A stretch of DNA of 64,000 nt from Flavobacterium flabelliforme (lineage in GTDB: Bacteria; Bacteroidota; Bacteroidia; Flavobacteriales; Flavobacteriaceae), in assembly GCF_017948675.1 (NCBI RefSeq), contig NZ_JAGFBU010000002.1:372001-436000 (forward strand), in the 5' to 3' direction. The position numbers were made by a program, and so were the translations under genes. The first letter of the stretch is position 1; each line of letters starts with the position of its first letter. This document shows, in pieces, positions 1-64,000 of the stretch. Under the pieces are notes generated by a model. That model was not told where the DNA came from and did not search any database. It saw only the letters and a list, made by a program, of their open reading frames with translations.

Positions 1-642
1 ATTGCAGCGGCTGCCAATGTTTCTCATCCGGCGAAACAAGGTTTAGTTCAGTCCTTCTCTGTTTATATTGATACTTTATTAGTGTGTTCTGCAACAGGAT
101 TTATGTTATTAATGACCGGTAAGTATAATGTGCATAATCCAGATTTTGGAATCGCAGGTGCCTCTGAATTCTTATATTCTGGTGCTCAAAATATTGCAGT
201 AGGTCCAGGATACACGCAGAGTGCTATGGATAGCGTTTTTCCAGGTTTTGGTTCTTATTTTGTAGCTATTGCATTGTTTTTCTTCGCGTTTACAACTATT
301 TTAGCTTATTATTATATTGCAGAAACAAATATTTCTTACCTAACAAGAAAATTTGAATCTCCTGTTTTTAATTATGTTCTTAAAATAATTATGATGTTAG
401 TGATCATGTATGGTTCTATAAATCAAGCTAAACTAGCATGGGATATTGGAGATATTGGAGTTGGATTGATGGCATGGTTTAATATTATTGCAATCATTTT
501 ACTTCAAAAACCAGCATTAGCAGCGCTAAAAGACTATGAAAAACAGAAAAAGCAAGGTTTAGATCCAGTTTTTAGCCCGGAAGATATTGGAGTTACTAAT
601 GCTCATATTTGGAATACTATTCAAAAAAACGAGCAAGTCTAA
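1..642 (+). CDS. Alanine/glycine:cation (sodium) symporter, AGCS family, C-terminal part
   Basis: This open frame enters from the left edge and ends at a stop at 640-642, so only about the last 213 residues are present. The peptide is strongly hydrophobic, with at least four membrane segments. It carries stretches typical of the AGCS family, such as HPAKQGLVQSFSVYIDT near the start and AYYYIAETNISYL in the middle, and it ends in a short charged cytoplasmic tail. AGCS proteins import alanine or glycine together with sodium across the inner membrane. A GTG at 82 could be read as a start, but the frame and the family homology continue upstream of it, so the gene is truncated only by the window edge. 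Confidence 0.88.
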   Translation: MAAAANVSHPAKQGLVQSFSVYIDTLLVCSATGFMLLMTGKYNVHNPDFGIAGASEFLYSGAQNIAVGPGYTQSAMDSVFPGFGSYFVAIALFFFAFTTILAYYYIAETNISYLTRKFESPVFNYVLKIIMMLVIMYGSINQAKLAWDIGDIGVGLMAWFNIIAIILLQKPALAALKDYEKQKKQGLDPVFSPEDIGVTNAHIWNTIQKNEQV

Positions 643-660
643 AACCTTTTTTTTATTTGC

Positions 661-710
661 AAAAGCTTCTGAAAATGGTAATTTATTACTGTTTTTAGAA
701 GCTTTTATTT
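661..710 (+). terminator. Intrinsic terminator after the symporter gene
   Basis: The arms AAAAGCTTCT (661-670) and AGAAGCTTTT (697-706) form a perfect stem, extended by A/T pairs in the loop and followed by ATTTTAT. It lies 18 nt after the symporter stop codon. Confidence 0.75.
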
Positions 711-736
711 TATAAAAACTAATTACTTATTTACTC

Positions 737-744
737 TATATTTG
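737..744 (+). promoter_or_regulatory. Bacteroidota -7 element upstream of the ABC-F gene
   Basis: TATATTTG matches the TAnnTTTG -7 consensus of Bacteroidota and lies about 65 nt before the start codon of the ABC-F gene. No TTG is seen at the expected 17-23 nt upstream, so only the -7 half is supported. Confidence 0.45.
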
Positions 745-808
745 CACCTTCAAATTTTAGGCACTATTTTGATTCTATTTTTTGATTTCTAATCTCTAAC
801 TTATAAAA

Positions 809-2443
809 ATGATTACAGTTAACGATATTTCTGTGCAATTTGGGGGCACAACACTTTTTAGTGATGTTTCTTTTGCTATAAATGAAAATGATAAGATTGC
901 CCTAATGGGTAAAAATGGAGCGGGAAAATCGACGCTGCTTAAAATAATTGCAGGTCAAAGCAAGCCATCAACTGGAAATATTTCGGCACCAAAAGAGGCG
1001 GTTATCGCTTATTTGCCACAGCATTTATTAACTACAGATGGCGCAACTGTTATGGAAGAAACTTCAAAAGCATTTGGAGAAATTTTTTCTATGAAGTCAG
1101 AAATAGATGAAATCAATGAACAATTAACGATTCGTACGGATTACGAAAGTGATGCTTACATGAAATTAATTGAAAGAGTTTCTGATCTAAGTGAGAAATT
1201 CTATGCTATCGAAGAGGTAAATTACGAAGCTGAGGTTGAGAAAATATTAATTGGTTTAGGATTTGTTAGAGAAGATTTTAGTCGTCAAACTTCTGAGTTT
1301 TCAGGTGGTTGGAGAATGCGAATAGAATTAGCTAAAATCTTGTTGCAAAAACCAGACTTAATTTTGTTAGATGAGCCTACCAATCACATGGATATTGAAA
1401 GTATTCAGTGGTTAGAGGATTTCTTGATTAATTCAGCCAAAGCGGTTGTAGTAATTTCGCACGATAGAGCTTTTGTAGATAATATAACCAATCGTACTAT
1501 TGAAGTGACAATGGGACGTATTTATGATTATAAAGCGAAGTATTCTCATTATTTAGAACTAAGAAAAGACCGCCGTATGCACCAACAAAAAGCATACGAC
1601 GAGCAACAACGTATGATTGCGGATAACAGAACTTTTATTGATCGTTTCAAAGGAACTTTTTCTAAAACAGATGCCGTTCAATCGCGTGTAAAAATGTTAG
1701 AAAAGTTGGTTATTGTTCAAGTAGACGAGGTTGATACTTCAGCGTTGAAATTAAAGTTTCCACCCGCAGTTCGTTCGGGTCAATATCCTGTAATTGTAAA
1801 AGATTTATCCAAATCGTATGGCGATCACGTGGTTTTCAAAGATGCTAATATTGTTATCGAAAGAGGCGAGAAAGTAGCATTTGTTGGTAAAAATGGAGAA
1901 GGAAAATCAACGATGATCAAAGCAATTATGAAGCAAATCGAAATCGATGGCGGAAGTCTAGAGATTGGTCATAATGCGCAAATCGGTTATTTTGCTCAAA
2001 ACCAAGCGTCGTTATTAAATGAAAATGCTACGATATTTGAAACTATTGATGATATTGCGGTAGGAGACGTTCGAACAAAAATCAAAGACATTTTGGGTGC
2101 GTTTATGTTTCATGGCGATGACGTGACCAAGAAAGTGAAAGTGCTTTCTGGTGGAGAAAAAACACGTTTGGCGATGATAAAATTATTATTAGAGCCCGTA
2201 AACTTGTTAATTCTGGATGAGCCTTCCAATCACTTGGATATGAAAACTAAAGATATTATCAAAGATGCGTTGCGCGATTTTGATGGAACTTTAATATTAG
2301 TTTCTCACGATAGAGATTTTCTTGATGGTTTAGCAACTAAGGTTTTCGAATTTGGAAACAAAAGAGTAGTGGAGCATTTTGAAGATATCACAGGTTTCTT
2401 AGCGCACAAGAAAATGGATAGTATGAATGAAATAGAGAAATAA
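809..2443 (+). CDS. ABC-F family ATP-binding cassette protein
   Basis: The protein has 544 residues and two complete ABC ATPase domains but no membrane segments. The first domain has Walker A GKNGAGKST (about residue 34), signature SGGWRMR and Walker B LDEPTNH. The second has Walker A GKNGEGKST (about 360), signature LSGGEKTRLA and LDEPSNH. A charged linker between the domains contains the KAYDEQQRMI helix typical of ABC-F proteins. ABC-F members act on the ribosome (EttA/YbiT/Uup type) or confer ribosome protection. There is no transporter partner next to it, and it is monocistronic between two terminators. The subgroup cannot be fixed by eye. Confidence 0.9.
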   Translation: MITVNDISVQFGGTTLFSDVSFAINENDKIALMGKNGAGKSTLLKIIAGQSKPSTGNISAPKEAVIAYLPQHLLTTDGATVMEETSKAFGEIFSMKSEIDEINEQLTIRTDYESDAYMKLIERVSDLSEKFYAIEEVNYEAEVEKILIGLGFVREDFSRQTSEFSGGWRMRIELAKILLQKPDLILLDEPTNHMDIESIQWLEDFLINSAKAVVVISHDRAFVDNITNRTIEVTMGRIYDYKAKYSHYLELRKDRRMHQQKAYDEQQRMIADNRTFIDRFKGTFSKTDAVQSRVKMLEKLVIVQVDEVDTSALKLKFPPAVRSGQYPVIVKDLSKSYGDHVVFKDANIVIERGEKVAFVGKNGEGKSTMIKAIMKQIEIDGGSLEIGHNAQIGYFAQNQASLLNENATIFETIDDIAVGDVRTKIKDILGAFMFHGDDVTKKVKVLSGGEKTRLAMIKLLLEPVNLLILDEPSNHLDMKTKDIIKDALRDFDGTLILVSHDRDFLDGLATKVFEFGNKRVVEHFEDITGFLAHKKMDSMNEIEK

Positions 2444-2475
2444 TCCTTTAGCTCTAACAGGCAAAGTACAAAAGT

Positions 2476-2512
2476 AAAAGGCATAAGTTAAATTCTTATG
2501 CCTTTTGCTTTT
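2476..2512. terminator. Bidirectional terminator between convergent genes
   Basis: The perfect 12-bp stem AAAAGGCATAAG (2476-2487) / CTTATGCCTTTT (2495-2506) has a 7-nt loop. T-rich sequence follows on the plus strand, and the A-rich arm gives a U run on the minus strand. It sits between the ends of the ABC-F gene and the convergent permease gene. Confidence 0.85.
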
Positions 2513-2526
2513 TATATATCAGGATA

Positions 2527-3684
2527 TTAAATTTCTTTTAAAACACTTTTTCTTTTTAAGTACAAAGCAATATAGGATAGAATACCGCAAATTGTTCCAA
2601 TGATAACCATATTCCAAATGGAACTAGTAGTTTGGGATAGCGTTCCGTCTTCAATAATCAAAATGCGAAATGCTTTTAGGAAATGAGTTAGCGGGATACA
2701 ATTAGCAATGCCTTGAACCCAGACTGGCATTTGACTTAAAGGCCAGGTAAATCCACTCAAAATAAAGCTTGGCGTAGCAATTACCATTAAAATCTCGGTT
2801 GCTTTTAACTGGTTTGGAATCATAATACTGACTAAAATCCCTATGAAGCACACAGAAAGTACAAATATTCCTGCTACAAACGTAAGCGGAAGCAGGTTGT
2901 CATAGAAAGGAATCCGGAACCAAAAGGTAAATAACCAAAACAATAGCCAAAGTCCGAAACTCATCATTAAATAGGGAATAATTTTAACACTCATCAATTT
3001 TAGTAAAGAAGGGCTTTTTTTTACTAATTTTTTGAATGTGCCGTTCTCGTATTCTGACGCAAAAGACAACGCTAAACCCAGCAAAAGAACTTGTTGTAAA
3101 ACGGCTGCTAATACTCCTGGCCAAAGGAAATACATATAGTTAGTGCTGCGGTTGTTCTTTTTTATAAAGGTTGTTTTAAACGGTTCATATTGTGTCGCTA
3201 GTAATTTTTCAGGTATTCCTTGTTTGCGTAATGTTTCCATTTGAACCCCTGCTTTTAATGTTCCAAGACAAAGTTGCAAAGCACCAGAAGCGTAATTAGC
3301 CGTTAAAACATTTGAGGTGTTTACGATAGTTACAATTTCTGGATATTTTTTGGTCAACACCATTTTCTCAAAACCCTTTGGAATAATTACAACGCATGCT
3401 GCTTCTTTTTCTATGGCAATTTGGGAAAGATTATTTTGGTCGTATAATAATGAGGTGATATTAAGCACTTCATTATCATCAAACATCTGCAATGCTTTTG
3501 CGCTCATTTCGCTACGGTCTTCATCCACTACAACGATCGGTAAGTCGGTAACTTTTCCTTTTCCATAAACGTAGCCTAACAAAATACCATAAAGTAACGG
3601 TGCTCCAATAAAAAGCAATCGGAGTACTTTATTTTGCCAAAAGAGTTTGAATTCTCTTTTAAGAAGTGACCAGAAATTTTGCAT
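2527..3684 (-). CDS. ABC-2 type transporter permease
   Basis: The protein has 385 residues: an N-terminal membrane helix (about 22-42), a long periplasmic domain (about 45-185, containing VVVDEDRSEMS), then five hydrophobic segments in the C-terminal half. This is the architecture of ABC-2 permeases of the YhhJ/YbhR type, which export drugs or other small molecules with a membrane fusion protein. It is the last gene of a marR-tolC-hlyD-permease operon, 3 nt after the hlyD-like gene. Comparable systems usually have two permeases and an ATPase. Neither a second permease nor a cognate ATPase is present here, so the ATPase must be encoded elsewhere or the operon has been reduced. Confidence 0.87.
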   Translation of the reverse strand: MQNFWSLLKREFKLFWQNKVLRLLFIGAPLLYGILLGYVYGKGKVTDLPIVVVDEDRSEMSAKALQMFDDNEVLNITSLLYDQNNLSQIAIEKEAACVVIIPKGFEKMVLTKKYPEIVTIVNTSNVLTANYASGALQLCLGTLKAGVQMETLRKQGIPEKLLATQYEPFKTTFIKKNNRSTNYMYFLWPGVLAAVLQQVLLLGLALSFASEYENGTFKKLVKKSPSLLKLMSVKIIPYLMMSFGLWLLFWLFTFWFRIPFYDNLLPLTFVAGIFVLSVCFIGILVSIMIPNQLKATEILMVIATPSFILSGFTWPLSQMPVWVQGIANCIPLTHFLKAFRILIIEDGTLSQTTSSIWNMVIIGTICGILSYIALYLKRKSVLKEI

Positions 3685-3687
3685 AAT

Positions 3688-4641
3688 TTATAGGGATAAA
3701 GTTACGGTGGTTTTTGTAATCAGGTCTTTTGCTTCCTTACTATTCGAAGGCGTTATTTTTATTTCAAACAAGCTTTCCTGCATTTCATAATCGGGATAGG
3801 CAGTTGCAATGTTTCCATAGGCGCCCAATTGTTTTACGGTAGTAACAATTCCTTTTATGTCTTTTTTAGTATAGGGGATATGAACTAGTATTTCCTGCCA
3901 TTTTTTTATTTTGCCTAATTGGTTTTCTGCAACCGTAAAACGAAAATAAACACTATCGGCAATATAGCCATTAAACAAGGTATATCCAGGCAATGCAAGT
4001 TCGCCTAAGTTTAGGGTTATGGTTTCGATGCTCATGTCTTGAGGGGCAATAATGTAACGCTCTTTGTCTGCGGTTTGTACTTCTTGCAATGCGCCAACAG
4101 CTCTGTCTTGTTGACCAAGAGCCATCGTTTGTTGCTCGATTCGGCCACCTTTCTTTGCTTCGTTCAATTCTGCCTGAACAGCATTGTATTGTGCTTGTGC
4201 TCCTTGATATTTAGCAAATGTTTCATCATAGGTTTGCTGTGAAACTAAGGAATCTTTGAGCATATTACTCAATCTTTTGATGGATTTTTGAGCAAATTCA
4301 TACTGTTCTTTCAGGCCTTGTTTTTTTGCTTCAAGTTGTTTAATTTGGTTTTCAGTAGCCCCTTTCACAGCCATATTGTACTGTGCTTTTGCCGAAGTAA
4401 CCGCGCCTTCAGCCTGCTGTTTTTTGGCATCAACTTCTGGAAGATCCAGAATAGCAAGTGTATCTCCTTTTTTTACCAAATCGCCTTCTTTTACTAATAG
4501 TTGGACGATTTTCCCAGGAACCTTACTAACTATCGAAATTTGTTCTTTTTCTACTTTCCCTTGAATTTGAGCTTCTTTTTTTGATTTTCCACAGCCAATT
4601 AGCAAAACTACGATTGCCACTAAAGTGATTATTTTTTTCAT
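3688..4641 (-). CDS. HlyD-family membrane fusion protein (lipoprotein)
   Basis: The protein has 317 residues. It begins with a lipoprotein signal whose lipobox LIGC gives a Cys at about residue 17. Next is a biotinyl-lipoyl-like hairpin (KVPGKIVQLLVKEGDLVKKG), a long alpha-helical coiled coil (about 75-180) rich in K, Q and E, and a beta-barrel region. This is the periplasmic adaptor that joins an inner-membrane pump to a TolC channel. It lies 12 nt after the tolC-like gene and 3 nt before the permease gene, so the three form one tripartite exporter unit. Confidence 0.9.
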   Translation of the reverse strand: MKKIITLVAIVVLLIGCGKSKKEAQIQGKVEKEQISIVSKVPGKIVQLLVKEGDLVKKGDTLAILDLPEVDAKKQQAEGAVTSAKAQYNMAVKGATENQIKQLEAKKQGLKEQYEFAQKSIKRLSNMLKDSLVSQQTYDETFAKYQGAQAQYNAVQAELNEAKKGGRIEQQTMALGQQDRAVGALQEVQTADKERYIIAPQDMSIETITLNLGELALPGYTLFNGYIADSVYFRFTVAENQLGKIKKWQEILVHIPYTKKDIKGIVTTVKQLGAYGNIATAYPDYEMQESLFEIKITPSNSKEAKDLITKTTVTLSL

Positions 4642-4653
4642 GGATTCTGGCTT

Positions 4654-6039
4654 TTAATTTGTTATATATTTTGTTAATTCGCCCGTGGCTATAATGGTTT
4701 CAATAGCTGATAGACGCTGTTCTATTAGGATATTTATTTTATTTAAAGATGCTTTATAAGAATCGTTTTCGGCTTCTAGACGTTCAGATATGTTTATCAA
4801 ACCTTCTTTATATTGTTTAATGGCTAAATTCAAATTGTTATGGGCTACTTTCTCTTGTTGTGATGCTATTTCTATTTTTTGATTCAAAACCGAATAATTA
4901 ACATAATTGTTTTCCAATAGCAATTGTAATTTTTCTTTAGTGTCATCAATTTGGTTTTGTACTTGTTCAATATTTATTTTGGCTTCATGAACTTTATGAT
5001 TTCTTTCAAAACCGGCAAAAACTTCCCATTTTATTCCTGCACCAATCATCCAATTTGGACTTATCGTGATCTCATTTAACTGTAAATGAAGAGGCGTATT
5101 TAGGCCTGGAATTACAGGAGTTGTTGAGTTTGCATCAAATACACTGCTGTGGGTTACGCCCCCAAAAGCACCTAAAGTAGGAAGAAAAGTTCCTTTTTCT
5201 TTTTTTAGCAAATATTCATAGGCTACTTTAAATGATTCTAAGGCTTTGATTTCTTTTTTGTTTTCGGTGCTTAAATTCTCTTCCAAAATTAAATAAGGAA
5301 CTAAATTGTATTGAACATTATTTATTTCTGAATCGGAATAGCCTGTTAAATAGCGTATTTTTCTATATACTAATTTTCGTTTTCCCTCTAGTTCAATTCT
5401 TTTAGATTTCAATTCTAATGAGGCCAATTTTATTTTATCTCGATCATAAGGAATAGCAAGACCTTCTTCGATTGCTTTAGAAATTCTTTTGGTTTCAGTT
5501 TGCAATCTCTTTTCACTGTCATTCAAAAGTTTTTCAACTTCAATTAATAAAGTGATTTGGTCAAAGGTGTTAATAACGTCTTTTATAATAATGTCCTTCT
5601 CAGATTCTTTTAGGTATTCTGTTCCGATTGCTTTTTGCTTCAATGCCTTAGCACCATTAGGAATTTGCATTCCGCTAAACAAAACCGTTTTTGCCATTAT
5701 ACTTCCATTAAAAATATTTCCGTAATTATCAAAAGTCGATTTTCCACCAAACACCGGAATGTTAATTATAGGTAGGGTCGTGGCAGGAAGATCAACTGTC
5801 AATTTATTGTCAAAATAGGAGTAAATGGCACTAGCTTCTACCGTTGGGATATATTTATTCCAAACGCTTTTTTCCTGAAGTTGCAGTTTTTCAATTTCGA
5901 GTTCTTTATTTTTTATCGAACTGTTTTTTTCAATAGCTTTATGAATCGCCTCTTGTAAAGAAGTTGAAATTTCTATTTGCGCATATCCAGTAGCAAATGT
6001 AAAAAGCGAAAAAAGGGAAAGTAGTAGATATTTTTTCAT
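4654..6039 (-). CDS. TolC-family outer membrane efflux protein
   Basis: The protein has 461 residues with a signal peptide ending at about residue 20 (TGYAQ/IE). Two long helical repeats with heptad patterns, and segments such as ASIYSYFD and GIKWEVFAGFERNHKV, are typical of the outer membrane efflux protein family. It forms the outer membrane duct of the exporter. The gene starts 1 nt after the marR stop, consistent with co-transcription and translational coupling. The substrate cannot be predicted from sequence. Confidence 0.9.
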   Translation of the reverse strand: MKKYLLLSLFSLFTFATGYAQIEISTSLQEAIHKAIEKNSSIKNKELEIEKLQLQEKSVWNKYIPTVEASAIYSYFDNKLTVDLPATTLPIINIPVFGGKSTFDNYGNIFNGSIMAKTVLFSGMQIPNGAKALKQKAIGTEYLKESEKDIIIKDVINTFDQITLLIEVEKLLNDSEKRLQTETKRISKAIEEGLAIPYDRDKIKLASLELKSKRIELEGKRKLVYRKIRYLTGYSDSEINNVQYNLVPYLILEENLSTENKKEIKALESFKVAYEYLLKKEKGTFLPTLGAFGGVTHSSVFDANSTTPVIPGLNTPLHLQLNEITISPNWMIGAGIKWEVFAGFERNHKVHEAKINIEQVQNQIDDTKEKLQLLLENNYVNYSVLNQKIEIASQQEKVAHNNLNLAIKQYKEGLINISERLEAENDSYKASLNKINILIEQRLSAIETIIATGELTKYITN

Positions 6040-6040
6040 C

Positions 6041-6487
6041 TTATTTTTTTGTTTCTAAATTATTATAAATTTGAAGAAAAGTCTCCTTTACGATTTCGAG
6101 CCTTTCTGGTTCAATGTCTCTTATCGCATTTTTAAGAGTTTCATTGACAACAATCATTACTTCCTTCTCAATTGATTTCCCTTTCGGAGTCAAAAAAATT
6201 AATTTTAATCGTTTGTCATTTGCGTCAGGATGCCGTTCTACTAAATTTTCTTTTTCCAAATGATCAATTAAACGCGTTATTCCGGGTTTGTCAGTCGAAG
6301 TTTGATCTGCTAATGTTTGTTGCGTGCAACCTTCATTTTTCCACAAAACACCTAGAATAGTCCATTGCTCTTTTGTTAGCGAAATATTGTTTTTTCTAAA
6401 ATTAGTCAACAACGCTCTGTTAAAAGCGGAGTGCGTCCTTCCAGACAAAATAGTATATAAATTTTCTGTTGAAAAAATTGTTCCCAT
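6041..6487 (-). CDS. MarR-family transcriptional regulator of the efflux operon
   Basis: The protein has 148 residues with the winged helix-turn-helix of MarR proteins: LTKEQWTILGVLWKNEGCTQ, TDKPGITRLIDHLEKENLVER and the wing HPDANDKRLKLIFLT. MarR dimers usually repress their own operon and are released by phenolic or other small ligands. It is the first gene of the marR-tolC-hlyD-permease operon. Two inverted repeats in its promoter (6493-6510 and 6529-6545) are the likely operators, so the operon is probably auto-repressed and ligand-induced. Confidence 0.92.
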   Translation of the reverse strand: MGTIFSTENLYTILSGRTHSAFNRALLTNFRKNNISLTKEQWTILGVLWKNEGCTQQTLADQTSTDKPGITRLIDHLEKENLVERHPDANDKRLKLIFLTPKGKSIEKEVMIVVNETLKNAIRDIEPERLEIVKETFLQIYNNLETKK

Positions 6488-6492
6488 AAATA

Positions 6493-6545
6493 TAGTTGTT
6501 TAAACAACTACAAAGGTATTTAAAATTTACTTGTAAATTACAAGT
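6493..6545 (-). promoter_or_regulatory. marR operon promoter with two inverted-repeat operators
   Basis: Read on the minus strand, TTG (6541-6543) is followed after 22 nt by TACCTTTG (6518-6511), a good flavobacterial promoter. A perfect 18-bp palindrome, TAGTTGTTTAAACAACTA, lies at 6493-6510 just downstream of the -7 box. A second repeat, ACTTGTA-AAT-TACAAGT, lies at 6529-6545 over the -33 box. Both positions would block RNA polymerase, as expected for MarR sites. Binding by this MarR is inferred. Confidence 0.75.
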
Positions 6546-6720
6546 ATTATTTTTTATTGTAAAAGAGTGTCTTATTAACGATTTTAGATGTTGATTTTAT
6601 CAAATAAATAACAGCTACAATGATTTTTCAGCAGCATACAGAATGAACGAACTAAATGGTGCGATAACTGGAACTGATTAGTAAAAAAGGATATTGATTT
6701 TGTTTTAAACAATTTATAAA

Positions 6721-6754
6721 AAAAAGGTGCAGCTCATTCGAACGGCACCTTTTT
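6721..6754 (-). terminator. Intrinsic terminator of the pirin/acetyltransferase operon
   Basis: The perfect stem AAAAAGGTGC (6721-6730) / GCACCTTTTT (6745-6754) ends 1 nt from the stop codon of the small acetyltransferase gene. Read on the minus strand, the 3' arm ends in a U run. Confidence 0.8.
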
Positions 6755-6755
6755 A

Positions 6756-7058
6756 CTAAAGTCTAATTCCCGGTGGAAGTAATTCTTTATATACTGGGTT
6801 TTTCTTGAAGAAAACCACTATTTTTGGAAGAATTGGAACTACTTTGAACTTTCGCTCTATCGCAATTTCCATTATATTTTTTAGAAAATTAGTGATAAAC
6901 TCTTCATTTTCATACGATTCTGGAGTATTAATTTTCGTTAGAAATATCTTCTTCTCTTGAAAAGAATATTCAACAGTAACTAATCCTTCCTCTACTGTAG
7001 TTTCAAATTGTCGTGCAAATGTGTTGTCTTTAATGTCAATAGTGATTAATCCATCCAT
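6756..7058 (-). CDS. Small GNAT-like N-acetyltransferase (GCN5-rel / NATD1 type)
   Basis: This 100-residue protein resembles the short N-acyltransferase group: a beta-rich N-terminal half (FETTVEEGLVTVEYSFQEKKIFL) and a C-terminal helix and strand ending IAIERKFKVVPILPKIVVFFKKNPVYKEL. Members lack the N-terminal part of a normal GNAT fold, and their substrates are unknown. The gene lies 11 nt after the pirin gene and was probably co-transcribed with it. It is followed at once by a terminator. Confidence 0.72.
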   Translation of the reverse strand: MDGLITIDIKDNTFARQFETTVEEGLVTVEYSFQEKKIFLTKINTPESYENEEFITNFLKNIMEIAIERKFKVVPILPKIVVFFKKNPVYKELLPPGIRL

Positions 7059-7069
7059 GATAATTAACG

Positions 7070-7786
7070 CTAATTCATTGGTACTTCTACCAAAAGTATT
7101 TTTGATTTGGAAATAATCTGAATTTCAACGGAATCAAAATCCGTTATTCCCATGGCATCTCTTGCCTTCAAAACTTGGTTATTAATTAGTATTTCGCCTT
7201 CAATTAAAAATAAATAAACACCATTTTTAGTAATCCTAACCGAATAATTGGTTGTAGTGTTACTGTCAAAAATTCCTAAATGGAAAAAGGTTTTCTGGTA
7301 AACCCAAAGTGCATTGCCATCATTTTGATCGTTTGGCGAAACAATATTTACAAAGGTATTGATTTGATTTTCAATATCAAATGATTTCTGGTCGTATCTT
7401 GGAGCTACATTTTCTCGATCAGGAAATACCCATAATTGTAATGTTTTTGCTTCTTCTAATTTGCTTGCGTTCATTTCAGAATGTTCTACGCCAGATCCAG
7501 CGCTCATAACCTGAACTTCTCCAAAGCGAATGACTCCTTCATTTCCCATGCTATCTCGATGTTCTAGACCGCCTTCTAAAGGAATAGTTATTATTTCCAT
7601 ATTAGCGTGACTGTGTGTGCCAAAGCCAGTTCCTCCGTCAATAGTATCGTCATTTAATACTCGTAACATTCCAAATTGTACGCGATCGGCATTAAAATAA
7701 TTGCCAAAAGAAAAAGAGAAATTTGCCTTTAGCCAACCAAAATTAGCAGTACCTCTTGTGTCTGATTTAAAAATTTGTGTATTCAT
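7070..7786 (-). CDS. Pirin-family cupin protein (YhhW-like)
   Basis: The protein has 238 residues with the bicupin pirin fold. The metal-binding motif is visible as HSHANME, then LEHRDSMGN and SGVEHSE in the first cupin domain (three His and one Glu). Bacterial YhhW-type pirins can have quercetin 2,3-dioxygenase activity, and others act as redox or regulatory proteins. The gene starts a two-gene unit with the small acetyltransferase. Confidence 0.9.
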   Translation of the reverse strand: MNTQIFKSDTRGTANFGWLKANFSFSFGNYFNADRVQFGMLRVLNDDTIDGGTGFGTHSHANMEIITIPLEGGLEHRDSMGNEGVIRFGEVQVMSAGSGVEHSEMNASKLEEAKTLQLWVFPDRENVAPRYDQKSFDIENQINTFVNIVSPNDQNDGNALWVYQKTFFHLGIFDSNTTTNYSVRITKNGVYLFLIEGEILINNQVLKARDAMGITDFDSVEIQIISKSKILLVEVPMN

Positions 7787-7900
7787 AAATTATTGGTAAT
7801 ATAAGGTGTGAAGTGGGATGAATTTAAATAAAAAAAATTAATTTTATACAAAAATCGAGATAAAAAATCAGAATGTTGTTATAAAATCGTTAAAACAATT

Positions 7901-8563
7901 ATGAGTAAAATACCTGTTTATCTAATGCCAGGATTGGCCGCAAGTACTTCAATTTTCGAGCGAATTAAGCTTCCAGAAGCTGATTTTGAAATTTACTTAT
8001 TAGAATGGGAAATCCCTTTAGATAATGAAACTTTGTTGGATTATGCTAAACGAATAGCAGCTAAGATAAAGCATCCTAATCCCGTTCTCATTGGTGTTTC
8101 ATTTGGTGGAATTTTAGTGCAAGAAATGGCTCGCTTTATACAGGTAAAAAAAGTTATTATTATATCCAGTGTCAAAAGTAATTTAGAGTTTCCTCGTAGA
8201 TTTAAGTTAGCCAAAACGACTAAAGCTTACAAGTTAATTCCAATGAGTTTACTAATGAATCTAGAGAATTTAGCTAAGTTTTCCTTTGGTGAAACTATAA
8301 ATAAGCGTTTAGAATTGTATGAAAAATTCCTTTCCGTTAGAGATATTCGATATTTACAGTGGTCGGTAGAGCAAGTAATTCTTTGGGATAGAACCGTGGT
8401 TGATAAAAATGTGATTCACATTCATGGCGATGCAGATGATGTTTTTCCTATAAAATATATCAAGGATTGTATCGTGGTCAAAGGAGGAACGCATATTATG
8501 ATTTTAAATAAATACAAATGGCTCAATGAAAATTTACCTGAAATAATATTGGGAACAAAATAG
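7901..8563 (+). CDS. Alpha/beta hydrolase
   Basis: The protein has 220 residues and no signal peptide. The nucleophile elbow GVSFGG (G-x-S-x-G) lies near residue 67. The acid-containing segment HIHGDADDVFP (about 175-185) and a late GGTHIM supplying the His complete a likely Ser-Asp-His triad. The substrate is unknown. The next gene starts 37 nt downstream. Confidence 0.8.
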   Translation: MSKIPVYLMPGLAASTSIFERIKLPEADFEIYLLEWEIPLDNETLLDYAKRIAAKIKHPNPVLIGVSFGGILVQEMARFIQVKKVIIISSVKSNLEFPRRFKLAKTTKAYKLIPMSLLMNLENLAKFSFGETINKRLELYEKFLSVRDIRYLQWSVEQVILWDRTVVDKNVIHIHGDADDVFPIKYIKDCIVVKGGTHIMILNKYKWLNENLPEIILGTK

Positions 8564-8600
8564 GGTAGCCGTTAATCAGTAATGATAAAACATAGAAAAT

Positions 8601-9491
8601 ATGAAAGGAATACACAAAACCATAATAATTGTTGCAGTAATTTTTTTGAGTGGCTTGTTTGTTTTTGCAACAACTAAAAAAACAAATTCTACAGTTGACA
8701 GCATTGACACGTCTGCTTTTCCAAGTAAATTAGACTTTGCTGGCGAGCCCACTCCATTGCATATTGCAGATGTTAAAGAGCGATTTGATCGAGAATTATT
8801 GGTCAATGTAAACTTACATGCTTCTACAATTTTAGCAATAAAAAGAGCCAATCGTGCTTTTAAAATTATTGAACCTATTTTGAAAAGAAACGGTATTCCT
8901 GATGATTTTAAATATTTAGCTGTCATTGAAAGTGGTTTAGTAAATGCGGTTTCGCCAGCTGGAGCGAGAGGAATTTGGCAGTTTATGCCAGAAACAGGAA
9001 AAGAACGCGGTATGGAAGTGAATGATAATGTGGATGAGCGTTATGATCTGGCCAAATCTACACAGGCTGCTTGTAGTTATTTTTTGAGTGCTAAAGGTAA
9101 ATTAGGTACTTGGACTTTGGCTGCTGCTTCCTATAATGGTGGAATGGCAGGTGTTAATAAGCAAATTGCAATTCAGAAAATATCGAATTATTATGACTTG
9201 TTACTTACTGAAGAAACTTCTAGATATGTTTTTAGGATCTTAGCTTTAAAAGAAATTATGAATAACCCCTCAAAATATGGATATAATATCGCTTCTGAGG
9301 ATTTATATTCGGTGTTGCCTACTAGAAAAATTGAAATTGATAGTGCAATTACAGACTTAGCTGATTTTGCAAAAGGACAAGGTATCAATTATAAAATTTT
9401 GAAAATTCATAATCCTTGGTTGAGAGAAGCAAAATTGATTAATGCGGAGGGCAAAAAATATCAAATAGAAATTCCACTTAGTGGTTATTAA
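8601..9491 (+). CDS. Lytic transglycosylase, SLT domain (MltD-like)
   Basis: The protein has 296 residues with an N-terminal signal or anchor segment (about 5-25). The SLT/lysozyme-like domain contains the catalytic Glu in IESGLVNAVSP (about residue 110), followed by ARGIWQFMPETG, YDLAKSTQAACSYF and TLAAASYNGG. Such enzymes cleave peptidoglycan between MurNAc and GlcNAc, forming the 1,6-anhydro product. The LysM repeats found in full MltD are not seen. The protein ends with a degenerate region (LKIHNPWLREAKL). Confidence 0.88.
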   Translation: MKGIHKTIIIVAVIFLSGLFVFATTKKTNSTVDSIDTSAFPSKLDFAGEPTPLHIADVKERFDRELLVNVNLHASTILAIKRANRAFKIIEPILKRNGIPDDFKYLAVIESGLVNAVSPAGARGIWQFMPETGKERGMEVNDNVDERYDLAKSTQAACSYFLSAKGKLGTWTLAAASYNGGMAGVNKQIAIQKISNYYDLLLTEETSRYVFRILALKEIMNNPSKYGYNIASEDLYSVLPTRKIEIDSAITDLADFAKGQGINYKILKIHNPWLREAKLINAEGKKYQIEIPLSGY

Positions 9492-9502
9492 TCTTAAATG
9501 AC

Positions 9503-9877
9503 ATGAAAATGACAATGCAAACTATAGTTTTATTGATGTGTATAGGTTTAGCTGCTGGTATTCTCAGCGGATTAATAGGAATTGGTGGAGGCATAATTAT
9601 GGTTCCTCTTTTGTTACTGATGGGATTTACACAACAGCAAGCACAAGGAACGAGTTTAGCGGCTTTATTGCCTCCAGTAACCATGCTTGCAGTGATTAAT
9701 TATCATAAGGCTGGATATATCGATTGGCGATTTGCAATAATTATTTCGATAGTATTTGTAGTAGGTGGTTATTTTGGAAGTAAATTAGCGATTAACATTG
9801 ACCAAAAAATATTAAAGAAAGTTTTTGCGGTTACTTTGTTATTTATAGGAGGATTTCTTCTTTTTGATAAGAGCTGA
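9503..9877 (+). CDS. Half-size TauE/SafE (TSUP) family membrane protein
   Basis: The 124-residue protein has four hydrophobic segments and the conserved TSUP repeat LIGIGGGIIMVPLLLLMGF followed by QAQGTSLAALLPP. Full TSUP permeases (about 250 residues) contain two such repeats and move sulfite, sulfonates or other anions. This gene encodes only one repeat. Short members are common in Bacteroidota and presumably dimerise. It begins 11 nt after the transglycosylase gene. The substrate is unknown. Confidence 0.82.
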   Translation: MKMTMQTIVLLMCIGLAAGILSGLIGIGGGIIMVPLLLLMGFTQQQAQGTSLAALLPPVTMLAVINYHKAGYIDWRFAIIISIVFVVGGYFGSKLAINIDQKILKKVFAVTLLFIGGFLLFDKS

Positions 9878-10029
9878 ATTAGATTATTTTGCCAATCAAC
9901 CTATCTAAGTTTTATTTTTATTCCTAGAAAAGAAGGTTTTACAACAAATTATCTGCTGTAGAAGAGGGAAGTAGAAAAGTAGAATGTTGTTAAATTCTAT
10001 ATTTTAAAACCATTTCGGACTTAATGATT

Positions 10030-10881
10030 TTATTCAAAGACAAATATTTTATCAAGTAATTCTGTTTTTACAATTTTTGCATTTTCTTGATCATAAAAAT
10101 TTTTCATTCCATTTATCGTAGTAAAACCAAACCATTCTGTAAATCTTTCAAACGTTCTTACAGTATAACAACTATTAAATTGTTTTTCAGGGGAAACGTA
10201 ATCGTCGTTGAATAGAGTTAAGAATTTTTCAAAAACTTGTAAATATTTTGAAGCATAAAAGCTTGTTGCATTTTCTTTATCTCCAAATATCTTCAATAAG
10301 TAGATCGAAAATAAACAGCCATATTGACCAACAGGTTCTTTCGTATAACCATCAATGTAAGCCCAATTAAATTTTTCGGTAAAAATTAAATAAATTACTT
10401 TAAATAATTCAACGCGATTTTCAGCTTTCAAACATCTTTCTCCATTTTTTGTCAAGAGTAATTTTCCTTTACTTTTTTTAACAAGATTGGTGGATTCGCA
10501 AACTATTCGAGCTGTTTTTAAAGAGATGCATTCGTCCTCTCTATAAAGCTTGTTTATACCAGACGCTATGTGTTCGTCAGTGATAAAATTGAAATCGTAT
10601 AATTCTACGAGAATTTTTTTAGGAAGTGCGCCATGTGGAGTAACTTTTAGGAATCCATCACGTTTAATAATCTTTAAAAGTTCTTCAGCAGTTCTAAAAA
10701 AAGGAATTTGGTCTAGAATTTCATTAGTGATGTGTGAACTAAATTTAATACAAGAATTTTCGCCTAATGGATTGTGAATTAATTCATGAGTCTGAGAAGG
10801 AGAAAGTCCAGATAATTTTTCTTGTGGAGAATTATTGTATTTGCTAATGGCTTCTTCGGTCTTAAAATGATCCATGTTCAA
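10030..10881 (-). CDS. Hypothetical protein, 283 residues
   Basis: I do not recognise a family with confidence. The protein has no signal peptide or membrane segment. The middle has a winged-helix-like segment (VKKSKGKLLLTKNGERCL, about residues 133-150) that resembles the wing of some replication or regulatory proteins, and the rest is helical. An N-terminal segment, LSGLSPSQTHELIHNPLG, looks conserved in style. It is monocistronic between the TauE/SafE gene and the TPR gene. ATG codons occur at 10881 and 10875, and the upstream one is used here. Confidence 0.7.
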   Translation of the reverse strand: MNMDHFKTEEAISKYNNSPQEKLSGLSPSQTHELIHNPLGENSCIKFSSHITNEILDQIPFFRTAEELLKIIKRDGFLKVTPHGALPKKILVELYDFNFITDEHIASGINKLYREDECISLKTARIVCESTNLVKKSKGKLLLTKNGERCLKAENRVELFKVIYLIFTEKFNWAYIDGYTKEPVGQYGCLFSIYLLKIFGDKENATSFYASKYLQVFEKFLTLFNDDYVSPEKQFNSCYTVRTFERFTEWFGFTTINGMKNFYDQENAKIVKTELLDKIFVFE

Positions 10882-10978
10882 CGTGTTTAAAAGTATTGTG
10901 GTGAATTACTATTTTCAGGAAAAAATATGCTAAAAGTTAAAACAGAAAAGGATGCGATATTCTTTATGTGAATTAAAA

Positions 10979-11016
10979 CAAAAAAGGACCAATGAAATGC
11001 ATTTGGCCCTTTTTGT
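10979..11016 (-). terminator. Intrinsic terminator of the TPR gene
   Basis: The arms around ACAAAAAAGGACCAA (left) and TTTGGCCCTTTTTGT (right) form a stem about 15 bp long with a short loop at ATGAAATGCA. On the minus strand it is followed by a U run and lies immediately after the TPR gene stop. Confidence 0.75.
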
Positions 11017-11019
11017 TAT

Positions 11020-11535
11020 TTAGATCTTTTTCATCTGATCTTTCATCATCGTGATCTGTTCTTTTAACATATTTTGTTTGTCTAGCTTTTTAGCTTCATT
11101 CAATAAGGTGGTTGCTTCTAGCTTTCTTCTTCTTGACATGGCTACTCCGGCAAGGTTTAATTTAGCAACAGCTAAATCCATATCCATAGACAATCCCAGT
11201 TCGATTGCTTTTTTAAAATATTTCTCTGCTTGATTGATATTTGTTTGTGACAACATGATACCCTGTAAATAATTAAAGTATCCTTGTTGTTTTCTTACCA
11301 AAGCCGTATCTGGATTTTTAATGTATGCTAGCCATTTTTTAGCTCCTTCAAAATCTTGTTTTCTTAGTTTTAAGAAGGCTAATAAGATGAATTCATTTTT
11401 GAAGTAAAGAAAAATAGGAATTGCACTTAATAGTATAAGGAAAATTCCGTTACCAATATTACTTTCTGTAAATTGCCAAAAGCCAGTAGCAATGATAAGT
11501 CCGGCGATAATAAGTTTAATATTTCTGTGAAACAT
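11020..11535 (-). CDS. Membrane-anchored tetratricopeptide-repeat protein
   Basis: The protein has 171 residues with two N-terminal hydrophobic segments (about 7-24 and 29-47). A cytoplasmic part follows with TPR-like helices, notably INQAEKYFKKAIELGLSMD and DLAVAKLNLAGVAMSRRRKLEATTLLNEAKKLDKQ. TPR domains mediate protein-protein contacts, and no enzyme function is suggested. It is a single gene with its own terminator, divergent from rpmH. Confidence 0.8.
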   Translation of the reverse strand: MFHRNIKLIIAGLIIATGFWQFTESNIGNGIFLILLSAIPIFLYFKNEFILLAFLKLRKQDFEGAKKWLAYIKNPDTALVRKQQGYFNYLQGIMLSQTNINQAEKYFKKAIELGLSMDMDLAVAKLNLAGVAMSRRRKLEATTLLNEAKKLDKQNMLKEQITMMKDQMKKI

Positions 11536-11598
11536 AGTGTGATTATTTTAAGATCACAAATATAGTAAAATGAATTGAAAATATTTTTACAAAACTAC

Positions 11599-11628
11599 TT
11601 GTGAGGAAAAAAAGTCTTTGTATATTTG
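11599..11628 (+). promoter_or_regulatory. rpmH promoter
   Basis: TTG (11599-11601), a 19-nt spacer and TATATTTG (11621-11628) form a textbook Bacteroidota vegetative promoter. It lies about 70 nt upstream of the rpmH start codon. Confidence 0.85.
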
Positions 11629-11697
11629 CACTCGGATTTCGGGTAACAGGTATCCGAATTAAGAAAGATATAAATAAGTTTTTAAAGATACAAAGCA

Positions 11698-11859
11698 ATG
11701 AGCAAAAGAACGTTTCAACCATCGAAAAGAAAAAGAAGAAATAAGCACGGATTTATGGACAGAATGGCTTCTGCTAATGGAAGAAAAGTTCTTGCGCGTA
11801 GAAGAGCTAAAGGAAGACATAAATTGACTGTTTCTTGTGAACCAAGACACAAAAAATAA
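11698..11859 (+). CDS. rpmH: 50S ribosomal protein L34
   Basis: The 53-residue frame starts [19 protein letters not shown] and ends SCEPRHKK. It is highly basic and matches the bacterial L34 signature (KRTFQPS, the N-K-HGF stretch, RMAS..GR.VL..RRAKGR). L34 is a small protein of the large ribosomal subunit. It has a strong consensus promoter upstream and a terminator just downstream, so it is transcribed alone here. A longer antisense frame at 11659-11874 is only its shadow. Confidence 0.97.
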
Positions 11860-11879
11860 TGTTTGTATAAACATAAATA

Positions 11880-11912
11880 AGGCGTTACTTTCTTTAGTAT
11901 CGCCTTTTTTTA
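11880..11912 (+). terminator. Intrinsic terminator of rpmH
   Basis: The stem GGCG-T-TACT (11881-11889) / AGTA-T-CGCC (11896-11904) has a 6-nt loop and one internal mismatch. A run of T residues follows. It lies 21 nt after the rpmH stop codon. Confidence 0.85.
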
Positions 11913-12016
11913 TACCTAATCGGTAAATAAAGCCTAAAGAGCAGCGTTTAAAGTCGTATAATTTAAGTACTTTAAACCCTTAAAAAATAACTACACAACA
12001 CAATAATTACTACAAA

Positions 12017-14869
12017 ATGCCAAAAGATACATCGATAAAATCCGTCTTAATAATAGGTTCAGGTCCTATTGTAATTGGTCAAGCGTGCGAATTTGATTAT
12101 GCAGGATCTCAATCTGCTCGTTCTATTCATGAAGAAGGAATTGAAGTTATTCTAATCAATTCTAATCCTGCAACCATCATGACCGATCCAACTATGGCCG
12201 ATCATGTTTACTTGAAGCCATTAACGACTAAGTCTATTATTGAAATACTAAAAGAACATCCTCAAATCGATTCTGTTTTACCTACAATGGGTGGACAAAC
12301 TGCTTTAAACTTGTGTTTAGAGGCGGATGAAAAAGGAATTTGGAAGGATTTTGGTGTAAAAATGATAGGTGTTGATGTAAATGCCATTAATATTACCGAA
12401 GACAGAGAGCAGTTCAAACAATTGCTTAAAAAGATAAATGTACCTTCTGCACCTGCAGAAATTTGTACATCATATTTAAGAGGAAAAGAAATTGCACAAG
12501 AATTTGGTTTCCCTTTAGTAATTCGTCCTTCGTTTACCCTTGGAGGAACTGGAGCTGCGATTGTATATAAAAAAGAAGAATTTGACGAAAAACTTACCTA
12601 CGGTTTAGAAATGTCACCTATTCATGAGGTTTTGATTGACAAAGCTTTGATGGGTTGGAAAGAATATGAGTTGGAATTGTTGAGAGATAAAAACGATAAT
12701 GTGGTAATTATCTGTTCTATCGAAAACATGGATCCAATGGGAATTCATACTGGAGATTCGATTACTGTTGCGCCAGCGATGACTTTATCTGACACGACTT
12801 TCCAAAAAATGCGTGACTATGCGATTTTGATGATGCGTAGCATCGGAAACTTTGCTGGAGGTTGTAATGTGCAGTTTGCTGTTTCGCCAGACGATAAAGA
12901 AGATATTGTAGCGATTGAAATCAATCCTCGTGTGTCTCGTTCTTCTGCTTTAGCATCAAAAGCGACGGGTTACCCAATTGCAAAAATTGCTTCTAAACTA
13001 GCTTTAGGATACAATTTAGATGAATTACAAAACCAAATCACCAAATCGACTTCTGCTTTATTCGAGCCGACTTTGGATTATGTGATTGTGAAAATTCCAC
13101 GTTGGAACTTTGATAAATTTGAAGGTGCTGACAGAACTTTAGGACTTCAAATGAAATCCGTTGGTGAAGTAATGGGAATTGGACGTTCGTTCCAAGAAGC
13201 GTTACACAAAGCGACGCAATCATTAGAAATCAAAAGAAATGGTTTAGGTGCTGACGGAAAAGGATACACGAACTACGAACAAATTATCGAGAAACTGACT
13301 TATGCAAGTTGGGATCGTGTTTTTGTGATTTATGACGCAATTGCAATGGGAATTCCTTTGAGTCGTATTCATGAAATCACTAAAATAGATATGTGGTTCT
13401 TGAAACAATATGAAGAACTTTATACTTTAGAAAAAGAAATTTCAAATTATAAAGTAGAAACGTTGCCAAGAGAATTGTTGTTAGAAGCCAAACAAAAAGG
13501 GTTTGCTGACAGACAAATTGCGCACATGATGGGTTGTTTAGAAAGTCAAGTACACAGTTTGCGTGACGTGATGAACATCAACCGTGTGTTTAAATTAGTA
13601 GATACTTGTGCGGCAGAATTTAAAGCAAAAACACCATATTACTATTCTACTTTTGAAGCGGAAATAGAAAAAGCAGACGGAACACGCTACGTAGATAACG
13701 AAAGTGTAGTTACAGATAAAAAGAAAATTATCGTTCTTGGATCAGGTCCAAATAGAATTGGTCAAGGAATCGAGTTTGATTATTCTTGTGTACACGGCGT
13801 TTTGGCTGCGAAAGAATGTGGTTACGAAACAATTATGATCAACTGTAATCCAGAAACAGTTTCTACTGATTTTGATACAGCAGATAAATTATACTTCGAG
13901 CCAGTTTTCTGGGAGCATATTTACGATATTATCCAGCATGAGAAACCAGAAGGGGTTATCGTGCAATTAGGTGGTCAAACGGCTTTGAAATTAGCGGAGA
14001 AACTATCTAAATACGGAATAAAAATTATTGGAACTAGCTTTGATGCTTTGGATTTAGCCGAAGATAGAGGACGTTTCTCTGAATTATTAACCGAATTAAA
14101 CATTCCTTTCCCACAATTTGGAATTGCTGAAACGGCTGACGAAGCTTCTGCTTTAGCGGATGTTTTAGATTTTCCATTATTGATTCGTCCTTCTTATGTG
14201 TTGGGTGGTCAAGGAATGAAAATTGTAATCAACAAACAAGAACTGGAAGAGCACGTAATCAATTTATTGAAAACTATTCCAGGGAACAAATTACTTTTAG
14301 ACCATTATTTGGATGGAGCGATTGAAGCAGAAGCGGATGCGATTTGTGATGGTGAAAATGTGTATATCATAGGAATTATGGAGCATATCGAACCTTGCGG
14401 AGTGCACTCTGGAGATAGTAATGCGACTTTGCCACCGTTCAACTTAGGGGAATTTGTAATGCAACAAATAAAAGACCATACTAAAAGAATTGCTTTAGCG
14501 CTGAAAACAGTTGGTTTAATCAACATTCAGTTTGCCATTAAAGATGATACGGTTTACATCATCGAAGCGAATCCTAGAGCGTCTCGTACGGTTCCTTTTA
14601 TCGCAAAAGCATATGGAGAACCTTATGTGAATTATGCTACTAAAGTAATGTTAGGACACAACAAAGTAACGGATTTCACTTTTAATCCACAATTAAAAGG
14701 ATACGCAATCAAACAACCGGTTTTCTCTTTCAGCAAGTTCCAAAATGTAAATAAAGCATTAGGACCAGAAATGAAATCAACCGGAGAAAGCATCTTGTTT
14801 ATTGACGACTTAAAAGACGATCAATTTTACGAATTGTACTCTAGAAGAAAAATGTATTTAAGTAAATAA
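12017..14869 (+). CDS. carB: Carbamoyl-phosphate synthase large subunit
   Basis: The protein has 950 residues and two homologous ATP-grasp halves. The first starts VLIIGSGPIVIGQACEFDYAG, and the second repeats it as IIVLGSGPNRIGQGIEFDYS at about residue 573. Each half has the ATP-grasp metal motif (EINPRVSRSSALASKATGYP and EANPRASRTVPFIAKAYG). CarB makes carbamoyl phosphate for arginine and pyrimidine synthesis together with CarA, which is not adjacent. The protein is shorter than the usual 1070 or so residues. It ends soon after the second ATP-grasp half (YSRRKMYLSK), so the C-terminal MGS-like allosteric domain is absent. Short CarB forms occur in Bacteroidota. Its 3' end is duplicated twice downstream. 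Confidence 0.96.
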   Translation: MPKDTSIKSVLIIGSGPIVIGQACEFDYAGSQSARSIHEEGIEVILINSNPATIMTDPTMADHVYLKPLTTKSIIEILKEHPQIDSVLPTMGGQTALNLCLEADEKGIWKDFGVKMIGVDVNAINITEDREQFKQLLKKINVPSAPAEICTSYLRGKEIAQEFGFPLVIRPSFTLGGTGAAIVYKKEEFDEKLTYGLEMSPIHEVLIDKALMGWKEYELELLRDKNDNVVIICSIENMDPMGIHTGDSITVAPAMTLSDTTFQKMRDYAILMMRSIGNFAGGCNVQFAVSPDDKEDIVAIEINPRVSRSSALASKATGYPIAKIASKLALGYNLDELQNQITKSTSALFEPTLDYVIVKIPRWNFDKFEGADRTLGLQMKSVGEVMGIGRSFQEALHKATQSLEIKRNGLGADGKGYTNYEQIIEKLTYASWDRVFVIYDAIAMGIPLSRIHEITKIDMWFLKQYEELYTLEKEISNYKVETLPRELLLEAKQKGFADRQIAHMMGCLESQVHSLRDVMNINRVFKLVDTCAAEFKAKTPYYYSTFEAEIEKADGTRYVDNESVVTDKKKIIVLGSGPNRIGQGIEFDYSCVHGVLAAKECGYETIMINCNPETVSTDFDTADKLYFEPVFWEHIYDIIQHEKPEGVIVQLGGQTALKLAEKLSKYGIKIIGTSFDALDLAEDRGRFSELLTELNIPFPQFGIAETADEASALADVLDFPLLIRPSYVLGGQGMKIVINKQELEEHVINLLKTIPGNKLLLDHYLDGAIEAEADAICDGENVYIIGIMEHIEPCGVHSGDSNATLPPFNLGEFVMQQIKDHTKRIALALKTVGLINIQFAIKDDTVYIIEANPRASRTVPFIAKAYGEPYVNYATKVMLGHNKVTDFTFNPQLKGYAIKQPVFSFSKFQNVNKALGPEMKSTGESILFIDDLKDDQFYELYSRRKMYLSK

Positions 14870-14915
14870 TACTTGGATTATATATATCGAAAAAGCCCCT
14901 TTATTGGGGCTTTTT
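14742..14915 (+). repeat. carB 3'-end repeat, copy A (within the intact gene)
   Basis: This stretch covers the last 42 or so codons of carB, the stop, a TACTTGGATTATATATATCG linker and the terminator. Near-identical copies follow at 15695-15838 (copy B, offset 921) and 16651-16824 (copy C, offset 1909). Identity runs through codons, stop and terminator alike. The unit was therefore duplicated as DNA and not kept for its peptide. Confidence 0.95.
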
Positions 14916-14916
14916 G
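14890..14916 (+). terminator. Intrinsic terminator of carB
   Basis: The perfect stem AAAAAGCCCC (14890-14899) / GGGGCTTTTT (14906-14915) has a 6-nt loop, 20 nt after the carB stop. The same hairpin is repeated in copies B and C. Confidence 0.93.
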
Positions 14917-14922
14917 CATTTA

Positions 14923-15069
14923 TTATGGTTTTACTCTAACTATTTTATTATCCTTAAGAATGACTAGTTCACTATTTGATTTCTTTTTGAATTCGATTAA
15001 TTTTTCATATACTTTGCTCATTCCATCAATTATTTTTTGTTGGTTCAGCGATCTCTTATATTCTTTCAT
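14923..15069 (-). CDS. 48-residue protein coupled to the zeta-type kinase; candidate partner or antitoxin
   Basis: The small frame encodes MKEYKRSLNQQKIIDGMSKV followed by a basic, helical stretch and the end ILKDNKIVRVKP. Its ATG at 15069 overlaps the end of the zeta-type gene by 14 nt, which implies translational coupling. It fills the space between that gene and the carB terminator. No family is recognised. Its position next to a zeta-like kinase makes it a candidate antitoxin or accessory subunit. In the classical pair, however, epsilon precedes zeta and is longer, so this is inference only. Confidence 0.6.
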   Translation of the reverse strand: MKEYKRSLNQQKIIDGMSKVYEKLIEFKKKSNSELVILKDNKIVRVKP

Positions 15070-15640
15070 TCCAATTTTTTTTTAAGTTATTGAATTTAAT
15101 AGGACTTAAAATTTTCATTTCACTAACGACAGATTTTTCAGCAATTAACTCCGGTACTCCAAATGAATTATCAAAAATAAGTAGTTCGTCCGCAATATCA
15201 ACATAAATTTCAAAAAGATTTTTAATACCGTTTTTATATCTTCTTTTTATAACGTCTGTATCGATGTTGTGACCACCTTCAAGAACTCGTGTTCTGACTC
15301 TTTCAATTGCTAAATCTACATTTTCTAACCAAAAAAACAAAAGAGTTACATTATAGTTTTGCTTTTTTGCCTTTATAATTTTTCCTCTATAGCTTTTAGT
15401 AGCTAGAGTAGTTTCAAAAGCAAATGTTTGTTCTGCATCTAGTAGTTCATTGATTCTTTTTATCATTATTCTTCCGGCTTCAAAGGCAACTTTCTCAGGT
15501 TGAAAAGGAGATAAACCTTTGGCAATTTCATCAGCGTTTACAAATTCTTTACACCTTAATATATCAGGTAAAATCGTAAACGAAGCAGTTGTTTTGCCCG
15601 CTCCATTGCAACCTGCTATTATGTAAAGTTTCTTGTTCAT
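15056..15640 (-). CDS. Zeta-toxin-type P-loop kinase
   Basis: The protein has 194 residues. The Walker A motif AGCNGAGKTT begins at about residue 9. VNADEIAKGLSPF follows, then the long-helix segment AFEAGRIMIKRINELL and the AFETTLATKSY strand, all typical of zeta-toxin and related kinases. Later segments LFFWLENVDLAIERVRTRVLEGGH and RRYKNGIKNLF also fit. Zeta toxins phosphorylate UDP-GlcNAc, and chromosomal relatives may phosphorylate other targets. The gene is the cargo of a carB-tail module, reads toward carB and overlaps a 48-residue gene. Whether it is toxic here is untested. Confidence 0.85.
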   Translation of the reverse strand: MNKKLYIIAGCNGAGKTTASFTILPDILRCKEFVNADEIAKGLSPFQPEKVAFEAGRIMIKRINELLDAEQTFAFETTLATKSYRGKIIKAKKQNYNVTLLFFWLENVDLAIERVRTRVLEGGHNIDTDVIKRRYKNGIKNLFEIYVDIADELLIFDNSFGVPELIAEKSVVSEMKILSPIKFNNLKKNWNERI

Positions 15641-15694
15641 TTATCAAAGATAATTCATTTTGAGTTCTGATTAATGAATCAATTTTTATTAAAA

Positions 15695-15838
15695 AAATCA
15701 ACAGGAAAAAGCATTTTGTTTATTGACGACTTAAAAGACGATCAATTCTACGAATTGTACTCTAGAAGAAAAATGTATTTGAGTAAGTAATACTTGGATT
15801 ATATATATATCGAAAAAGCCCCTTGATTGGGGCTTTTT
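15695..15838 (+). repeat. carB 3'-end repeat, copy B (orphan tail with terminator)
   Basis: The copy repeats carB from AAATCAAC onwards: the last 32 or so codons, stop, linker (with one extra TA) and terminator. It shares CAGGAAAAAGC, CAATTCTACG and TATTTGAGTA with copy C against copy A, so B and C are closer to each other than to the intact gene. There is no start codon context, and it follows the start of the zeta-type gene by about 55 nt. Confidence 0.93.
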
Positions 15839-15840
15839 GT
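15813..15840 (+). terminator. Duplicated carB terminator, copy B
   Basis: The stem AAAAAGCCCC (15813-15822) / GGGGCTTTTT (15829-15838) has a 6-nt loop, TTGATT, that differs from copy A. On the minus strand it also gives a hairpin followed by U residues, so it may end transcription of the YiaA-like gene downstream. Confidence 0.88.
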
Positions 15841-15892
15841 TTTTTCTAAATCAGTTTTATCTGCGCTGGTATTCTTATTAGGAATAAGCTAT

Positions 15893-16291
15893 TTATTGTT
15901 TTGGTTCTGTAATTGTCATATTATCTCTTGTGTTTTTTTGAACTGCAATCGCTCCAAAAATCGCCAATAAAAATGCAAAACCATAAAATCCTTTTTCACT
16001 TGGTAATAAAGTTGCGTTCCATAGTCCAACGATTAATAACACGATAGATAAAATTGTTCCAAACCAACAAATACCATAATAAATATCGGTTACAGGAAAG
16101 CCTTCAATTCTATCTCTAACACTTTTTTGAAGTGATATTACTGAAAAAAGACCAAACATTAGAACTGTAAAATAGTAGCCTATTTCATTTAGTAACATTT
16201 CTGAACGCCATAGTCCAACTAAGTAACCGATCATTCCCGCCCCTAAGGCCACCCAAGAAGCTGCTACGAAAGCATTTGAAGTTTTTTGCAT
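15893..16291 (-). CDS. YiaA/YiaB-like inner membrane protein
   Basis: The protein has 132 residues and four hydrophobic segments arranged as two similar halves. [20 protein letters not shown]...[25 protein letters not shown] is matched by [20 protein letters not shown]...[25 protein letters not shown]. This is the YiaAB two-helix repeat. Such proteins sit in the inner membrane, and their role is unknown. The gene lies alone between carB-tail copies B and C, reading toward carB. Confidence 0.85.
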
Positions 16292-16650
16292 TGTTTTTAT
16301 TTATTTAATATGTGAATTATTATCTGTTGCTACAATTATTGCAAAGCTTAGTTTTTAGTAAATGAGGTTTTTTATCTGTTTCTTTTAAATCTTTTGTTAC
16401 CTGCTGCATTACATAATTGAATGCAAAAAGATTACTTTGAACTTTTAAAAGCAAAAAAGTAAAGCCACTTAAAATTTTTCTAAGGCTTATTTTTTTGGGT
16501 AAATATAGTCGATTTATCGTACAAAAATAAATTTTTAAATAATTTCTTAAAACTCATTGATTTGAATTTATTTATCCAAAAAACTATAGGCCTAACTAAC
16601 TTTTAATTCAGAAATTTCATGAGTTATATCATCCTATTTACGCATGTTTT
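16292..16650. other. Non-coding stretch between the YiaA-like gene and carB-tail copy C
   Basis: This AT-rich stretch holds no frame I can support and no RNA gene. It should contain the promoter of the YiaA-like gene (minus strand). A TATTTTTG box is readable at 16529-16522 on the minus strand, but without a spaced TTG. Confidence 0.4.
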
Positions 16651-16824
16651 AAAATGTAAACAAAGTATTAGGACCAGAAATGAAATCAACAGGAAAAAGC
16701 ATCTTGTTTATTGACGACTTAAAAGACGATCAATTCTACGAATTATACTCTAGAAGAAAAATGTATTTGAGTAAATAATACTTGAATTATATATATCGAA
16801 AAAGCCCCGTTTGGGGCTTTTTTT
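16651..16824 (+). repeat. carB 3'-end repeat, copy C (orphan tail with terminator)
   Basis: This is the longest orphan copy. Homology to carB begins at AAAATGTAAA (equivalent to 14742) and runs to the end of the terminator. It contains the same last codons (FIDDLKDDQFYELYSRRKMY) with scattered substitutions, mostly shared with copy B. Sequence upstream of 16651 does not match carB, so the junction is sharp. Confidence 0.94.
16799..16824 (+). terminator. Duplicated carB terminator, copy C
   Basis: The stem AAAAAGCCCC (16799-16808) / GGGGCTTTTT (16813-16822) has a 4-nt GTTT loop and a longer T run than the other copies. Confidence 0.88.
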
Positions 16825-17166
16825 GTTGGTTGAAACTATATGATTTTGTTTTATGACGTATTCAACAGTAGTTTTTAATGAAATAATTATTTAGAACTAA
16901 TAGCAGTTTTTCAGTTATTTCAGCCAAATAATAGAATTCAATTTATAGGTAAACATCACCCTTAGTTTGTCACGCTGGAAGCGTCTCAACAAACATGAGC
17001 AACTTTGCTGCTAAAGCTCTAGCGAAGAAAATTGTACAATGAATTGTTAGTTAGAGTTTTTGCATTATGGTTTTTTACGTCTAATTGCAATACTGTTTTG
17101 CATTTTTAACCATTAAGTGATTTAAGTAAAATTAAAACTTAAACAAACTTAACTTTGTTATTGCTT
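16825..17166. other. Non-coding stretch after the carB-tail array
   Basis: No gene is seen. At about 16967-16996 the sequence TTTGTCACGCTGGAAGCGTCTC resembles a widespread bacterial intergenic repeat (GTCATGCTGAGCGAAGTCGAAGC type) with its centre deleted. That resemblance is from memory. Confidence 0.35.
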
Positions 17167-17775
17167 TTAAGCACTATTTCCTAGACCATTTGGTAACGGT
17201 CTGTACGCGTAATAATGCAAGACTTCTTCTATGGCTGTTGCCAAAGCTTGGTTTATAGGAAGTAGCGTAGTAGCGAGTCTATTGTCTATTTGTGACAGTT
17301 GCATATAATAATCTGTAAAAACAGGAACGTAAAGTCCTTTACTGATCGCTTCTTCGGCGGTGTTGTAGTTTTCTTGTTGGCCTTCTTTAATTATCTTACA
17401 AGTGGCTAAACGGAGCTGTCCATATTTATCTCTACTGGCTGCATATCCAAAAAGTCTACAAATTAATCCTCTATAGCGATAGTCGCTACAACTTCCCATA
17501 TTTCTATCAATAAAAGAAATCGGACGATATAAATGGCAGTTGGAATCTGATTTTTGTTGGAGTTGCATCAACATATCTTCGGCTTCTCCATTTAAAAATA
17601 AATGAAATGCCCACGGTAAAAACTCTAATGGCGAGGCATCTATTTCTGGAGTCGAACAACACTTACCGCATCCAGCAATACAATGCAAATGTGTTTCTGA
17701 CTGGAATACAGCAATTTCTTTTTCAAGACGGTCGAACAACTCTTCAACCAATCGAACCTTATGCTCTATAGCCAT
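17167..17775 (-). CDS. YkgJ-family cysteine-cluster protein
   Basis: The protein has 202 residues and conserved Cys positions of the CxxCxxxCC cluster type: HCIAGCGKCCSTPEI at about residue 32, then SCSDYRYRGLICRLFGY at about 95 and ATCKI. Such proteins are thought to bind zinc or an iron-sulfur cluster, and their function is unknown. It is monocistronic and lies on the left flank of the defence island. Confidence 0.85.
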   Translation of the reverse strand: MAIEHKVRLVEELFDRLEKEIAVFQSETHLHCIAGCGKCCSTPEIDASPLEFLPWAFHLFLNGEAEDMLMQLQQKSDSNCHLYRPISFIDRNMGSCSDYRYRGLICRLFGYAASRDKYGQLRLATCKIIKEGQQENYNTAEEAISKGLYVPVFTDYYMQLSQIDNRLATTLLPINQALATAIEEVLHYYAYRPLPNGLGNSA

Positions 17776-17872
17776 TATTTTCTTTGTAAGGTAGTTTATT
17801 CTAATCCCTTACAGAGAAAATGAGGTTTTTTGTGATAAATTTATTTTTTGTGGAGAAGATTGGATTTTAAAA

Positions 17873-18172
17873 TTATCCTACAGACATTTTAGCAGATTCC
17901 TTCCATAGATAATTTGGAATGGGTTCATTTAATTGCCATTTTATGTTCATTGGTTTTGAACCTTCTGATTCTATAAATTTTGCTTCGCCGATAAAAACGT
18001 AACCCATTATATTGTTAAATTGATTTTTCGAATGTTCCCTAATGAATAATAAAATTCTTTTTCCAAGTTTTTGATGATTAATGTAAGTCAATCCTTTACC
18101 TAAATCATCTCTCGTTTGATTTTGTGATTGCCAATGAAATAAAATTTCACTAATTGCATAGTCATCATACAT
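17873..18172 (-). CDS. DUF3427 C-terminal fragment of a helicase (remnant)
   Basis: The 99-residue frame matches the end of DUF3427 domains, which form the C-terminus of large DEAD/DEAH defence helicases. Visible matches are ISEILFHWQSQNQTRDD, GLTYINHQKLGKRILLFIRE, GYVFIGEAKF and KPMNIKWQLNEPIP. In frame upstream of the ATG the homology continues as KLIELQAP until a TGA inside the neighbouring gene's end. The gene has therefore lost its N-terminal 800 or so residues, and no other part of it is visible in the window. It may still be expressed as the last cistron of the defence operon, but a decayed leftover of a displaced defence gene is more likely. Confidence 0.75.
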   Translation of the reverse strand: MYDDYAISEILFHWQSQNQTRDDLGKGLTYINHQKLGKRILLFIREHSKNQFNNIMGYVFIGEAKFIESEGSKPMNIKWQLNEPIPNYLWKESAKMSVG

Positions 18173-18185
18173 TGGAGCTTGTAAT

Positions 18186-19292
18186 TCAATAAGTTTTCAT
18201 TTCAAAAAAATAATTAATTCGAATATAAAATTCAATTAATTTTTGACTGTCATTTGTGGACAGTAAATAATTTTCATTAAAATAATTTATGTCATTACTA
18301 TTTGGAATGTATTCATTTGAAAATCTATTCTTAATAATTTCAAAAATCAATTTTTGAATTGATTCATCTGAATCAAAATATTTTTTAAAAAGCTCTTTAT
18401 TAGAAAGTTTATCATAATTAACTAAATATTTACATGATTGTTCTAGTAATAAATTAAATTCATTCAACTTTTTCCCATATCCTGGCATTTTTGAGTTTCT
18501 TAAAGTGAATTCGTTTTCTAAAAATGGAGGTAGATTAATATTAAAAAGTAAAGAGTCAAGAATCAGATATAATTCATTTAAAACTATTTTGAAATTTATT
18601 TTCAAATTTTGAAGTTCTTTTTTTAAAGTTGAAATTAAATCATTTAATAATACAACACCTTTTATCTCATTATAAGGACTTGAATATTTTGTATTCCAAA
18701 ATTTAGCGTAATGAAATAATACTAGCTTAATTTCAAATTCTGTATTACTTTCAATTAATTTTAATCCTATCCATTCCGTTAGTTTTTTTACTATTGGATT
18801 TCGATTAACACTTTCTTCTAACCAATCGTTGTTTGTTAAATTTAATTGTTCAGTTAAAATAATTTGGGTTAGATTTCCATTGTTTTTTATTGAATCTAAA
18901 ATCAAAAATTTATCTTGGAAATCAATTGGTTTGTTTTTAATTAATTGTTCACTAATGACAGATAGTAATTGTTTATTAGAATCTTCAAAGTAAATGGAGT
19001 ATAAAATTGATTCAAATTCAAAATCTTTTAATAAATCTATAACTTCTAAATAATCTCTTGTTTTATTTTGTAACTCATTTTGAGATGAAGTAAATAAGTT
19101 AAAATCTTCATTGTTAAAATCATCATTTTCAAGTTCTTCTTCAGAGCTTTTTAAATACTCTTTTAATCTTTTTAAGGTGTCTTTTTTTAAATATGTATTA
19201 TAATGAAATATCTTCTGCTCTAAAGACATTCCTCTCATATCACTATGAAACTTGATTTTAATGAAATTCTCATTTTTAGAAAAAAAACTCAT
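18186..19292 (-). CDS. Uncharacterised protein of the DISARM-like operon, 368 residues
   Basis: I do not recognise a family. The protein is largely alpha-helical and rich in Leu, Asn, Lys and Glu, with no signal peptide, membrane segment or Cys cluster. No HxK(x)4D motif is present, so it is not the phospholipase-D-type DrmC that normally occupies this place after drmB. Its ATG overlaps the drmB stop by 4 nt (ATGA), so it is part of the operon and probably part of the system. Confidence 0.72.
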   Translation of the reverse strand: MSFFSKNENFIKIKFHSDMRGMSLEQKIFHYNTYLKKDTLKRLKEYLKSSEEELENDDFNNEDFNLFTSSQNELQNKTRDYLEVIDLLKDFEFESILYSIYFEDSNKQLLSVISEQLIKNKPIDFQDKFLILDSIKNNGNLTQIILTEQLNLTNNDWLEESVNRNPIVKKLTEWIGLKLIESNTEFEIKLVLFHYAKFWNTKYSSPYNEIKGVVLLNDLISTLKKELQNLKINFKIVLNELYLILDSLLFNINLPPFLENEFTLRNSKMPGYGKKLNEFNLLLEQSCKYLVNYDKLSNKELFKKYFDSDESIQKLIFEIIKNRFSNEYIPNSNDINYFNENYLLSTNDSQKLIEFYIRINYFFEMKTY

Positions 19293-21382
19293 TTTATTAA
19301 TTCTTTAAAGAAACCATTATTTTCATCTACTAAAATTCTTCTATCTAAATAAATATTTCTGTGCTCACAGGATGTTTCACTTACAAGACTGCATGAAAAG
19401 CACGATGCAAAATTCAATTCAAATAAACCTTGACCATCAGATTCCCAACACAAAGGATCACTATTACATATAGTTGATCTTATCAATGCACTTTGAATTA
19501 AATTTAATAAGTTTTGTGGTCTAGTTTGCGCAATAAGTCCTCCCATACTTCCTTCAGCTCCTTCAGCTGTGTATATCATGCAACCATACATTTTGTATTT
19601 TTCATCATTTGAGACATAAATTCTTTCGGACAAAGATGCTGTTGGATAACCACATTTGAATTCTAATTCTCGCATAATTAAATGAGCAAAAGTATGTACT
19701 AGATATAACTGCCAATTATTCTCTAATCCATATTTAATAGCACCTTCTGAAAAAGTATCGCTCTTTTGATGTAATTCATATAAATTTTCGTTTACTGATT
19801 CTATTCCTTTGGAATTTGAAAATTTATTAATTAGTTCTTCATTAAAAGAAAAAAAGATTCCCTCTCCGTAATTTTCAACTACCGGATATACGCGAACACT
19901 ATCAGGTTTAGAGCTAAAAATATTTTTCGAGCTAATATTATCGGCATCAGAATCTAAAGGAACAACTCTTGAAAAATCAAGTTGAGCTGAAGTAATTTTC
20001 ATATTATCTATTCTAAGTATTCTTGAAAAATACTTCTCTAAGTCTGAACCACTAATGTTTGCAGTTACATCTTTTACTTTTAAATGCTCAACTTTATCAA
20101 CATTTATTTCATCTTCATCTTTTAGTGCTAAAGCTTTATATTCTTCGAAGCGATATCGTATATCTTTTTCAGAATCTTGAATTTCTTCAACTAAAGAATT
20201 ATTTTGAATTTCAGTCTTTAGCGAAGTGATTATACTATTTATTCTCATTGCCTCTTCGAAATTTTTATCATCCATAGCTAATTCCAAATCACTTTCAAGA
20301 GAATTCAAGCTTAATGTTTTTTCATCTAAGAATAATTCGTCAGGCATATATATACTAGAAAGCATTCTAGAATAGTATAAATTATTTCCTGTTGTTAAGG
20401 CAACCTTCATCGCTTTCGTTGATGAACAATTTTCTAATGGAGGCATTTTAGACCTTGAATTAGAATTGCCAGAATGATATTTAAGTTCACCATTATTAGA
20501 TGTTATGGCTTCCCATGGTTTGTGTCCTGAGCATTTAATTTTCACACTCATCAATCCTTTTAATGAGGTTTGCCTACCACAGTTTTCACACTTTAACCAT
20601 TTGCCATCGAACCCTGATGCATTAGCTGTACTTGAAGTAATTTTAATTACGGCAGTACTAGTGTCATCTGAACCACAACATGGTTGTGATTTAAATAATT
20701 CAATAGATTTTTCAGAATTTATTTCCATAGGAGAATCTGTCCTCCATCTTAAAAATTTTGACCATGGAAAATCACTGATATGACCATGATCACATATTAG
20801 GACAATATTATCTTGAGTTAAATTTGCTATACTATTTTCAGTATTATGTTTTGGAGGAAAGAATTTTGCTCCATATTGATCATCATTTTTCTTGTTTTTA
20901 CACCATTCATTATACCATTCTTTGTAAAACTTGTAGCGTTTACTTTTATCGAAAAATACTTTTGGCATAAAAGAACTATTAATTGCTAATTCATTTCCAC
21001 TATTTTTAATTTTATTAGAAAAATCTTGAACAGCGATATCAGGAATAAGAACTAAATATTTTAATTCAGTTAACCCTTTTCTATTTATTAAAGACTCAAG
21101 TAATCTGGCGTCATTTGAAATACCTATATTGCCGTTTCTCTCTAGTCTTGCTTGTTTTACAACATAATCCTTTATATTCTTTTCTTTTACTCCTGTATCA
21201 ACTGCATCCTTTTGAATATCCAGTATTTTTTTTAAAAAACCCCATTCTTCGATACATGAAATAATGATACTACCATATGCAGTATGTACAATTGAACCAG
21301 GGCCACCATAAGCTGATAAAAGTTTAAATTTACTTATGGCTTCATTTGCTTGTGTATTTTCAAAATATTGTTTTGCTGCCAT
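19289..21382 (-). CDS. drmB: DrmB-like DUF1998 protein of a DISARM-type defence system
   Basis: The protein has 697 residues. Near residues 237-290 it has zinc-ribbon-like Cys groups (QPCCGSDD, LKCENCGRQ, IKCSGHKPW). The C-terminal DUF1998 (MZB) region runs from about 560 to 690: HTFAHLIMRELEFKCG, AEGAEGSMGGLIAQTRPQNL, and the Cys cluster CNSDPLCW...CFSCSLVSETSCEH. DUF1998 is the defining domain of DrmB, which works with the DrmA helicase against phage DNA in DISARM. It lies 4 nt after drmA. Confidence 0.85.
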   Translation of the reverse strand: MAAKQYFENTQANEAISKFKLLSAYGGPGSIVHTAYGSIIISCIEEWGFLKKILDIQKDAVDTGVKEKNIKDYVVKQARLERNGNIGISNDARLLESLINRKGLTELKYLVLIPDIAVQDFSNKIKNSGNELAINSSFMPKVFFDKSKRYKFYKEWYNEWCKNKKNDDQYGAKFFPPKHNTENSIANLTQDNIVLICDHGHISDFPWSKFLRWRTDSPMEINSEKSIELFKSQPCCGSDDTSTAVIKITSSTANASGFDGKWLKCENCGRQTSLKGLMSVKIKCSGHKPWEAITSNNGELKYHSGNSNSRSKMPPLENCSSTKAMKVALTTGNNLYYSRMLSSIYMPDELFLDEKTLSLNSLESDLELAMDDKNFEEAMRINSIITSLKTEIQNNSLVEEIQDSEKDIRYRFEEYKALALKDEDEINVDKVEHLKVKDVTANISGSDLEKYFSRILRIDNMKITSAQLDFSRVVPLDSDADNISSKNIFSSKPDSVRVYPVVENYGEGIFFSFNEELINKFSNSKGIESVNENLYELHQKSDTFSEGAIKYGLENNWQLYLVHTFAHLIMRELEFKCGYPTASLSERIYVSNDEKYKMYGCMIYTAEGAEGSMGGLIAQTRPQNLLNLIQSALIRSTICNSDPLCWESDGQGLFELNFASCFSCSLVSETSCEHRNIYLDRRILVDENNGFFKELIK

Positions 21383-21386
21383 ATTT

Positions 21387-24300
21387 TTATTGTTGAACTG
21401 TTTTTATTACTACTGATGGGTCAATTTCTCTTAATGAATAACCTACCTTCCAGTGATCAGGATAATTATTATCACTTAATCTAATAAATAAAGAATTCAA
21501 ATTCATATCTTTCTTATAAAAGGATAATTCAGGAATAGGTTCACTACCTTGTAATCTTATAAACCAATTATTTAAAAGCCTTTCAACTTTATTATTTAAA
21601 TCTATCAACTCTTCCTCAGATATAATACCATCAACACTTGATTTTACATTATGAGTTCTTGATTTTAAATAATTGTCTAGTTTAATTGCATTGGTTTCAA
21701 TTTCAATAATTTGATTAATAATTATCGCTTTGATTTGATTAATTTTAATATTGCTAATATTACACGCATCTGCATTGTTCATTAGCATCAAAGTCTCATC
21801 ATGTCTAATCATAACTGATAAAAACATTGCTAGGTATCTTTCCATTGCTTTACTTGCAAATGGAGTAACTGAAATTGGTTCTACATAACTGTAAAATTTC
21901 TCGTGAAATTCTTTGTATTTTTGATAGTGTGAAATGTCTCTAGATCTAAATGGATGATGAACAGTAAATACAATTCCTTCTTTACTTCTTGCAACCCTAC
22001 TTGAAGCTTGGATATATTCTGCAATATTTCTGGGCATTGAACTTATTATCATTGTATTGAATCTTGATACATCAATACCAACCGAAATCATATTTGTAGA
22101 TATCACAAACTCTGGAGGATTATTAGAATTTAATTTTAATGTATTACCATCATTTGAAATTAGACTCCATTTTTTTTCAATGTTTGACAGATTAGACTTT
22201 ACATCTTCACCTGTCAATCTTCCAGTAAGTTCTGAATAATCAATGTTACTTTCGTTTCTAATTAGCTTATCTAAAAAGCTCCATAAGACAGTATTTTTTG
22301 TAACAAAATTTACATCTCCGGGTAAATAATGACTTAATTGTGATTGTGTCTTACCAACATCTTTTAGACTATTAAAATAAGATAAAACAGTATGATAATA
22401 ATCAAACACATCTTTATGCTCGTTTATTAACTCAGGTTTTTCAAATATTTCATCATTTGTATAACACTCCTTAAGATATTTTAATCTATGCGTAAGTGAA
22501 ATTGATGCTATCCTTAATTGCATCCAAACTTGTGTTTTACCAACAGGTAAAATCCCTAGATATTTTCGATTTGAAATATATTTTTCATCATTATTTTCAT
22601 CGATATATCTTTCATAATATGCAAAAAACGAATCGTCTGATACTATTCCTTGTTTTGGAAATATTTCAGATCGTCTATTAAATAGAGCAAATATTTGTTT
22701 ATCTGTATTTCTTGTAGTTGCTGTAGAAGTAACTATTTTAGGTTTTATACCATTTTCTGTACATAAGTAATCTATACTTTTTTCAAAAAGTCCTACAGCT
22801 GACCCTAAAGGGCCAAGTAAAAGATGTAACTCATCCTGTATTATTAGTTCTGGTGGTAAAGTGTCATGATTGTATCCTTTTCCAAATAATCTCCTAGAAT
22901 CTTTATTTCTTTCTGAAGTATTTGTGGTTACATTATTTGCTAAAGCAGCAAATTTATCTACCGTCCCAAAAAGTAGTGTCGGAGGGTACTTATAAATATC
23001 CTCATCAAATAATCTTAAAGGTAGGCTAAATTCATTGCTAGGTCTATTTCTTCCCATCCCCTTGAAAGTACAGGATGAATTATTGCAACAAATGTTTAAT
23101 TGATCATTTATTCCATAATTATTTCGTGAAGGTTTACTAGTATGAGAAACATTACTTAATTCTTTATCAATAAATAAATCGCTGCCACACCATGGGCATT
23201 CAGTAAATGGTATATTTGTACTCACTTTTTTGCCGCCTTCAATACAAGCTGCTATTTTCTCAAGTTCTTTCTCCATGCTTGTATCGCTAGAATTACCTGT
23301 TCCTTTCCATTGATTAGGCAATGAGCCAGAACCAACAAATAAACCAATTGTAATTCTCGAAACACCTAGACTATAAGAATTAGGTATTGAAAAACTATCT
23401 TTACGGATGGCTTCTAATGCGCAAATTAACATAGTTGCTCTTTGAAACTGTTGCAATGTTAACAACCTCAATGTATAACGCATTAAAACGGTTGTTCCAG
23501 TACCTCTTTCACCATTGGTAAAACGTCTATATCCAATAACGAATGCAATTATCCCTAAATAGGCTTCTGTTTTACCCCCTCCAGTTGGAAACCAAACTAA
23601 ATCTGCTATCTCATTTCTTTCAGGCCAACCATTGGAAAATATGTTTTCAACAGTTTTGTCGTCTAGATCTGGTCTAACAAATGCATCAATGTTTAGTAGA
23701 ATAAAAGTAATTTGAAATGAACGCCATTTATAATCATTTCCTCCAAGATTTATATTTTTATAAAATTCTTCTGTATTTGAAGTAGGAGTAAAGGGTTTCT
23801 TAATACTATGATGTAATTGCATAAACATAGCTGTATTCATTAGCCTGAATGCAGCCATTGCTTTCGAATCATTACTAATTAATTTAATGTTCCTTAATAA
23901 TCTTATATAATCTTTATCACAAGCTAATAGTTGTTTCTTTAAGAGTTCCTTTTCTTCTCCTTTAAGTAAATTTTCATTATTAAGATTCTTTTGTTTCTCT
24001 TCAATCCAAATTTTGTATTCATTCACAAAATCTTTTAAACCCTGTAAAACATCACTATCCGTAACGTCGGATAAAGTTGAAAGGTATTGCATAGATAAAA
24101 TAGAATCATTTTCAATTCTTGAAACTATTTTTCCATTAACAATTTTACTTGGTTTAAAATCTACTTTTGGCGTTTCTTGCTCTGGAAGAAATTCTGTTGT
24201 TATAAACTTACATTTGTTAACATTACCCCAATTTACAGATGTGTTGTATCCTTCACCAAAGTCATGGAAATTTCTGTATAGTAGCTTATTAAAGTTATCT

Positions 24301-25673
24301 TCTTCATCAAAATCTAATAATTGAGGAGGATTATATTGCTTTAGTGTATTTTCTTTAATCTCGTCAACTTTTAATTGAATACCAAAATATGCCTTTAAGT
24401 TTGCTTCATCTTTTTTGTTTAATTGAGGAGGCTCATTTTCCTTAAGAATAATATTTGCCTTATTAATCAATAATATCTTAACAAATATTTCTTCATTTTT
24501 ACGAATATATTGTACCGAATATATTAAATCTGAAACCTCTTTAATGTTATTATCGATAACTTGATTATTTAATCTAAATATTTTACTGGTTCCATCATGT
24601 TTTGGTAAAGAGATTGAAATGTTTTCAAAAGTTTTTGCCTCCCAAATTGGAGAAGAATTTCTTGGTTTATATACAGATTTTAAATCCGTTACATAATTTT
24701 TTAACTGATTGAATATTTCAATTTCCTTTATAAGTTTTTTATAATATGAATAATTAGATAAATCTTCTTTTAGTTTACTTTTAATATAATTAATTATGCT
24801 GTTATCATAAAGTGAAGCTACATTTTTATATTCATTACCGCTATAATTTATTGATTCTGAAATTGAATAAAACTGCAAATCATAATCACCTTTAATACCA
24901 TAATATATAACACCATTTTTTTGTTTTAGTTCGACTATTTCTGTTTTGAAAACATCACCTATAGTTTTTAAAAGAGTTGCTTGGAAATAATTATTTAAAT
25001 GAATATAATCTACATCATAAATATTATTCTTATTAATTTCTTGATTAAGACATATAAAAAGGTTGTTATTTTTTCTAATTGATGTAAATAAGGGTTTAAA
25101 GTAATTCTCAATTGCAATTTCAATTTCATTATCATATTCAGAAACTATACAAGATAGTTTACTGCTAAAACATTCCTTTTTATTTATATTATGATATTTT
25201 CTAAATGAAACACTCACGGTCAAATCATCTTGCAAATTAGTTTCTTTACCTACAACAAATGAGAGACCAAATGAATTGGGATAGTTCTGTTGTTTACTAA
25301 CTAAACTTTCCTCAGTATTGTCAATATTTCTATCATCATCTCCACCCTTTTCTATATCCTCTGTATCTGGATTTTCTCCATCAATATCCGATTCTGAAAA
25401 TTTCTCTTTGAGTTGTGTTTCCGATCCTTTTGACACCCTTGTTTCAGGAAAAAGAATTGCAGAACTATATTGATAAGCAGGAACCTCAGCTAAAACCTCA
25501 CTCTTGTTATCTATTGGATTTACATTTTTGACTTTAAAGTCAATTCCGTTAAATTCACTTGTATCCCATTTTTCTATAAAGAAAAAGCGGTTGTTAAAAG
25601 CACCAGGTCCAATTATCTGCTCACGAACAAATAACTCAAGACTATTTCTTTTTTTTCTAAAATCATTCATCAA
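21387..25673 (-). CDS. drmA: DrmA-like SF2 helicase of a DISARM-type defence system
   Basis: The protein has 1428 residues. The helicase core shows Walker A FPTGGGKTEAYLG (about 690), the DExH box IIQDELHLLLGPLG (about 945), motif III TSTATTRN (about 980), and the second RecA-like domain with SVGIDVSRFNTMIISSMPRN and QASSRVARS (about 1197-1225). A four-Cys insert (ECPWCGSD...ICCNNSSC, about 824-860) lies between the ATPase motifs. The long acidic N-terminal region is unassigned. The layout matches DrmA, the DNA-translocating helicase of DISARM. The ATG overlaps the preceding gene by 4 nt. Confidence 0.88.
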   Translation of the reverse strand: MMNDFRKKRNSLELFVREQIIGPGAFNNRFFFIEKWDTSEFNGIDFKVKNVNPIDNKSEVLAEVPAYQYSSAILFPETRVSKGSETQLKEKFSESDIDGENPDTEDIEKGGDDDRNIDNTEESLVSKQQNYPNSFGLSFVVGKETNLQDDLTVSVSFRKYHNINKKECFSSKLSCIVSEYDNEIEIAIENYFKPLFTSIRKNNNLFICLNQEINKNNIYDVDYIHLNNYFQATLLKTIGDVFKTEIVELKQKNGVIYYGIKGDYDLQFYSISESINYSGNEYKNVASLYDNSIINYIKSKLKEDLSNYSYYKKLIKEIEIFNQLKNYVTDLKSVYKPRNSSPIWEAKTFENISISLPKHDGTSKIFRLNNQVIDNNIKEVSDLIYSVQYIRKNEEIFVKILLINKANIILKENEPPQLNKKDEANLKAYFGIQLKVDEIKENTLKQYNPPQLLDFDEEDNFNKLLYRNFHDFGEGYNTSVNWGNVNKCKFITTEFLPEQETPKVDFKPSKIVNGKIVSRIENDSILSMQYLSTLSDVTDSDVLQGLKDFVNEYKIWIEEKQKNLNNENLLKGEEKELLKKQLLACDKDYIRLLRNIKLISNDSKAMAAFRLMNTAMFMQLHHSIKKPFTPTSNTEEFYKNINLGGNDYKWRSFQITFILLNIDAFVRPDLDDKTVENIFSNGWPERNEIADLVWFPTGGGKTEAYLGIIAFVIGYRRFTNGERGTGTTVLMRYTLRLLTLQQFQRATMLICALEAIRKDSFSIPNSYSLGVSRITIGLFVGSGSLPNQWKGTGNSSDTSMEKELEKIAACIEGGKKVSTNIPFTECPWCGSDLFIDKELSNVSHTSKPSRNNYGINDQLNICCNNSSCTFKGMGRNRPSNEFSLPLRLFDEDIYKYPPTLLFGTVDKFAALANNVTTNTSERNKDSRRLFGKGYNHDTLPPELIIQDELHLLLGPLGSAVGLFEKSIDYLCTENGIKPKIVTSTATTRNTDKQIFALFNRRSEIFPKQGIVSDDSFFAYYERYIDENNDEKYISNRKYLGILPVGKTQVWMQLRIASISLTHRLKYLKECYTNDEIFEKPELINEHKDVFDYYHTVLSYFNSLKDVGKTQSQLSHYLPGDVNFVTKNTVLWSFLDKLIRNESNIDYSELTGRLTGEDVKSNLSNIEKKWSLISNDGNTLKLNSNNPPEFVISTNMISVGIDVSRFNTMIISSMPRNIAEYIQASSRVARSKEGIVFTVHHPFRSRDISHYQKYKEFHEKFYSYVEPISVTPFASKAMERYLAMFLSVMIRHDETLMLMNNADACNISNIKINQIKAIIINQIIEIETNAIKLDNYLKSRTHNVKSSVDGIISEEELIDLNNKVERLLNNWFIRLQGSEPIPELSFYKKDMNLNSLFIRLSDNNYPDHWKVGYSLREIDPSVVIKTVQQ

Positions 25674-28024
25674 TTTAAATTTTTAATTTCTTTTACTTCT
25701 TGAAAATTTATTTCATTTGTCAAAGAAGATAGAATTGATTTTGCTATTTCTTTTGTGTTAATTTCTTCATCGTTTTCGAATATTGAAATATTATTTTCAA
25801 TATATATAGAAGCTTTTGATATTAAATCAGGGTTTTCAATCTCACTTAAATAATTGTTTTTCAAACACAAATCATATATTTGTTTGTATATTTTTTTTAT
25901 TTCATTCAAATGTTTTCTTCCATAATGGGCAATCCATGCTTGAAACATATCATTTGAATTAATTCCTAAAAATTCACAAATGATTTTCCAGTGCTCTTTT
26001 TTCTTTGGAAGAATAAATTTATCCAAACTAAAGTCCTTTGAATCAATTACATATTTTTGGTTAAAATATCTACTATGGATATATTCTAGACCTAATTTGT
26101 CTAGAGTATTATAGACATTGTCATACTTTGATAATTGTATTTGAAATTCGATTACTGAATCAGGTACTTTACTAAGTTTGTCTACTAATTTATCTCTACT
26201 TATTGCGGAACTGACTTCACTTTGTAATATAAAATCATCACCAATATTTAATTGAGAAATACAACTTGAAATAAGAGTGTTTTTTCTAATTAAAATAGTA
26301 GTATTTCCTTTTTCAACATATTCTATACCTTGAATGGTATGTATTATATACTCCTTATTATCACTTTCTTTTTTTACTTTGTTATTGAACTCGATTTCTT
26401 CATCATTATAAAAAATAATATCCTCACCTTCAATATTTACATTTTCAATTTCAATTTCAATATTCTCTTGCTTGTATTTCTTTCTGTAATTTATTATATC
26501 TTTTTTTATATTTTGAATTAATTCTAACTTAGATTTTTGATATTTTTCTTTGTTGTTAGAAAATTGAGCATCAGTATCTTCTCTAATAGGATTCAATAAT
26601 GGTTCATACTGATAATTTAAAATATGGTATTTTATCCAAGGCTGATAATTAAAATATATGAAATCAGGAATTATTACATTAAAATCAGATTTTTTTGAAA
26701 GTATATTGACTAGATTGATAATGTTAAAGGCATCTAATAATAATATATTTTTTTCATTGAGGTAGTAATCAATTTCGTTATTATCAATAAAAAGTACCCT
26801 ACTATTTAAATCATGTAAATAGTGTTTAAATGAATTTAATGATTTCTCTAATTTTTTCTTTCGAGTCCCTTTTATATCAGGTAACAATAGTACTGGTTTT
26901 TTTATGTCATTTATTAATTGTTTACCCCAGTCCAATTCATGTAATAAATAAATTATTTTTTTTATTTCATTAATTATTGGTTTTTTCGCAACAATAGGAT
27001 AATCAATTTTAAACATTTCAAACCAGTCCTCTTTTGGGAGTGATGGATTAATGAACAAAAACCAATATTTTGGGAATGGATTAGTAAATTTATTAAATTC
27101 ATATTCATTCCAATGGACTTTAAAACTACTTAAAATTTCAAATATTTCTAAATTATGATTAGTCTCAAATATTTTAAAATCAGGAATTAATACAGGTAAG
27201 TTAGTATTGTTAGGTTTAATCTCCTCTGGTAATAAAATAATATCATGCTCTTGTAAATTATTGTAACAGAAGCGAGAATTAATATTTAAATCAAATTTCT
27301 TTTTTCCAATATTTGACAGGTAATCATGAATGTTTTTGTGATAAGGATACTTTAGTGTAATTAGATTTACAATGTCTTGTTTACAAGTTTCATCTTCATA
27401 TTCAATAACTTCTTCTAAAGACATTTCATAATTATATTTTAAAGTATTAAAAAGAATATACTCATAATGTCTAATTTGTTCTCCAGTATGAATTGATAGA
27501 CATAAATCAAAATTAAAATCAATTAAAATTGGATGATTTATCAATCTTTGATTACTTATGTTTTTAAATAATTTAAATGTATTATATGTGATACGCCAAT
27601 GGGAATTTTCAATTTGTTCTTTACGAAATATTGGCAAAAATCTATTTGTTTCAACTACTATATTATCTGACCATATCAAGAAATTACCAGACTTTTTCAC
27701 AAAGTCAATTGTTGATTTTCCAGAACTAAAATTATTCCTTTTTATATTATAATCAAAGATATTTAAGAGACAGGTACCTTCAAAATCCGAAACTGGATTC
27801 TTTTTTAAAAGTCTATAGGTAAGTGAAAATAGACGAACGTAATCGTAAATTATATTTAATAACTTTTCATCATAACTAGGTAAGTAAAGAGTTAATTTTT
27901 CTTGGCTTGATATCAAAAAATTATAATACCATTTACCAATCACTTCCAGAATATAAGGTCTATTATCTTGAATTTCTAAAGTCTCAAGAACCACATCATG
28001 AATTTTATTAAATATTACTTCCAT
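25670..28024 (-). CDS. DrmE-like protein of a DISARM-type defence system
   Basis: The protein has 784 residues, AT-rich coding sequence and no Walker motif I can see. The C-terminal part, with KFILPKKKEHWKIICEFLGI and DMFQAWIAHYGRKHLNEIKKIY, has the style of nuclease- or helicase-associated defence proteins. Size and position (directly before drmA, after a C5 methyltransferase) are those of drmE in class 2 DISARM, whose biochemical role is not known. The identity is inferred mainly from context. It overlaps both neighbours (10 nt and 4 nt). Confidence 0.6.
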   Translation of the reverse strand: MEVIFNKIHDVVLETLEIQDNRPYILEVIGKWYYNFLISSQEKLTLYLPSYDEKLLNIIYDYVRLFSLTYRLLKKNPVSDFEGTCLLNIFDYNIKRNNFSSGKSTIDFVKKSGNFLIWSDNIVVETNRFLPIFRKEQIENSHWRITYNTFKLFKNISNQRLINHPILIDFNFDLCLSIHTGEQIRHYEYILFNTLKYNYEMSLEEVIEYEDETCKQDIVNLITLKYPYHKNIHDYLSNIGKKKFDLNINSRFCYNNLQEHDIILLPEEIKPNNTNLPVLIPDFKIFETNHNLEIFEILSSFKVHWNEYEFNKFTNPFPKYWFLFINPSLPKEDWFEMFKIDYPIVAKKPIINEIKKIIYLLHELDWGKQLINDIKKPVLLLPDIKGTRKKKLEKSLNSFKHYLHDLNSRVLFIDNNEIDYYLNEKNILLLDAFNIINLVNILSKKSDFNVIIPDFIYFNYQPWIKYHILNYQYEPLLNPIREDTDAQFSNNKEKYQKSKLELIQNIKKDIINYRKKYKQENIEIEIENVNIEGEDIIFYNDEEIEFNNKVKKESDNKEYIIHTIQGIEYVEKGNTTILIRKNTLISSCISQLNIGDDFILQSEVSSAISRDKLVDKLSKVPDSVIEFQIQLSKYDNVYNTLDKLGLEYIHSRYFNQKYVIDSKDFSLDKFILPKKKEHWKIICEFLGINSNDMFQAWIAHYGRKHLNEIKKIYKQIYDLCLKNNYLSEIENPDLISKASIYIENNISIFENDEEINTKEIAKSILSSLTNEINFQEVKEIKNLN

Positions 28025-29682
28025 AATATAATTTTAAGTGAATTCATCGCTCTAGTTGCTCCAATATAATTTTGAACTTTGGTACTGTCATTTAATTCCT
28101 TAGTAATTAAATAAACCGATTCGTTTTCTAAACCTCTGTATTTAATAGGGCTGCTATATCTAACTTTATTTGAAGAAATATTAATGTTGGCTTCTGTTAA
28201 TTCTTCAATATCTCTATAAAAGAATTCACTTACTATTTTTGTAAAATCTTCAATTAAATTGCTATGTATTAGTATGATTTTTTCCGAACTTGTAAAATTT
28301 ACATCATTTAAAATAAAGCTAAATAATTCTAACTTTTGCTTCAAATCATCAACACAAATCAAGCTGCTTTTATACTTGTTTTTTATTTTTCCATATTCAT
28401 TATACAATAAGCAATTTGAAATTTCTCCTATTTCTATATTTTGGGCGCAACGATAATTCTCATCAAAATAATAGTGTGTATATCCAATTTCAATAAAGAA
28501 ATCTGTATACCAAGCTAATTCCTTCAGATTAGATGCAATTGCTTGATCAGGGTCATATAAAACTAAAATCTTAGGTTTGCCTAATTTTGAATTTAATTTC
28601 TCGATAAAATCGTATAATCCTTTATCAAAGTATTCCTGTGCCTCATCAAATATTAAAAAATCTATATCCGCTGCAACACTTTCTTGCGTTACTGCATCCG
28701 AAAATATTCTGAAACTTATATTGTTAGAGTCTAATTGATAATCATTAAGGATAATATGTTCTAATTTGGATCTAATGAATTTATTTGCACAATAAACAAT
28801 GCCTTTTTGTTGTTTTAATAAATTTTCAGCTAAAAACTTTATTGCCAATGCTGTCTTCCCAGTGCCAGGAGCTCCTTGTATTATAACATTTTTGTTGCGA
28901 CTTAAACCTTTTAAAACTTCATAGTTTTCTTTTAAAATTAATTCTGCATTTATTCTATCAGGATTAAAACCGTAAGTGGTTTGTGTTGGGAAAAGTTCAG
29001 ATTTTAATCGTTTTAATTCTTTTGAACTCAATTCAGGATATTGCTCGTAAGCCTTTTTTGAAATAGCTTCGGCACTTAAATTAGGGAATAGTTCCTTTAT
29101 CGTTCTAATTCTTGCTTTTCTTCCTAATTCGTTGATAAACTTGAAAAAAATATTTTGAATTGCTCTATCATCCAAACCAGAAATATCTGCTTTTGAAAAG
29201 AATATATCTCTATAACCAATTAACTGAGGACTTTTTAAAATGAAACCAGCTTCATGTGGAAGAACTACTGCTCGGTAAACAAAAACAGAAGAATCAATCA
29301 GTTTTTTAAAAGTATGGACATATTCTTTAGCTTGAGTAAATGGATTTTGAGTTTCATATTCTTTACCTTCACCTGAAGAGAAATAGCAATCATTTTCGTC
29401 AACTCTTAGACCCCCACCTTTTACTTCAATTATTAACAATCCTTGTTTAGAGAGTAAAAGAAAATCAACTTGCCCTTCAACTTTTCTTTTGCTAGATGGA
29501 TGAGTTGATAAATTATAGTTATGCTTAAAATACCAAATTTCATCCTCAACAAATTTATTTTTATTAAAGGTAAGAAATTGTTCATATAACCAAAGTTCAC
29601 CAAATAGGGTATTTCCATCTTGATTAATAATGATAGCTTCTAAATTTTGTTTAGCATAATTATCAATAAAATGTATTGGCAT
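28015..29682 (-). CDS. NERD nuclease-like domain fused to an SF1 helicase
   Basis: The protein has 555 residues. The N-terminal NERD domain (about 20-150) shows a PD-(D/E)xK-like pattern, GQVDFLLLSKQGLLIIEVKGG. A UvrD/DUF2075-like ATPase follows: Walker A IQGAPGTGKTALA (about 273), Walker B FLIFDEAQEY (about 345), the DPDQAIA motif, and the end YRGLENESVYLITKE with YIGATRA. It probably binds or cuts DNA and uses ATP. It lies 5 nt after the methyltransferase and overlaps the DrmE-like gene. NERD helicases are not part of the canonical DISARM gene sets, so this is an added or alternative component. Confidence 0.82.
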   Translation of the reverse strand: MPIHFIDNYAKQNLEAIIINQDGNTLFGELWLYEQFLTFNKNKFVEDEIWYFKHNYNLSTHPSSKRKVEGQVDFLLLSKQGLLIIEVKGGGLRVDENDCYFSSGEGKEYETQNPFTQAKEYVHTFKKLIDSSVFVYRAVVLPHEAGFILKSPQLIGYRDIFFSKADISGLDDRAIQNIFFKFINELGRKARIRTIKELFPNLSAEAISKKAYEQYPELSSKELKRLKSELFPTQTTYGFNPDRINAELILKENYEVLKGLSRNKNVIIQGAPGTGKTALAIKFLAENLLKQQKGIVYCANKFIRSKLEHIILNDYQLDSNNISFRIFSDAVTQESVAADIDFLIFDEAQEYFDKGLYDFIEKLNSKLGKPKILVLYDPDQAIASNLKELAWYTDFFIEIGYTHYYFDENYRCAQNIEIGEISNCLLYNEYGKIKNKYKSSLICVDDLKQKLELFSFILNDVNFTSSEKIILIHSNLIEDFTKIVSEFFYRDIEELTEANINISSNKVRYSSPIKYRGLENESVYLITKELNDSTKVQNYIGATRAMNSLKIILWK

Positions 29683-29687
29683 ATTTT

Positions 29688-31391
29688 TTAGTTTGAATTA
29701 GCAATAGTTGCTATTTTATTAATAGCATATAAAGCAAAAAGTTGTTTTGTTGGCACCATCTTTTTAAGAAAAATAGTAGTGTCAATTTGGACAAAGTTTG
29801 GTTCATCAATTATAGTTTTTTGAATAATATTTCCTACTTCATCTACAAGACGAGTTGGTTCCAAAAAATCTCCAATGGACTTTTGTAATTCAAACATTTC
29901 TTGAAGTTTGTTAGCACTACCTATTTTTTCAGAAAACCCGTTATTTATGAGTTCTAAAAATTTAGCCCCGCCTTTAAATTTTAAAACAATAGACTCAAGT
30001 TTTTTAAAATATTCATCCTCTATATGCTGAATAGGAAATCCTTTTCCAGTGCCATATTGTATTGACGTTCTCCATTTTCCATCTGGTTTATTGTTTTTTT
30101 CAATATTGTAATTTGAAAGTGTAACTGTCAGATTTCCTTCTTTTACTGGTTGCCATCTACATCTAGCATTTTTGTTTTTTATTGGTGGATTGTCAAATGT
30201 TTTTCTGGAATAATTATTTAAATTTAATACACCTTTTAAATTAGGAATACCATCAGTAATTAATTTCAATTCCTGTTTAATACCTAGAGTACTTAATACT
30301 GTTGATGCAAACGCTCTACTTACAGAAGCACAAACCGCATTACCCACTAAACGCCATTTAGCATTTTCAGAGCCCACGAATTGATAGGTAATAGGAAACC
30401 CCATGATTATTGAAGCTTCTCTTACTGTTGGAAGTCTATATTCACCATCTCCAGTTCTGTTAATTTCTGATTTATAAATTATTGATTCTCTTGAATTGGC
30501 TATTTTAGTAGCTGTTATCGTTCTGCTTGGGTTATTTACATTTTCAGGGAATGACATTTTTCCCATAAATGGATGGTTTGTTTTCCAATGTTTGGAAAAT
30601 CGCCATTCTGCTTCGTAAACACCTGTATCATAGAAATGATCTGTGATTTTATCTTGTTCAAGTTCTATAGGATATTGAATATCCTTAATTAGAACTTTAC
30701 TCTTTTTTTCAAAAGGTGAGGGAAAGTTTCTCTTAATTAAACTAATAGAATTGTAAAGTGGTAAATTAAGTTGAGAATCTTTTTGTTGATGAGTTGGTTG
30801 AGGAATGATTAATTTTTTCTTTTTAATAATTTCACCTGAGATGACCCTTTTTCTTGATTGAATCGAACCGTAATCAGCTGAATTTATTACTGATGTATTT
30901 TCAAATAAATCAATTGCAATTTTTAATGGACTAATTCTGTATTTATTTGCCCATTCAGTTAATCCTAAATCTTTAAATGTATATTGAGTTTGTAAGTATC
31001 TTTTAGAGTTTACTACATTTTCCATAAACCAAGCTTTCAAAATGGAATTTGGTTGATGTTTCTTAACTGCCACTATTCTTAAAAATGTTTCTGTTAATTC
31101 AACTCCTAGAGATTTGTCTGCATTACCAGACTTATTAGAACTTGAAAAACTTACACAAGGTGGGCTACCGATTATTATGTCAGTGTCAGGAAGATTTTCT
31201 ATTTCTTCAATTGATTTCTTGAAATCTAAAATATTTTTTACTTGACATTCTAAATTAAAATTATGGTTATATGTATCAATAGCAGGTTTCCAATGATCAT
31301 AACCATGTTTAATTTCAAAACCCATTTGTTTGAAACCTTCGGAAAAACCTCCAGCACCACAAAAGAAATCTATGACTGTTAAATTATTCAT
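29688..31391 (-). CDS. DNA (cytosine-5-)methyltransferase of the DISARM-like operon (DrmMII-like)
   Basis: The protein has 567 residues. Motif I is DFFCGAGGFSEGF (about 8-20). The catalytic motif IV is GSPPCVSFSSSN (about 77-88), motif VI is FMENV (about 122) and motif VIII is QSRKRV (about 177). The late motifs are RLPTVREASIIMGFP and RLVGNAVCASVS (about 313-355). A C-terminal extension of about 200 residues follows the core and is unassigned. It would methylate host DNA at a specific site to mark self. It is the promoter-proximal gene of the defence operon, as drmMII can be. Confidence 0.88.
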   Translation of the reverse strand: MNNLTVIDFFCGAGGFSEGFKQMGFEIKHGYDHWKPAIDTYNHNFNLECQVKNILDFKKSIEEIENLPDTDIIIGSPPCVSFSSSNKSGNADKSLGVELTETFLRIVAVKKHQPNSILKAWFMENVVNSKRYLQTQYTFKDLGLTEWANKYRISPLKIAIDLFENTSVINSADYGSIQSRKRVISGEIIKKKKLIIPQPTHQQKDSQLNLPLYNSISLIKRNFPSPFEKKSKVLIKDIQYPIELEQDKITDHFYDTGVYEAEWRFSKHWKTNHPFMGKMSFPENVNNPSRTITATKIANSRESIIYKSEINRTGDGEYRLPTVREASIIMGFPITYQFVGSENAKWRLVGNAVCASVSRAFASTVLSTLGIKQELKLITDGIPNLKGVLNLNNYSRKTFDNPPIKNKNARCRWQPVKEGNLTVTLSNYNIEKNNKPDGKWRTSIQYGTGKGFPIQHIEDEYFKKLESIVLKFKGGAKFLELINNGFSEKIGSANKLQEMFELQKSIGDFLEPTRLVDEVGNIIQKTIIDEPNFVQIDTTIFLKKMVPTKQLFALYAINKIATIANSN

Positions 31392-31744
31392 TTTTAATTA
31401 CTGTAATTTTATTAAAGCAAATTTTGTGCTTATTACATTTATAAATTATAAATAGTTTAGATTGATAATTTATATTTGAAATGATGATTATACTATTAAC
31501 AGTTTATTTTTTATTATAAATAAACATATCTTTTCTTTTAGATATTGGACTAATTTTTAAGAAAAAATAATAATTATTTACAATAATACACAATCCTTTT
31601 GAAAGAAAAATACGTAAAGCCGTAAAAAACTAAATATTTTCAATATTACTTTTTCAATACTTAATTTTGTATTTGCATAAAGACCTTCTCAATTCTTTTT
31701 TATTTAAAGCGTCAATAACAAACTAAATCCTCATTTCACCACAA
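31392..31744. other. AT-rich non-coding leader of the defence operon
   Basis: This very AT-rich spacer must contain the promoter of the minus-strand defence operon. No TAnnTTTG box with a spaced TTG is visible. No 5' part of the truncated DUF3427 gene and no integrase or tRNA is present here. Confidence 0.4.
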
Positions 31745-31832
31745 TTTTGCGTTAGGGATTAAAGTGAAATCCTTTTGTTTTTGAGAAAAAAACAAAAGAT
31801 TGTAGTGGAAAGCCCGACCTTTAGGGAACGCC
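31745..31832 (+). repeat. Dispersed flavobacterial intergenic repeat, copy 1
   Basis: The copy starts TTTGCGTTAGGGAT and continues AAGTGAAATCC. It has a central hairpin (CTTTTGTTTTT / AAAAAACAAAAG) and ends AGTGGAAAGCCCGACCT. The same layout is found inverted at 37795-37925 with a different hairpin. This kind of element, conserved ends around a variable stem, is familiar from Flavobacterium intergenic regions. Its function is unknown. Confidence 0.65.
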
Positions 31833-31869
31833 CAAAAGAATTTAATCGCAATGTTCTGAGTTCTTGCGA

Positions 31870-32739
31870 TTACTTCTTTTTAATCTTCCTCCAAATCATT
31901 GTAAATCCTTTTACGACTATAAAAGCGAGGATTCCGCCGATTAATCCGGCTAGAAATTCACCAATTATCGAAGGTAAGTTTTGTAGTAAATGATGTAGCG
32001 GTTCTATCTTGTGCATAAATATTCCTCCGGCTACTAGAATCAGCGCGATAGTTCCTATAAATGCCAATCCTTTGATAACCATAGGGAGTAAGCCAATTAG
32101 CATTTTCCCGATTTTTTTTCCGATTTTGGATTTTTTAGTAAGGAGTAGCATTCCGAAATCGTCCATGCGGACAATGGCTGCAACAATTCCGTAAACGCCT
32201 ATCGTGGCTACTAATGCAACAAATGAAACTACAATAATTTGGGTAGTGATTGGTTTTCCGACCACGCTGCCTAAAGCAATGATTACAATTTCTATAGAGA
32301 GTATAAAGTCGGTTACTATGGCGGCTTTTACTTTTTGTTTTTCTAATACTAAGAGTTCTTCTGGCGTGAGATCAAAATCTTCAGTTGTAGTTTCTTCTTT
32401 TGGATGAGGTACAATGTATTCGTATATTTTTTCGGCACCTTCGTAAGCTAAATAGACAGCACCTAATAAAAGAACTACCGTAATTAACCAAGGTACAAAA
32501 TAGCTTAGTAAAAAAGCGAGTGGTAGTATAATTAATTTGTTTAAAAGTGAGCCTTTGGTAATGGCCCATAAAACGGGAATTTCTCGGGAGGAAACAAAAC
32601 CAGATGCTTTTTCGGCATTTACGGCTAAATCATCGCCTAATATTCCTGCCGTTTTTTTGGTGGCTATTTTACTCATCATTGCAACATCATCCATAATTGC
32701 TCCGATATCGTCTAGTAATGCAAAAAATCCTGTAGCCAT
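31870..32739 (-). CDS. DUF808 (YedI-like) membrane protein
   Basis: The protein has 289 residues. The N-terminus has the conserved FFALLDDIGAIMDDVAMMSK and the TAGILGDDLAVNAEKASGF block. Six or so hydrophobic segments follow, the last being FLAGLIGGILAFIVVKGF. DUF808/YedI proteins are inner membrane proteins of unknown function. The gene lies 3 nt after the dienelactone-hydrolase-like gene and was probably co-transcribed with it. It is the right flank of the defence island. Confidence 0.9.
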   Translation of the reverse strand: MATGFFALLDDIGAIMDDVAMMSKIATKKTAGILGDDLAVNAEKASGFVSSREIPVLWAITKGSLLNKLIILPLAFLLSYFVPWLITVVLLLGAVYLAYEGAEKIYEYIVPHPKEETTTEDFDLTPEELLVLEKQKVKAAIVTDFILSIEIVIIALGSVVGKPITTQIIVVSFVALVATIGVYGIVAAIVRMDDFGMLLLTKKSKIGKKIGKMLIGLLPMVIKGLAFIGTIALILVAGGIFMHKIEPLHHLLQNLPSIIGEFLAGLIGGILAFIVVKGFTMIWRKIKKK

Positions 32740-32742
32740 AAT

Positions 32743-33654
32743 TTATTTCTTATTTAGTTTTTCGTTAAAAAATTGTAATGTTCTTGTCCAAGAGAGTGTT
32801 GCGGCTGCTTCATCATATCGAGGTGTGGTGTTGTTGTGAAAACCGTGATTGACTTCGGGATAAATATAGGCTGTGTTTTCGACTTGGTTTTTATTGAGAA
32901 TGGCTTGAAAAGCGGGCCAACCTTCATTTACGCGACTGTCTAAACCGGCGTAGTGTAGTAGGAGTGGTGTTTTGATATTTTGGGCTTCTTCTGCAGTGGG
33001 TTGTCCTCCATAATACGGAACAGCGGCACCTAATTCTGGGATTTTGACTGCCATCATATTCGCTACCCAACCACCAAAACAAAATCCAACAACACCTACT
33101 TGTCCGTTGCAGTTTTTATGGGATTTTAAATAGTGATAGGCCGCAATAAAATCTTCGAGCATTTCCTCACGAGAACGTTTTTTTTGTAATTCCCTTCCGT
33201 CATCATCATTCCCGGGATAACCACCCAAAGGCGATAGTGCATCAGGTGCGAGAGTGATGAATCCTTCAAGAGCTGCTCTACGACCTACATCTTCAATATA
33301 TGGATTAAGTCCACGGTTTTCATGCACGACTATAATTCCTGGTAATTTGTTTTTTGTTTTTGATGATTGTGATAAAAGCCCTTTGATTGAACCACCGCCT
33401 TGTGGAGAATCATAAGTGATGAAAGCTGATTTCAATCGAGGATCTTCGGGTTTTATCAAAATAGATTCCAAGTAATTAGGCGTCATAAAACTGAGTAACG
33501 AAGGAAGTGTAAGCGTTCCTACAGCAAATAGTGATAGTTTTTCGACAAACTGTCTTCTTCCAATTTTATTGTGCGCGTAATCATCGTATAAATCGAATAT
33601 TTCCTGACTGATCTCTTCTTTAGTGAGCTTTTTCATGCGGTATTTTTGAGACAC
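32743..33654 (-). CDS. Dienelactone hydrolase family protein, probably exported
   Basis: The protein has 303 residues. A long N-terminus contains IGRRQFVEKLSLFAVGTL, which resembles a Tat or anchor segment (about 37-60). The hydrolase domain has the Cys nucleophile in GFCFGG (about 195), then the segments LLHYAGLDSRVNEGW and PEVNHGFHN that supply Asp and His. The family hydrolyses dienelactone-like lactones, but the actual substrate is unknown. It is the first gene of a two-gene unit with the DUF808 gene. Confidence 0.87.
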   Translation of the reverse strand: MSQKYRMKKLTKEEISQEIFDLYDDYAHNKIGRRQFVEKLSLFAVGTLTLPSLLSFMTPNYLESILIKPEDPRLKSAFITYDSPQGGGSIKGLLSQSSKTKNKLPGIIVVHENRGLNPYIEDVGRRAALEGFITLAPDALSPLGGYPGNDDDGRELQKKRSREEMLEDFIAAYHYLKSHKNCNGQVGVVGFCFGGWVANMMAVKIPELGAAVPYYGGQPTAEEAQNIKTPLLLHYAGLDSRVNEGWPAFQAILNKNQVENTAYIYPEVNHGFHNNTTPRYDEAAATLSWTRTLQFFNEKLNKK

Positions 33655-33830
33655 CTAATGTAAGAAAAAAAGTTTTTTTTGAAGCAATCTCTCTTTTAAT
33701 GTTGCAATTAAATTTCATGACTTAATTTGAAATAGTTAATAGCAATTTGGTTTTGGATAGTGTTTTTAGTTGAAATTAAAACTACAAATCGCAACTAATT
33801 AGAAATGAGTAATTTGTATTTTTTATTTGG

Positions 33831-33930
33831 TTTTGTTTAACCTTTTTCAAAAAAATAACACTTTTTTATAAAGTTTGAGGTGGAATGTGTCGTTTATAAA
33901 TAAAAATTATTTTACATTTGTTTAATAAAT
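33831..33930 (+). promoter_or_regulatory. Promoter of the B12-binding MerR gene with candidate operators
   Basis: TACATTTG (33913-33920) fits the -7 element, but no TTG occurs at the right spacing. ATTTGTTTAATAAAT (33916-33930) overlaps the box and matches, in 13 of 15 positions, the reverse complement of the element over the crtI -7 box (34868-34882). TTTTGTTTAAC at 33831-33841 recurs inverted in the tetR promoter at 48337-48347. These are candidate binding sites for the MerR regulator. Confidence 0.5.
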
Positions 33931-33938
33931 ATGAAGTA

Positions 33939-34841
33939 ATGATAAACAATAATATAAAAAACGTGTTCAGTATTAAAGATCTTGAGAATCTTTCTGGTAT
34001 CAAAGCCCATACCATACGTATTTGGGAGAAAAGATATGATATTTTGCAACCCATGCGTACTGATACTAACATTCGATTATATGATTTGGCGAGTTTACAA
34101 AAACTGCTAAACATTACCTTATTACACGATTATGGCTATAAAATTTCAAAAATAGCTACGTATCCACAAGATAAAATTCCTTCTTTGGTGCGAGAAATAA
34201 TTTCTAACAAAACTGCCAAAAGCCATGCTATTAGTGAGCTGAAAATGGCAATGATGAATTTTGATCAAGAGCTTTTTTTTAATACTTATAACTGGCTGAT
34301 TGCTGAAAAGTCATTCAAAGAAATTTTTCATCAAGTTTTCATTCCGCTGATGAATGAGTTGGGATTATTATGGCAATCAGATACGATTACTCCTGCTCAC
34401 GAACATTTTATAAGTTATTTGATTAAACAAAAATTACTGATAAATACAGAAAAACTGCAGGTTTTAAAACCGACCAAATTAAATAAAGTGTTTGTTTTAT
34501 CACTTCCAATGAATGAGATACATGAGTTGGGTTTGATGTATCTGAATTATGAAATTTTATTGCACGGGTATAAAAGTATTTTCTTAGGAGAAAGTATGCC
34601 AATAGACAATTTAAAAGACATGAAAAAGCATTTTGATTCTATTGTTTATGTGTCTTATCTGACGGTACAGCCAGAAAGAGATATTTTAGATTCCTATGTT
34701 CAAAAAATGTCAGAAGAATTAGTGGATGATACTACAGAATTGTGGTACATTGGGAGAATGGTAGAGTTTATAAATCGAGAGGGACTTTCGGATACTATTT
34801 CTATTTTTAATTCAATCGGTGATTTAGTAGAACAACTTTAA
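33939..34841 (+). CDS. MerR-family regulator with cobalamin-binding domain (CarH/LitR-like)
   Basis: The protein has 300 residues. The N-terminal MerR helix-turn-helix is FSIKDLENLSGIKAHTIRIW. A four-helix B12 domain contains the Wx9EH motif (Trp145, Glu155, His156), and a Rossmann-like B12 domain contains ExHxxG (EIHELG, His195). These are the cofactor signatures of AdoCbl photoreceptors such as CarH and LitR, which repress carotenoid and photolyase genes in the dark. The residue after Trp145 is Gln, where Thermus CarH has His132. The upstream TTG at 33918 overlaps the -7 box, so the ATG at 33939 is preferred. It is directly upstream of crtI-crtB-crtZ. Confidence 0.85.
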   Translation: MINNNIKNVFSIKDLENLSGIKAHTIRIWEKRYDILQPMRTDTNIRLYDLASLQKLLNITLLHDYGYKISKIATYPQDKIPSLVREIISNKTAKSHAISELKMAMMNFDQELFFNTYNWLIAEKSFKEIFHQVFIPLMNELGLLWQSDTITPAHEHFISYLIKQKLLINTEKLQVLKPTKLNKVFVLSLPMNEIHELGLMYLNYEILLHGYKSIFLGESMPIDNLKDMKKHFDSIVYVSYLTVQPERDILDSYVQKMSEELVDDTTELWYIGRMVEFINREGLSDTISIFNSIGDLVEQL

Positions 34842-34864
34842 CTTTTTTTTGTCTAATCTTTTTG

Positions 34865-34882
34865 TATATTTGCTAAACAAAT
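34865..34882 (+). promoter_or_regulatory. crtI promoter box overlapping a candidate MerR operator
   Basis: TATATTTG (34865-34872) is a good -7 box only 8 nt before the crtI ATG, so the transcript would be leaderless or nearly so. The imperfect palindrome ATTTG-CTAAA-CAAAT (34868-34882) covers the box and the start site. The TTG at 34849-34851 is only 13 nt upstream, too close for a -33 element, which hints at factor-dependent transcription. Confidence 0.5.
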
Positions 34883-36350
34883 GAAACAAACAATTTCTAT
34901 TATAGGTTCGGGATTTTCAGCTATGGCAGCATCTTGCTATTTGGCTAAAAGCGGACATCAAGTTACCGTTTACGAAAAAAACAGTAGTATTGGCGGTAGA
35001 GCCAGACAGTTAAAAAGAGAAGGATTTACATTTGACATGGGGCCAAGTTGGTACTGGATGCCGGATGTATTCGATCGTTTTTTTGCTGATTTTGGAAAAA
35101 AAACAAACGATTACTATGAGTTAATAAAATTATCACCAGCCTACCGCGTGTATTACGGCATAGACGATTTTATTACTATTGCCGATAATTTAGAAGAAAT
35201 TGTTGCCTCTTTTGAAGCGATTGAAAAGGGAAGCGGTACACAATTGAAAAAATTTATGGCTGAGGCCAAAAGTAATTATGATATTGCTATTAAGGAATTG
35301 GTGTATCGTCCAGGTGTTTCTCCATTAGAACTGATCACGCCAGAAACGGCTATGAAAGTAGGACAGTTTTTTAGTAACATTAGTAAAGATGTTCGCAAGA
35401 AATTCAAAAATAAAAGACTGATTCAAATTCTAGAATTTCCTGTTTTATTTCTTGGAGCAAAGCCATCAGACACGCCTTCTTTTTATAGTTTTATGAATTA
35501 TGCCGATTTTGGTTTAGGAACTTGGCACCCAAAAACAGGAATGTTTGATGTAGTTCGCGCTATGGAAAGTTTAGCCACAGAATTGGGCGTTCAGTTTGTT
35601 ACCAATGCCAGTATAGAAAAGATTATTGTAACGGATAAAATTGCCAAAGCAATCGTAGTAAATGGTGAAACTATTTATTCTGATTTGATTTTGAGTGGTG
35701 CCGATTACCATCATACCGAAACGCTTTTGGATCAAGAGCACCGTGCTTATTCAGAAAAATATTGGGACAGTCGCGTTTTTGCACCTTCGTCCTTATTATT
35801 TTACGTAGGATTCAACAAAAAAATAGAAAATATTTCGCATCATGCTTTGTTTTTTGATGTTGATTTTTACCAACATGCAAAGGATATTTATGATGAGCCA
35901 CAATGGCCTGCGGAGCCCTTGTTTTATGCTAATTTTCCATCTGTTACCGATAAAACAGCTGCTCCTGAAGGAATGGAATCTGGTTTTTTTCTAGTGCCAT
36001 TAGCACCCGGAATTAATGATACAGAAGCACTTAGAGAAGAATATTTTGATAAAATAATAGATCGTTTTGAGACTTTAACCAAGCAAAGTGTAAAAAATAG
36101 TATTATATTTAAGGAGTCGTTTTGCAAAAATGATTTTGTATCTGAATACAATTCTTATAAGGGAAATGCTTACGGCATGGCAAATACGCTATTACAAACT
36201 GCATTTTTAAGGCCTAAACTGAAGAGTAAAAAAGTAAAAAACTTATATTTCACTGGACAATTAACAGTTCCAGGACCAGGAGTTCCACCTGCATTAATTT
36301 CTGGAAAATTAGTGTCGGAATTAATTAATAAACAATTTTCAGAGCAATAA
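34881..36350 (+). CDS. crtI: Phytoene desaturase
   Basis: The protein has 489 residues. The N-terminal FAD dinucleotide-binding motif is IGSGFSAMAASCYLAKSGHQVTVYEK, followed by GGRARQLKREGF and DMGPSWYWMPD. The C-terminal FAD-contact segment is YFTGQLTVPGPGVPPALISGK. CrtI converts phytoene into lycopene at the membrane. It begins 40 nt after the merR-type gene and is followed by crtB after 1 nt, so it leads a crtI-crtB-crtZ operon. Confidence 0.95.
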   Translation: MKQTISIIGSGFSAMAASCYLAKSGHQVTVYEKNSSIGGRARQLKREGFTFDMGPSWYWMPDVFDRFFADFGKKTNDYYELIKLSPAYRVYYGIDDFITIADNLEEIVASFEAIEKGSGTQLKKFMAEAKSNYDIAIKELVYRPGVSPLELITPETAMKVGQFFSNISKDVRKKFKNKRLIQILEFPVLFLGAKPSDTPSFYSFMNYADFGLGTWHPKTGMFDVVRAMESLATELGVQFVTNASIEKIIVTDKIAKAIVVNGETIYSDLILSGADYHHTETLLDQEHRAYSEKYWDSRVFAPSSLLFYVGFNKKIENISHHALFFDVDFYQHAKDIYDEPQWPAEPLFYANFPSVTDKTAAPEGMESGFFLVPLAPGINDTEALREEYFDKIIDRFETLTKQSVKNSIIFKESFCKNDFVSEYNSYKGNAYGMANTLLQTAFLRPKLKSKKVKNLYFTGQLTVPGPGVPPALISGKLVSELINKQFSEQ

Positions 36351-36351
36351 T

Positions 36352-37194
36352 ATGAAGCAATTATTTGATGATGTATCTTTTAAGTGTAGTAAGCTAGTTA
36401 CTAAAAACTATAGCACTTCTTTTTCTTTGGCGGTTTATATGTTATCGCCAAGCATTAGAGACGCCATCTATAGCATCTATGGATTTGTTCGTTTTGCGGA
36501 TGAAATCGTAGATAGTTTTCATGGTTTTGATAAGGAAGATCTTATTACTGAATTTGAAGAGGACTACTACAAAGCTTTTGATAGAGGAATCAGTTTAAAT
36601 CCCATATTAAATTCTTTTCAGCAAACGGTCAAAGAATATAATATCACTGACGATTTGATACAAGCGTTTTTACGAAGTATGAAATTAGATTTGATAAAAT
36701 CGGATTATCATAGTAAAGAAGAATACGATGCCTACATTTATGGATCGGCAGATGTGGTGGGTCTAATGTGTCTAAAGGTATTTGTTTCTGGAGATAACGA
36801 GCGTTACAATCTGTTAAAAGACGAAGCCATGAGACTCGGATCTGCCTTCCAAAAAGTGAATTTTCTTCGTGACTTAAAGGATGATAATTTGGTTTTAAAC
36901 CGAAATTATTTTCCTGGCGTAGATTTAAATTCATTTGATGAGAATGCTAAAACGGCTATCATCAACGAAATAAATGAGGATTTTAGAGTCGCTTATGAAG
37001 GTATTATCAAACTTCCGCTAGAAGCTAAGTTTGGTGTTTATACTGCTTTTGTTTACTACAAAAAACTGCTAAAAAAGCTAGAAAATACGCCTTATCAAGA
37101 GATAGGAAATGCAAGAATTCGGGTTTCAAATTATACAAAAGCAGGATTATTAGCCAAGTCTTTCGTGTCTTATAAATTAAATTTAGTTCAATAA
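36352..37194 (+). CDS. crtB: Phytoene synthase
   Basis: The protein has 280 residues of the trans-isoprenyl diphosphate synthase, head-to-head type. The first aspartate-rich motif lies in YGFVRFADEIVDSF (about 43-56) and the second in FQKVNFLRDLKDDNL (about 163-177). CrtB condenses two geranylgeranyl diphosphates to phytoene. It is translationally coupled to crtI. The geranylgeranyl diphosphate synthase and the lycopene cyclase are not in this window. Confidence 0.95.
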   Translation: MKQLFDDVSFKCSKLVTKNYSTSFSLAVYMLSPSIRDAIYSIYGFVRFADEIVDSFHGFDKEDLITEFEEDYYKAFDRGISLNPILNSFQQTVKEYNITDDLIQAFLRSMKLDLIKSDYHSKEEYDAYIYGSADVVGLMCLKVFVSGDNERYNLLKDEAMRLGSAFQKVNFLRDLKDDNLVLNRNYFPGVDLNSFDENAKTAIINEINEDFRVAYEGIIKLPLEAKFGVYTAFVYYKKLLKKLENTPYQEIGNARIRVSNYTKAGLLAKSFVSYKLNLVQ

Positions 37195-37239
37195 AAGACT
37201 TGTTATTAAAGGAATTTTTAAATTAAACAGCGCATAAAA

Positions 37240-37680
37240 ATGATATTTTTTTTGATATTTTTCGGTACTTTTCTACTAATGGAATGTGTTACTTGGCTTA
37301 CCCATAAATACGTAATGCACGGGTCTATGTGGTATTTCCACGCCGATCACCACCAACCTAAATACGCAAATGTTTTCGAACGTAATGATATTTTCTTTGT
37401 CATATTTGCCATTCCTAGCATCGTACTTTTTTATTATGGGGTAGAAGGTGGCTTAAACTACTTATTTTTCATCGGCTTGGGAATCATGTTTTATGGAATG
37501 TGTTATTTCATGATCCATGATGTATTGATTCACCAACGTTTTAAATGGTTCAAGCACACCAATAATAAATATTTAATTGGACTTAGAAAAGCCCACAAAG
37601 TACACCACAAACACCTTGGCAAAGAGCACGGAGAATGTTTCGGAATGCTTTTCGTTCCTTTCAAGTACTATAAAATCTAA
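37240..37680 (+). CDS. crtZ: Beta-carotene hydroxylase
   Basis: The protein has 146 residues with the di-iron histidine motifs of CrtZ: THKYVMHG, HADHHQPK, HDVLIHQRFKW and KVHHKHLGKEHGE, set in hydrophobic helices. It hydroxylates beta-carotene to zeaxanthin, the usual yellow pigment of Flavobacteriaceae. It lies 45 nt after crtB. Confidence 0.95.
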   Translation: MIFFLIFFGTFLLMECVTWLTHKYVMHGSMWYFHADHHQPKYANVFERNDIFFVIFAIPSIVLFYYGVEGGLNYLFFIGLGIMFYGMCYFMIHDVLIHQRFKWFKHTNNKYLIGLRKAHKVHHKHLGKEHGECFGMLFVPFKYYKI

Positions 37681-37794
37681 ACGGTTTTTGAGCTAGTCAT
37701 TTTAGTATAAATTACAGTTTGCGACTTAATTTGCGCAATTTGTGTTTAAATTATATAGCAAGTTTCGATTTGCAATACTATAAATTTTTATCAA

Positions 37795-37925
37795 GGCGTG
37801 ACCCCGCTTTAACTCCTCGAAAAATCGGGAGTTAAGCGAGGTCGGGCTATCCGTTCCCGCTTTTTTATACCTGGCAAAAAGCCAGTTATAAAAAGAGCTC
37901 CACTACTATCCCTCACGCAAATCGC
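37795..37925 (-). repeat. Dispersed flavobacterial intergenic repeat, copy 2 (inverted)
   Basis: On the minus strand it begins TTTGCGTGAGGGAT, continues AGTAGTGGAGCTC, then a hairpin (TATAACTGGC / GCCAGGTATA), GCGGGAACGGATAGCCCGACCTC and a second stem (CTTAACTCCCGA / TCGAGGAGTTAAAG). It shares the conserved start and the AGCCCGACCT end with copy 1 at 31745-31832. Confidence 0.65.
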
Positions 37926-37958
37926 GTATTTCATCAATATTTTTCTTAAAAATCAATC

Positions 37959-38420
37959 ATGAAAATATACAAACAAGAAACCGTTCAGAATGTAAATGCA
38001 AGTCTTGAAGAATGTTGGTCTTTTTTTTCAAGCCCTAAAAATCTTCAAAAAATAACACCAAAAGAAATGGGTTTTCAAATCACCGATTTTGATGATAAAA
38101 ACATGTATCCAGGTCAAATAATACAGTATAAAGTAACGCCACTTTTAGGGATTTCTTTATCTTGGATGACTGAAATTACGCAGGTCAAAGACCATAGTTA
38201 CTTTATCGACGAACAGCGTTTTGGTCCCTACAGTTTTTGGCACCACAAACATTTTTTTGAAGCTACACCAACAGGAACTAAAATGACTGATGTGGTACAT
38301 TACGGATTGCCTCTCGGTTTTTTGGGTAGAATCATGAATACTTTAGTAGTACAAAACAAATTGAAATCTATATTTGAGCACCGTCGTGTAGTCATTGACA
38401 AAATGTTTAATTCGAAATAA
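37959..38420 (+). CDS. SRPBCC (START-like) ligand-binding protein
   Basis: The protein has 153 residues: MKIYKQETVQNVNASLEECW, then FFSSPKNLQKITPKEMGFQ and a helix-grip fold ending in a long C-terminal helix (LKSIFEHRRVVIDKMF). SRPBCC proteins hold hydrophobic ligands. The ligand is unknown, and relatives occur beside photolyases and SDR proteins in light-response loci. The stop overlaps the photolyase start by 1 nt (TAATG), so the two are coupled. Confidence 0.82.
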   Translation: MKIYKQETVQNVNASLEECWSFFSSPKNLQKITPKEMGFQITDFDDKNMYPGQIIQYKVTPLLGISLSWMTEITQVKDHSYFIDEQRFGPYSFWHHKHFFEATPTGTKMTDVVHYGLPLGFLGRIMNTLVVQNKLKSIFEHRRVVIDKMFNSK

Positions 38421-39715
38421 TGAGCAAGCAACCCGTTTCTTTTTTTTGGTTCCGACGTGATTTGCGATTGGAAGATAATGTAGGATTATTTCAGGCGTTA
38501 CAGTCTAAATATCCTGTAATTTCGCTCTTTATTTTTGATGATGCTATTCTGGATAGTCTGCCAAATAATGATCCAAGAGTTGGATTTATACACGAAAATC
38601 TTTCTAAAATTAATGCGCAATTACTAGAACAAGGAAGTTCCATTTTAATAAAAAAAGGAAAGACTTTTGAAGTTTGGGAAGCTCTTTTAAAAGAATTTGA
38701 TGTCAAAGAAGTTTTCTTTAATAAAGATTATGAACCGTATGCCATTCAAAGAGATACTGCTATTTGCGAACTTTTAGAAAAAAACAATACTATTGCTTAT
38801 TCCTTTAAAGACCAAGTTATTTTTGAAGAAAAAGAAATCACAAAAGCCGATGGTTTACCTTATACCGTTTATACTCCGTTTAAAAATAAATGGTTAGAAA
38901 AATACAAAACTTTAGCTCCTGTTCCTGAATATGACTGTGTTGCTTCGTTTTCTAATTTATATAAAAGTACTTTTATTTTCCCCACTTTAGAACAAATAGG
39001 TTTTCAAGAAAGTACGATAAAAGTAAAGGATCATAATCTCAAATTTATTACCAATTACCAAGATATAAGAGACTTTCCCGCTTTAGATCAAAACTCTTAT
39101 TTATCTCCACATTTGCGTTTTGGAACCGTAAGCATCCGAAAATTAGTGAACTGGGCTTTTCATAAAAACGATGTTTTTTTGAGTGAATTAATCTGGAGAG
39201 AGTTTTTTATGCAAATTCTTTTTAGTTTTCCAAAAGTTGTGACTCAAAACTTCAAAGCGGCTTATGACGGAATTCAGTGGCGCAACAATGAGGAAGATTT
39301 CAAACGTTGGTGCAACGGAACTACTGGATATCCTATGGTCGATGCAGGAATGCGTCAACTTAATGAAACAGGCTATATGCACAACAGAGTACGTATGGTG
39401 GTGGCGAGCTTTTTATGCAAGCATTTATTGATTCAGTGGCAATGGGGCGAAGCGTATTTTGCTGAAAAACTATTAGATTACGAAATGTCTGCTAACGTAG
39501 GAAATTGGCAATGGGCGGCGGGAACAGGTTGCGATGCGGCTCCTTACTTTCGTGTTTTTAATCCTGAAATTCAACAAAAGAAATTTGACGAAAAAGGAAT
39601 GTATGTTCGTAAATGGATCAAAGAATTCCAATTAGGATACGGAAAACCAATGGTAGAGCACGCTATGGCGAGAGATCGTGCGATTGCCACTTATAAGGCT
39701 GGAATTGTAAAGTAG
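38420..39715 (+). CDS. phrB: Deoxyribodipyrimidine photolyase (class I CPD type)
   Basis: The protein has 431 residues. The N-terminal antenna domain begins FFWFRRDLRLEDNVGLFQAL. The FAD domain contains FGTVSIRKLV, ELIWREFFMQILF, GTTGYPMVDAGMRQLNETGYMHNRVRM and the late ANVGNWQWAAGTGCDAAPYF and RVFNP blocks of class I photolyases. It repairs cyclobutane pyrimidine dimers using blue light and FADH-. It lies in the light cluster next to carotenoid genes and is translationally coupled to the SRPBCC gene. Confidence 0.92.
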   Translation: MSKQPVSFFWFRRDLRLEDNVGLFQALQSKYPVISLFIFDDAILDSLPNNDPRVGFIHENLSKINAQLLEQGSSILIKKGKTFEVWEALLKEFDVKEVFFNKDYEPYAIQRDTAICELLEKNNTIAYSFKDQVIFEEKEITKADGLPYTVYTPFKNKWLEKYKTLAPVPEYDCVASFSNLYKSTFIFPTLEQIGFQESTIKVKDHNLKFITNYQDIRDFPALDQNSYLSPHLRFGTVSIRKLVNWAFHKNDVFLSELIWREFFMQILFSFPKVVTQNFKAAYDGIQWRNNEEDFKRWCNGTTGYPMVDAGMRQLNETGYMHNRVRMVVASFLCKHLLIQWQWGEAYFAEKLLDYEMSANVGNWQWAAGTGCDAAPYFRVFNPEIQQKKFDEKGMYVRKWIKEFQLGYGKPMVEHAMARDRAIATYKAGIVK

Positions 39716-40151
39716 TATTTTTTACTTCAATTATTTTTATCATATAAGTCATTTAAGTTTTTTTACATAATGAGTTAGTTTGTGAAGCAGGATTTAAGAA
39801 TTATAAGTTTTTTTAAACACGGATTTAAAAGATTACCGCAGATTTTAATGTATTCTTTGGATTAAATAATTCGTAGTTCAAGAAATGATATATTAAGAAT
39901 ATACTACTTCTCAACTTCAATCTATATTTTTTTCCAAATTAGAGTTAATTAAAATCATCTCTAACGCTCGAGCCTCAAAACTTTTTTAAAAACTTAATTG
40001 AACTTTCTTTTTTGGGTGGTAAAAAATCACATTTATGCTTATTTGTCTTATATGTTTAATAAATTTTGGCAGATAATTTACCTTTCAATATAATTACTAA
40101 ATGGGTTTAAGTTTACCACGTAAATAAACCCAATCTTGTTCATTGAATTAA
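39716..40151. other. Non-coding stretch between convergent genes
   Basis: No gene, strong hairpin terminator or promoter is seen. A segment near 39816-39850 (AAACACGGATTTAAAAG) resembles short degenerate repeats often found in flavobacterial spacers. No firm feature can be assigned. Confidence 0.35.
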
Positions 40152-41570
40152 TTACTTGATTAACTTCTCTAGCATTCCCTTAAAAATAAACCCATGGAAA
40201 GGTAACACAGAATACCAATACACTTTTCCCCAAAAACCTCTAGGTCTAAAAGTCGCTGCTTGGTATAAGGTATTGTGAATAATCTTAAATTCTAGCCAAG
40301 CTTCGCCAGGCAGTTTCATTTCTGCAAAAAGAATTAATTTGCCTTCTTCTTTATTGGCATATAATACACGCCAAAAATCTAAAGCATCACCAGAATGAAT
40401 ATCGTGTCGGTTTGTTCTTCCTCTTCTTGAACCAACGCCACCATATAATTTATCTATAAATCCTCTTAAATCCCACAACCAGTCGCCATAATACCAACCC
40501 GTATCTCCACCAATAGACCAAATTTGGTTAATGGTGAAATTGCGATCTATAATTTCCATTTTGCGACGGTCTATGAAACAGTCTTTTTTAGGAACTTTTA
40601 AATATTCCGACATATTACTCGTGAAACGACCACTTACTAAGGAATCTTTCCAACTCGATGCTACTTTATCTTCATCTACTTTTATCAAAGCACGAGATAG
40701 CGCTTGTTTGTACGACATTGGAGTCACCTCCAGTAATTCATTAATTCGGGTATCGCTACAAACTACTTCTACTTTCATACTGCTAACTAATGCGGAAGCC
40801 AATCTATAGGAAGTTGAGGTCACAAAATACAGCCAATAGGAAGATAATTTGGGTGTCATTATCGGAACGGTAACAATCCAACGTTTTAGGTTTTTTGCTT
40901 CGGCAAAACCAAGCAACATTTCTTTATAAGTCAAAATATCGGGACCACCAATATCAAAACTTTTATTGTAAGTCGCTGGATTAAATAATGATTTAGATAA
41001 AAACTGGAGAACATCTGTAATTGCAATAGGTTGGCATCTTGTGTTTAGCCATTTTGGTGTAACCATTACAGGCAGTTTGTTCACTAAATCCCGAATGATT
41101 TCAAACGAAGCACTTCCTGAACCAACAATGATTCCCGCTCTCAATGTAGTGGTGTCAAATATACCTGAATTTAGTATTTCCTCTACTTTTTTTCTAGAAG
41201 ATAAATGTTTGGATAATGAGGTATCATTCACAATACCACTCAAGTAAATAACCTGTTTAGCGTTAGTTTCATTCAGTCGGTTTACAAAATTTAACGCAGA
41301 TTGACTCTCTAACTCATCAAAATTGGAGGCAGAGCCAGACATCGAATGAATCAAATAATACGCTGCATCAATATTATCTGGGATGTTGGTTAATGTTTCA
41401 TGATTTAAAAAATCGACTTCGACAACGCTAACTTTATCTTTAAACTCAATAGGAAAATAGAATCTATTTTTATCTCTTACACAACAGATTATATCGTGTC
41501 CTTGGGCTACCAATAGTGGTAAAAGTCGCTTTCCGATATAACCTGTTGCGCCTGTTAAGAGAATTTTCAT
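40152..41570 (-). CDS. SDR-type NAD(P)-binding protein with C-terminal DUF2867
   Basis: The protein has 472 residues. The N-terminal Rossmann fold has LLTGATGYIGKRLLPLLVAQG and the YYLIHSMSG and IYLSGIV segments of atypical SDRs. The C-terminal DUF2867 half (about 320-470) contains the WSIGGDTGWYYGDWLWDLRG and WRVLYANKEEGKLILFAEM blocks. The substrate is unknown. Genes of this kind occur with photolyases and cryptochromes. It is the last gene of the long minus-strand light operon, with a 119-nt gap after folE that may carry a separate promoter. Confidence 0.85.
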   Translation of the reverse strand: MKILLTGATGYIGKRLLPLLVAQGHDIICCVRDKNRFYFPIEFKDKVSVVEVDFLNHETLTNIPDNIDAAYYLIHSMSGSASNFDELESQSALNFVNRLNETNAKQVIYLSGIVNDTSLSKHLSSRKKVEEILNSGIFDTTTLRAGIIVGSGSASFEIIRDLVNKLPVMVTPKWLNTRCQPIAITDVLQFLSKSLFNPATYNKSFDIGGPDILTYKEMLLGFAEAKNLKRWIVTVPIMTPKLSSYWLYFVTSTSYRLASALVSSMKVEVVCSDTRINELLEVTPMSYKQALSRALIKVDEDKVASSWKDSLVSGRFTSNMSEYLKVPKKDCFIDRRKMEIIDRNFTINQIWSIGGDTGWYYGDWLWDLRGFIDKLYGGVGSRRGRTNRHDIHSGDALDFWRVLYANKEEGKLILFAEMKLPGEAWLEFKIIHNTLYQAATFRPRGFWGKVYWYSVLPFHGFIFKGMLEKLIK

Positions 41571-41689
41571 AGTAATTTTATTTTCAATATTGTAAAGCGA
41601 TTTTTCGATTCTATAAATTACAAATTATCAGTGAGATATGCTTTGAATCTTTTAAACAAGCAAAAAAAGAGTAATGTTGTGCTACTAAA

Positions 41690-42301
41690 TTAGCTTAATT
41701 TATTGGAAATCAAATTTATAAATTCTTTTCTAGTTTTGTTTTTTTCAAACGCACCTGTAAAAGAAGAAGTGGTAGTAACCGAATTTTGTTTCTGAATGCC
41801 ACGCATTTGCATACACATATGTTGTGCTTCGATGACAACAGCTACTCCAAGAGGATCTAGTGCTTCCTGAATACAATTTTTAATCTGGTCTGTCAATCTT
41901 TCTTGTACCTGCATTCTTCTTGCAAACGCATCGACTACTCTTGGTATTTTGCTCAAGCCAACAATTTTACCATTCGGGATGTATGCAACGTGCGCTTTCC
42001 CAAAAAAGGGTAACATGTGGTGTTCACACATCGAATATACCTCAATATCTTTAACGATAATCATTTGACGGTGATCTTCTGTGAACATCGCTGATTTTAA
42101 AATTTCTAAAGGATCTAAACCATAACCATGTGTAAGATATTGCATTGCTTTGGCGACTCTTTCTGGTGTTTTTTCTAGACCTTCTCTATTTACATCTTCT
42201 CCAAGCGTACCAATTACAGTTTTATAATTGCTGGCCAATGCTTCTGTTACTTCAGTATCGTATTGCTCTATTTTTTCGTAGCTTTTCATTTCTTTAATCA
42301 T
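41690..42301 (-). CDS. folE: GTP cyclohydrolase I
   Basis: The protein has 203 residues. The zinc and active-site motifs are visible in [40 protein letters not shown] and [14 protein letters not shown]. FolE converts GTP to 7,8-dihydroneopterin triphosphate, the first step to folates and pterins. In LitR-type light regulons folE is induced with photolyase and cryptochrome genes, presumably to supply the methenyltetrahydrofolate or pterin antenna. Here it lies in the same operon. The start could be Met1 or Met5. Confidence 0.96.
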
Positions 42302-42332
42302 GGTTTTATTTTTTATTTTTAATGTGGTTTAT

Positions 42333-43016
42333 TTAGATTTTGAAGGTTACAATTCCGTAATCCATTTCAAATACTTGTCCTGAAATTGATTTTGCATTTT
42401 CTGAAATAAGAAAATTTGCCATATTAGCTACTTCTTCGGGTTTTAAATACCCTTTCATCGGATGGCGTTCTACCATATTTTCTTTCATGCGATCGTTTCT
42501 CAGAATTCCTGCAGCAAGAGAAGTTTCTGTGATTGTTGGTGCAATGGCATTGATGCGAACCACCGAAGCTAATTCTGCTCCTAATGACTTTACCAATCCT
42601 TCTACACCCGCTTTTGCAGTAGCAATACTGGCATGAAAAGGCATTCCTAATTTGGCCGCTACGGTGCTGAATAAAACAATAGACGGATTATTTCCTTTTT
42701 TTAAAACAGGTAAATATTTCTGAATCGTCTTTACCGCTCCAATGACATTAATTTCGAAGTCCGTTCTGAAATCATCAATACTTAGACTTCCTATTGGTTT
42801 TAAATTAATAGAACCAGGACAATAAATCAAAGTGTCTATGTTTTCAATCTCCGGAAGTGTGTCTTTCAAAACATCTAAAGAGAAGTGTTTTAAATTAGGA
42901 TGTGTTATTTCTGGCGCATTTCTACTGATGTTAAACACTTTATTGCTTTCTAATTGTTGCAACAAAATGGCACTTCCAATTCCTTTGCTTCCGCCAATGA
43001 TTACTATGTTTTTCAT
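42333..43016 (-). CDS. Short-chain dehydrogenase/reductase
   Basis: The protein has 227 residues of classical SDR type. The cofactor motif is VIIGGSKGIGSA (T/GGxxxGIG). The active-site segment is VLFSTVAAKLGMPFHASIATAKAG, where the usual catalytic YxxxK is replaced by an H-ASIATAK arrangement, so the normal Tyr is not evident. The C-terminal segment is EVANMANFLISENAKSISGQ. The substrate is unknown. It lies 31 nt before folE within the light operon. Confidence 0.85.
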   Translation of the reverse strand: MKNIVIIGGSKGIGSAILLQQLESNKVFNISRNAPEITHPNLKHFSLDVLKDTLPEIENIDTLIYCPGSINLKPIGSLSIDDFRTDFEINVIGAVKTIQKYLPVLKKGNNPSIVLFSTVAAKLGMPFHASIATAKAGVEGLVKSLGAELASVVRINAIAPTITETSLAAGILRNDRMKENMVERHPMKGYLKPEEVANMANFLISENAKSISGQVFEMDYGIVTFKI

Positions 43017-43073
43017 CTTTATTAAAATAGTTATTATAAATATAATTTGGTTTTATTAGTAGTTTCCAGAAGT

Positions 43074-43358
43074 TTAGCGCTTAGCAATCTTATTGTTATT
43101 AATTTGTCTTTGCATACTACACTTAAAACGTCCTTCTCTAAAATCTCTTAATTTTTCATGTTTTGTTTTACGTCCTTGAACGCGTTCGCGCCACATTCTA
43201 AAACTCGATGGTTTCATTTCCGTACGCATCAAATCGATTACTTCTTGCTCTTTTAAACCAAATTGTAGCAAAATAGCATCAAATGTGGTTCGGTCTTCCC
43301 AAGCCATTTCTATAACTCGGTCTTTTTCTAAATCAGTTAGTTGTTTCTTTTCTGTCAC
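43074..43358 (-). CDS. DUF2805 (TIGR03643 family) protein
   Basis: The 94-residue protein has the family segments VIEMAWEDRTTFDAILLQFGL, VIDLMRTEMKPSSFRMWRER and VQGRKTKHEKL. The first part resembles a helix-turn-helix (EQEVIDLMR), and the end is very basic. The function is unknown. It lies between a cryptochrome gene and the SDR gene (57-nt and 46-nt gaps), an association with photolyase-family genes that suggests an accessory or regulatory role. Confidence 0.85.
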   Translation of the reverse strand: MTEKKQLTDLEKDRVIEMAWEDRTTFDAILLQFGLKEQEVIDLMRTEMKPSSFRMWRERVQGRKTKHEKLRDFREGRFKCSMQRQINNNKIAKR

Positions 43359-43404
43359 AATTTCCTTTTTTTATTTAAAATGTATTTTTATATCTCTGTA
43401 AAAT

Positions 43405-44889
43405 CTATTCGCTATCTCCAATATCAGCCATGGTATGTAATTTTAATATGCGCAAACCTTCTTCTTTTACTAATGGATTTTTTTTCATACTCCATAAAAA
43501 ATCACTTGCATATTTTCTAGTTCTTTCCATATTTACGATCGGTTTTGGATAATTTATACCTATTTCAAAATCATTAAATTTTTGATCTAAATAAGTCATT
43601 TTATAGGGTTCGTGTACAAATGCTCTAGGCAAGTTTTGTAATTCAGGAACCCATTTTTTTATAAATTCTCCTTCGGGATCGTGTTCGTAACTGTTTTTTA
43701 TTGGATTGTATATACGTAACATATTAATTCCGGTTTCTCCTGCCTGCATTTGCAATTGCGGAAAATGAATTCCCGGTTCAAAATCCAAAAACATTTGTGA
43801 TAAATGCGAAGTAGCTTCTTGCCAAGGTTGCCATAAATTATGGGTAAAAAAGGACACTAACATCGCTCGCATTCTAAAGTTCAAATAGCCCGTTTCATTT
43901 AAACATCGCATCGAAGCATCGATCAACGGAAATCCAGTTTGCCCTTTTTGCCAAGCTTCAATGTAATTTTCGTTGGGTTTCTTTTTTAGAGAATGAAAAC
44001 CTTTGTTAACACTTTCAAATTCCATGATTTCTTCCATTTCAAATTTCTGAATGAAATGGGCTTGCCAAGTCAATCTAGATACAAAGGAATCGATCTGTTT
44101 TTTATCACTACAAGTCAATCGGAAAGTAGCTGCTTTTTGTAAAACTTGTCTAGTAGATACATTTCCCCAAGCAATATAAGGAGACAATCTGCTACAACTT
44201 TTTCTGGCTAATAAAGGTTTAGATATATGATAACTATATTGATGATAGCGTTCATCAAGAAAAGTTTTTAAATATTTTCCAGCCATGGTTGAACCGCCTT
44301 TTTGAAAAATAGTATCCGGAATCGTTTCCAGATCACTTTTATCTAACATTTTTTCCAATTCAGAAATTTCACTGTTGTTTACAAATTGTTCCTCTTTTGG
44401 ATTAAAAACAAAAACCGGTTCGTTCATGTAATTTTCCCAACTCGTTACCCAATTAGTTCTGTTTTTTAACGCTCTAAAAATGCCATTGTTAATATTCTCT
44501 ATCCAACTAATTTGGTTGTTTTTGCAAAATCTTTTGAAGGTTTTATCTCTTTCATACGTAATTTTCAAACCTGTTTCTTGATGCGAATAAACAGTTTCAA
44601 TACGATATACTTCTTCAATAATATTAAATACTTGAATAACTTCTGAGGAAACACACAAAACTCTAGTGTTGTAATTTTCCAATTGTTTGTTCATGTCAAC
44701 TAACGATTGCTTGATGAAATTCCAATGTCTTTCACTATAATGTGCATCGTTTTCTAAAGACTTTTCGAATACATAAAGTAATAAAGTAGGCGTTGCTGAT
44801 TTTGTTGCATTGTAGATTGCCTCGTTGTCTTGTAAACGAAGGTCTCTTTTAAACCAAACTACATTTATACTTTTCTTATTCGTGTTCAT
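43405..44889 (-). CDS. Cryptochrome/photolyase-family FAD protein
   Basis: The protein has 494 residues. The N-terminal antenna domain starts VVWFKRDLRLQDNEAIYNAT. The FAD domain contains LSPYIAWGNVSTRQVLQ, GQTGFPLIDASMRCLNETGYLNFRMRAM, and a C-terminal MQAGETGINMLRIYNPIKNS block. That last block differs from the NWQWAAG motif of class I photolyases, so this is a distinct cryptochrome-like subgroup. It may be a sensor or a specialised repair enzyme. It follows the DASH cryptochrome gene by 6 nt. Confidence 0.87.
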   Translation of the reverse strand: MNTNKKSINVVWFKRDLRLQDNEAIYNATKSATPTLLLYVFEKSLENDAHYSERHWNFIKQSLVDMNKQLENYNTRVLCVSSEVIQVFNIIEEVYRIETVYSHQETGLKITYERDKTFKRFCKNNQISWIENINNGIFRALKNRTNWVTSWENYMNEPVFVFNPKEEQFVNNSEISELEKMLDKSDLETIPDTIFQKGGSTMAGKYLKTFLDERYHQYSYHISKPLLARKSCSRLSPYIAWGNVSTRQVLQKAATFRLTCSDKKQIDSFVSRLTWQAHFIQKFEMEEIMEFESVNKGFHSLKKKPNENYIEAWQKGQTGFPLIDASMRCLNETGYLNFRMRAMLVSFFTHNLWQPWQEATSHLSQMFLDFEPGIHFPQLQMQAGETGINMLRIYNPIKNSYEHDPEGEFIKKWVPELQNLPRAFVHEPYKMTYLDQKFNDFEIGINYPKPIVNMERTRKYASDFLWSMKKNPLVKEEGLRILKLHTMADIGDSE

Positions 44890-44895
44890 GTCTCT

Positions 44896-46200
44896 TTAAA
44901 ATAATTGTTGTTGCAACCATAATTTCCTAAACTTAGATTCTCCGTCATAATTTGAAGCTTGTAAAGGAATATTGAATTTTCGATCTCTAGGATCGTTACC
45001 CACACCAGCAACATACATCCAATTTCCATAATTGCTGTGTACATCATAATCAATTAGCATCGATTCAAAATAAGCCGCTCCGATGCGCCAATCTAAATGT
45101 AAATTCTTAGCAAAATAAGATCCTACATTTTGCCTTCCTCTATTGCTCATCCATCCCGTTTGTTGCAGCTCGATCATATTGGCATTTACAAAAGGTTCTG
45201 CTGTTGTACCGTTTATCCAACTTTTAATTTGATTTTGATTCGATTTCCATTCGTAATCTTTGTCTAAAATACCTCCTATTTTAAAAATGGAACTGCCATT
45301 TTTTAACGAAATATATTTAAAATAATCCCTCCAAATCAATTCGAAAACTAACCAATAAGTCGAATCATTTTTTTGGACTTGTTGTTCATAATTAATAATT
45401 TCCCAATAAATCGTTTTTGCCGAAATACTACCATTGGCTAACCAAGGTGAAAATTTAGAGCTAAAATCTGTTCCTATTAATCCGTTGCGAGTCAATTTGT
45501 AAACGCCCAATTTATTCGTTTCCCAAAAATAATGTTCTATCCTTTTTAAGGCTTCATTTTCGCCACCCTTAAAAGGAAAAGCCGTTCTAGAATCGATATC
45601 AAAAGCAGTAAAGCCTAAATCTTTAAGAGTCGGAATCTGAGTTTTATTTGCTTCTAAATTTTCTTTTGGCATGGCTTGAACTACAAATTCAGTTCTAACC
45701 TTACTGTATTTTTCGCACTTCGTTCGGAATTGTGTAAAAACGTTTGGTATAAACTCGATCTCAAAAGGAACGTCTTCTGGATGGTATAAAAACTGGTTAA
45801 ACGTTGGTTTAAATTCTATTGAAATAGGAACTTTTAACTTTACGTTTTCCAAAACTGCTGTTTCTTCAGTTGTCCATTCTTGTTGAAAATAAATAGTTTG
45901 AATTTCATTTTCAATTACCATTTCCGCAATACAATCTTCCGGATTTTGATGATAAACCAAAAGTGGAATATTTAGTTTTTCTAGATTTTGTTTTAATTCG
46001 GTTACTGTTTCAATTAAAAATTGAGCTCTGTATTTTTCTGTTTTTTTAAATCCGAATTTGGTGGTTTTAAAATGGCGAGGATCAAAACAATATATACCAA
46101 TTACATTTTCATTTTCCGCTATTGCCTTGGCCAATGATTCATTATCATTGACTCTCAAATCATTTCTAAACCAAACTAACCCTTTTTGTTTCTTTTGCAT
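44896..46200 (-). CDS. DASH-family cryptochrome
   Basis: The protein has 434 residues: [20 protein letters not shown] and [29 protein letters not shown] are characteristic of Cry-DASH. So are the FAD-domain segments [44 protein letters not shown] and [24 protein letters not shown] cryptochromes repair dimers in single-stranded DNA and may have signalling roles. Its ATG lies inside the end of the DUF2256 gene (out of frame), so the two are translationally coupled. Confidence 0.94.
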
Positions 46201-46310
46201 TTTTCACTACAATATTTGACTTCGTCCCAAACTTTTTCCCACTTTTTCCGCCAAGTAAATGGTCGGTTGCAAACCAAACACATTTTAGAGGGCAGATTTT
46301 CCTTTTTCAC
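46176..46310 (-). CDS. DUF2256 zinc-knuckle-like small protein
   Basis: The 44-residue frame starts with GTG at 46310 and reads [20 protein letters not shown], then [18 protein letters not shown] and KRNKKG. The pattern [19 protein letters not shown]...[11 protein letters not shown] is that of DUF2256. Four Cys (CxxC and CxxxC) probably bind a metal. The GTG shares its G with the TAG stop of the ABC1 kinase gene, and its end overlaps the DASH cryptochrome start by 25 nt, so it is translationally coupled on both sides. It is easily missed because of its size and start codon. Its function is unknown, but it often accompanies cryptochromes. Confidence 0.88.
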
Positions 46311-47617
46311 TATCTGTATTTTTCAAACTCATTTACCACAATCTTGGCTTTCAAGTCAAAAAGCAAATTGTATAACCCAAAGAAAGTTCGGTTCATGTAA
46401 ATAAAATGTTTCGAACCTCTATTACCATTCATTTTTCTCAAATTGGTGTCCTTAGAAAAACGCTCTCCTAATTGAGCAATACTTTCAAAAAAACTTTCGT
46501 CTGAAAAATCAAAATTTTCTTCTTGAAAAGGCTTCGTAAACAAAGACAATAAATCGTAGAACATTTCGGTGAAATAAGCAATTTCTTCTTTAGAATCATC
46601 GGTTCTCAAAATCTCCAATTCAAATAATTTTGTGTTGAATAATTCTGCATTATTGATTACTTTTTTGTCGATTAATTCAAAATAAGGAATGTAAAAATCG
46701 GTTGGAATTGTTTTCATACAACCAAAATCCAATGCAACTAATTCGTTTTTATCATTTACTAAGAAATTTCCAGGATGCGGATCGGCATGTACTTTTTTCA
46801 AAATATGAATTTGGTACATATAAAAATCCCATAAGGCTTGCCCCAATTTGTCAGACACTTCTTGATTGGTGTTTTTCTTGGTGAATTCAGAAAGGTGAAG
46901 GCCTGTCATCCAATCCATGGTAATGATTTTCTCCGATGAAAATTCAGGATAGTATTCTGGAAAAACAAGGTTTTTTATTTTTTTGCAAGCAGCAACCACT
47001 TCTTGACTTTGCTCTAATTCCAGTAAATAATTGGTTTCTTCAATTAATTTATCCTCAACTTCTTTGAAATACTTATCAGAATCCTTTCCTTGTAAATTAA
47101 ACATTCTAATTGCGATAGGTTTTACCATCGCTAAATCAGACGATATGCTGTTAGCCACACCAGGATATTGAATTTTCACCGCTAATTTTTTACCATTTTT
47201 TGTTGCTACATGCACTTGACCAATACTGGCTGCATTTACCGATGTGGCATTAAATTCATCAAAAATCTCGTAAGGAGTTTTTCCAAAATTATTTTTGAAG
47301 GTTTTTAATACGAGCGGAGCAGAAAGTGGTGGTACAGAAAATTGCGAAAGCGAAAATTTTTCTACGTAAGCTTGCGGCAAGAAACTTTTGTCCATACTTA
47401 GCATCTGTGCCACTTTTAGCGCACTTCCTTTTAGGCTTTTTAAACCATCATAAATGTCCTCAGCATTGTCCTCGTTGAGTTTGTCTCTAGTCAAATCAGA
47501 ATTGACCATTTTCTCACCGTAATATTTCAAGTAATTTACGCCCACTTTTGCACCAGTTTGCACCAGTTTTGTAGCTCTTTCAATTTTTGACGTTGGTATG
47601 TAGTCTATCGTTTTCAT
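46310..47617 (-). CDS. ABC1/AarF (UbiB-like) atypical kinase
   Basis: The protein has 435 residues. The conserved ABC1 features are [15 protein letters not shown] (KxGQ-like segment), the Ala-rich [14 protein letters not shown] loop, [10 protein letters not shown], and the catalytic [11 protein letters not shown] and VALDFGCMK blocks. Family members such as UbiB and Coq8 are ATPases or kinases supporting isoprenoid quinone synthesis and stress resistance. It is coupled to the tetR gene by a 1-nt overlap (TAATG) and precedes the DUF2256-cryptochrome genes. Confidence 0.9.
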
Positions 47618-48276
47618 TATTTGTTGTATATTTTTTCTTTGAAAATAAATTTTCCAAAGTCGATTAAGCTATCTATAGGAGTAATATTCATTAGTTCAAA
47701 AGTCGCTTTGACTGATTTTTCAATATAGATGTCTGTTTTTTCAAAAGAAGGGGAAGCATCTTCTATCCAGAATTTTAGGGCTAATAAAAGCTGAATCCAG
47801 GAAGCTTCTTGAAATGCTTTCTCTTGAAAGTTTTGTAGTTTTTCTTGTTGTGTTCTAAAATCATCAGTAATGATTTCTGTTAAATAATTTTTAAAACTAT
47901 TTCTTAATCCAGAAAGCTGCATCAGTTTTTTTAGTTGATCGCCTTGATTTTTTAGAACGAGAACGACATAACTTCTGTTAGCGGTTAATATTTCGAAGAA
48001 TGTAAAGTAAAAGCTTAGCATTTTGCTTTTCATATCATAGTTTTCGTAATCTGCATTTTTAGAAAGTAACTCCACTGTTTTTTCAACAAACATTTTGAAG
48101 ATTTCTTTTTCGATACTTTCTATTGTACCAAAAAAAGCGTAAAACTCTGTTTCTGTAAAATCATTCATTTTTGTAAAATGATAAACTGATTTTGGTTTTT
48201 CGCTATGCTCTAATACATAATCCATGTACATTGAAACTATTTTGTCTTTTGTAAGTATTGTTTTTTTAGTAGCCAT
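47617..48276 (-). CDS. TetR-family-like transcriptional regulator
   Basis: The protein has 219 residues. The N-terminal part (ILTKDKIVSMYMDYVLEHSE, FTETEFYAFFGTIESIEKEIF) has the layout of a TetR helix-turn-helix, with the AFFGTIESIEKEIF segment matching the YxxFxSKexLl region. The C-terminal ligand domain is helical (about 75-200). It heads the nine-gene minus-strand operon of kinase, cryptochromes, folE and SDR genes. A 30-bp interrupted palindrome lies in its promoter. The regulator probably controls its own operon and the divergent SDR gene. Confidence 0.82.
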   Translation of the reverse strand: MATKKTILTKDKIVSMYMDYVLEHSEKPKSVYHFTKMNDFTETEFYAFFGTIESIEKEIFKMFVEKTVELLSKNADYENYDMKSKMLSFYFTFFEILTANRSYVVLVLKNQGDQLKKLMQLSGLRNSFKNYLTEIITDDFRTQQEKLQNFQEKAFQEASWIQLLLALKFWIEDASPSFEKTDIYIEKSVKATFELMNITPIDSLIDFGKFIFKEKIYNK

Positions 48277-48314
48277 ATTTTTTGTGTTTCAAATTAAAGT
48301 ATAAAGGTAATAAA

Positions 48315-48344
48315 TGTTTAACTATATTTTAATAAAGTTAAACA
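48315..48344. promoter_or_regulatory. Interrupted palindrome in the divergent tetR/SDR promoter region
   Basis: TGTTTAACT (48315-48323), 12 nt, then AGTTAAACA (48336-48344) form perfect 9-bp arms. It lies between the divergent TetR-type gene and the SDR gene, a usual place for a TetR or MerR operator. The GTTAAACAAAA part (48337-48347) also matches, inverted, a site in the promoter of the B12-binding MerR gene. Confidence 0.6.
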
Positions 48345-48483
48345 AAATTTAATATAATTTTATAGTATTAAAAATCAGACGCTATATATTGGTATAAAAT
48401 GGGCATAACATCCTATTTATTTTGTTCAGAAATGAAGTGTTGTGAATTAGTAAAAGCCAATTAAAAGCAATAAATTGCTAAAT

Positions 48484-49392
48484 ATGAAAAAGAACGTTTT
48501 AATAAGTGGTGGTTCAGGATTTATAGGAACTCATTTGACAGCATTATTACTAAGTAAAGGATATACTGTTTCGATATTGAGCCGAAGTGAAAAGCAAAAC
48601 AAAACAGATGTGTTTTATTATAAATGGGATGTAGCAACTCAGTTTATTGAAGAAGAGGCCGTTTTGAAAGCCGATTATATTATTCATTTAGCAGGAGAGA
48701 ATATTGGTGAGAAAAGATGGACTGCGAAACGAAAAGCTGCTATCATCGATAGTAGAGAAAAATCATCTCAACTCCTATATATGGTTCTTAAAAAACACTA
48801 CAAAAAGTTAGATGCTTTTATTTCTGCTTCTGCCGTTGGAATATATGGAGCCGTAAATGGAGAAGAAATTTGTACTGAAAACGATGCGCCAGCTAATGAC
48901 TTTTTAGGATATGTTTGCCAAAAATGGGAAGATTCTATCGATTTTATAGAGAATTTAAATATTCGTACTGTAAAAATTAGAACGGGATTAGTGTTGGGAA
49001 AAAATGAGGGTTTCTTACAAAAACTGATTCCTCTTTTCAAATATAGATTGGGTTCTGCAATAGGTTCTGGAAAACAATATATGCCTTGGATTCATGTAGA
49101 TGATTTGTGTACTATTTATTTGCAAGCCATACAGAATACTGAAATGTCTGGTCCTTACAATGCTGCAGTTACCGATAATACAAATAATACTATTTTTTCT
49201 AAAACCTTGGCTCGTATTTTTGGTTATTCTATTTGGTTGCCTAATGTTCCAGCTATTGTTTTAAAAATGGTTTTGGGTGAAATGTCAATAATTGTACTAA
49301 CAGGTAGAAGAGTTTCATCAGAAAAAATACTTCAGACGGGTTTTAATTTCAAATTTAAAAATTTAGAGCAGGCCTTGAAAGATTGTTTGTAA
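48484..49392 (+). CDS. SDR-type epimerase with DUF1731 (YfcH-like)
   Basis: The protein has 302 residues. VLISGGSGFIGTHLTALLLSKG is the Rossmann motif, IIHLAGENIGEKRWT and SASAVGIYG follow, and the C-terminal DUF1731 part (about 255-300) contains VLTGRRVSSEKILQTGFNFKF. This is the YfcH/TIGR01777 family, of unknown substrate and often associated with photolyases. An in-frame TTG at 48475 exists, but the ATG at 48484 gives the normal family N-terminus. It is divergent from the tetR operon. Confidence 0.87.
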   Translation: MKKNVLISGGSGFIGTHLTALLLSKGYTVSILSRSEKQNKTDVFYYKWDVATQFIEEEAVLKADYIIHLAGENIGEKRWTAKRKAAIIDSREKSSQLLYMVLKKHYKKLDAFISASAVGIYGAVNGEEICTENDAPANDFLGYVCQKWEDSIDFIENLNIRTVKIRTGLVLGKNEGFLQKLIPLFKYRLGSAIGSGKQYMPWIHVDDLCTIYLQAIQNTEMSGPYNAAVTDNTNNTIFSKTLARIFGYSIWLPNVPAIVLKMVLGEMSIIVLTGRRVSSEKILQTGFNFKFKNLEQALKDCL

Positions 49393-49400
49393 ATGAAAAT

Positions 49401-49940
49401 TTATTTAAAAACACAAGCAATTTGCGTATTTACGGTTTTTGAAATTTTTGTACGCACGACAAATGGAATTTCTATATTAAAATCATCGGTGTTTAGAGGA
49501 AAAGCTGATATAAGTTCGATACCATTTTCGGTTTTTTTTAATGTGCCTTTGATTAGGATTTTTTTAGACAAACCCCGTATAGTTATTTTGCCATTTATTT
49601 GATAAGTAGTTCGATCGGTGTTTACGTTTTTTAAATCAAATTTTTCAATTTTACCTTTAAATGTTGCTCTTGGATACCGATGACTTTCAATATAATTAGT
49701 ATTGAAGTGCTCTTCCATTAAATTTCTTTTAAATTTAAAATCTTTAATCGAAACCAAACACATAATTTCTCCTGTTTTGGTAATTAAAACACAAGTTGTT
49801 TTATTATTGGTTGCTTTAACTTCTTCAAATAAAGGTATTGAAGCTTCGAAATTTATGATTCCATCATAGGAAACCATTTTTTCTTGTCCTGATGTTACTG
49901 TTGCAATGAGTAATAATGCTAGTATGGTAATTTTTCTCAT
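49401..49940 (-). CDS. YceI-family periplasmic protein
   Basis: The protein has 179 residues with a signal peptide ending near residue 18 (TVTSGQ). The lipocalin-like YceI fold shows DGIINFEASIPLFEEVKATN, FKRNLMEEHFNTNYIESHRYP and GKIEKFDLKN. YceI proteins bind long isoprenoid chains in the periplasm. This fits the isoprenoid and carotenoid theme of the neighbourhood, although the gene converges with the SDR gene and is separately transcribed. Confidence 0.9.
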   Translation of the reverse strand: MRKITILALLLIATVTSGQEKMVSYDGIINFEASIPLFEEVKATNNKTTCVLITKTGEIMCLVSIKDFKFKRNLMEEHFNTNYIESHRYPRATFKGKIEKFDLKNVNTDRTTYQINGKITIRGLSKKILIKGTLKKTENGIELISAFPLNTDDFNIEIPFVVRTKISKTVNTQIACVFK

Positions 49941-50018
49941 AACAATCTATGATTTAGATTAATTAAAGTTACGAAAAATTAACTAATAGTATGTAATTAT
50001 AGCTTGATTTCTAGCACG

Positions 50019-50573
50019 TTATTGTAGTGATGATTCAATTTGAACGTTGTAGTTTTTTAAACTTTCTATAGATTCTTTTGAGTTGTAATCAAATGCTTCC
50101 TCATGAAGATTTTGTTCTTTTTTAAGTCCAATTTGTTTGATACAATTGATAAATCGTCTGATGTCATTTTTGTGAGATAAAATTAAACCAGGAACCGGTA
50201 TATTTAAGCCTTCTTTATCTTTTGCAACCATCGTAAAATAGGAAGAATTACAATGTTTAATTGCTCCGGTTTGTATATTTTCTGCTTCGACTCTAATGCC
50301 AATAATCATCGAACTTTTGCCCACATAATTTACGCTCGCTCTCATGGTTACTAATTCGCCAACTTCAATGGGTTTTAAAAAGTTGACAGTATCTACTGAA
50401 GCCGTAACGCAATAATTACCTGAAAATTTAGATGCACAAGCAAACGCAATCTGATCCAATAAAGATAAAATATAGCCGCCGTGAATTTTGCCACTAAAGT
50501 TAGAATGGCTTGGTAACATCAATTGCGAAATACTAATATGCGAAGAGGCAACCGTTTTGAATAATGGATTCAT
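50019..50573 (-). CDS. Acyl-CoA thioesterase (hotdog fold)
   Basis: The protein has 184 residues. The hotdog fold shows MLPSHSNFSGKIHGGYILSLLDQIAFACASKF (the long helix with the catalytic Asp/Gly pattern) followed by ASVDTVNFLKPIEVGELV. It hydrolyses acyl-CoA to free acid and CoA. The gene begins directly after the stop of the small hypothetical gene, so they form a unit together with rmuC upstream. Confidence 0.9.
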   Translation of the reverse strand: MNPLFKTVASSHISISQLMLPSHSNFSGKIHGGYILSLLDQIAFACASKFSGNYCVTASVDTVNFLKPIEVGELVTMRASVNYVGKSSMIIGIRVEAENIQTGAIKHCNSSYFTMVAKDKEGLNIPVPGLILSHKNDIRRFINCIKQIGLKKEQNLHEEAFDYNSKESIESLKNYNVQIESSLQ

Positions 50574-50939
50574 TTATTTTATTTTAAAAGGAGAATTAAC
50601 TTTCTTAACTGAGGTGATAAAAAACCTGGAATCTCCCCACCAAGGAAAAGTCTTGTAGAGTTCTTTATAGCTGACCTGAACATATTGACCTTCCATTTGA
50701 TTCAAATCGGCAATTACTTGTTTTTCGCTATCCATTACAGAAAACGAAAAAATTTGCGCCCCAGAAATACCTTGACTAATTTCGCCTTCCCATGTTTTAA
50801 AGAGGATTCCTTTATGACTTACTCTAATTAATTCTCCAGAACGAACGCCTTCACTGTAATTAGTATTGTGTAAAAATCCAAAATAGGATGCTGTAATTAA
50901 AACCGCTATTGCGACTACTATTAATAGAAATTTTTTCAT
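50574..50939 (-). CDS. Hypothetical protein with N-terminal membrane anchor
   Basis: The protein has 121 residues with one N-terminal hydrophobic segment (about 4-24). A small beta-rich domain follows with GVRSGELIRVSHKGILFKTW and GQYVQVSYKELYKTFPWWG. Homologues are common in Bacteroidota and are sometimes mislabelled as a 6-phosphogluconate dehydrogenase. No catalytic motif is visible. It lies between rmuC (7-nt gap) and the thioesterase gene. Confidence 0.75.
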   Translation of the reverse strand: MKKFLLIVVAIAVLITASYFGFLHNTNYSEGVRSGELIRVSHKGILFKTWEGEISQGISGAQIFSFSVMDSEKQVIADLNQMEGQYVQVSYKELYKTFPWWGDSRFFITSVKKVNSPFKIK

Positions 50940-50946
50940 TTCATCT

Positions 50947-52317
50947 TTAATTTAAAAGTTGGTTTTCATCTATTTCAGCTCTGTTTATAATACTTTCTGG
51001 AAGTGCTTTTTTAGCTTTAGCCCCCATTTTTTTTAGTTTTTCTACGCTTACAATTAGGTTTCCTTTTCCTTCTACTAATTTGTTCATAGCGCCACTATAT
51101 TCTGTTTTAGTTTCATCAATTTTTTTCCCTATCCGAATCAAATCATTTACAAAACCTTCAAATTTGTCGTATAAAGCTCCCGCTTGTCTTGCAATTTCCA
51201 AAGCGTTTTCTTGTTGTTTTTGGTTGGTCCACATACTATCAATCGTTCGTAAAGTAGCCAACAAAGTTGCTGGAGTAACAATGACTATGTTTTTTTCGAA
51301 GGCTTTATTGTATAAAGTAGTGTCTTCATTAAGCGCCATTGCAAATGCGGGCTCAATAGGAATAAATAAAAGTACAAAATCTGGATTTTCAATTTTGTAT
51401 AAATCGTGGTAATTTTTGTTGCCTAATTGCTCTACGTGACGTTTTATAGAAAGAACATGTTCCTTTAAATACCCTGTTTTTAAACTATCATCCTCTTCAT
51501 TGATGTATTTTTCATAAGCAGTCAATGAAACTTTAGAATCGACAATCATTTTTTTACCGTCGGGCAAATTGATTACCACATCCGGAAAAACACGGTTTCC
51601 ATCTGCTGTTGTAAAAGCTTGTTGCACTTCGTATTCACGCCCTTTTTCTAATCCCGATTTTTCTAAAACACGTTCTAAAACTAATTCTCCCCAGTTTCCT
51701 TGCATTTTACTATCGCCTTTTAACGCTTTGGTTAAGTTGATCGTTTCCTTGCTCATTTGAATATTCATTTCGCGTAAACCAAGAATTTGTTGGCGCAAAG
51801 CAGCATGATAATCTATACTTTCTTTGTGTGTATCCTCGACTTTTTTCTCGAATAACTGAATTTTATCTTGCAATGGAGTCAAGATGTTTTTCATATTTTC
51901 CTTATTCTGCTCTGTAAATTTATTCGATTTTTCTTCTAGTATTTTATTGGCTAAATTCTCGAATTCTTTTGTGAATTTTTCCTGTAGCTTTTCGACTTCT
52001 TCTTTTTGTTCTTTATTGCGTTCCCAAAGATTCTCAAAATCAACTTCTTTTTTAGAAAGCTGAATGGCTAAACTGTCTTTTTCAGTTCTAATAGTTTCTT
52101 TTTCTAGAATACTGTTTTCCAACTGTTTTTGAAATACTATTTTTTCATTTGTAAGTTGTTCTCTCAATTGATTGATTTGTGAATTTGCAGCAATCAATTT
52201 TTCTTCCAAACTAATTTTTTCCGATTGAAATCGAGCGGCAAATATCAATTTTCCAATGAAAATGCCTAAAAAAAGTGCAATTATAAAAAGAAGTAAAAAG
52301 GGGATTAGAGTTGACAT
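50947..52317 (-). CDS. rmuC: DNA recombination protein RmuC
   Basis: The protein has 456 residues. An N-terminal membrane segment (about 3-25) is followed by a long coiled coil (about 30-180). The RmuC domain contains NWGELVLERVLEKSGLEKGREY, FPDVVINLPDGKKMIVDSKVSLTAYEKY and PATLLATLRTI. RmuC limits inversions and other rearrangements, and its exact biochemistry is unresolved. It heads a three-gene minus-strand unit. Confidence 0.94.
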   Translation of the reverse strand: MSTLIPFLLLFIIALFLGIFIGKLIFAARFQSEKISLEEKLIAANSQINQLREQLTNEKIVFQKQLENSILEKETIRTEKDSLAIQLSKKEVDFENLWERNKEQKEEVEKLQEKFTKEFENLANKILEEKSNKFTEQNKENMKNILTPLQDKIQLFEKKVEDTHKESIDYHAALRQQILGLREMNIQMSKETINLTKALKGDSKMQGNWGELVLERVLEKSGLEKGREYEVQQAFTTADGNRVFPDVVINLPDGKKMIVDSKVSLTAYEKYINEEDDSLKTGYLKEHVLSIKRHVEQLGNKNYHDLYKIENPDFVLLFIPIEPAFAMALNEDTTLYNKAFEKNIVIVTPATLLATLRTIDSMWTNQKQQENALEIARQAGALYDKFEGFVNDLIRIGKKIDETKTEYSGAMNKLVEGKGNLIVSVEKLKKMGAKAKKALPESIINRAEIDENQLLN

Positions 52318-52483
52318 GAAAATAAATTTGAAAAGTAAAAGTAAGGAATAAAATGAATTGTAGGATTTTTATAAAATAAGATTAATAGCTTTCGCTTTAA
52401 ATAAAGTTCAAATTTGGACTTCATTAGTTTTAAAGTCAATTAAATTTGACTTCATAAAACCTAATTAATATTGTTTTATGTAA

Positions 52484-52530
52484 TTATCAAAAAAAAAGCC
52501 AATAAAAATTTTCATCTCTATTGGCTCCTA
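52484..52530 (-). terminator. Intrinsic terminator of the small acidic gene
   Basis: The stem AGCCAATA (52497-52504) / TATTGGCT (52519-52526) is followed on the minus strand by a long U run. It lies about 20 nt after the stop of the acidic hypothetical gene. Confidence 0.78.
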
Positions 52531-52547
52531 ATACAAAATATCAAAAG

Positions 52548-52925
52548 TTATTCATCTAACTTTATATTTCCTCTATCTTCATGATTGTCTGGATGTGAAT
52601 TGGGATAACGATGTGCAGTAATGTCCGAATTTAAATCTTTATTTTCTACTGTTTTCATGGCTTCCTCTTCAGTAGAAACACCACGGCTTACACTTTCATT
52701 TTCATTCCAAGTTCTTTCTTCTTCGTCTGGCAATGGCGCATTACTACCATCTACATTGCGCGCTCTTTGAACAATTTTTTGATTGCCATTTGCATCAATT
52801 TCTACTTCTTCTTTAAGAATTGGTGCAGAAGGATTATAATCTTCTGGCAGGTTTTCCCCACTAAATCCTTCATTTGTATTTTGCTTATTATTGGTCTTTT
52901 TAGATCCTAAATTGTTATTTTCCAT
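52548..52925 (-). CDS. Small acidic hydrophilic protein, hypothetical
   Basis: The 125-residue protein has no hydrophobic segment. It is rich in Asn, Glu, Asp and Pro and looks disordered (NNLGSKKTNNKQNT, HRYPNSHPDNHEDRGNIKL). No catalytic or binding motif is recognised. It is monocistronic with its own terminator. It could be a stress-related or cytoplasmic disordered protein, but nothing in the sequence proves this. Confidence 0.65.
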   Translation of the reverse strand: MENNNLGSKKTNNKQNTNEGFSGENLPEDYNPSAPILKEEVEIDANGNQKIVQRARNVDGSNAPLPDEEERTWNENESVSRGVSTEEEAMKTVENKDLNSDITAHRYPNSHPDNHEDRGNIKLDE

Positions 52926-53066
52926 ACTATTTAATTTTAATGAATATCATTTTAATTAGTATAATATTACAAATTTTAGCCCGCTTTTGTTCATCATTTA
53001 ACATCTTTTTGTGGTAAAATCATCAAATGTATAGCCATAGAACTTTAAATTCAGTCAAAACAAAAC

Positions 53067-53074
53067 TATCTTTG
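53067..53074 (+). promoter_or_regulatory. -7 element of the rluE-trmL unit
   Basis: TATCTTTG fits TAnnTTTG and lies 22 nt before the start codon of the pseudouridine synthase gene. No spaced TTG is seen. Confidence 0.45.
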
Positions 53075-53096
53075 TGGGCATTCCAAAAACAATACA

Positions 53097-53732
53097 ATGT
53101 CGCATTCTCATTTCATTATTCACAAACCCTACGGTTATTTAAGTCAGTTCATTTATGAATTAAAACGCAAAAAAAAACTGTTAGGAGAATTGTATGATTT
53201 TCCAAAAGGTACTATGGCAATTGGGAGATTGGATGAAGATTCAGAAGGACTTTTGTTACTAACTACTGATGGAATGATGAGTGAAATCATTAGAAGTAAA
53301 AAAGTAGATAAAGAATATTATGTGCAAGTTGATGGAGTCATCAATCAGGAAGCCATTGAAAAACTGAAAATAGGAGTAGAGATTGGTTTTAATGGAACTA
53401 AATATATTACTAAACCTTGTGATGCGAGATTAATTACTGAAATCCCCGCTTTTGGAGCGCGAGGAAAAAAAATACGAGACGAACGTCATGGACCCACTTC
53501 TTGGGCTTCAATTACTGTTAACGAAGGAAAGTTTCGTCAAGTACGCAAAATGACTGCTGCAGTTGGATTTCCAACCTTACGTTTAGTTCGTGTCCGAATA
53601 GGCAACGTACATCTTAATGACTTACAAGCTGGCGAAGTGATAGAAGTCGAGGATTTTAATGATAATGTCAAAAATCAAGGTAACAAACTCTATCAAGAAT
53701 CAGAAAGTGTTAATCAAAAATCAAAAATCTAA
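53097..53732 (+). CDS. RsuA/RluE-type pseudouridine synthase
   Basis: The protein has 211 residues. HKPYGYLSQF is the N-terminal motif, AIGRLDEDSEGLLLLTTDG carries the catalytic Asp (about residue 46), and KVDKEYYVQVDG and EGKFRQVRKMTAAVGFPTLRLVR complete the fold. There is no N-terminal S4 domain, as in RluE, which modifies 23S rRNA. The exact target base is not deducible here. It is followed with no gap by trmL. Confidence 0.88.
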   Translation: MSHSHFIIHKPYGYLSQFIYELKRKKKLLGELYDFPKGTMAIGRLDEDSEGLLLLTTDGMMSEIIRSKKVDKEYYVQVDGVINQEAIEKLKIGVEIGFNGTKYITKPCDARLITEIPAFGARGKKIRDERHGPTSWASITVNEGKFRQVRKMTAAVGFPTLRLVRVRIGNVHLNDLQAGEVIEVEDFNDNVKNQGNKLYQESESVNQKSKI

Positions 53733-54188
53733 ATGTTAAATATCGTTTTAGTAGAACCTGAAATCCCTAATAATACGGGGAATATTGGTCGTTTGTGCGT
53801 GGGAACCGGAAGTCGTTTGCACCTAATTCATCCTTTTGGATTTGTGATAAATGATAAAAACTTAAAGCGTTCCGGATTGGATTATTGGGTTCATCTTGAC
53901 GTAACAGAATATCAAAATGTAGCCGAATGGAAAGCACAAATACCAGATTTATCGCGTGTTTTCCTAATGAGTTCTCATGCTACTACATCATATTTAGAAA
54001 CGGATTTCCAAGACGGTGATTGGCTAGTTTTTGGTAAAGAAAGCAAAGGTTTAAGTGAGGAGGTTTTATCTCAATTTGAGAATCATCTTACGATCCCAAT
54101 GTCAAATTTAATAAGAAGTTTTAATATCGCTAATTCTGTTGCTTTTGTAATTGGCGAAGCAAAACGTCAAATTTCATTGAAAAAATAA
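53733..54188 (+). CDS. trmL: tRNA (cytidine/uridine-2'-O-)-methyltransferase TrmL
   Basis: The 151-residue SPOUT-type methyltransferase starts MLNIVLVEPEIPNNTGNIGR and has LHLIHPFGFVINDKNLKRSGLDYW, LVFGKESKGL and the knot segment IPMSNLIRSFNIANSVAFV. TrmL methylates the ribose of the wobble base 34 in two leucine tRNAs. The start abuts the stop of the upstream pseudouridine synthase gene. Confidence 0.93.
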   Translation: MLNIVLVEPEIPNNTGNIGRLCVGTGSRLHLIHPFGFVINDKNLKRSGLDYWVHLDVTEYQNVAEWKAQIPDLSRVFLMSSHATTSYLETDFQDGDWLVFGKESKGLSEEVLSQFENHLTIPMSNLIRSFNIANSVAFVIGEAKRQISLKK

Positions 54189-54191
54189 TTT

Positions 54192-54974
54192 TTAAACAAT
54201 TAAAAATTTTCCTTTTTCTTGATCAAAAATAATATGTTCATCATTGAATAAAGTGTTAAAACTTCCTTTTGAAATAAAGTTACAAGGTTCGTCTTGAATC
54301 ACAGTTTCAGGAGTCATGATAATCATTTCGTCACTTAATTGTATCGCCATATCGATATCGTGAGTAGAAAAAAGGATGCATTTCTCAGTTTCTTGTGTTA
54401 GTTTTTTTAGTAGTTTAAAAAGTGAAACTTTATGTAATAAATCGAGATGCGTGGTGGGCTCGTCTAGTATGATTAAAGGCGTGTCTTGTGCTAAAGCTCT
54501 TGCTATGAGAACCTTTTGCAATTGACCATCACTGATTTCGAAATGTTTTTTAGTAGCCAAATGAGAAATTTGAGTGAGTAGCATTGCTTCCTCTACTTTT
54601 GCTATATCAAGATCTGTTAATTTTCCTATCCAATTGGTGTAAGGTTGTCTTCCCAAGGCAACCAATTCAAAAACAGTAAGGTTGCTTGGTGGTAATTTTT
54701 CTGTAAGAACGACACTGAGATTTTGGGCTAATATTAAAGAATCTAGATTGTGAATACTAGTACCATTTAATAAAACAGTTCCTGTAATAGTTTTTTGAAT
54801 CCCCGTTATTGTTTTTAATAAAGTAGATTTTCCAATTCCGTTAGCCCCAATTAAAGCGATTAATTTCCCTTTGCGCAAAGATAAATCAATGTTCGAGGCG
54901 ATAATTGTTTTTTCTTTTTTATGAGAATATCCAATGCTAATTTTTAAAGCTTGTAAGATGATTTCGTTTTTCAT
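54192..54974 (-). CDS. btuD: ABC transporter ATPase, probable cobalamin importer subunit
   Basis: The protein has 260 residues. Walker A is IGANGIGKSTLLK (about 42-54), the signature is SDGQLQKVLIARAL, Walker B is LIILDEPTTHLDL, and the H-loop is FSTHDID. This is the FecE/BtuD type of metal-chelate or cobalamin import ATPase. It overlaps the permease gene by 1 nt and lies in a btuF-btuC-btuD operon opposite cobalamin salvage genes, which makes cobalamin or a corrinoid the likely substrate. Confidence 0.85.
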   Translation of the reverse strand: MKNEIILQALKISIGYSHKKEKTIIASNIDLSLRKGKLIALIGANGIGKSTLLKTITGIQKTITGTVLLNGTSIHNLDSLILAQNLSVVLTEKLPPSNLTVFELVALGRQPYTNWIGKLTDLDIAKVEEAMLLTQISHLATKKHFEISDGQLQKVLIARALAQDTPLIILDEPTTHLDLLHKVSLFKLLKKLTQETEKCILFSTHDIDMAIQLSDEMIIMTPETVIQDEPCNFISKGSFNTLFNDEHIIFDQEKGKFLIV

Positions 54975-56005
54975 TAGTTCATCATTTTACGTTTTCTAAT
55001 TAATAACCAAATTACGATAGGTGCACCAAAGATAGAGGTAACCGCATTAATTGGTAATGTAATATCACTTCCGGGAAGTTGGGAAATACTGTCGCAAATT
55101 AACATAATTAATGCTCCAAAAAGAATAGTACCCCAAAATAAAATAGTGTGATTGCTTGTTTGAAAAACTAATTTTGCAATATGAGGAACCGCTAATCCAA
55201 TAAAGGCCACTGGTCCGGCAAAAGCAGTAATACTTCCCGCTAATATACTGGTAGCAAAAATGATAATGAGTCTCGCTTTTTTATAATTCATACCTAAACT
55301 TTTTGCGTAATTTTCGCCAAGAAGTAACGAATTTAGTGGTTTCACACTAATAAGACTGAGTACTAATCCTATCAAAACGCAACTGGATAAAATAGAGATA
55401 GCCGTCCAAGATAAATTACCGAGATTTCCTAAAGACCAAAAAGTAAATTTTTGTAATTGCTCTGCAGTACTAAAATAAGTCAGTGTTCCTACGATTGAAC
55501 TGGTGAGACTACCAAACATAAGACCAACAATTAAGATCGCCATAGTATCACGCAAGCGATGTGAAACCGTTAAAACAGCTAATAAAACAGCAAAACTGCC
55601 TAAGCTAGAAGCTAAAACAATTCCGTAGGAGGAGACTAAAAAGGTTGCTAAAAATGGAGGCATTAGTGCAGCGCCTAATATGACTATTGCAACTCCTAAA
55701 CTCGCACCTGAACTGAGTCCTAAAACATAAGGACCCGCTAACGGATTTCTAAATAGGGTTTGCATTAATAAACCACTTATTGATAAACCCATTCCAACTA
55801 AAACCGCTGTAATCGCTTTAGGCATGCGGTAATTAATGATAATGTATTCCCAAGTGGATTTGCTTGCCTGTCCACCGGTTAAGCTTTTATATACTTCCTT
55901 CAAAGGAATGTTTATCGATCCAAAACTGATGTTTATAAAAAACAAGACGATGAATCCTAAACCAAGTAAGGAAAATAGAAGAATATTACGTTGTTTATTG
56001 GCCAA
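54974..56005 (-). CDS. btuC: ABC transporter permease, probable cobalamin importer subunit
   Basis: The protein has 343 residues and about 10 hydrophobic segments of the FecCD/BtuC family. LSISGLLMQTLFRNPLAGPYVLGLSSGASLGVA is a characteristic block, as are GPVAFIGLAVPHIAKL and SISQLPGSDITLPINAVTSIFGAP. It imports corrinoid (or iron chelate) across the inner membrane. It lies 1 nt after the binding-protein gene. Confidence 0.87.
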   Translation of the reverse strand: MANKQRNILLFSLLGLGFIVLFFINISFGSINIPLKEVYKSLTGGQASKSTWEYIIINYRMPKAITAVLVGMGLSISGLLMQTLFRNPLAGPYVLGLSSGASLGVAIVILGAALMPPFLATFLVSSYGIVLASSLGSFAVLLAVLTVSHRLRDTMAILIVGLMFGSLTSSIVGTLTYFSTAEQLQKFTFWSLGNLGNLSWTAISILSSCVLIGLVLSLISVKPLNSLLLGENYAKSLGMNYKKARLIIIFATSILAGSITAFAGPVAFIGLAVPHIAKLVFQTSNHTILFWGTILFGALIMLICDSISQLPGSDITLPINAVTSIFGAPIVIWLLIRKRKMMN

Positions 56006-56006
56006 T

Positions 56007-57149
56007 TTAGTTCAGTTTTTGTGCAAAGGTAAAAGTATAATTGGGAAGTAATTCAGGATGGAAGATTTTGATATAATCTTTTAATACTAAATCAGGTCGG
56101 CTAGGTGCCGATTCATAATAAATTGTTCCTCCTGTTGCTCCTATTTTACCCTCAAAAGTATACACTTGTTTGGTTTTGAAAGCATCAAATTGACTGTAAT
56201 GCGGATTGACATTTTCTAATTCCGCTACCGTTTTAAAAGGACCTGTAGCAATCCAAAAATTGGCGTTTTTTGCTTTTTCTAATACTTTTTCGAATGATAA
56301 TCCAATGCTGCCTGTTCCTTCGGTATCTGCCCAAAGGTAATTTGCCTTGGCATCTTTTAAAAATTGTGCTACCCAGCTGTTGGCTTTAGCTACATACCAT
56401 TGGTCTTGGTACATCGAGCCATATAATACGTTTGCTGTTGGTTTTTTGGTGGAAACTAAATTCATAGCTTCTTTGTAATTTTTTATAATATCGTCAAATT
56501 GAGTTTTAGCTTCTTTTTCTTTTCCGAAAAGAGCTCCGTACAATTTTATCCATTCTGCTTTTCCAAGCGGTGATTGTTCCATCCAGTCGGCTTGAATCAA
56601 TACTTTTAAGCCACTTTTCTGCAGATTGTCGATCATTGGATTGTTATTATCAATGCCAAAAGTGACAATAAGTTCTGGACTCATTTCGATCAATTGCTCC
56701 ATGTTTAATTTTTCGTTTTGACCTACATTTTTAACCGAACCATTGTCAATTAATTTTCGAGTTTTTAAGGAAGAAATGTAATCAGTATGTGGGAATCCAA
56801 CCAAATGATTTTCAACTCCAAGCATTTCTAAATAAGGAATAATAGTGGTTGAGGTAACAACTATGGATTGTAAAGGAACTTGAATTGTATTGTATTTTTG
56901 TAAACTATCAGGAACTACAACGTTCTTCTCTTTTAAGATGTAAGTAAAGTCTTTATCAGCATTGGGCCAAGGGTTGATTATCTTGACTATCGAATAGCCT
57001 TCCTGCTTGAATATAGCTAAGTTACTGGCGTATTCTATTTCATTTTTTGCGTTTGAAAATGATTTGTTTTCTGATTTTTCGGTTTTTTTGCAACTAACGA
57101 AGGTTGAAAGAACAAGAAGTAAAAGAATTTTATAAGAAGTAAGCTTCAT
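56007..57149 (-). CDS. btuF: ABC substrate-binding lipoprotein, probable cobalamin-binding
   Basis: The protein has 380 residues. The lipobox LSTFVSC gives a lipid-modified Cys at about residue 20. The helical-backbone binding fold shows VPLQSIVVTSTTIIPYLEMLGV and MEQLIEMSPELIVTFGIDNN, then SYWVA-like segments (KANSWVAQFLKDAKANYLW). It belongs to the BtuF/FepB family. It is the first gene of the importer operon, divergent from the CWC/DUF5522 and cob genes. Cobalamin as ligand is inferred from context. Confidence 0.83.
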   Translation of the reverse strand: MKLTSYKILLLLVLSTFVSCKKTEKSENKSFSNAKNEIEYASNLAIFKQEGYSIVKIINPWPNADKDFTYILKEKNVVVPDSLQKYNTIQVPLQSIVVTSTTIIPYLEMLGVENHLVGFPHTDYISSLKTRKLIDNGSVKNVGQNEKLNMEQLIEMSPELIVTFGIDNNNPMIDNLQKSGLKVLIQADWMEQSPLGKAEWIKLYGALFGKEKEAKTQFDDIIKNYKEAMNLVSTKKPTANVLYGSMYQDQWYVAKANSWVAQFLKDAKANYLWADTEGTGSIGLSFEKVLEKAKNANFWIATGPFKTVAELENVNPHYSQFDAFKTKQVYTFEGKIGATGGTIYYESAPSRPDLVLKDYIKIFHPELLPNYTFTFAQKLN

Positions 57150-57246
57150 GATGCCATTTTATGATTAAGACAAAGGTAAAAGAAATTACAAAAAAATCTT
57201 GTTTATTTTTTAACCAAAAAAAATCAACAAATACTATCTTTACAAC

Positions 57247-57654
57247 ATGAATGGTAGTAAAGAAAAACAGTGTTCAAGCTGCGCTACCTACTTTGGTTGT
57301 GGAAATACAGCAGGAGGGAGTAGCTGTTGGTGTAATGATTTCCCACCTTTATTAGTTCCTACAACCGCAATTGATTGTCTTTGTCCTATTTGTTTCAAGA
57401 AATCCTGCTCAGAAAAAATTGATGAGTATATAACGACATTGAATGCGGATACCGTTTTCCATAATAAGGCAGCATTGTTGCCTAAATCCAATAATTTGAT
57501 TGAAGGAATTGATTACTATTTAGAGAAAGGAAATTATGTTTTTAAAGCTTTCTTTCATTTGAAAAGAGGAAGTTGCTGTGGTAATGGTTGTCGTCATTGT
57601 CCGTATGATTTTAAAAATGACAAACCACAGAATAAGAACCTATCACAGGGATAA
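57247..57654 (+). CDS. Cysteine-rich CWC / DUF5522 two-domain protein
   Basis: The 135-residue protein has about fourteen Cys. The N-terminal CWC-type domain reads CSSCATYFGCGN...SCWCNDFPPL and CLCPICFKKSC. The C-terminal DUF5522 domain reads EGIDYYLEKGNYVFKAFFHLKRG and CCGNGCRHCPYDF. Both domains look metal-binding. The function is unknown. It lies between the btuF promoter and cobU and is probably co-transcribed with cobU (34-nt gap). Confidence 0.85.
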   Translation: MNGSKEKQCSSCATYFGCGNTAGGSSCWCNDFPPLLVPTTAIDCLCPICFKKSCSEKIDEYITTLNADTVFHNKAALLPKSNNLIEGIDYYLEKGNYVFKAFFHLKRGSCCGNGCRHCPYDFKNDKPQNKNLSQG

Positions 57655-57688
57655 AAATCTATTGAATAATTAATAATTATTAACTATA

Positions 57689-58198
57689 ATGATATATCTG
57701 ATAACCGGCGGAGAGCGCTCAGGAAAAAGCAGTTATGCCGAGAATTTGGCAAAAGAATTATCGGCTAAGCCAATGTATGTAGCAACAGCGAGAAAATGGG
57801 ATGATGATTTTCAAAAAAGAATTGATCGTCATCAAAAGGATCGTGACGAACGCTGGATAAACATTGAAAAAGAAAAACACCTGAGTGAAATTGATTTCTC
57901 CGGAAATGTTGCCATAGTTGATTGTGTTACGCTTTGGTTGACTAACTTTTTTATAGATACTAAAAATGATGTGGCTTTGTGTTTAGAACAAGCCAAAGCA
58001 GAATTTGACCAAATCGTAAATCAAGAAAACGCTACTATTATTATTGTTACCAATGAAATAGGAATGGGTGTTCATGCTGAAACGCACATTGGACGAAAAT
58101 TTACCGAATTACAAGGTTGGATGAACCAATATATTGCTAAAAGAGCGGAGAAAGTGGTGTTAATGGTTTCAGGAATTCCTGTAACAATAAAAGGATAA
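57689..58198 (+). CDS. cobU: Adenosylcobinamide kinase / adenosylcobinamide-phosphate guanylyltransferase
   Basis: The protein has 169 residues. The P-loop is TGGERSGKSSYAENLA (about 5-20), then YVATARKWDDDFQKRIDRH with the guanylylated His, VDCVTLWLTNFF, and TNEIGMGVHAETHIGRKFTE. CobU activates salvaged cobinamide to adenosylcobinamide-GDP. It is followed after 2 nt by the DUF71 gene. Confidence 0.94.
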   Translation: MIYLITGGERSGKSSYAENLAKELSAKPMYVATARKWDDDFQKRIDRHQKDRDERWINIEKEKHLSEIDFSGNVAIVDCVTLWLTNFFIDTKNDVALCLEQAKAEFDQIVNQENATIIIVTNEIGMGVHAETHIGRKFTELQGWMNQYIAKRAEKVVLMVSGIPVTIKG

Positions 58199-58200
58199 TA

Positions 58201-58851
58201 ATGAATTTTTTGACTTCTTGGAGTGGTGGAAAAGACAGTTGCTATGCCATGATGCAGGCAGTTAATGAAGGCTTAGTCCCTAAAGTATTGCTGAATATGA
58301 TGAACGAAAATGGTCAAATATCCCGTTCTCATGGATTGCCTTTGTCAATTTTGAATCAACAAGCCCAAAAAATGCAATTGCCTCTGGAAGGCATTCCCGC
58401 AAGTTGGGGCGATTATGAAGCAAAGTTTATCAGTACTTTAAAAATGCTTAAAACAAAATATGATTTGGATGCCGCTGTTTTTGGCGATATCGATTTACAA
58501 GCTCATAAGGATTGGGAAGATAAAGTATGTCAAGCAGCTTGTCTAAAAGCAATTTTGCCTTTGTGGCAGCAAGATCGGATTAAATTGGTTAACGAAATGA
58601 TCGAAAACGGTATCGAAACGATGATTGTTTCTTGCAATACAATAATGGGCGAAAGCTATTTGGGGAAAATCTTAACCAAGGAATTGGCATTAGAACTAAA
58701 AGAAAAAGGAATTGATCCTTGTGGGGAGAACGGAGAATTTCATACTTTGGTTCTCAATTGCTCTCTTTTTTCAGAAAGGATCACCCTTCCGAAGTTTTCG
58801 ATTAAAACTTACAACGACTACTGTTTTGTAGTTTGGGAAGATTTCGTTTAG
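58201..58851 (+). CDS. DUF71 (Dph6-like) PP-loop ATPase of the B12 salvage type
   Basis: The protein has 216 residues. The PP-loop SWSGGKDSCYAMMQA lies at about 6-20, then SRSHGLPLSILNQQAQ, AAVFGDIDLQAHKDWEDKVC and CGENGEFHTLVLNC. In eukaryotes and archaea the family ligates ammonia to diphthine. Comparative genomics (de Crecy-Lagard and colleagues, 2012) assigned a bacterial subgroup to B12 salvage because of clustering with cob genes. Its place between cobU and bluB-cobT supports that role, whose reaction is still unknown. Confidence 0.85.
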   Translation: MNFLTSWSGGKDSCYAMMQAVNEGLVPKVLLNMMNENGQISRSHGLPLSILNQQAQKMQLPLEGIPASWGDYEAKFISTLKMLKTKYDLDAAVFGDIDLQAHKDWEDKVCQAACLKAILPLWQQDRIKLVNEMIENGIETMIVSCNTIMGESYLGKILTKELALELKEKGIDPCGENGEFHTLVLNCSLFSERITLPKFSIKTYNDYCFVVWEDFV

Positions 58852-58886
58852 AAATTTAATGAATAATTGAGTATAAAAAAATTACG

Positions 58887-60560
58887 ATGACCTATTTAGA
58901 TGAAATTTTAAAATCCCGTCGCGACACTCGACATTTTACTACTGATGAAGTTCCTGATGCCGTTATCCAAAAAGCGCTTCAAGCAGGACATTTGGCACCT
59001 TCTGTGGGTTTGACAGATGCTACTAAATATTATCTGATTAAGTCGGACGAAATTAAGAAAGCTGTCAAAGAATTGTTTTTGGACTATGATACTAAAGCAG
59101 CAAATCAAACGGATAGCGCACAACAAAAGGAAGATTATAAGGCATTAAAATTAGAAGCAATTCAAGAAGCTCCGCTTGGACTTGTAATTTGTTACGATCG
59201 TTCGGTTTTGAATGATTTTACCATTGGAACCGTAGGAAGTAATGAAGCAATTAAATTTAGTTCGGTTTGTGCTGCTCAAAATATATGGTTGTCTTTGACA
59301 GAACAAGGTTATTCGATGGGATGGATTTCGATTCTAAACTACTATCAGTTCAAGCAGTTATTAGGATTGCCAGAACATATAGAACCGCTTGGATATTTTT
59401 GCGTAGGCAAACCGGCAACGGATTATGATAATCAACCGATGTTACAAAAACTGAATTGGAAACAAAAATCAAAAGCTCCTTTTGTAGAAGAGATTTTAGT
59501 TCCAGTGAACTATCCAGAGTCATTGCGAGTAACTAAGCAAACTCAAACAGAGTCTAGATCAATAAAGGATGCATTACAACATAAAATTGACCATAAAACC
59601 AAGCCTTTAGGTTCATTAGGGATTCTTGAAAAACTAGCCCAACAAATAGGAGAGCTGTTTCAAACTCTGGAACCAAAAATAATTCAACCCAATATTGTTG
59701 TTTTTGCCGCTGATCACGGAATCGCAGTACATGGTGTGAGTGCGTATCCACAGGATGTAACGCGTCAAATGGTGACTAATTTTCTTGAAGGTGGAGCGGC
59801 AATAAATGTTTTTTGCAAACAAAATAATATCAAGTTATCGATTGTAGATGCTGGCGTAAATTATGATTTTCCGCCGAATGCCAATCTGACAACAACTAAA
59901 ATTGCTAAAGGAACCCAGTCCTTTTTACATGGACCGGCAATGAGTGCGTCTGAATTGCGTTTGTGTTTTTCTAAAGGAGCAGAGGTAGTGGATGCTATTG
60001 CAAAAACAGGTAGTAACTGTATTGGTTTTGGAGAAATGGGTATTGGAAATACCTCGACAGCTTCGGTTTTAATGAGTATAATTACAAACATTCCACTTCA
60101 AGATTGCGTAGGATTAGGAACAGGAGTAAGTGATGAGAAGCTAATTCAGAAACAAAAAATACTGCAAGCAGCGGTAGATAATTATTCAGGACCCGAAGAA
60201 TTAGAGGAAAAACTCGCTTATTTTGGCGGATTTGAAATTATACAAATGGCTTCTGGAATGTTAGCGGCTCATGAAAATAACATGCTAATTCTAGTGGATG
60301 GATTTATTTGCAGTGTTGCATTTTTAATTGCTCATCAAAAAAATCCAGAGATAAGCAAAAATGCTATTTTCTGTCATTGTTCTGCTGAACAAGCCCATGT
60401 TAAATTACTGGATTATCTAGGAGTTCAGCCCGTTTTACAATTGGGATTGCGTTTAGGTGAAGGCACTGGTTGTGCTATTGCATTTCCAATTATCCAGTCG
60501 GCTATGGCTTTTTTGAATGAAATGGCTAGTTTTGAAACTGCTGGAGTGAATAACAAATAA
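58887..60560 (+). CDS. cobT: BluB-CobT fusion: DMB synthase plus nicotinate-nucleotide:DMB phosphoribosyltransferase
   Basis: The protein has 557 residues. Residues 1-210 are a BluB-type nitroreductase-fold domain (SRRDTRHFTTDEVPD, GHLAPSVGLTDATKYYLI, LGYFCVGKPATDYD), which makes 5,6-dimethylbenzimidazole from FMNH2. Residues of about 220-557 are CobT: KTKPLGSLGILEKLAQQIGEL, FAADHGIAVHGVSAYP, GFGEMGIGNTSTASVL, and the catalytic Glu region RLGEGTGCAIAFPIIQSAM. The fusion couples base synthesis to its activation to alpha-ribazole phosphate. Such fusions are known in Bacteroidota. Confidence 0.94.
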   Translation: MTYLDEILKSRRDTRHFTTDEVPDAVIQKALQAGHLAPSVGLTDATKYYLIKSDEIKKAVKELFLDYDTKAANQTDSAQQKEDYKALKLEAIQEAPLGLVICYDRSVLNDFTIGTVGSNEAIKFSSVCAAQNIWLSLTEQGYSMGWISILNYYQFKQLLGLPEHIEPLGYFCVGKPATDYDNQPMLQKLNWKQKSKAPFVEEILVPVNYPESLRVTKQTQTESRSIKDALQHKIDHKTKPLGSLGILEKLAQQIGELFQTLEPKIIQPNIVVFAADHGIAVHGVSAYPQDVTRQMVTNFLEGGAAINVFCKQNNIKLSIVDAGVNYDFPPNANLTTTKIAKGTQSFLHGPAMSASELRLCFSKGAEVVDAIAKTGSNCIGFGEMGIGNTSTASVLMSIITNIPLQDCVGLGTGVSDEKLIQKQKILQAAVDNYSGPEELEEKLAYFGGFEIIQMASGMLAAHENNMLILVDGFICSVAFLIAHQKNPEISKNAIFCHCSAEQAHVKLLDYLGVQPVLQLGLRLGEGTGCAIAFPIIQSAMAFLNEMASFETAGVNNK

Positions 60561-60734
60561 TTTAGGATAAGATGAAATTTGTTCAAAGCTATATTAAAAA
60601 ATAAATTAAGAGTCGTCCCAATAAATCTGGAGGTAAATTAAAAATAATAAAACTGCTAACATCTTTATATGTTGCATTATAAATAGAAAATTTAATTGGC
60701 TTTAGCCAAAAAGCAAAGAGATTTTTATACTAAT

Positions 60735-61532
60735 ATGAAAAAAGAGATACACATATTTTTTACAGCATTGATGTTTTACACCCGAATTCCTTGCCCCAAA
60801 AACATAGATCATAATCCAGATTATTTAAACAAAGCTTCTCGCTATTTTCCTATTATTGGATGGATTGTTGGCGCTGTGGCATTTGGTATTTTTAGTTTGT
60901 TTAATTATTTAATGACTCCAGAAATAGCGGTGATTTTTTCTATGATTTCCTCTATTTTAGTTACAGGTGCTTTTCATGAAGACGGTTTTGCTGATGTATG
61001 CGATGGTTTTGGTGGCGGATGGACTAAAGAAAAGATACTCTTAATCATGAAAGACAGCGCCATTGGGGCTTATGGAGCGATTGGGGTAGTTTTATTGTTT
61101 TTACTCAAGTTTAAAACTTTGTCTGATATAGTTTCTTCTGTAGAGATCGTCAACACTAAATATCAAATCCTAATTCTGTTACTTTTTGTTTCGGCTCATT
61201 CTTTGAGTAGATTAGCAGCAATTTCTATTGTTTTTACGCATGAATATTCGCGAGAGGATGCTACAAGTAAAAGCAAACCTATAGCACAAAATTATACTTG
61301 GCGTGAAGTGGCAGGTGCTTTCTTTTTTGGTTTATTACCACTTATTCTATTAGCTTATTTTCAATGGCAATTCTTATTGGTTTTAGTTCCTATTTTCATC
61401 ACTCGTTTTTTCATGGCGCGTTATTTTCAAAAATGGATTGATGGCTATACAGGAGATTGTCTTGGAGCCACCCAACAAGTTTGTGAAGTAGTATTTTATA
61501 TTTCAATTATTGTCTTATGGAAGTTTATTTAG
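60735..61532 (+). CDS. cobS: Adenosylcobinamide-GDP ribazoletransferase (cobalamin synthase)
   Basis: The protein has 265 residues and about six membrane segments. The CobS motifs are FYTRIPCPKN, ASRYFPIIGWIVGAV, TGAFHEDGFADVCDGFGGG (Asp-rich active site), MKDSAIGAYGAIGVVL, and DCLGATQQVCEV. It joins adenosylcobinamide-GDP to alpha-ribazole to complete the cobalamin nucleotide loop in the membrane. A longer in-frame reading from a TTG at 60696 adds residues not typical of the family, so the ATG at 60735 is chosen. Its end overlaps cobC by 16 nt. Confidence 0.93.
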   Translation: MKKEIHIFFTALMFYTRIPCPKNIDHNPDYLNKASRYFPIIGWIVGAVAFGIFSLFNYLMTPEIAVIFSMISSILVTGAFHEDGFADVCDGFGGGWTKEKILLIMKDSAIGAYGAIGVVLLFLLKFKTLSDIVSSVEIVNTKYQILILLLFVSAHSLSRLAAISIVFTHEYSREDATSKSKPIAQNYTWREVAGAFFFGLLPLILLAYFQWQFLLVLVPIFITRFFMARYFQKWIDGYTGDCLGATQQVCEVVFYISIIVLWKFI

Positions 61533-62038
61533 TACGGCACACCGAAACGGTTTGTGAAAAAGGAATCTGTTATGGGCAATCCGATGTTCAGATTTTAGAA
61601 CCGTATTTAGAATTATTCGAAGCAATAAAAAATAAAATTCCAGCCGATGCAATTGTATATTCTAGTCCATTGTTTCGTTGTACGGAATTGGCTAAATACC
61701 TTTCTAATGTTATAATTACAGATGATCGATTGATGGAAATGAATTTTGGAGATTGGGAAATGAAAAATTGGGATGCTATTCCTCCAGATGATTTTGCACC
61801 CTGGATGAACGATTTTGTCAATGTAGCTGTTCCAAACGGAGAATCTTTTGTGGATTTATACAATCGGGTAAATGATTTTTTAGAAAATGAACTTCAAAGA
61901 AAATACAATGCACCAGTTGTTATTGTTGCCCATGCGGGTGTTATTAGAAGTATTCTTTGTAAAATAGCTAGTTTACCACTAAAAGAGGCGTTTAATAACA
62001 AAGTTGGTTTTGGTGATGTGATAAAAATTGAATTGTAA
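61517..62038 (+). CDS. cobC: Alpha-ribazole phosphatase (histidine phosphatase family)
   Basis: The protein has 173 residues. The phosphohistidine motif LVRHTETVCEKGICYGQSDV starts at about residue 5, with YSSPLFRCTELA, MEMNFGDWEM and IVAHAGVIRSILC completing the fold. CobC removes the phosphate from alpha-ribazole-5'-phosphate made by CobT, or from cobalamin phosphate. It overlaps cobS and is the last gene of the cob operon. Confidence 0.92.
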   Translation: MEVYLVRHTETVCEKGICYGQSDVQILEPYLELFEAIKNKIPADAIVYSSPLFRCTELAKYLSNVIITDDRLMEMNFGDWEMKNWDAIPPDDFAPWMNDFVNVAVPNGESFVDLYNRVNDFLENELQRKYNAPVVIVAHAGVIRSILCKIASLPLKEAFNNKVGFGDVIKIEL

Positions 62039-62111
62039 TTTACTAAAAATCAGTGCGTAACGATATATTTTTTAGTTTCATTTAAATAACCAGTCAATAG
62101 TTTCTACAAAT

Positions 62112-62143
62112 TTGTTTTAAAACTGAATTAAATTTTACCTTTG
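62112..62143 (+). promoter_or_regulatory. Promoter of the cobalamin riboswitch and TonB-receptor transcript
   Basis: TTG (62112-62114), a 21-nt spacer and TACCTTTG (62136-62143) match the flavobacterial promoter consensus. The transcript would begin just upstream of the riboswitch. Confidence 0.8.
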
Positions 62144-62149
62144 CTGCCG

Positions 62150-62390
62150 TATTAAGGTTGTGTATTTGCTTTTTGTGAAACACATTAAAAGGGAATCAAG
62201 TGATTGAAGATTAGCGATTTTAGATTTCAGAATTATTCTGTAATCAAAAAATTGCAATCATAAAATAAAAATCTTGAGCTGTTCCCGCAACTGTAAGCTA
62301 TAAAGCTTGTTGTTATCTACAAACCACTGTTCGCTTGTGCGAATGGGAAGGTAAACAATAAGACGCAAGCCAGGAGACCTGCCTTTTTTC
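62150..62390 (+). ncRNA. Cobalamin (AdoCbl) riboswitch
   Basis: The core elements are in order: AAAAGGGAATCA near 62187, the conserved GCTGTTCCCGCAACTGTAA (62279-62297), a paired region around 62320-62345, and the B12 box AAGCCAGGAGACCTGCC (62367-62383). It lies directly upstream of a TonB-dependent receptor gene, the usual target, which it should switch off when cobalamin is plentiful. The 3' part CCTGCCTTTTTT (62378-62389) can instead pair with AAAAAGGTTCAGG (62414-62426), 4 nt before the ATG, suggesting a translational switch. Confidence 0.95.
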
Positions 62391-62430
62391 ATAACTAATA
62401 TCGAACTTTCGGGAAAAAGGTTCAGGAATT

Positions 62431-64000
62431 ATGGCAACTAAAAAATTTCGTTTACTTTCTATTATATTGTTAAGCCAATTCCTTTTGGCTCAAAATAAAA
62501 CGGCAATACCTCTCAACGAAGTAGTGGTTTCTGATACGCAACTTAAAAACTTTTCAAGTTCCCAGTCCGTTTTAAAATTGAACGATTCTATTATTAGTAA
62601 AAATCAATCTTCATTAACCTCTCTTTTAAATTATAATTCAGTTATTTATTTCAAAGAAAATGGTTTAGGAATGGTTTCATCACCATCTTTTCGAGGAACA
62701 ACTGCGCAACAAACTTCCGTGGTCTGGAATGGTATTAATATTAATTCTCAGTTATTAGGTCAAACAGATTTTAACACTGTGTCTACAAGAGGCTATAATT
62801 CAATTGATGTAAAAGCGGGCGGAGGTAGTGTTGTTTATGGCAGTGGTGCAATAGGAGGCACAATTCACTTAAATAATGATTTGAAATTTAGTAACACTTT
62901 CAAAAATAACTTAGAAGTATATTATGGTGATTTTAATACACTAAGCACTATTTATGCGGTTACCGCAGCAACAAACAAATGGAGTACCAATGCTAGTTTT
63001 ACCAGAAATAGTTCTGATAATGATTATAAATTTATTGGAAAACAAGGTAAAAATAGTAACGGAGAGTTCTATAATACTAATTTTAGTACTGCCATTGGTT
63101 ATAAGTTGGATGCTAAAAATACCATTAAATTGTACAGTGAGAGTTATGATGGGGAACGTCATTTTTCTATAACCTCGCCGAATGCTACTAAAACAAAATA
63201 CCAAGATTTTAATACCAGAAATTTGTTGGCTTGGACTAGTATTTTTGGCAAATCAGTTTCTAATATGAAACTCGCCTACATTACAGAGCATTATAAGTAT
63301 TTTGATGATATCGAAGAGGAAGACTTTACTTCCGGAGAAGTGAAAAGTTTTATTGCAAAATATGATTTTGTATATGCATTTTCTTCTAAAATAAATCTGA
63401 ATACGCTATTCGATTACAATAAAAGTAACGCATTTGGATCTGGAGTAGGTAATAATAGTAGACAAGTAGGAGGTATTAGTGTTTTAATGAAACAATACAT
63501 TACTGAGAAATGGAATTATGAATTGAGTGCTCGAAAAGAGATTTCGGATGTTTATAAAAGTCCTTTGCTTTTTTCAGCGGGTACAACTATCGATTTCTCT
63601 TCTCTTTACCAGTTTAAGTTTAATATTTCTCGCAATTTTAGGGTGCCTACTTTTAATGACTTGTATTGGGAAACGGGTGGTAATCTTGATTTAAAGCCGG
63701 AGAATTCCTATCAGTTAGAATTGGGTAATAATTTTAGATACAAAGATTTTAATGTAAGTGCTACTTTTTACGCTTCAAAAATTACGGACATGATTCGCTG
63801 GTTGCCCACTAACACCGGAAACTGGTCTCCTTTTAATACCGATAATGTTTCTATTTATGGATTTGAAACTTTGGGATCCTGGAAAAAGAACTTCAATAGT
63901 CACAACTTTGGGATTAACGCAACTTATTCTTACACTGTTTCGTTAGATGATAAAAATAACAATCAACTTTTTTATGTTCCCTATCATAAAGCTACCGCTG
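62431..64000 (+). CDS. btuB: TonB-dependent cobalamin/corrinoid receptor (BtuB-like), 5' part
   Basis: The frame starts MATKKFRLLSIILLSQFLLA (signal peptide) and stays open to the window end, giving 523 residues. The plug domain shows LNEVVVSDTQLKNFSSSQSV, GMVSSPSFRGTTAQQTSVVW and the GGGSVVYGSGAIGGTIHLNND block. Barrel strands follow (FNISRNFRVPTFNDLYWETGG). No N-terminal carboxypeptidase-like domain is present. It imports cobalamin across the outer membrane and works with the btuFCD importer, as the riboswitch in front indicates. The C-terminal end is beyond the window. Confidence 0.93.
   Translation, partial: MATKKFRLLSIILLSQFLLAQNKTAIPLNEVVVSDTQLKNFSSSQSVLKLNDSIISKNQSSLTSLLNYNSVIYFKENGLGMVSSPSFRGTTAQQTSVVWNGININSQLLGQTDFNTVSTRGYNSIDVKAGGGSVVYGSGAIGGTIHLNNDLKFSNTFKNNLEVYYGDFNTLSTIYAVTAATNKWSTNASFTRNSSDNDYKFIGKQGKNSNGEFYNTNFSTAIGYKLDAKNTIKLYSESYDGERHFSITSPNATKTKYQDFNTRNLLAWTSIFGKSVSNMKLAYITEHYKYFDDIEEEDFTSGEVKSFIAKYDFVYAFSSKINLNTLFDYNKSNAFGSGVGNNSRQVGGISVLMKQYITEKWNYELSARKEISDVYKSPLLFSAGTTIDFSSLYQFKFNISRNFRVPTFNDLYWETGGNLDLKPENSYQLELGNNFRYKDFNVSATFYASKITDMIRWLPTNTGNWSPFNTDNVSIYGFETLGSWKKNFNSHNFGINATYSYTVSLDDKNNNQLFYVPYHKATA

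Follow-up and report, generated by a model that had tools for sequence, protein, structure and literature searches.

Copies of the carB 3' end bracket varied cassettes in Flavobacterium: a probable integrase-free accretion hotspot

The 3' end of carB, the gene for the large subunit of carbamoyl-phosphate synthase, is probably an integrase-free accretion hotspot in Flavobacterium. In the window analysed here, 64,000 nucleotides of the genome of Flavobacterium flabelliforme, carB is followed by two further copies of its own coding end and terminator, with minus-strand genes lying between the copies. The arrangement recurs with different cargo in other genomes of the genus, single cassettes have moved recently between species, and one distal tail is a mosaic. 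Among 980 ORFs (1.2 Mb of the genome), carB alone has its coding end and terminator copied around cargo. The features of the locus are given below, with tail positions counted relative to the carB stop (- upstream, + downstream).

12017..14869, plus strand: carB, carbamoyl-phosphate synthase large subunit, intact, 950 aa, the host gene (CPSase_L_D2, 8e-93)
14725..14916, plus strand: tail A, the functional carB 3' end with linker and terminator hairpin (14890-14915, -16.4 kcal/mol)
14923..15069, minus strand: 48-aa partner of the zeta kinase, its stop codon just behind terminator A
15056..15640, minus strand: zeta-toxin-like kinase (PF06414, E 1.1e-8)
15641..15694, minus strand: short 5' flank or promoter region of the zeta cassette, identical to that of F. 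weaverense
15695..15844, plus strand: tail B, orphan copy of carB -95..+52 with terminator (hairpin 15813-15838)
15893..16291, minus strand: YiaA-like membrane protein (PF05360, E 1.5e-38; NF008482, 201 bits vs a cut-off of 150)
16634..16822, plus strand: tail C, orphan copy of carB -144..+46 with terminator (hairpin 16800-16823)
17167..17775, minus strand: CxxCxxCC (YkgJ-like) protein, the gene after tail C

As the earlier note had claimed, the carB 3' end and its terminator occur three times in the window, and a whole-genome DNA search with tail A returned tails A (E = 7.8e-104), B (8.9e-58; 94% over query 50-192) and C (6.3e-72; 91% over query 1-191) only, without a fourth copy (next best match E = 0.03). 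The unit lengths of 921 and 988 nt were recovered as the spacing of a repeat family with a fixed 192-nt frame (14725-14916, 15646-15837 and 16634-16825); in this frame tail B shows 68% identity, its true homology starting at about 15695. The alignments also bear out that similarity runs through codons, stop, linker and hairpin, and the domain matches agree with the cargo first named, i.e., a zeta-type kinase with a 48-residue partner and a YiaA-like protein. Tail B contains an E-to-K change and is part of no complete gene. The substitutions that B and C were said to share against A are present at -87, -83, -42, -9 and +48, but not at -33, +7, +31, +34, +47 and +50, mainly in the linker and terminator, where B agrees with A.

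Beyond this genome, at least two carB-end copies lie on one contig in 18 of the 357 Flavobacterium genomes having the carB-end pattern, with varied cargo, and a reversed-pattern control gave 0 in every row of the survey. A single match was found in 334 of the 357, rather than one arrangement with constant cargo fixed in all relatives. An order-level search found extra tails in 3 of 23 matching genomes of the same genus and in 0 of 114 other matching genomes of the order. Genomes cited by a G number were drawn evenly from the genus, the named loci are the best 80 of 557 confirmed matches and not a random sample, and species groups were judged by carB identity. Between the tails of various genomes lie the zeta pair, OLD-like, RES/Xre, SIR2, PIN with DUF6364, AlbA_2, transporter and lipoprotein genes, as well as an HTH gene with a partial match to PD-Lambda-2_B; these small genes are often of the toxin-antitoxin or anti-phage kind. 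Gene content beside carB differs between genomes compared across species, which supports repeated insertion at the end of a housekeeping gene that is regenerated each time. A literature search limited to titles and abstract openings met no description of carB tails or of a carB hotspot.

The zeta cassette gives one view of how such cargo travels. Each of the 30 zeta loci fetched has the 48-aa partner next to the kinase, whose dN/dS is 0.07-0.16 (ten species pairs), and the five carB-borne zetas form one clade (support 100/99) despite widely differing carB genes. Between this genome and F. weaverense the cassette is 97.2% identical (754/776) and carB 88.3-91.7% identical in eleven 240-nt windows, with dS of 0.107 for zeta vs. 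0.589 for carB; terminator A and the start of tail B mark the two limits of the high-identity tract. A transporter unit shared by G272 and G367 is 94.5-98% identical over +300..+1290 vs. 80.1% for carB over -460..-160, with dS of 0.119 vs. 1.6-2.9 for carB (recomputed values, the 199-codon dS being distorted by a one-codon length difference), and a lipoprotein unit shared by G370 and G224 has dS of 0.282 vs. 0.674. In each of these three species comparisons the shared cassette is clearly younger than carB. Some shared cassettes are not young: zeta dS is 0.942 vs. 0.833 for carB between this genome and fryxellicola and 0.548 vs. 0.737 between G096 and G063. Such old pairs, together with the degenerate, old orphan tails of G042 and G063, would suit a history in which the carB end region was duplicated in tandem long ago, once or a few times, and then inherited vertically while the intervening genes came and went by unrelated events. 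We consider this explanation very unlikely, given the three young cassettes, the tail starts and cargo that differ among genomes and the large majority of genomes with a single match.

One of the tails is itself a mosaic. Between -218 and about -190 the distal tail of G367 follows the distal tail of G272; thereafter it follows its own carB, and one breakpoint fits 54 of 61 sites, a value reached by 0 of 5000 shuffles with sites treated as independent. Two further observations on the tails count against the recombination reading. Among the 22 orphan tails scored (excluding G106, the second short tails of G103 and G368, and L261), the genome's own carB linker and terminator is the best match in only 10. 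In both the F. weaverense comparison and the G272/G367 pair, local tails are kept almost whole, which requires crossovers near the edges of the cassette, or else tails made uniform afterwards by conversion.

The orphan tail of F. weaverense, which is single and has the YkgJ-like gene behind it, also bears on the YiaA unit. Its 5' flank matches that of tail B here at 97.7% (control 47.6%) and its 3' flank that of tail C at 81.5% (control 45.1%), and by these flanks the YiaA unit lies within a tail that the common ancestor with F. weaverense already had. The description of the cargo as foreign-looking has to be corrected for YiaA: at 9 of the 120 carB loci examined it lies no more than 110 nt from the carB stop, often with DUF4252 behind it, and in other parts of the genus it is an ordinary neighbour of carB. 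Because YiaA directly adjoins carB in other species of the genus, the unit looks as if it was imported, apparently from the carB locus of a relative. The YkgJ-like gene, in turn, directly adjoins carB in G010.

The earlier note had also raised a mobile cassette class acting in trans, in the manner of integrative elements at tRNA genes. A trans-acting site-specific recombinase is not supported, because such an enzyme would leave a fixed core, whereas the tail starts range from about -20 to -586 (the longest with 651 aligned nt), and no common core was seen at the 5' junction when zeta-tail junctions were aligned and the boundaries of duplicated tails listed. A related explanation holds that the units are site-specific integrative elements, e.g., integrase-less CIME remnants stacked by accretion with the carB 3' end as attB, and that the tyrosine recombinase acted in trans or was lost. 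Tandem integrase-less units that restore the gene end do resemble accretion, an intact tyrosine integrase lies behind carB in L144 (+842..2059), and an integrase remnant lies between the tails of F. urumqiense (L157, +5525..5659), the only such trace among the earlier loci with tails in cis. However, a second tail did not turn up within 10 kb of the integrase in L144, the tail had no match among plasmid or phage records, and neither the variable starts nor the mosaic tail with its internal breakpoint fits such elements, which we therefore regard as unlikely. The genome of the window has six PF00589 genes, and the sole one on the window's contig is XerD-like and lies outside the window (C21:354429). 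With these six tyrosine integrases as queries no intact integrase was found between tails (L254-L261 likewise gave no match); the search combined the six queries with Pfam for part of the cargo, and an unfamiliar recombinase could escape it. Recombination with carB alleles of relatives, the other reading given at the outset, is favoured by the recent identity confined to cassettes, the mosaic distal tail and this lack of an intact integrase.

Integrons may have contributed at some loci. On this reading the zeta pair and other cargo, integron cassettes elsewhere, would have been captured at carB by an integron integrase that uses the carB terminator or tail as a substitute attC or attG. The zeta pair indeed lies between attC-like repeats in several other Flavobacterium genomes, and the carB-YkgJ gap of G028 is filled by an integron-like integrase and attC-like repeats (five matches to model R1). 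Model R1 matches once in G106, within the tail-bounded array and where the SIR2 gene has its 3' end (about +827..956, 74 bits, E 8.8e-15); given this repeat, an integron cassette can form part of a carB-tail array. As a general explanation, capture by an integron is improbable. The 64-kb window gave no attC-like match at E <= 0.1, and neither did the other carB loci with zeta that were tested (L087, L055 and L059). The repeats at carB vary in length and are simply carB sequence, and no integron integrase stands next to the array in the window. An integrase of the family seen in G028 is encoded on another contig of this genome, with scores below the TIGR02249 cut-off (203.6 vs. 265) and just below that of NF040815 (217.4 vs. 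220). The edges of the carB zeta unit are about those of attC-borne zeta units; they were set aside as evidence for integron edges because a unit so delimited is just the gene pair with a minimal promoter, and no GTTATGAG-type border is seen.

For an integrase-free hotspot, we propose that each unit joins its cargo to a copied carB tail with terminator and sits between carB and its native neighbour. Both unit borders would then be sequence common to the carB ends of the genus, and since each unit is bounded on both sides by this shared sequence, general homologous recombination in the tails, presumably by RecA and after DNA delivery by a route that we can only infer, could insert, exchange, stack or delete units. 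Through such turnover carB, its terminator and the local downstream gene would be left intact. Exchange of units by recombination is well supported; for the first capture of a unit we infer an illegitimate joint or template switch within the last ~20-600 nt of carB, which might arise by homology-facilitated illegitimate recombination or by re-replication from a sister copy. An excerpt of PMC7965970 reports one laboratory test in which F. johnsoniae showed no natural competence, a result counted against the recombination reading. A carB end acting as a constrained or swept DNA site was considered and rejected, synonymous conservation not being raised in the last codons: in the 37 of 74 extracted carB genes that were in register, 2-fold synonymous identity is 0.65 in codons 926-950 and 0.56-0.83 in the other 25-codon bins, and 4-fold identity, from 3 codons only, is 0.44.

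The carB-tail arrangement makes it testable how small toxin-antitoxin and defence genes that lack mobility genes come to occupy the same chromosomal hotspots across species. The carB locus is a worked case, in which the dS contrasts show movement of single cassettes and the mosaic tail shows a recombination joint. The sequences suggest that parked genes move between species through ordinary recombination in copied gene ends, without a dedicated integrase. More tentatively, such gene-end cassettes could form an undescribed class of mobile units that use a copied housekeeping gene end and terminator as recombination site, general recombination alone giving integron-like insertion, stacking and exchange between species.

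Four known systems invite comparison. First, CIME/ICE accretion at gene 3' ends produces tandem integrase-less units, each restoring the gene end, as at carB; the carB units differ in lacking a constant att core and, as far as the search found, a partner integrase, and in having a mosaic tail. Second, integron cassette arrays and CALINs consist of small, often toxin-antitoxin genes with a repeat (attC) after each, and the carB cargo is similar, the zeta pair occurring as a cassette in such arrays in other Flavobacterium genomes, whereas the carB repeat is gene-end sequence and the window's array has no integrase. Third, Saunders and Snyder reportedly described the minimal mobile elements (MMEs) of Neisseria in 2002. 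In excerpts of PMC8627216, MMEs are defined by variable genes flanked by two conserved genes, with no transfer mechanism but homologous recombination; a portion of PMC2649163 also mentions them. We call the carB hotspot a variant of the MME, as it shares, by that excerpted definition, variable content beside conserved genes, no mobility genes as far as the search found, and exchange that homologous recombination probably explains. At carB, in contrast, one flanking gene supplies the homology, its end is duplicated with each unit and units stack, and the opposite neighbour need not be conserved: carB is constant, the downstream side is YkgJ-like, YiaA, GNAT or others by species, and the duplicated carB end takes the place of the second conserved flank. 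Fourth, homology-facilitated illegitimate recombination is described, in an excerpt of PMC3240628, for linear DNA in competent bacteria and for E. coli conjugation. Its homologous anchor and illegitimate joint, as outlined there, could create a unit and fit the variable 5' junctions, whereas carB is a recurrent natural hotspot in which the anchor itself is duplicated.

A repeat search of the window (G000:C21:372001-436000, i.e., contig C21 of this genome, G000) found the carB end, linker, and terminator three times in tandem, as tail A, which is the 3′ end of carB itself, and as two downstream orphan copies, tails B and C; no further carB-tail copy was found in a search of the G000 genome. In carB coordinates, counted as nucleotides before (−) or after (+) the stop, tail B starts at −95 and tail C at −144, and the hairpin is kept in A, B, and C (−16.3 to −16.4 kcal/mol). 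Along the minus strand come first a YkgJ-like gene, then tail C, YiaA, tail B, a zeta-toxin-like kinase gene (zeta) with a 48-aa partner gene, and finally tail A. A carB hairpin stands 7 nt from the end of the zeta pair and 54 nt from the end of YiaA, and the third hairpin lies 343 nt from the end of the YkgJ-like gene. In 9 of 120 loci, no more than 110 nt separate YiaA from the carB stop, and DUF4252 often follows; the YiaA of the window is therefore a gene that typically neighbours carB in other species. A search of 60 relatives, this genome counted among them, gave a YiaA homologue in 15, and in genome G010 the carB neighbour is the YkgJ-like gene. Downstream of the hotspot, DrmB- and DrmA-like genes form a DISARM-like pair (window 19289-25673; PADLOC E 9e-59 and 2.4e-174); F. 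weaverense also has this DrmB-like gene and the adjoining 368-aa gene.

The carB end pattern was matched in 357 of 398 genomes of the genus, and a reversed-pattern control across the genus genomes gave zero. At least two matches occurred in 23 genomes, on one contig in 18 of these and split over different contigs in G046, G160, G169, G227, and G317, with the pattern missing more decayed tails (e.g., that of G103). Toxin–antitoxin and defence genes are abundant among the cargo, though other kinds occur, and cargo is mostly, not always, convergent with carB.

Cargo between carB-tail copies
Zeta with 48-aa partner: this genome, F. weaverense, F. fryxellicola, G063, G096; remnant in G042
OLD-like nuclease: G103
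RES/Xre pair: locus L132
Thioredoxin-like, SIR2-like, and YkgJ-like genes: G106
PIN/DUF6364 pair: F. urumqiense
DUF5117 protein: F. glaciei
HTH protein, partial match to the PD-Lambda-2_B model: G141
AlbA_2 protein: G291
Membrane transporter, plus strand: G272, G367
T5orf172 protein, plus strand: G028, where the copied tail is only 36 nt
Lipoproteins: a further cargo class

These units, each a cargo gene or genes with a tail copy, recur, vary, and pass between species with the local tails retained. When this genome is compared with F. weaverense, carB identity is 88.3–91.7% in eleven 240-nt windows (dS 0.589); across 776 nt of the zeta cassette, identity rises to 97.2% (zeta dS 0.107), and the high-identity tract runs from inside terminator A to the opening nucleotides of tail B. 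The DNA downstream matches at 87.8% (2967 aligned columns, 1098 gap columns), and the alignment upstream of carB is poor (61.7%). F. weaverense has one orphan tail, the 5′ flank of which resembles that of tail B (97.7%, control 47.6%) and the 3′ flank that of tail C (81.5%, control 45.1%). Because of these matching flanks, the YiaA unit appears, from the sequence, to have entered within a pre-existing tail, which is the outcome expected from a crossover within the tail.

The transporter unit of G272 and G367 is 94.5–98% identical over +300..+1290 (dS 0.119), with lower identity at the edges; their carB genes are 80.1% identical (dS 1.6–2.9). The distal tail of G367 is a mosaic, resembling that of G272 between −218 and roughly −190 and mainly the G367 carB over the rest, up to the terminator; a single breakpoint accounts for 54 of 61 informative sites, matched by 0 of 5000 shuffles. 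A lipoprotein unit common to G370 and G224 has a dS of 0.282 against 0.674 for carB. For zeta, recent transfer is not shown between this genome and F. fryxellicola (dS 0.942 vs. 0.833 for carB) or between G096 and G063 (0.548 vs. 0.737). In a tree of 30 zetas, the five carB-borne proteins form one supported clade; zeta relatives occur in 96 of 398 genomes, and the twelve non-carB zeta loci examined have other genes alongside.

Among 980 ORFs of at least 90 aa in 1.2 Mb of G000, carB is the sole one with its coding end and terminator copied around cargo, the remaining matches being short copies around terminators, adjacent repeats, paralogues, or part of a repeat-rich region (C10:254-277 kb). 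In the named loci L078-L157 (1208 ORFs), which are the best 80 of 557 confirmed matches, carB accounts for the longer intergenic end copies (L118, L087, L094, L157) and for shorter or weaker ones (L132, L099, L095). The one clear non-carB end copy is that of a dienelactone hydrolase in L103, the others being a few short copies (L098, L117, L143) and paralogue pairs. In L103 (F. xueshanense), the dienelactone-hydrolase-like 3′ end is copied ~2.6 kb downstream, beside carB (+1422..1551 and +4175..5065), and this gene is a second whose end behaves like that of carB. A degenerate carB tail with terminator also lies distant from carB (720182 vs. 2863293) alongside unrelated genes in G139 (L053, positions 8183-8304). 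In G079 and G264 (L262, L263), zeta is flanked by direct terminator copies of 46–52 nt (88–100% identical), between what we take to be an outer-membrane-protein-like gene and hflX; at this site, a single similar hairpin is present in one relative (L296), and the hairpins of other relatives are unlike it. This is possibly a terminator-only form of the carB-tail process.

A site-specific integrase is not supported: a single core is expected from a recombinase, whereas the duplicated tails start at about −20, −32, −35, −56, −60, −61, −67, −68, −73, −81, −82, −86, −87, −95, −101, −126, −134, −144, −149, −223, −225, and −586. Decay makes some of these starts imprecise, and the shortest tails may reflect terminator similarity alone. 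Searches with six integrases as queries gave no intact tyrosine integrase between tails. Within the tail-bounded array of G106, the SIR2 gene has an attC-like repeat (74 bits; L064 14997-15126, carB about +827..956) at its 3′ end, and the carB–YkgJ gap of G028 (L060, carB +230 to +7712) holds five attC-like repeats, an integron-like integrase, and a pair that is presumably ParDE-like. Thus, integron cassettes also enter the carB hotspot. No attC-like repeats were seen in the window itself. Since a constant core, and attC in the window, were sought but not found, the carB-tail array is not classed as an integrative element or an integron. Elsewhere, attC-like arrays (TAACG...GTTA, about 130 nt, borders GTTATGAGAAATGC/GCACTTCTCATAAC) carry zeta and its 48-aa partner as a cassette in L233, L240, L244, L245, and L253 (G294, G320, G307, G120, and G214, respectively), apparently as chromosomal integrons in Flavobacterium; in G000, one repeat of this kind lies close to the integrase on contig C32 (L159 549-670).

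Crossovers would take place inside the tails and be RecA-dependent, and cargo may initially have been captured through illegitimate joining inside the end of carB. For F. johnsoniae, one paper reports no competence in one test, as well as competence-gene homologues (PMC7965970). The nearest known kind for the carB-tail units is the minimal mobile element, described as variable DNA between two conserved genes, with homologous recombination its only transfer mechanism (PMC8627216). At carB, however, both flanks come from the duplicated end of one gene, which makes stacking of units possible.
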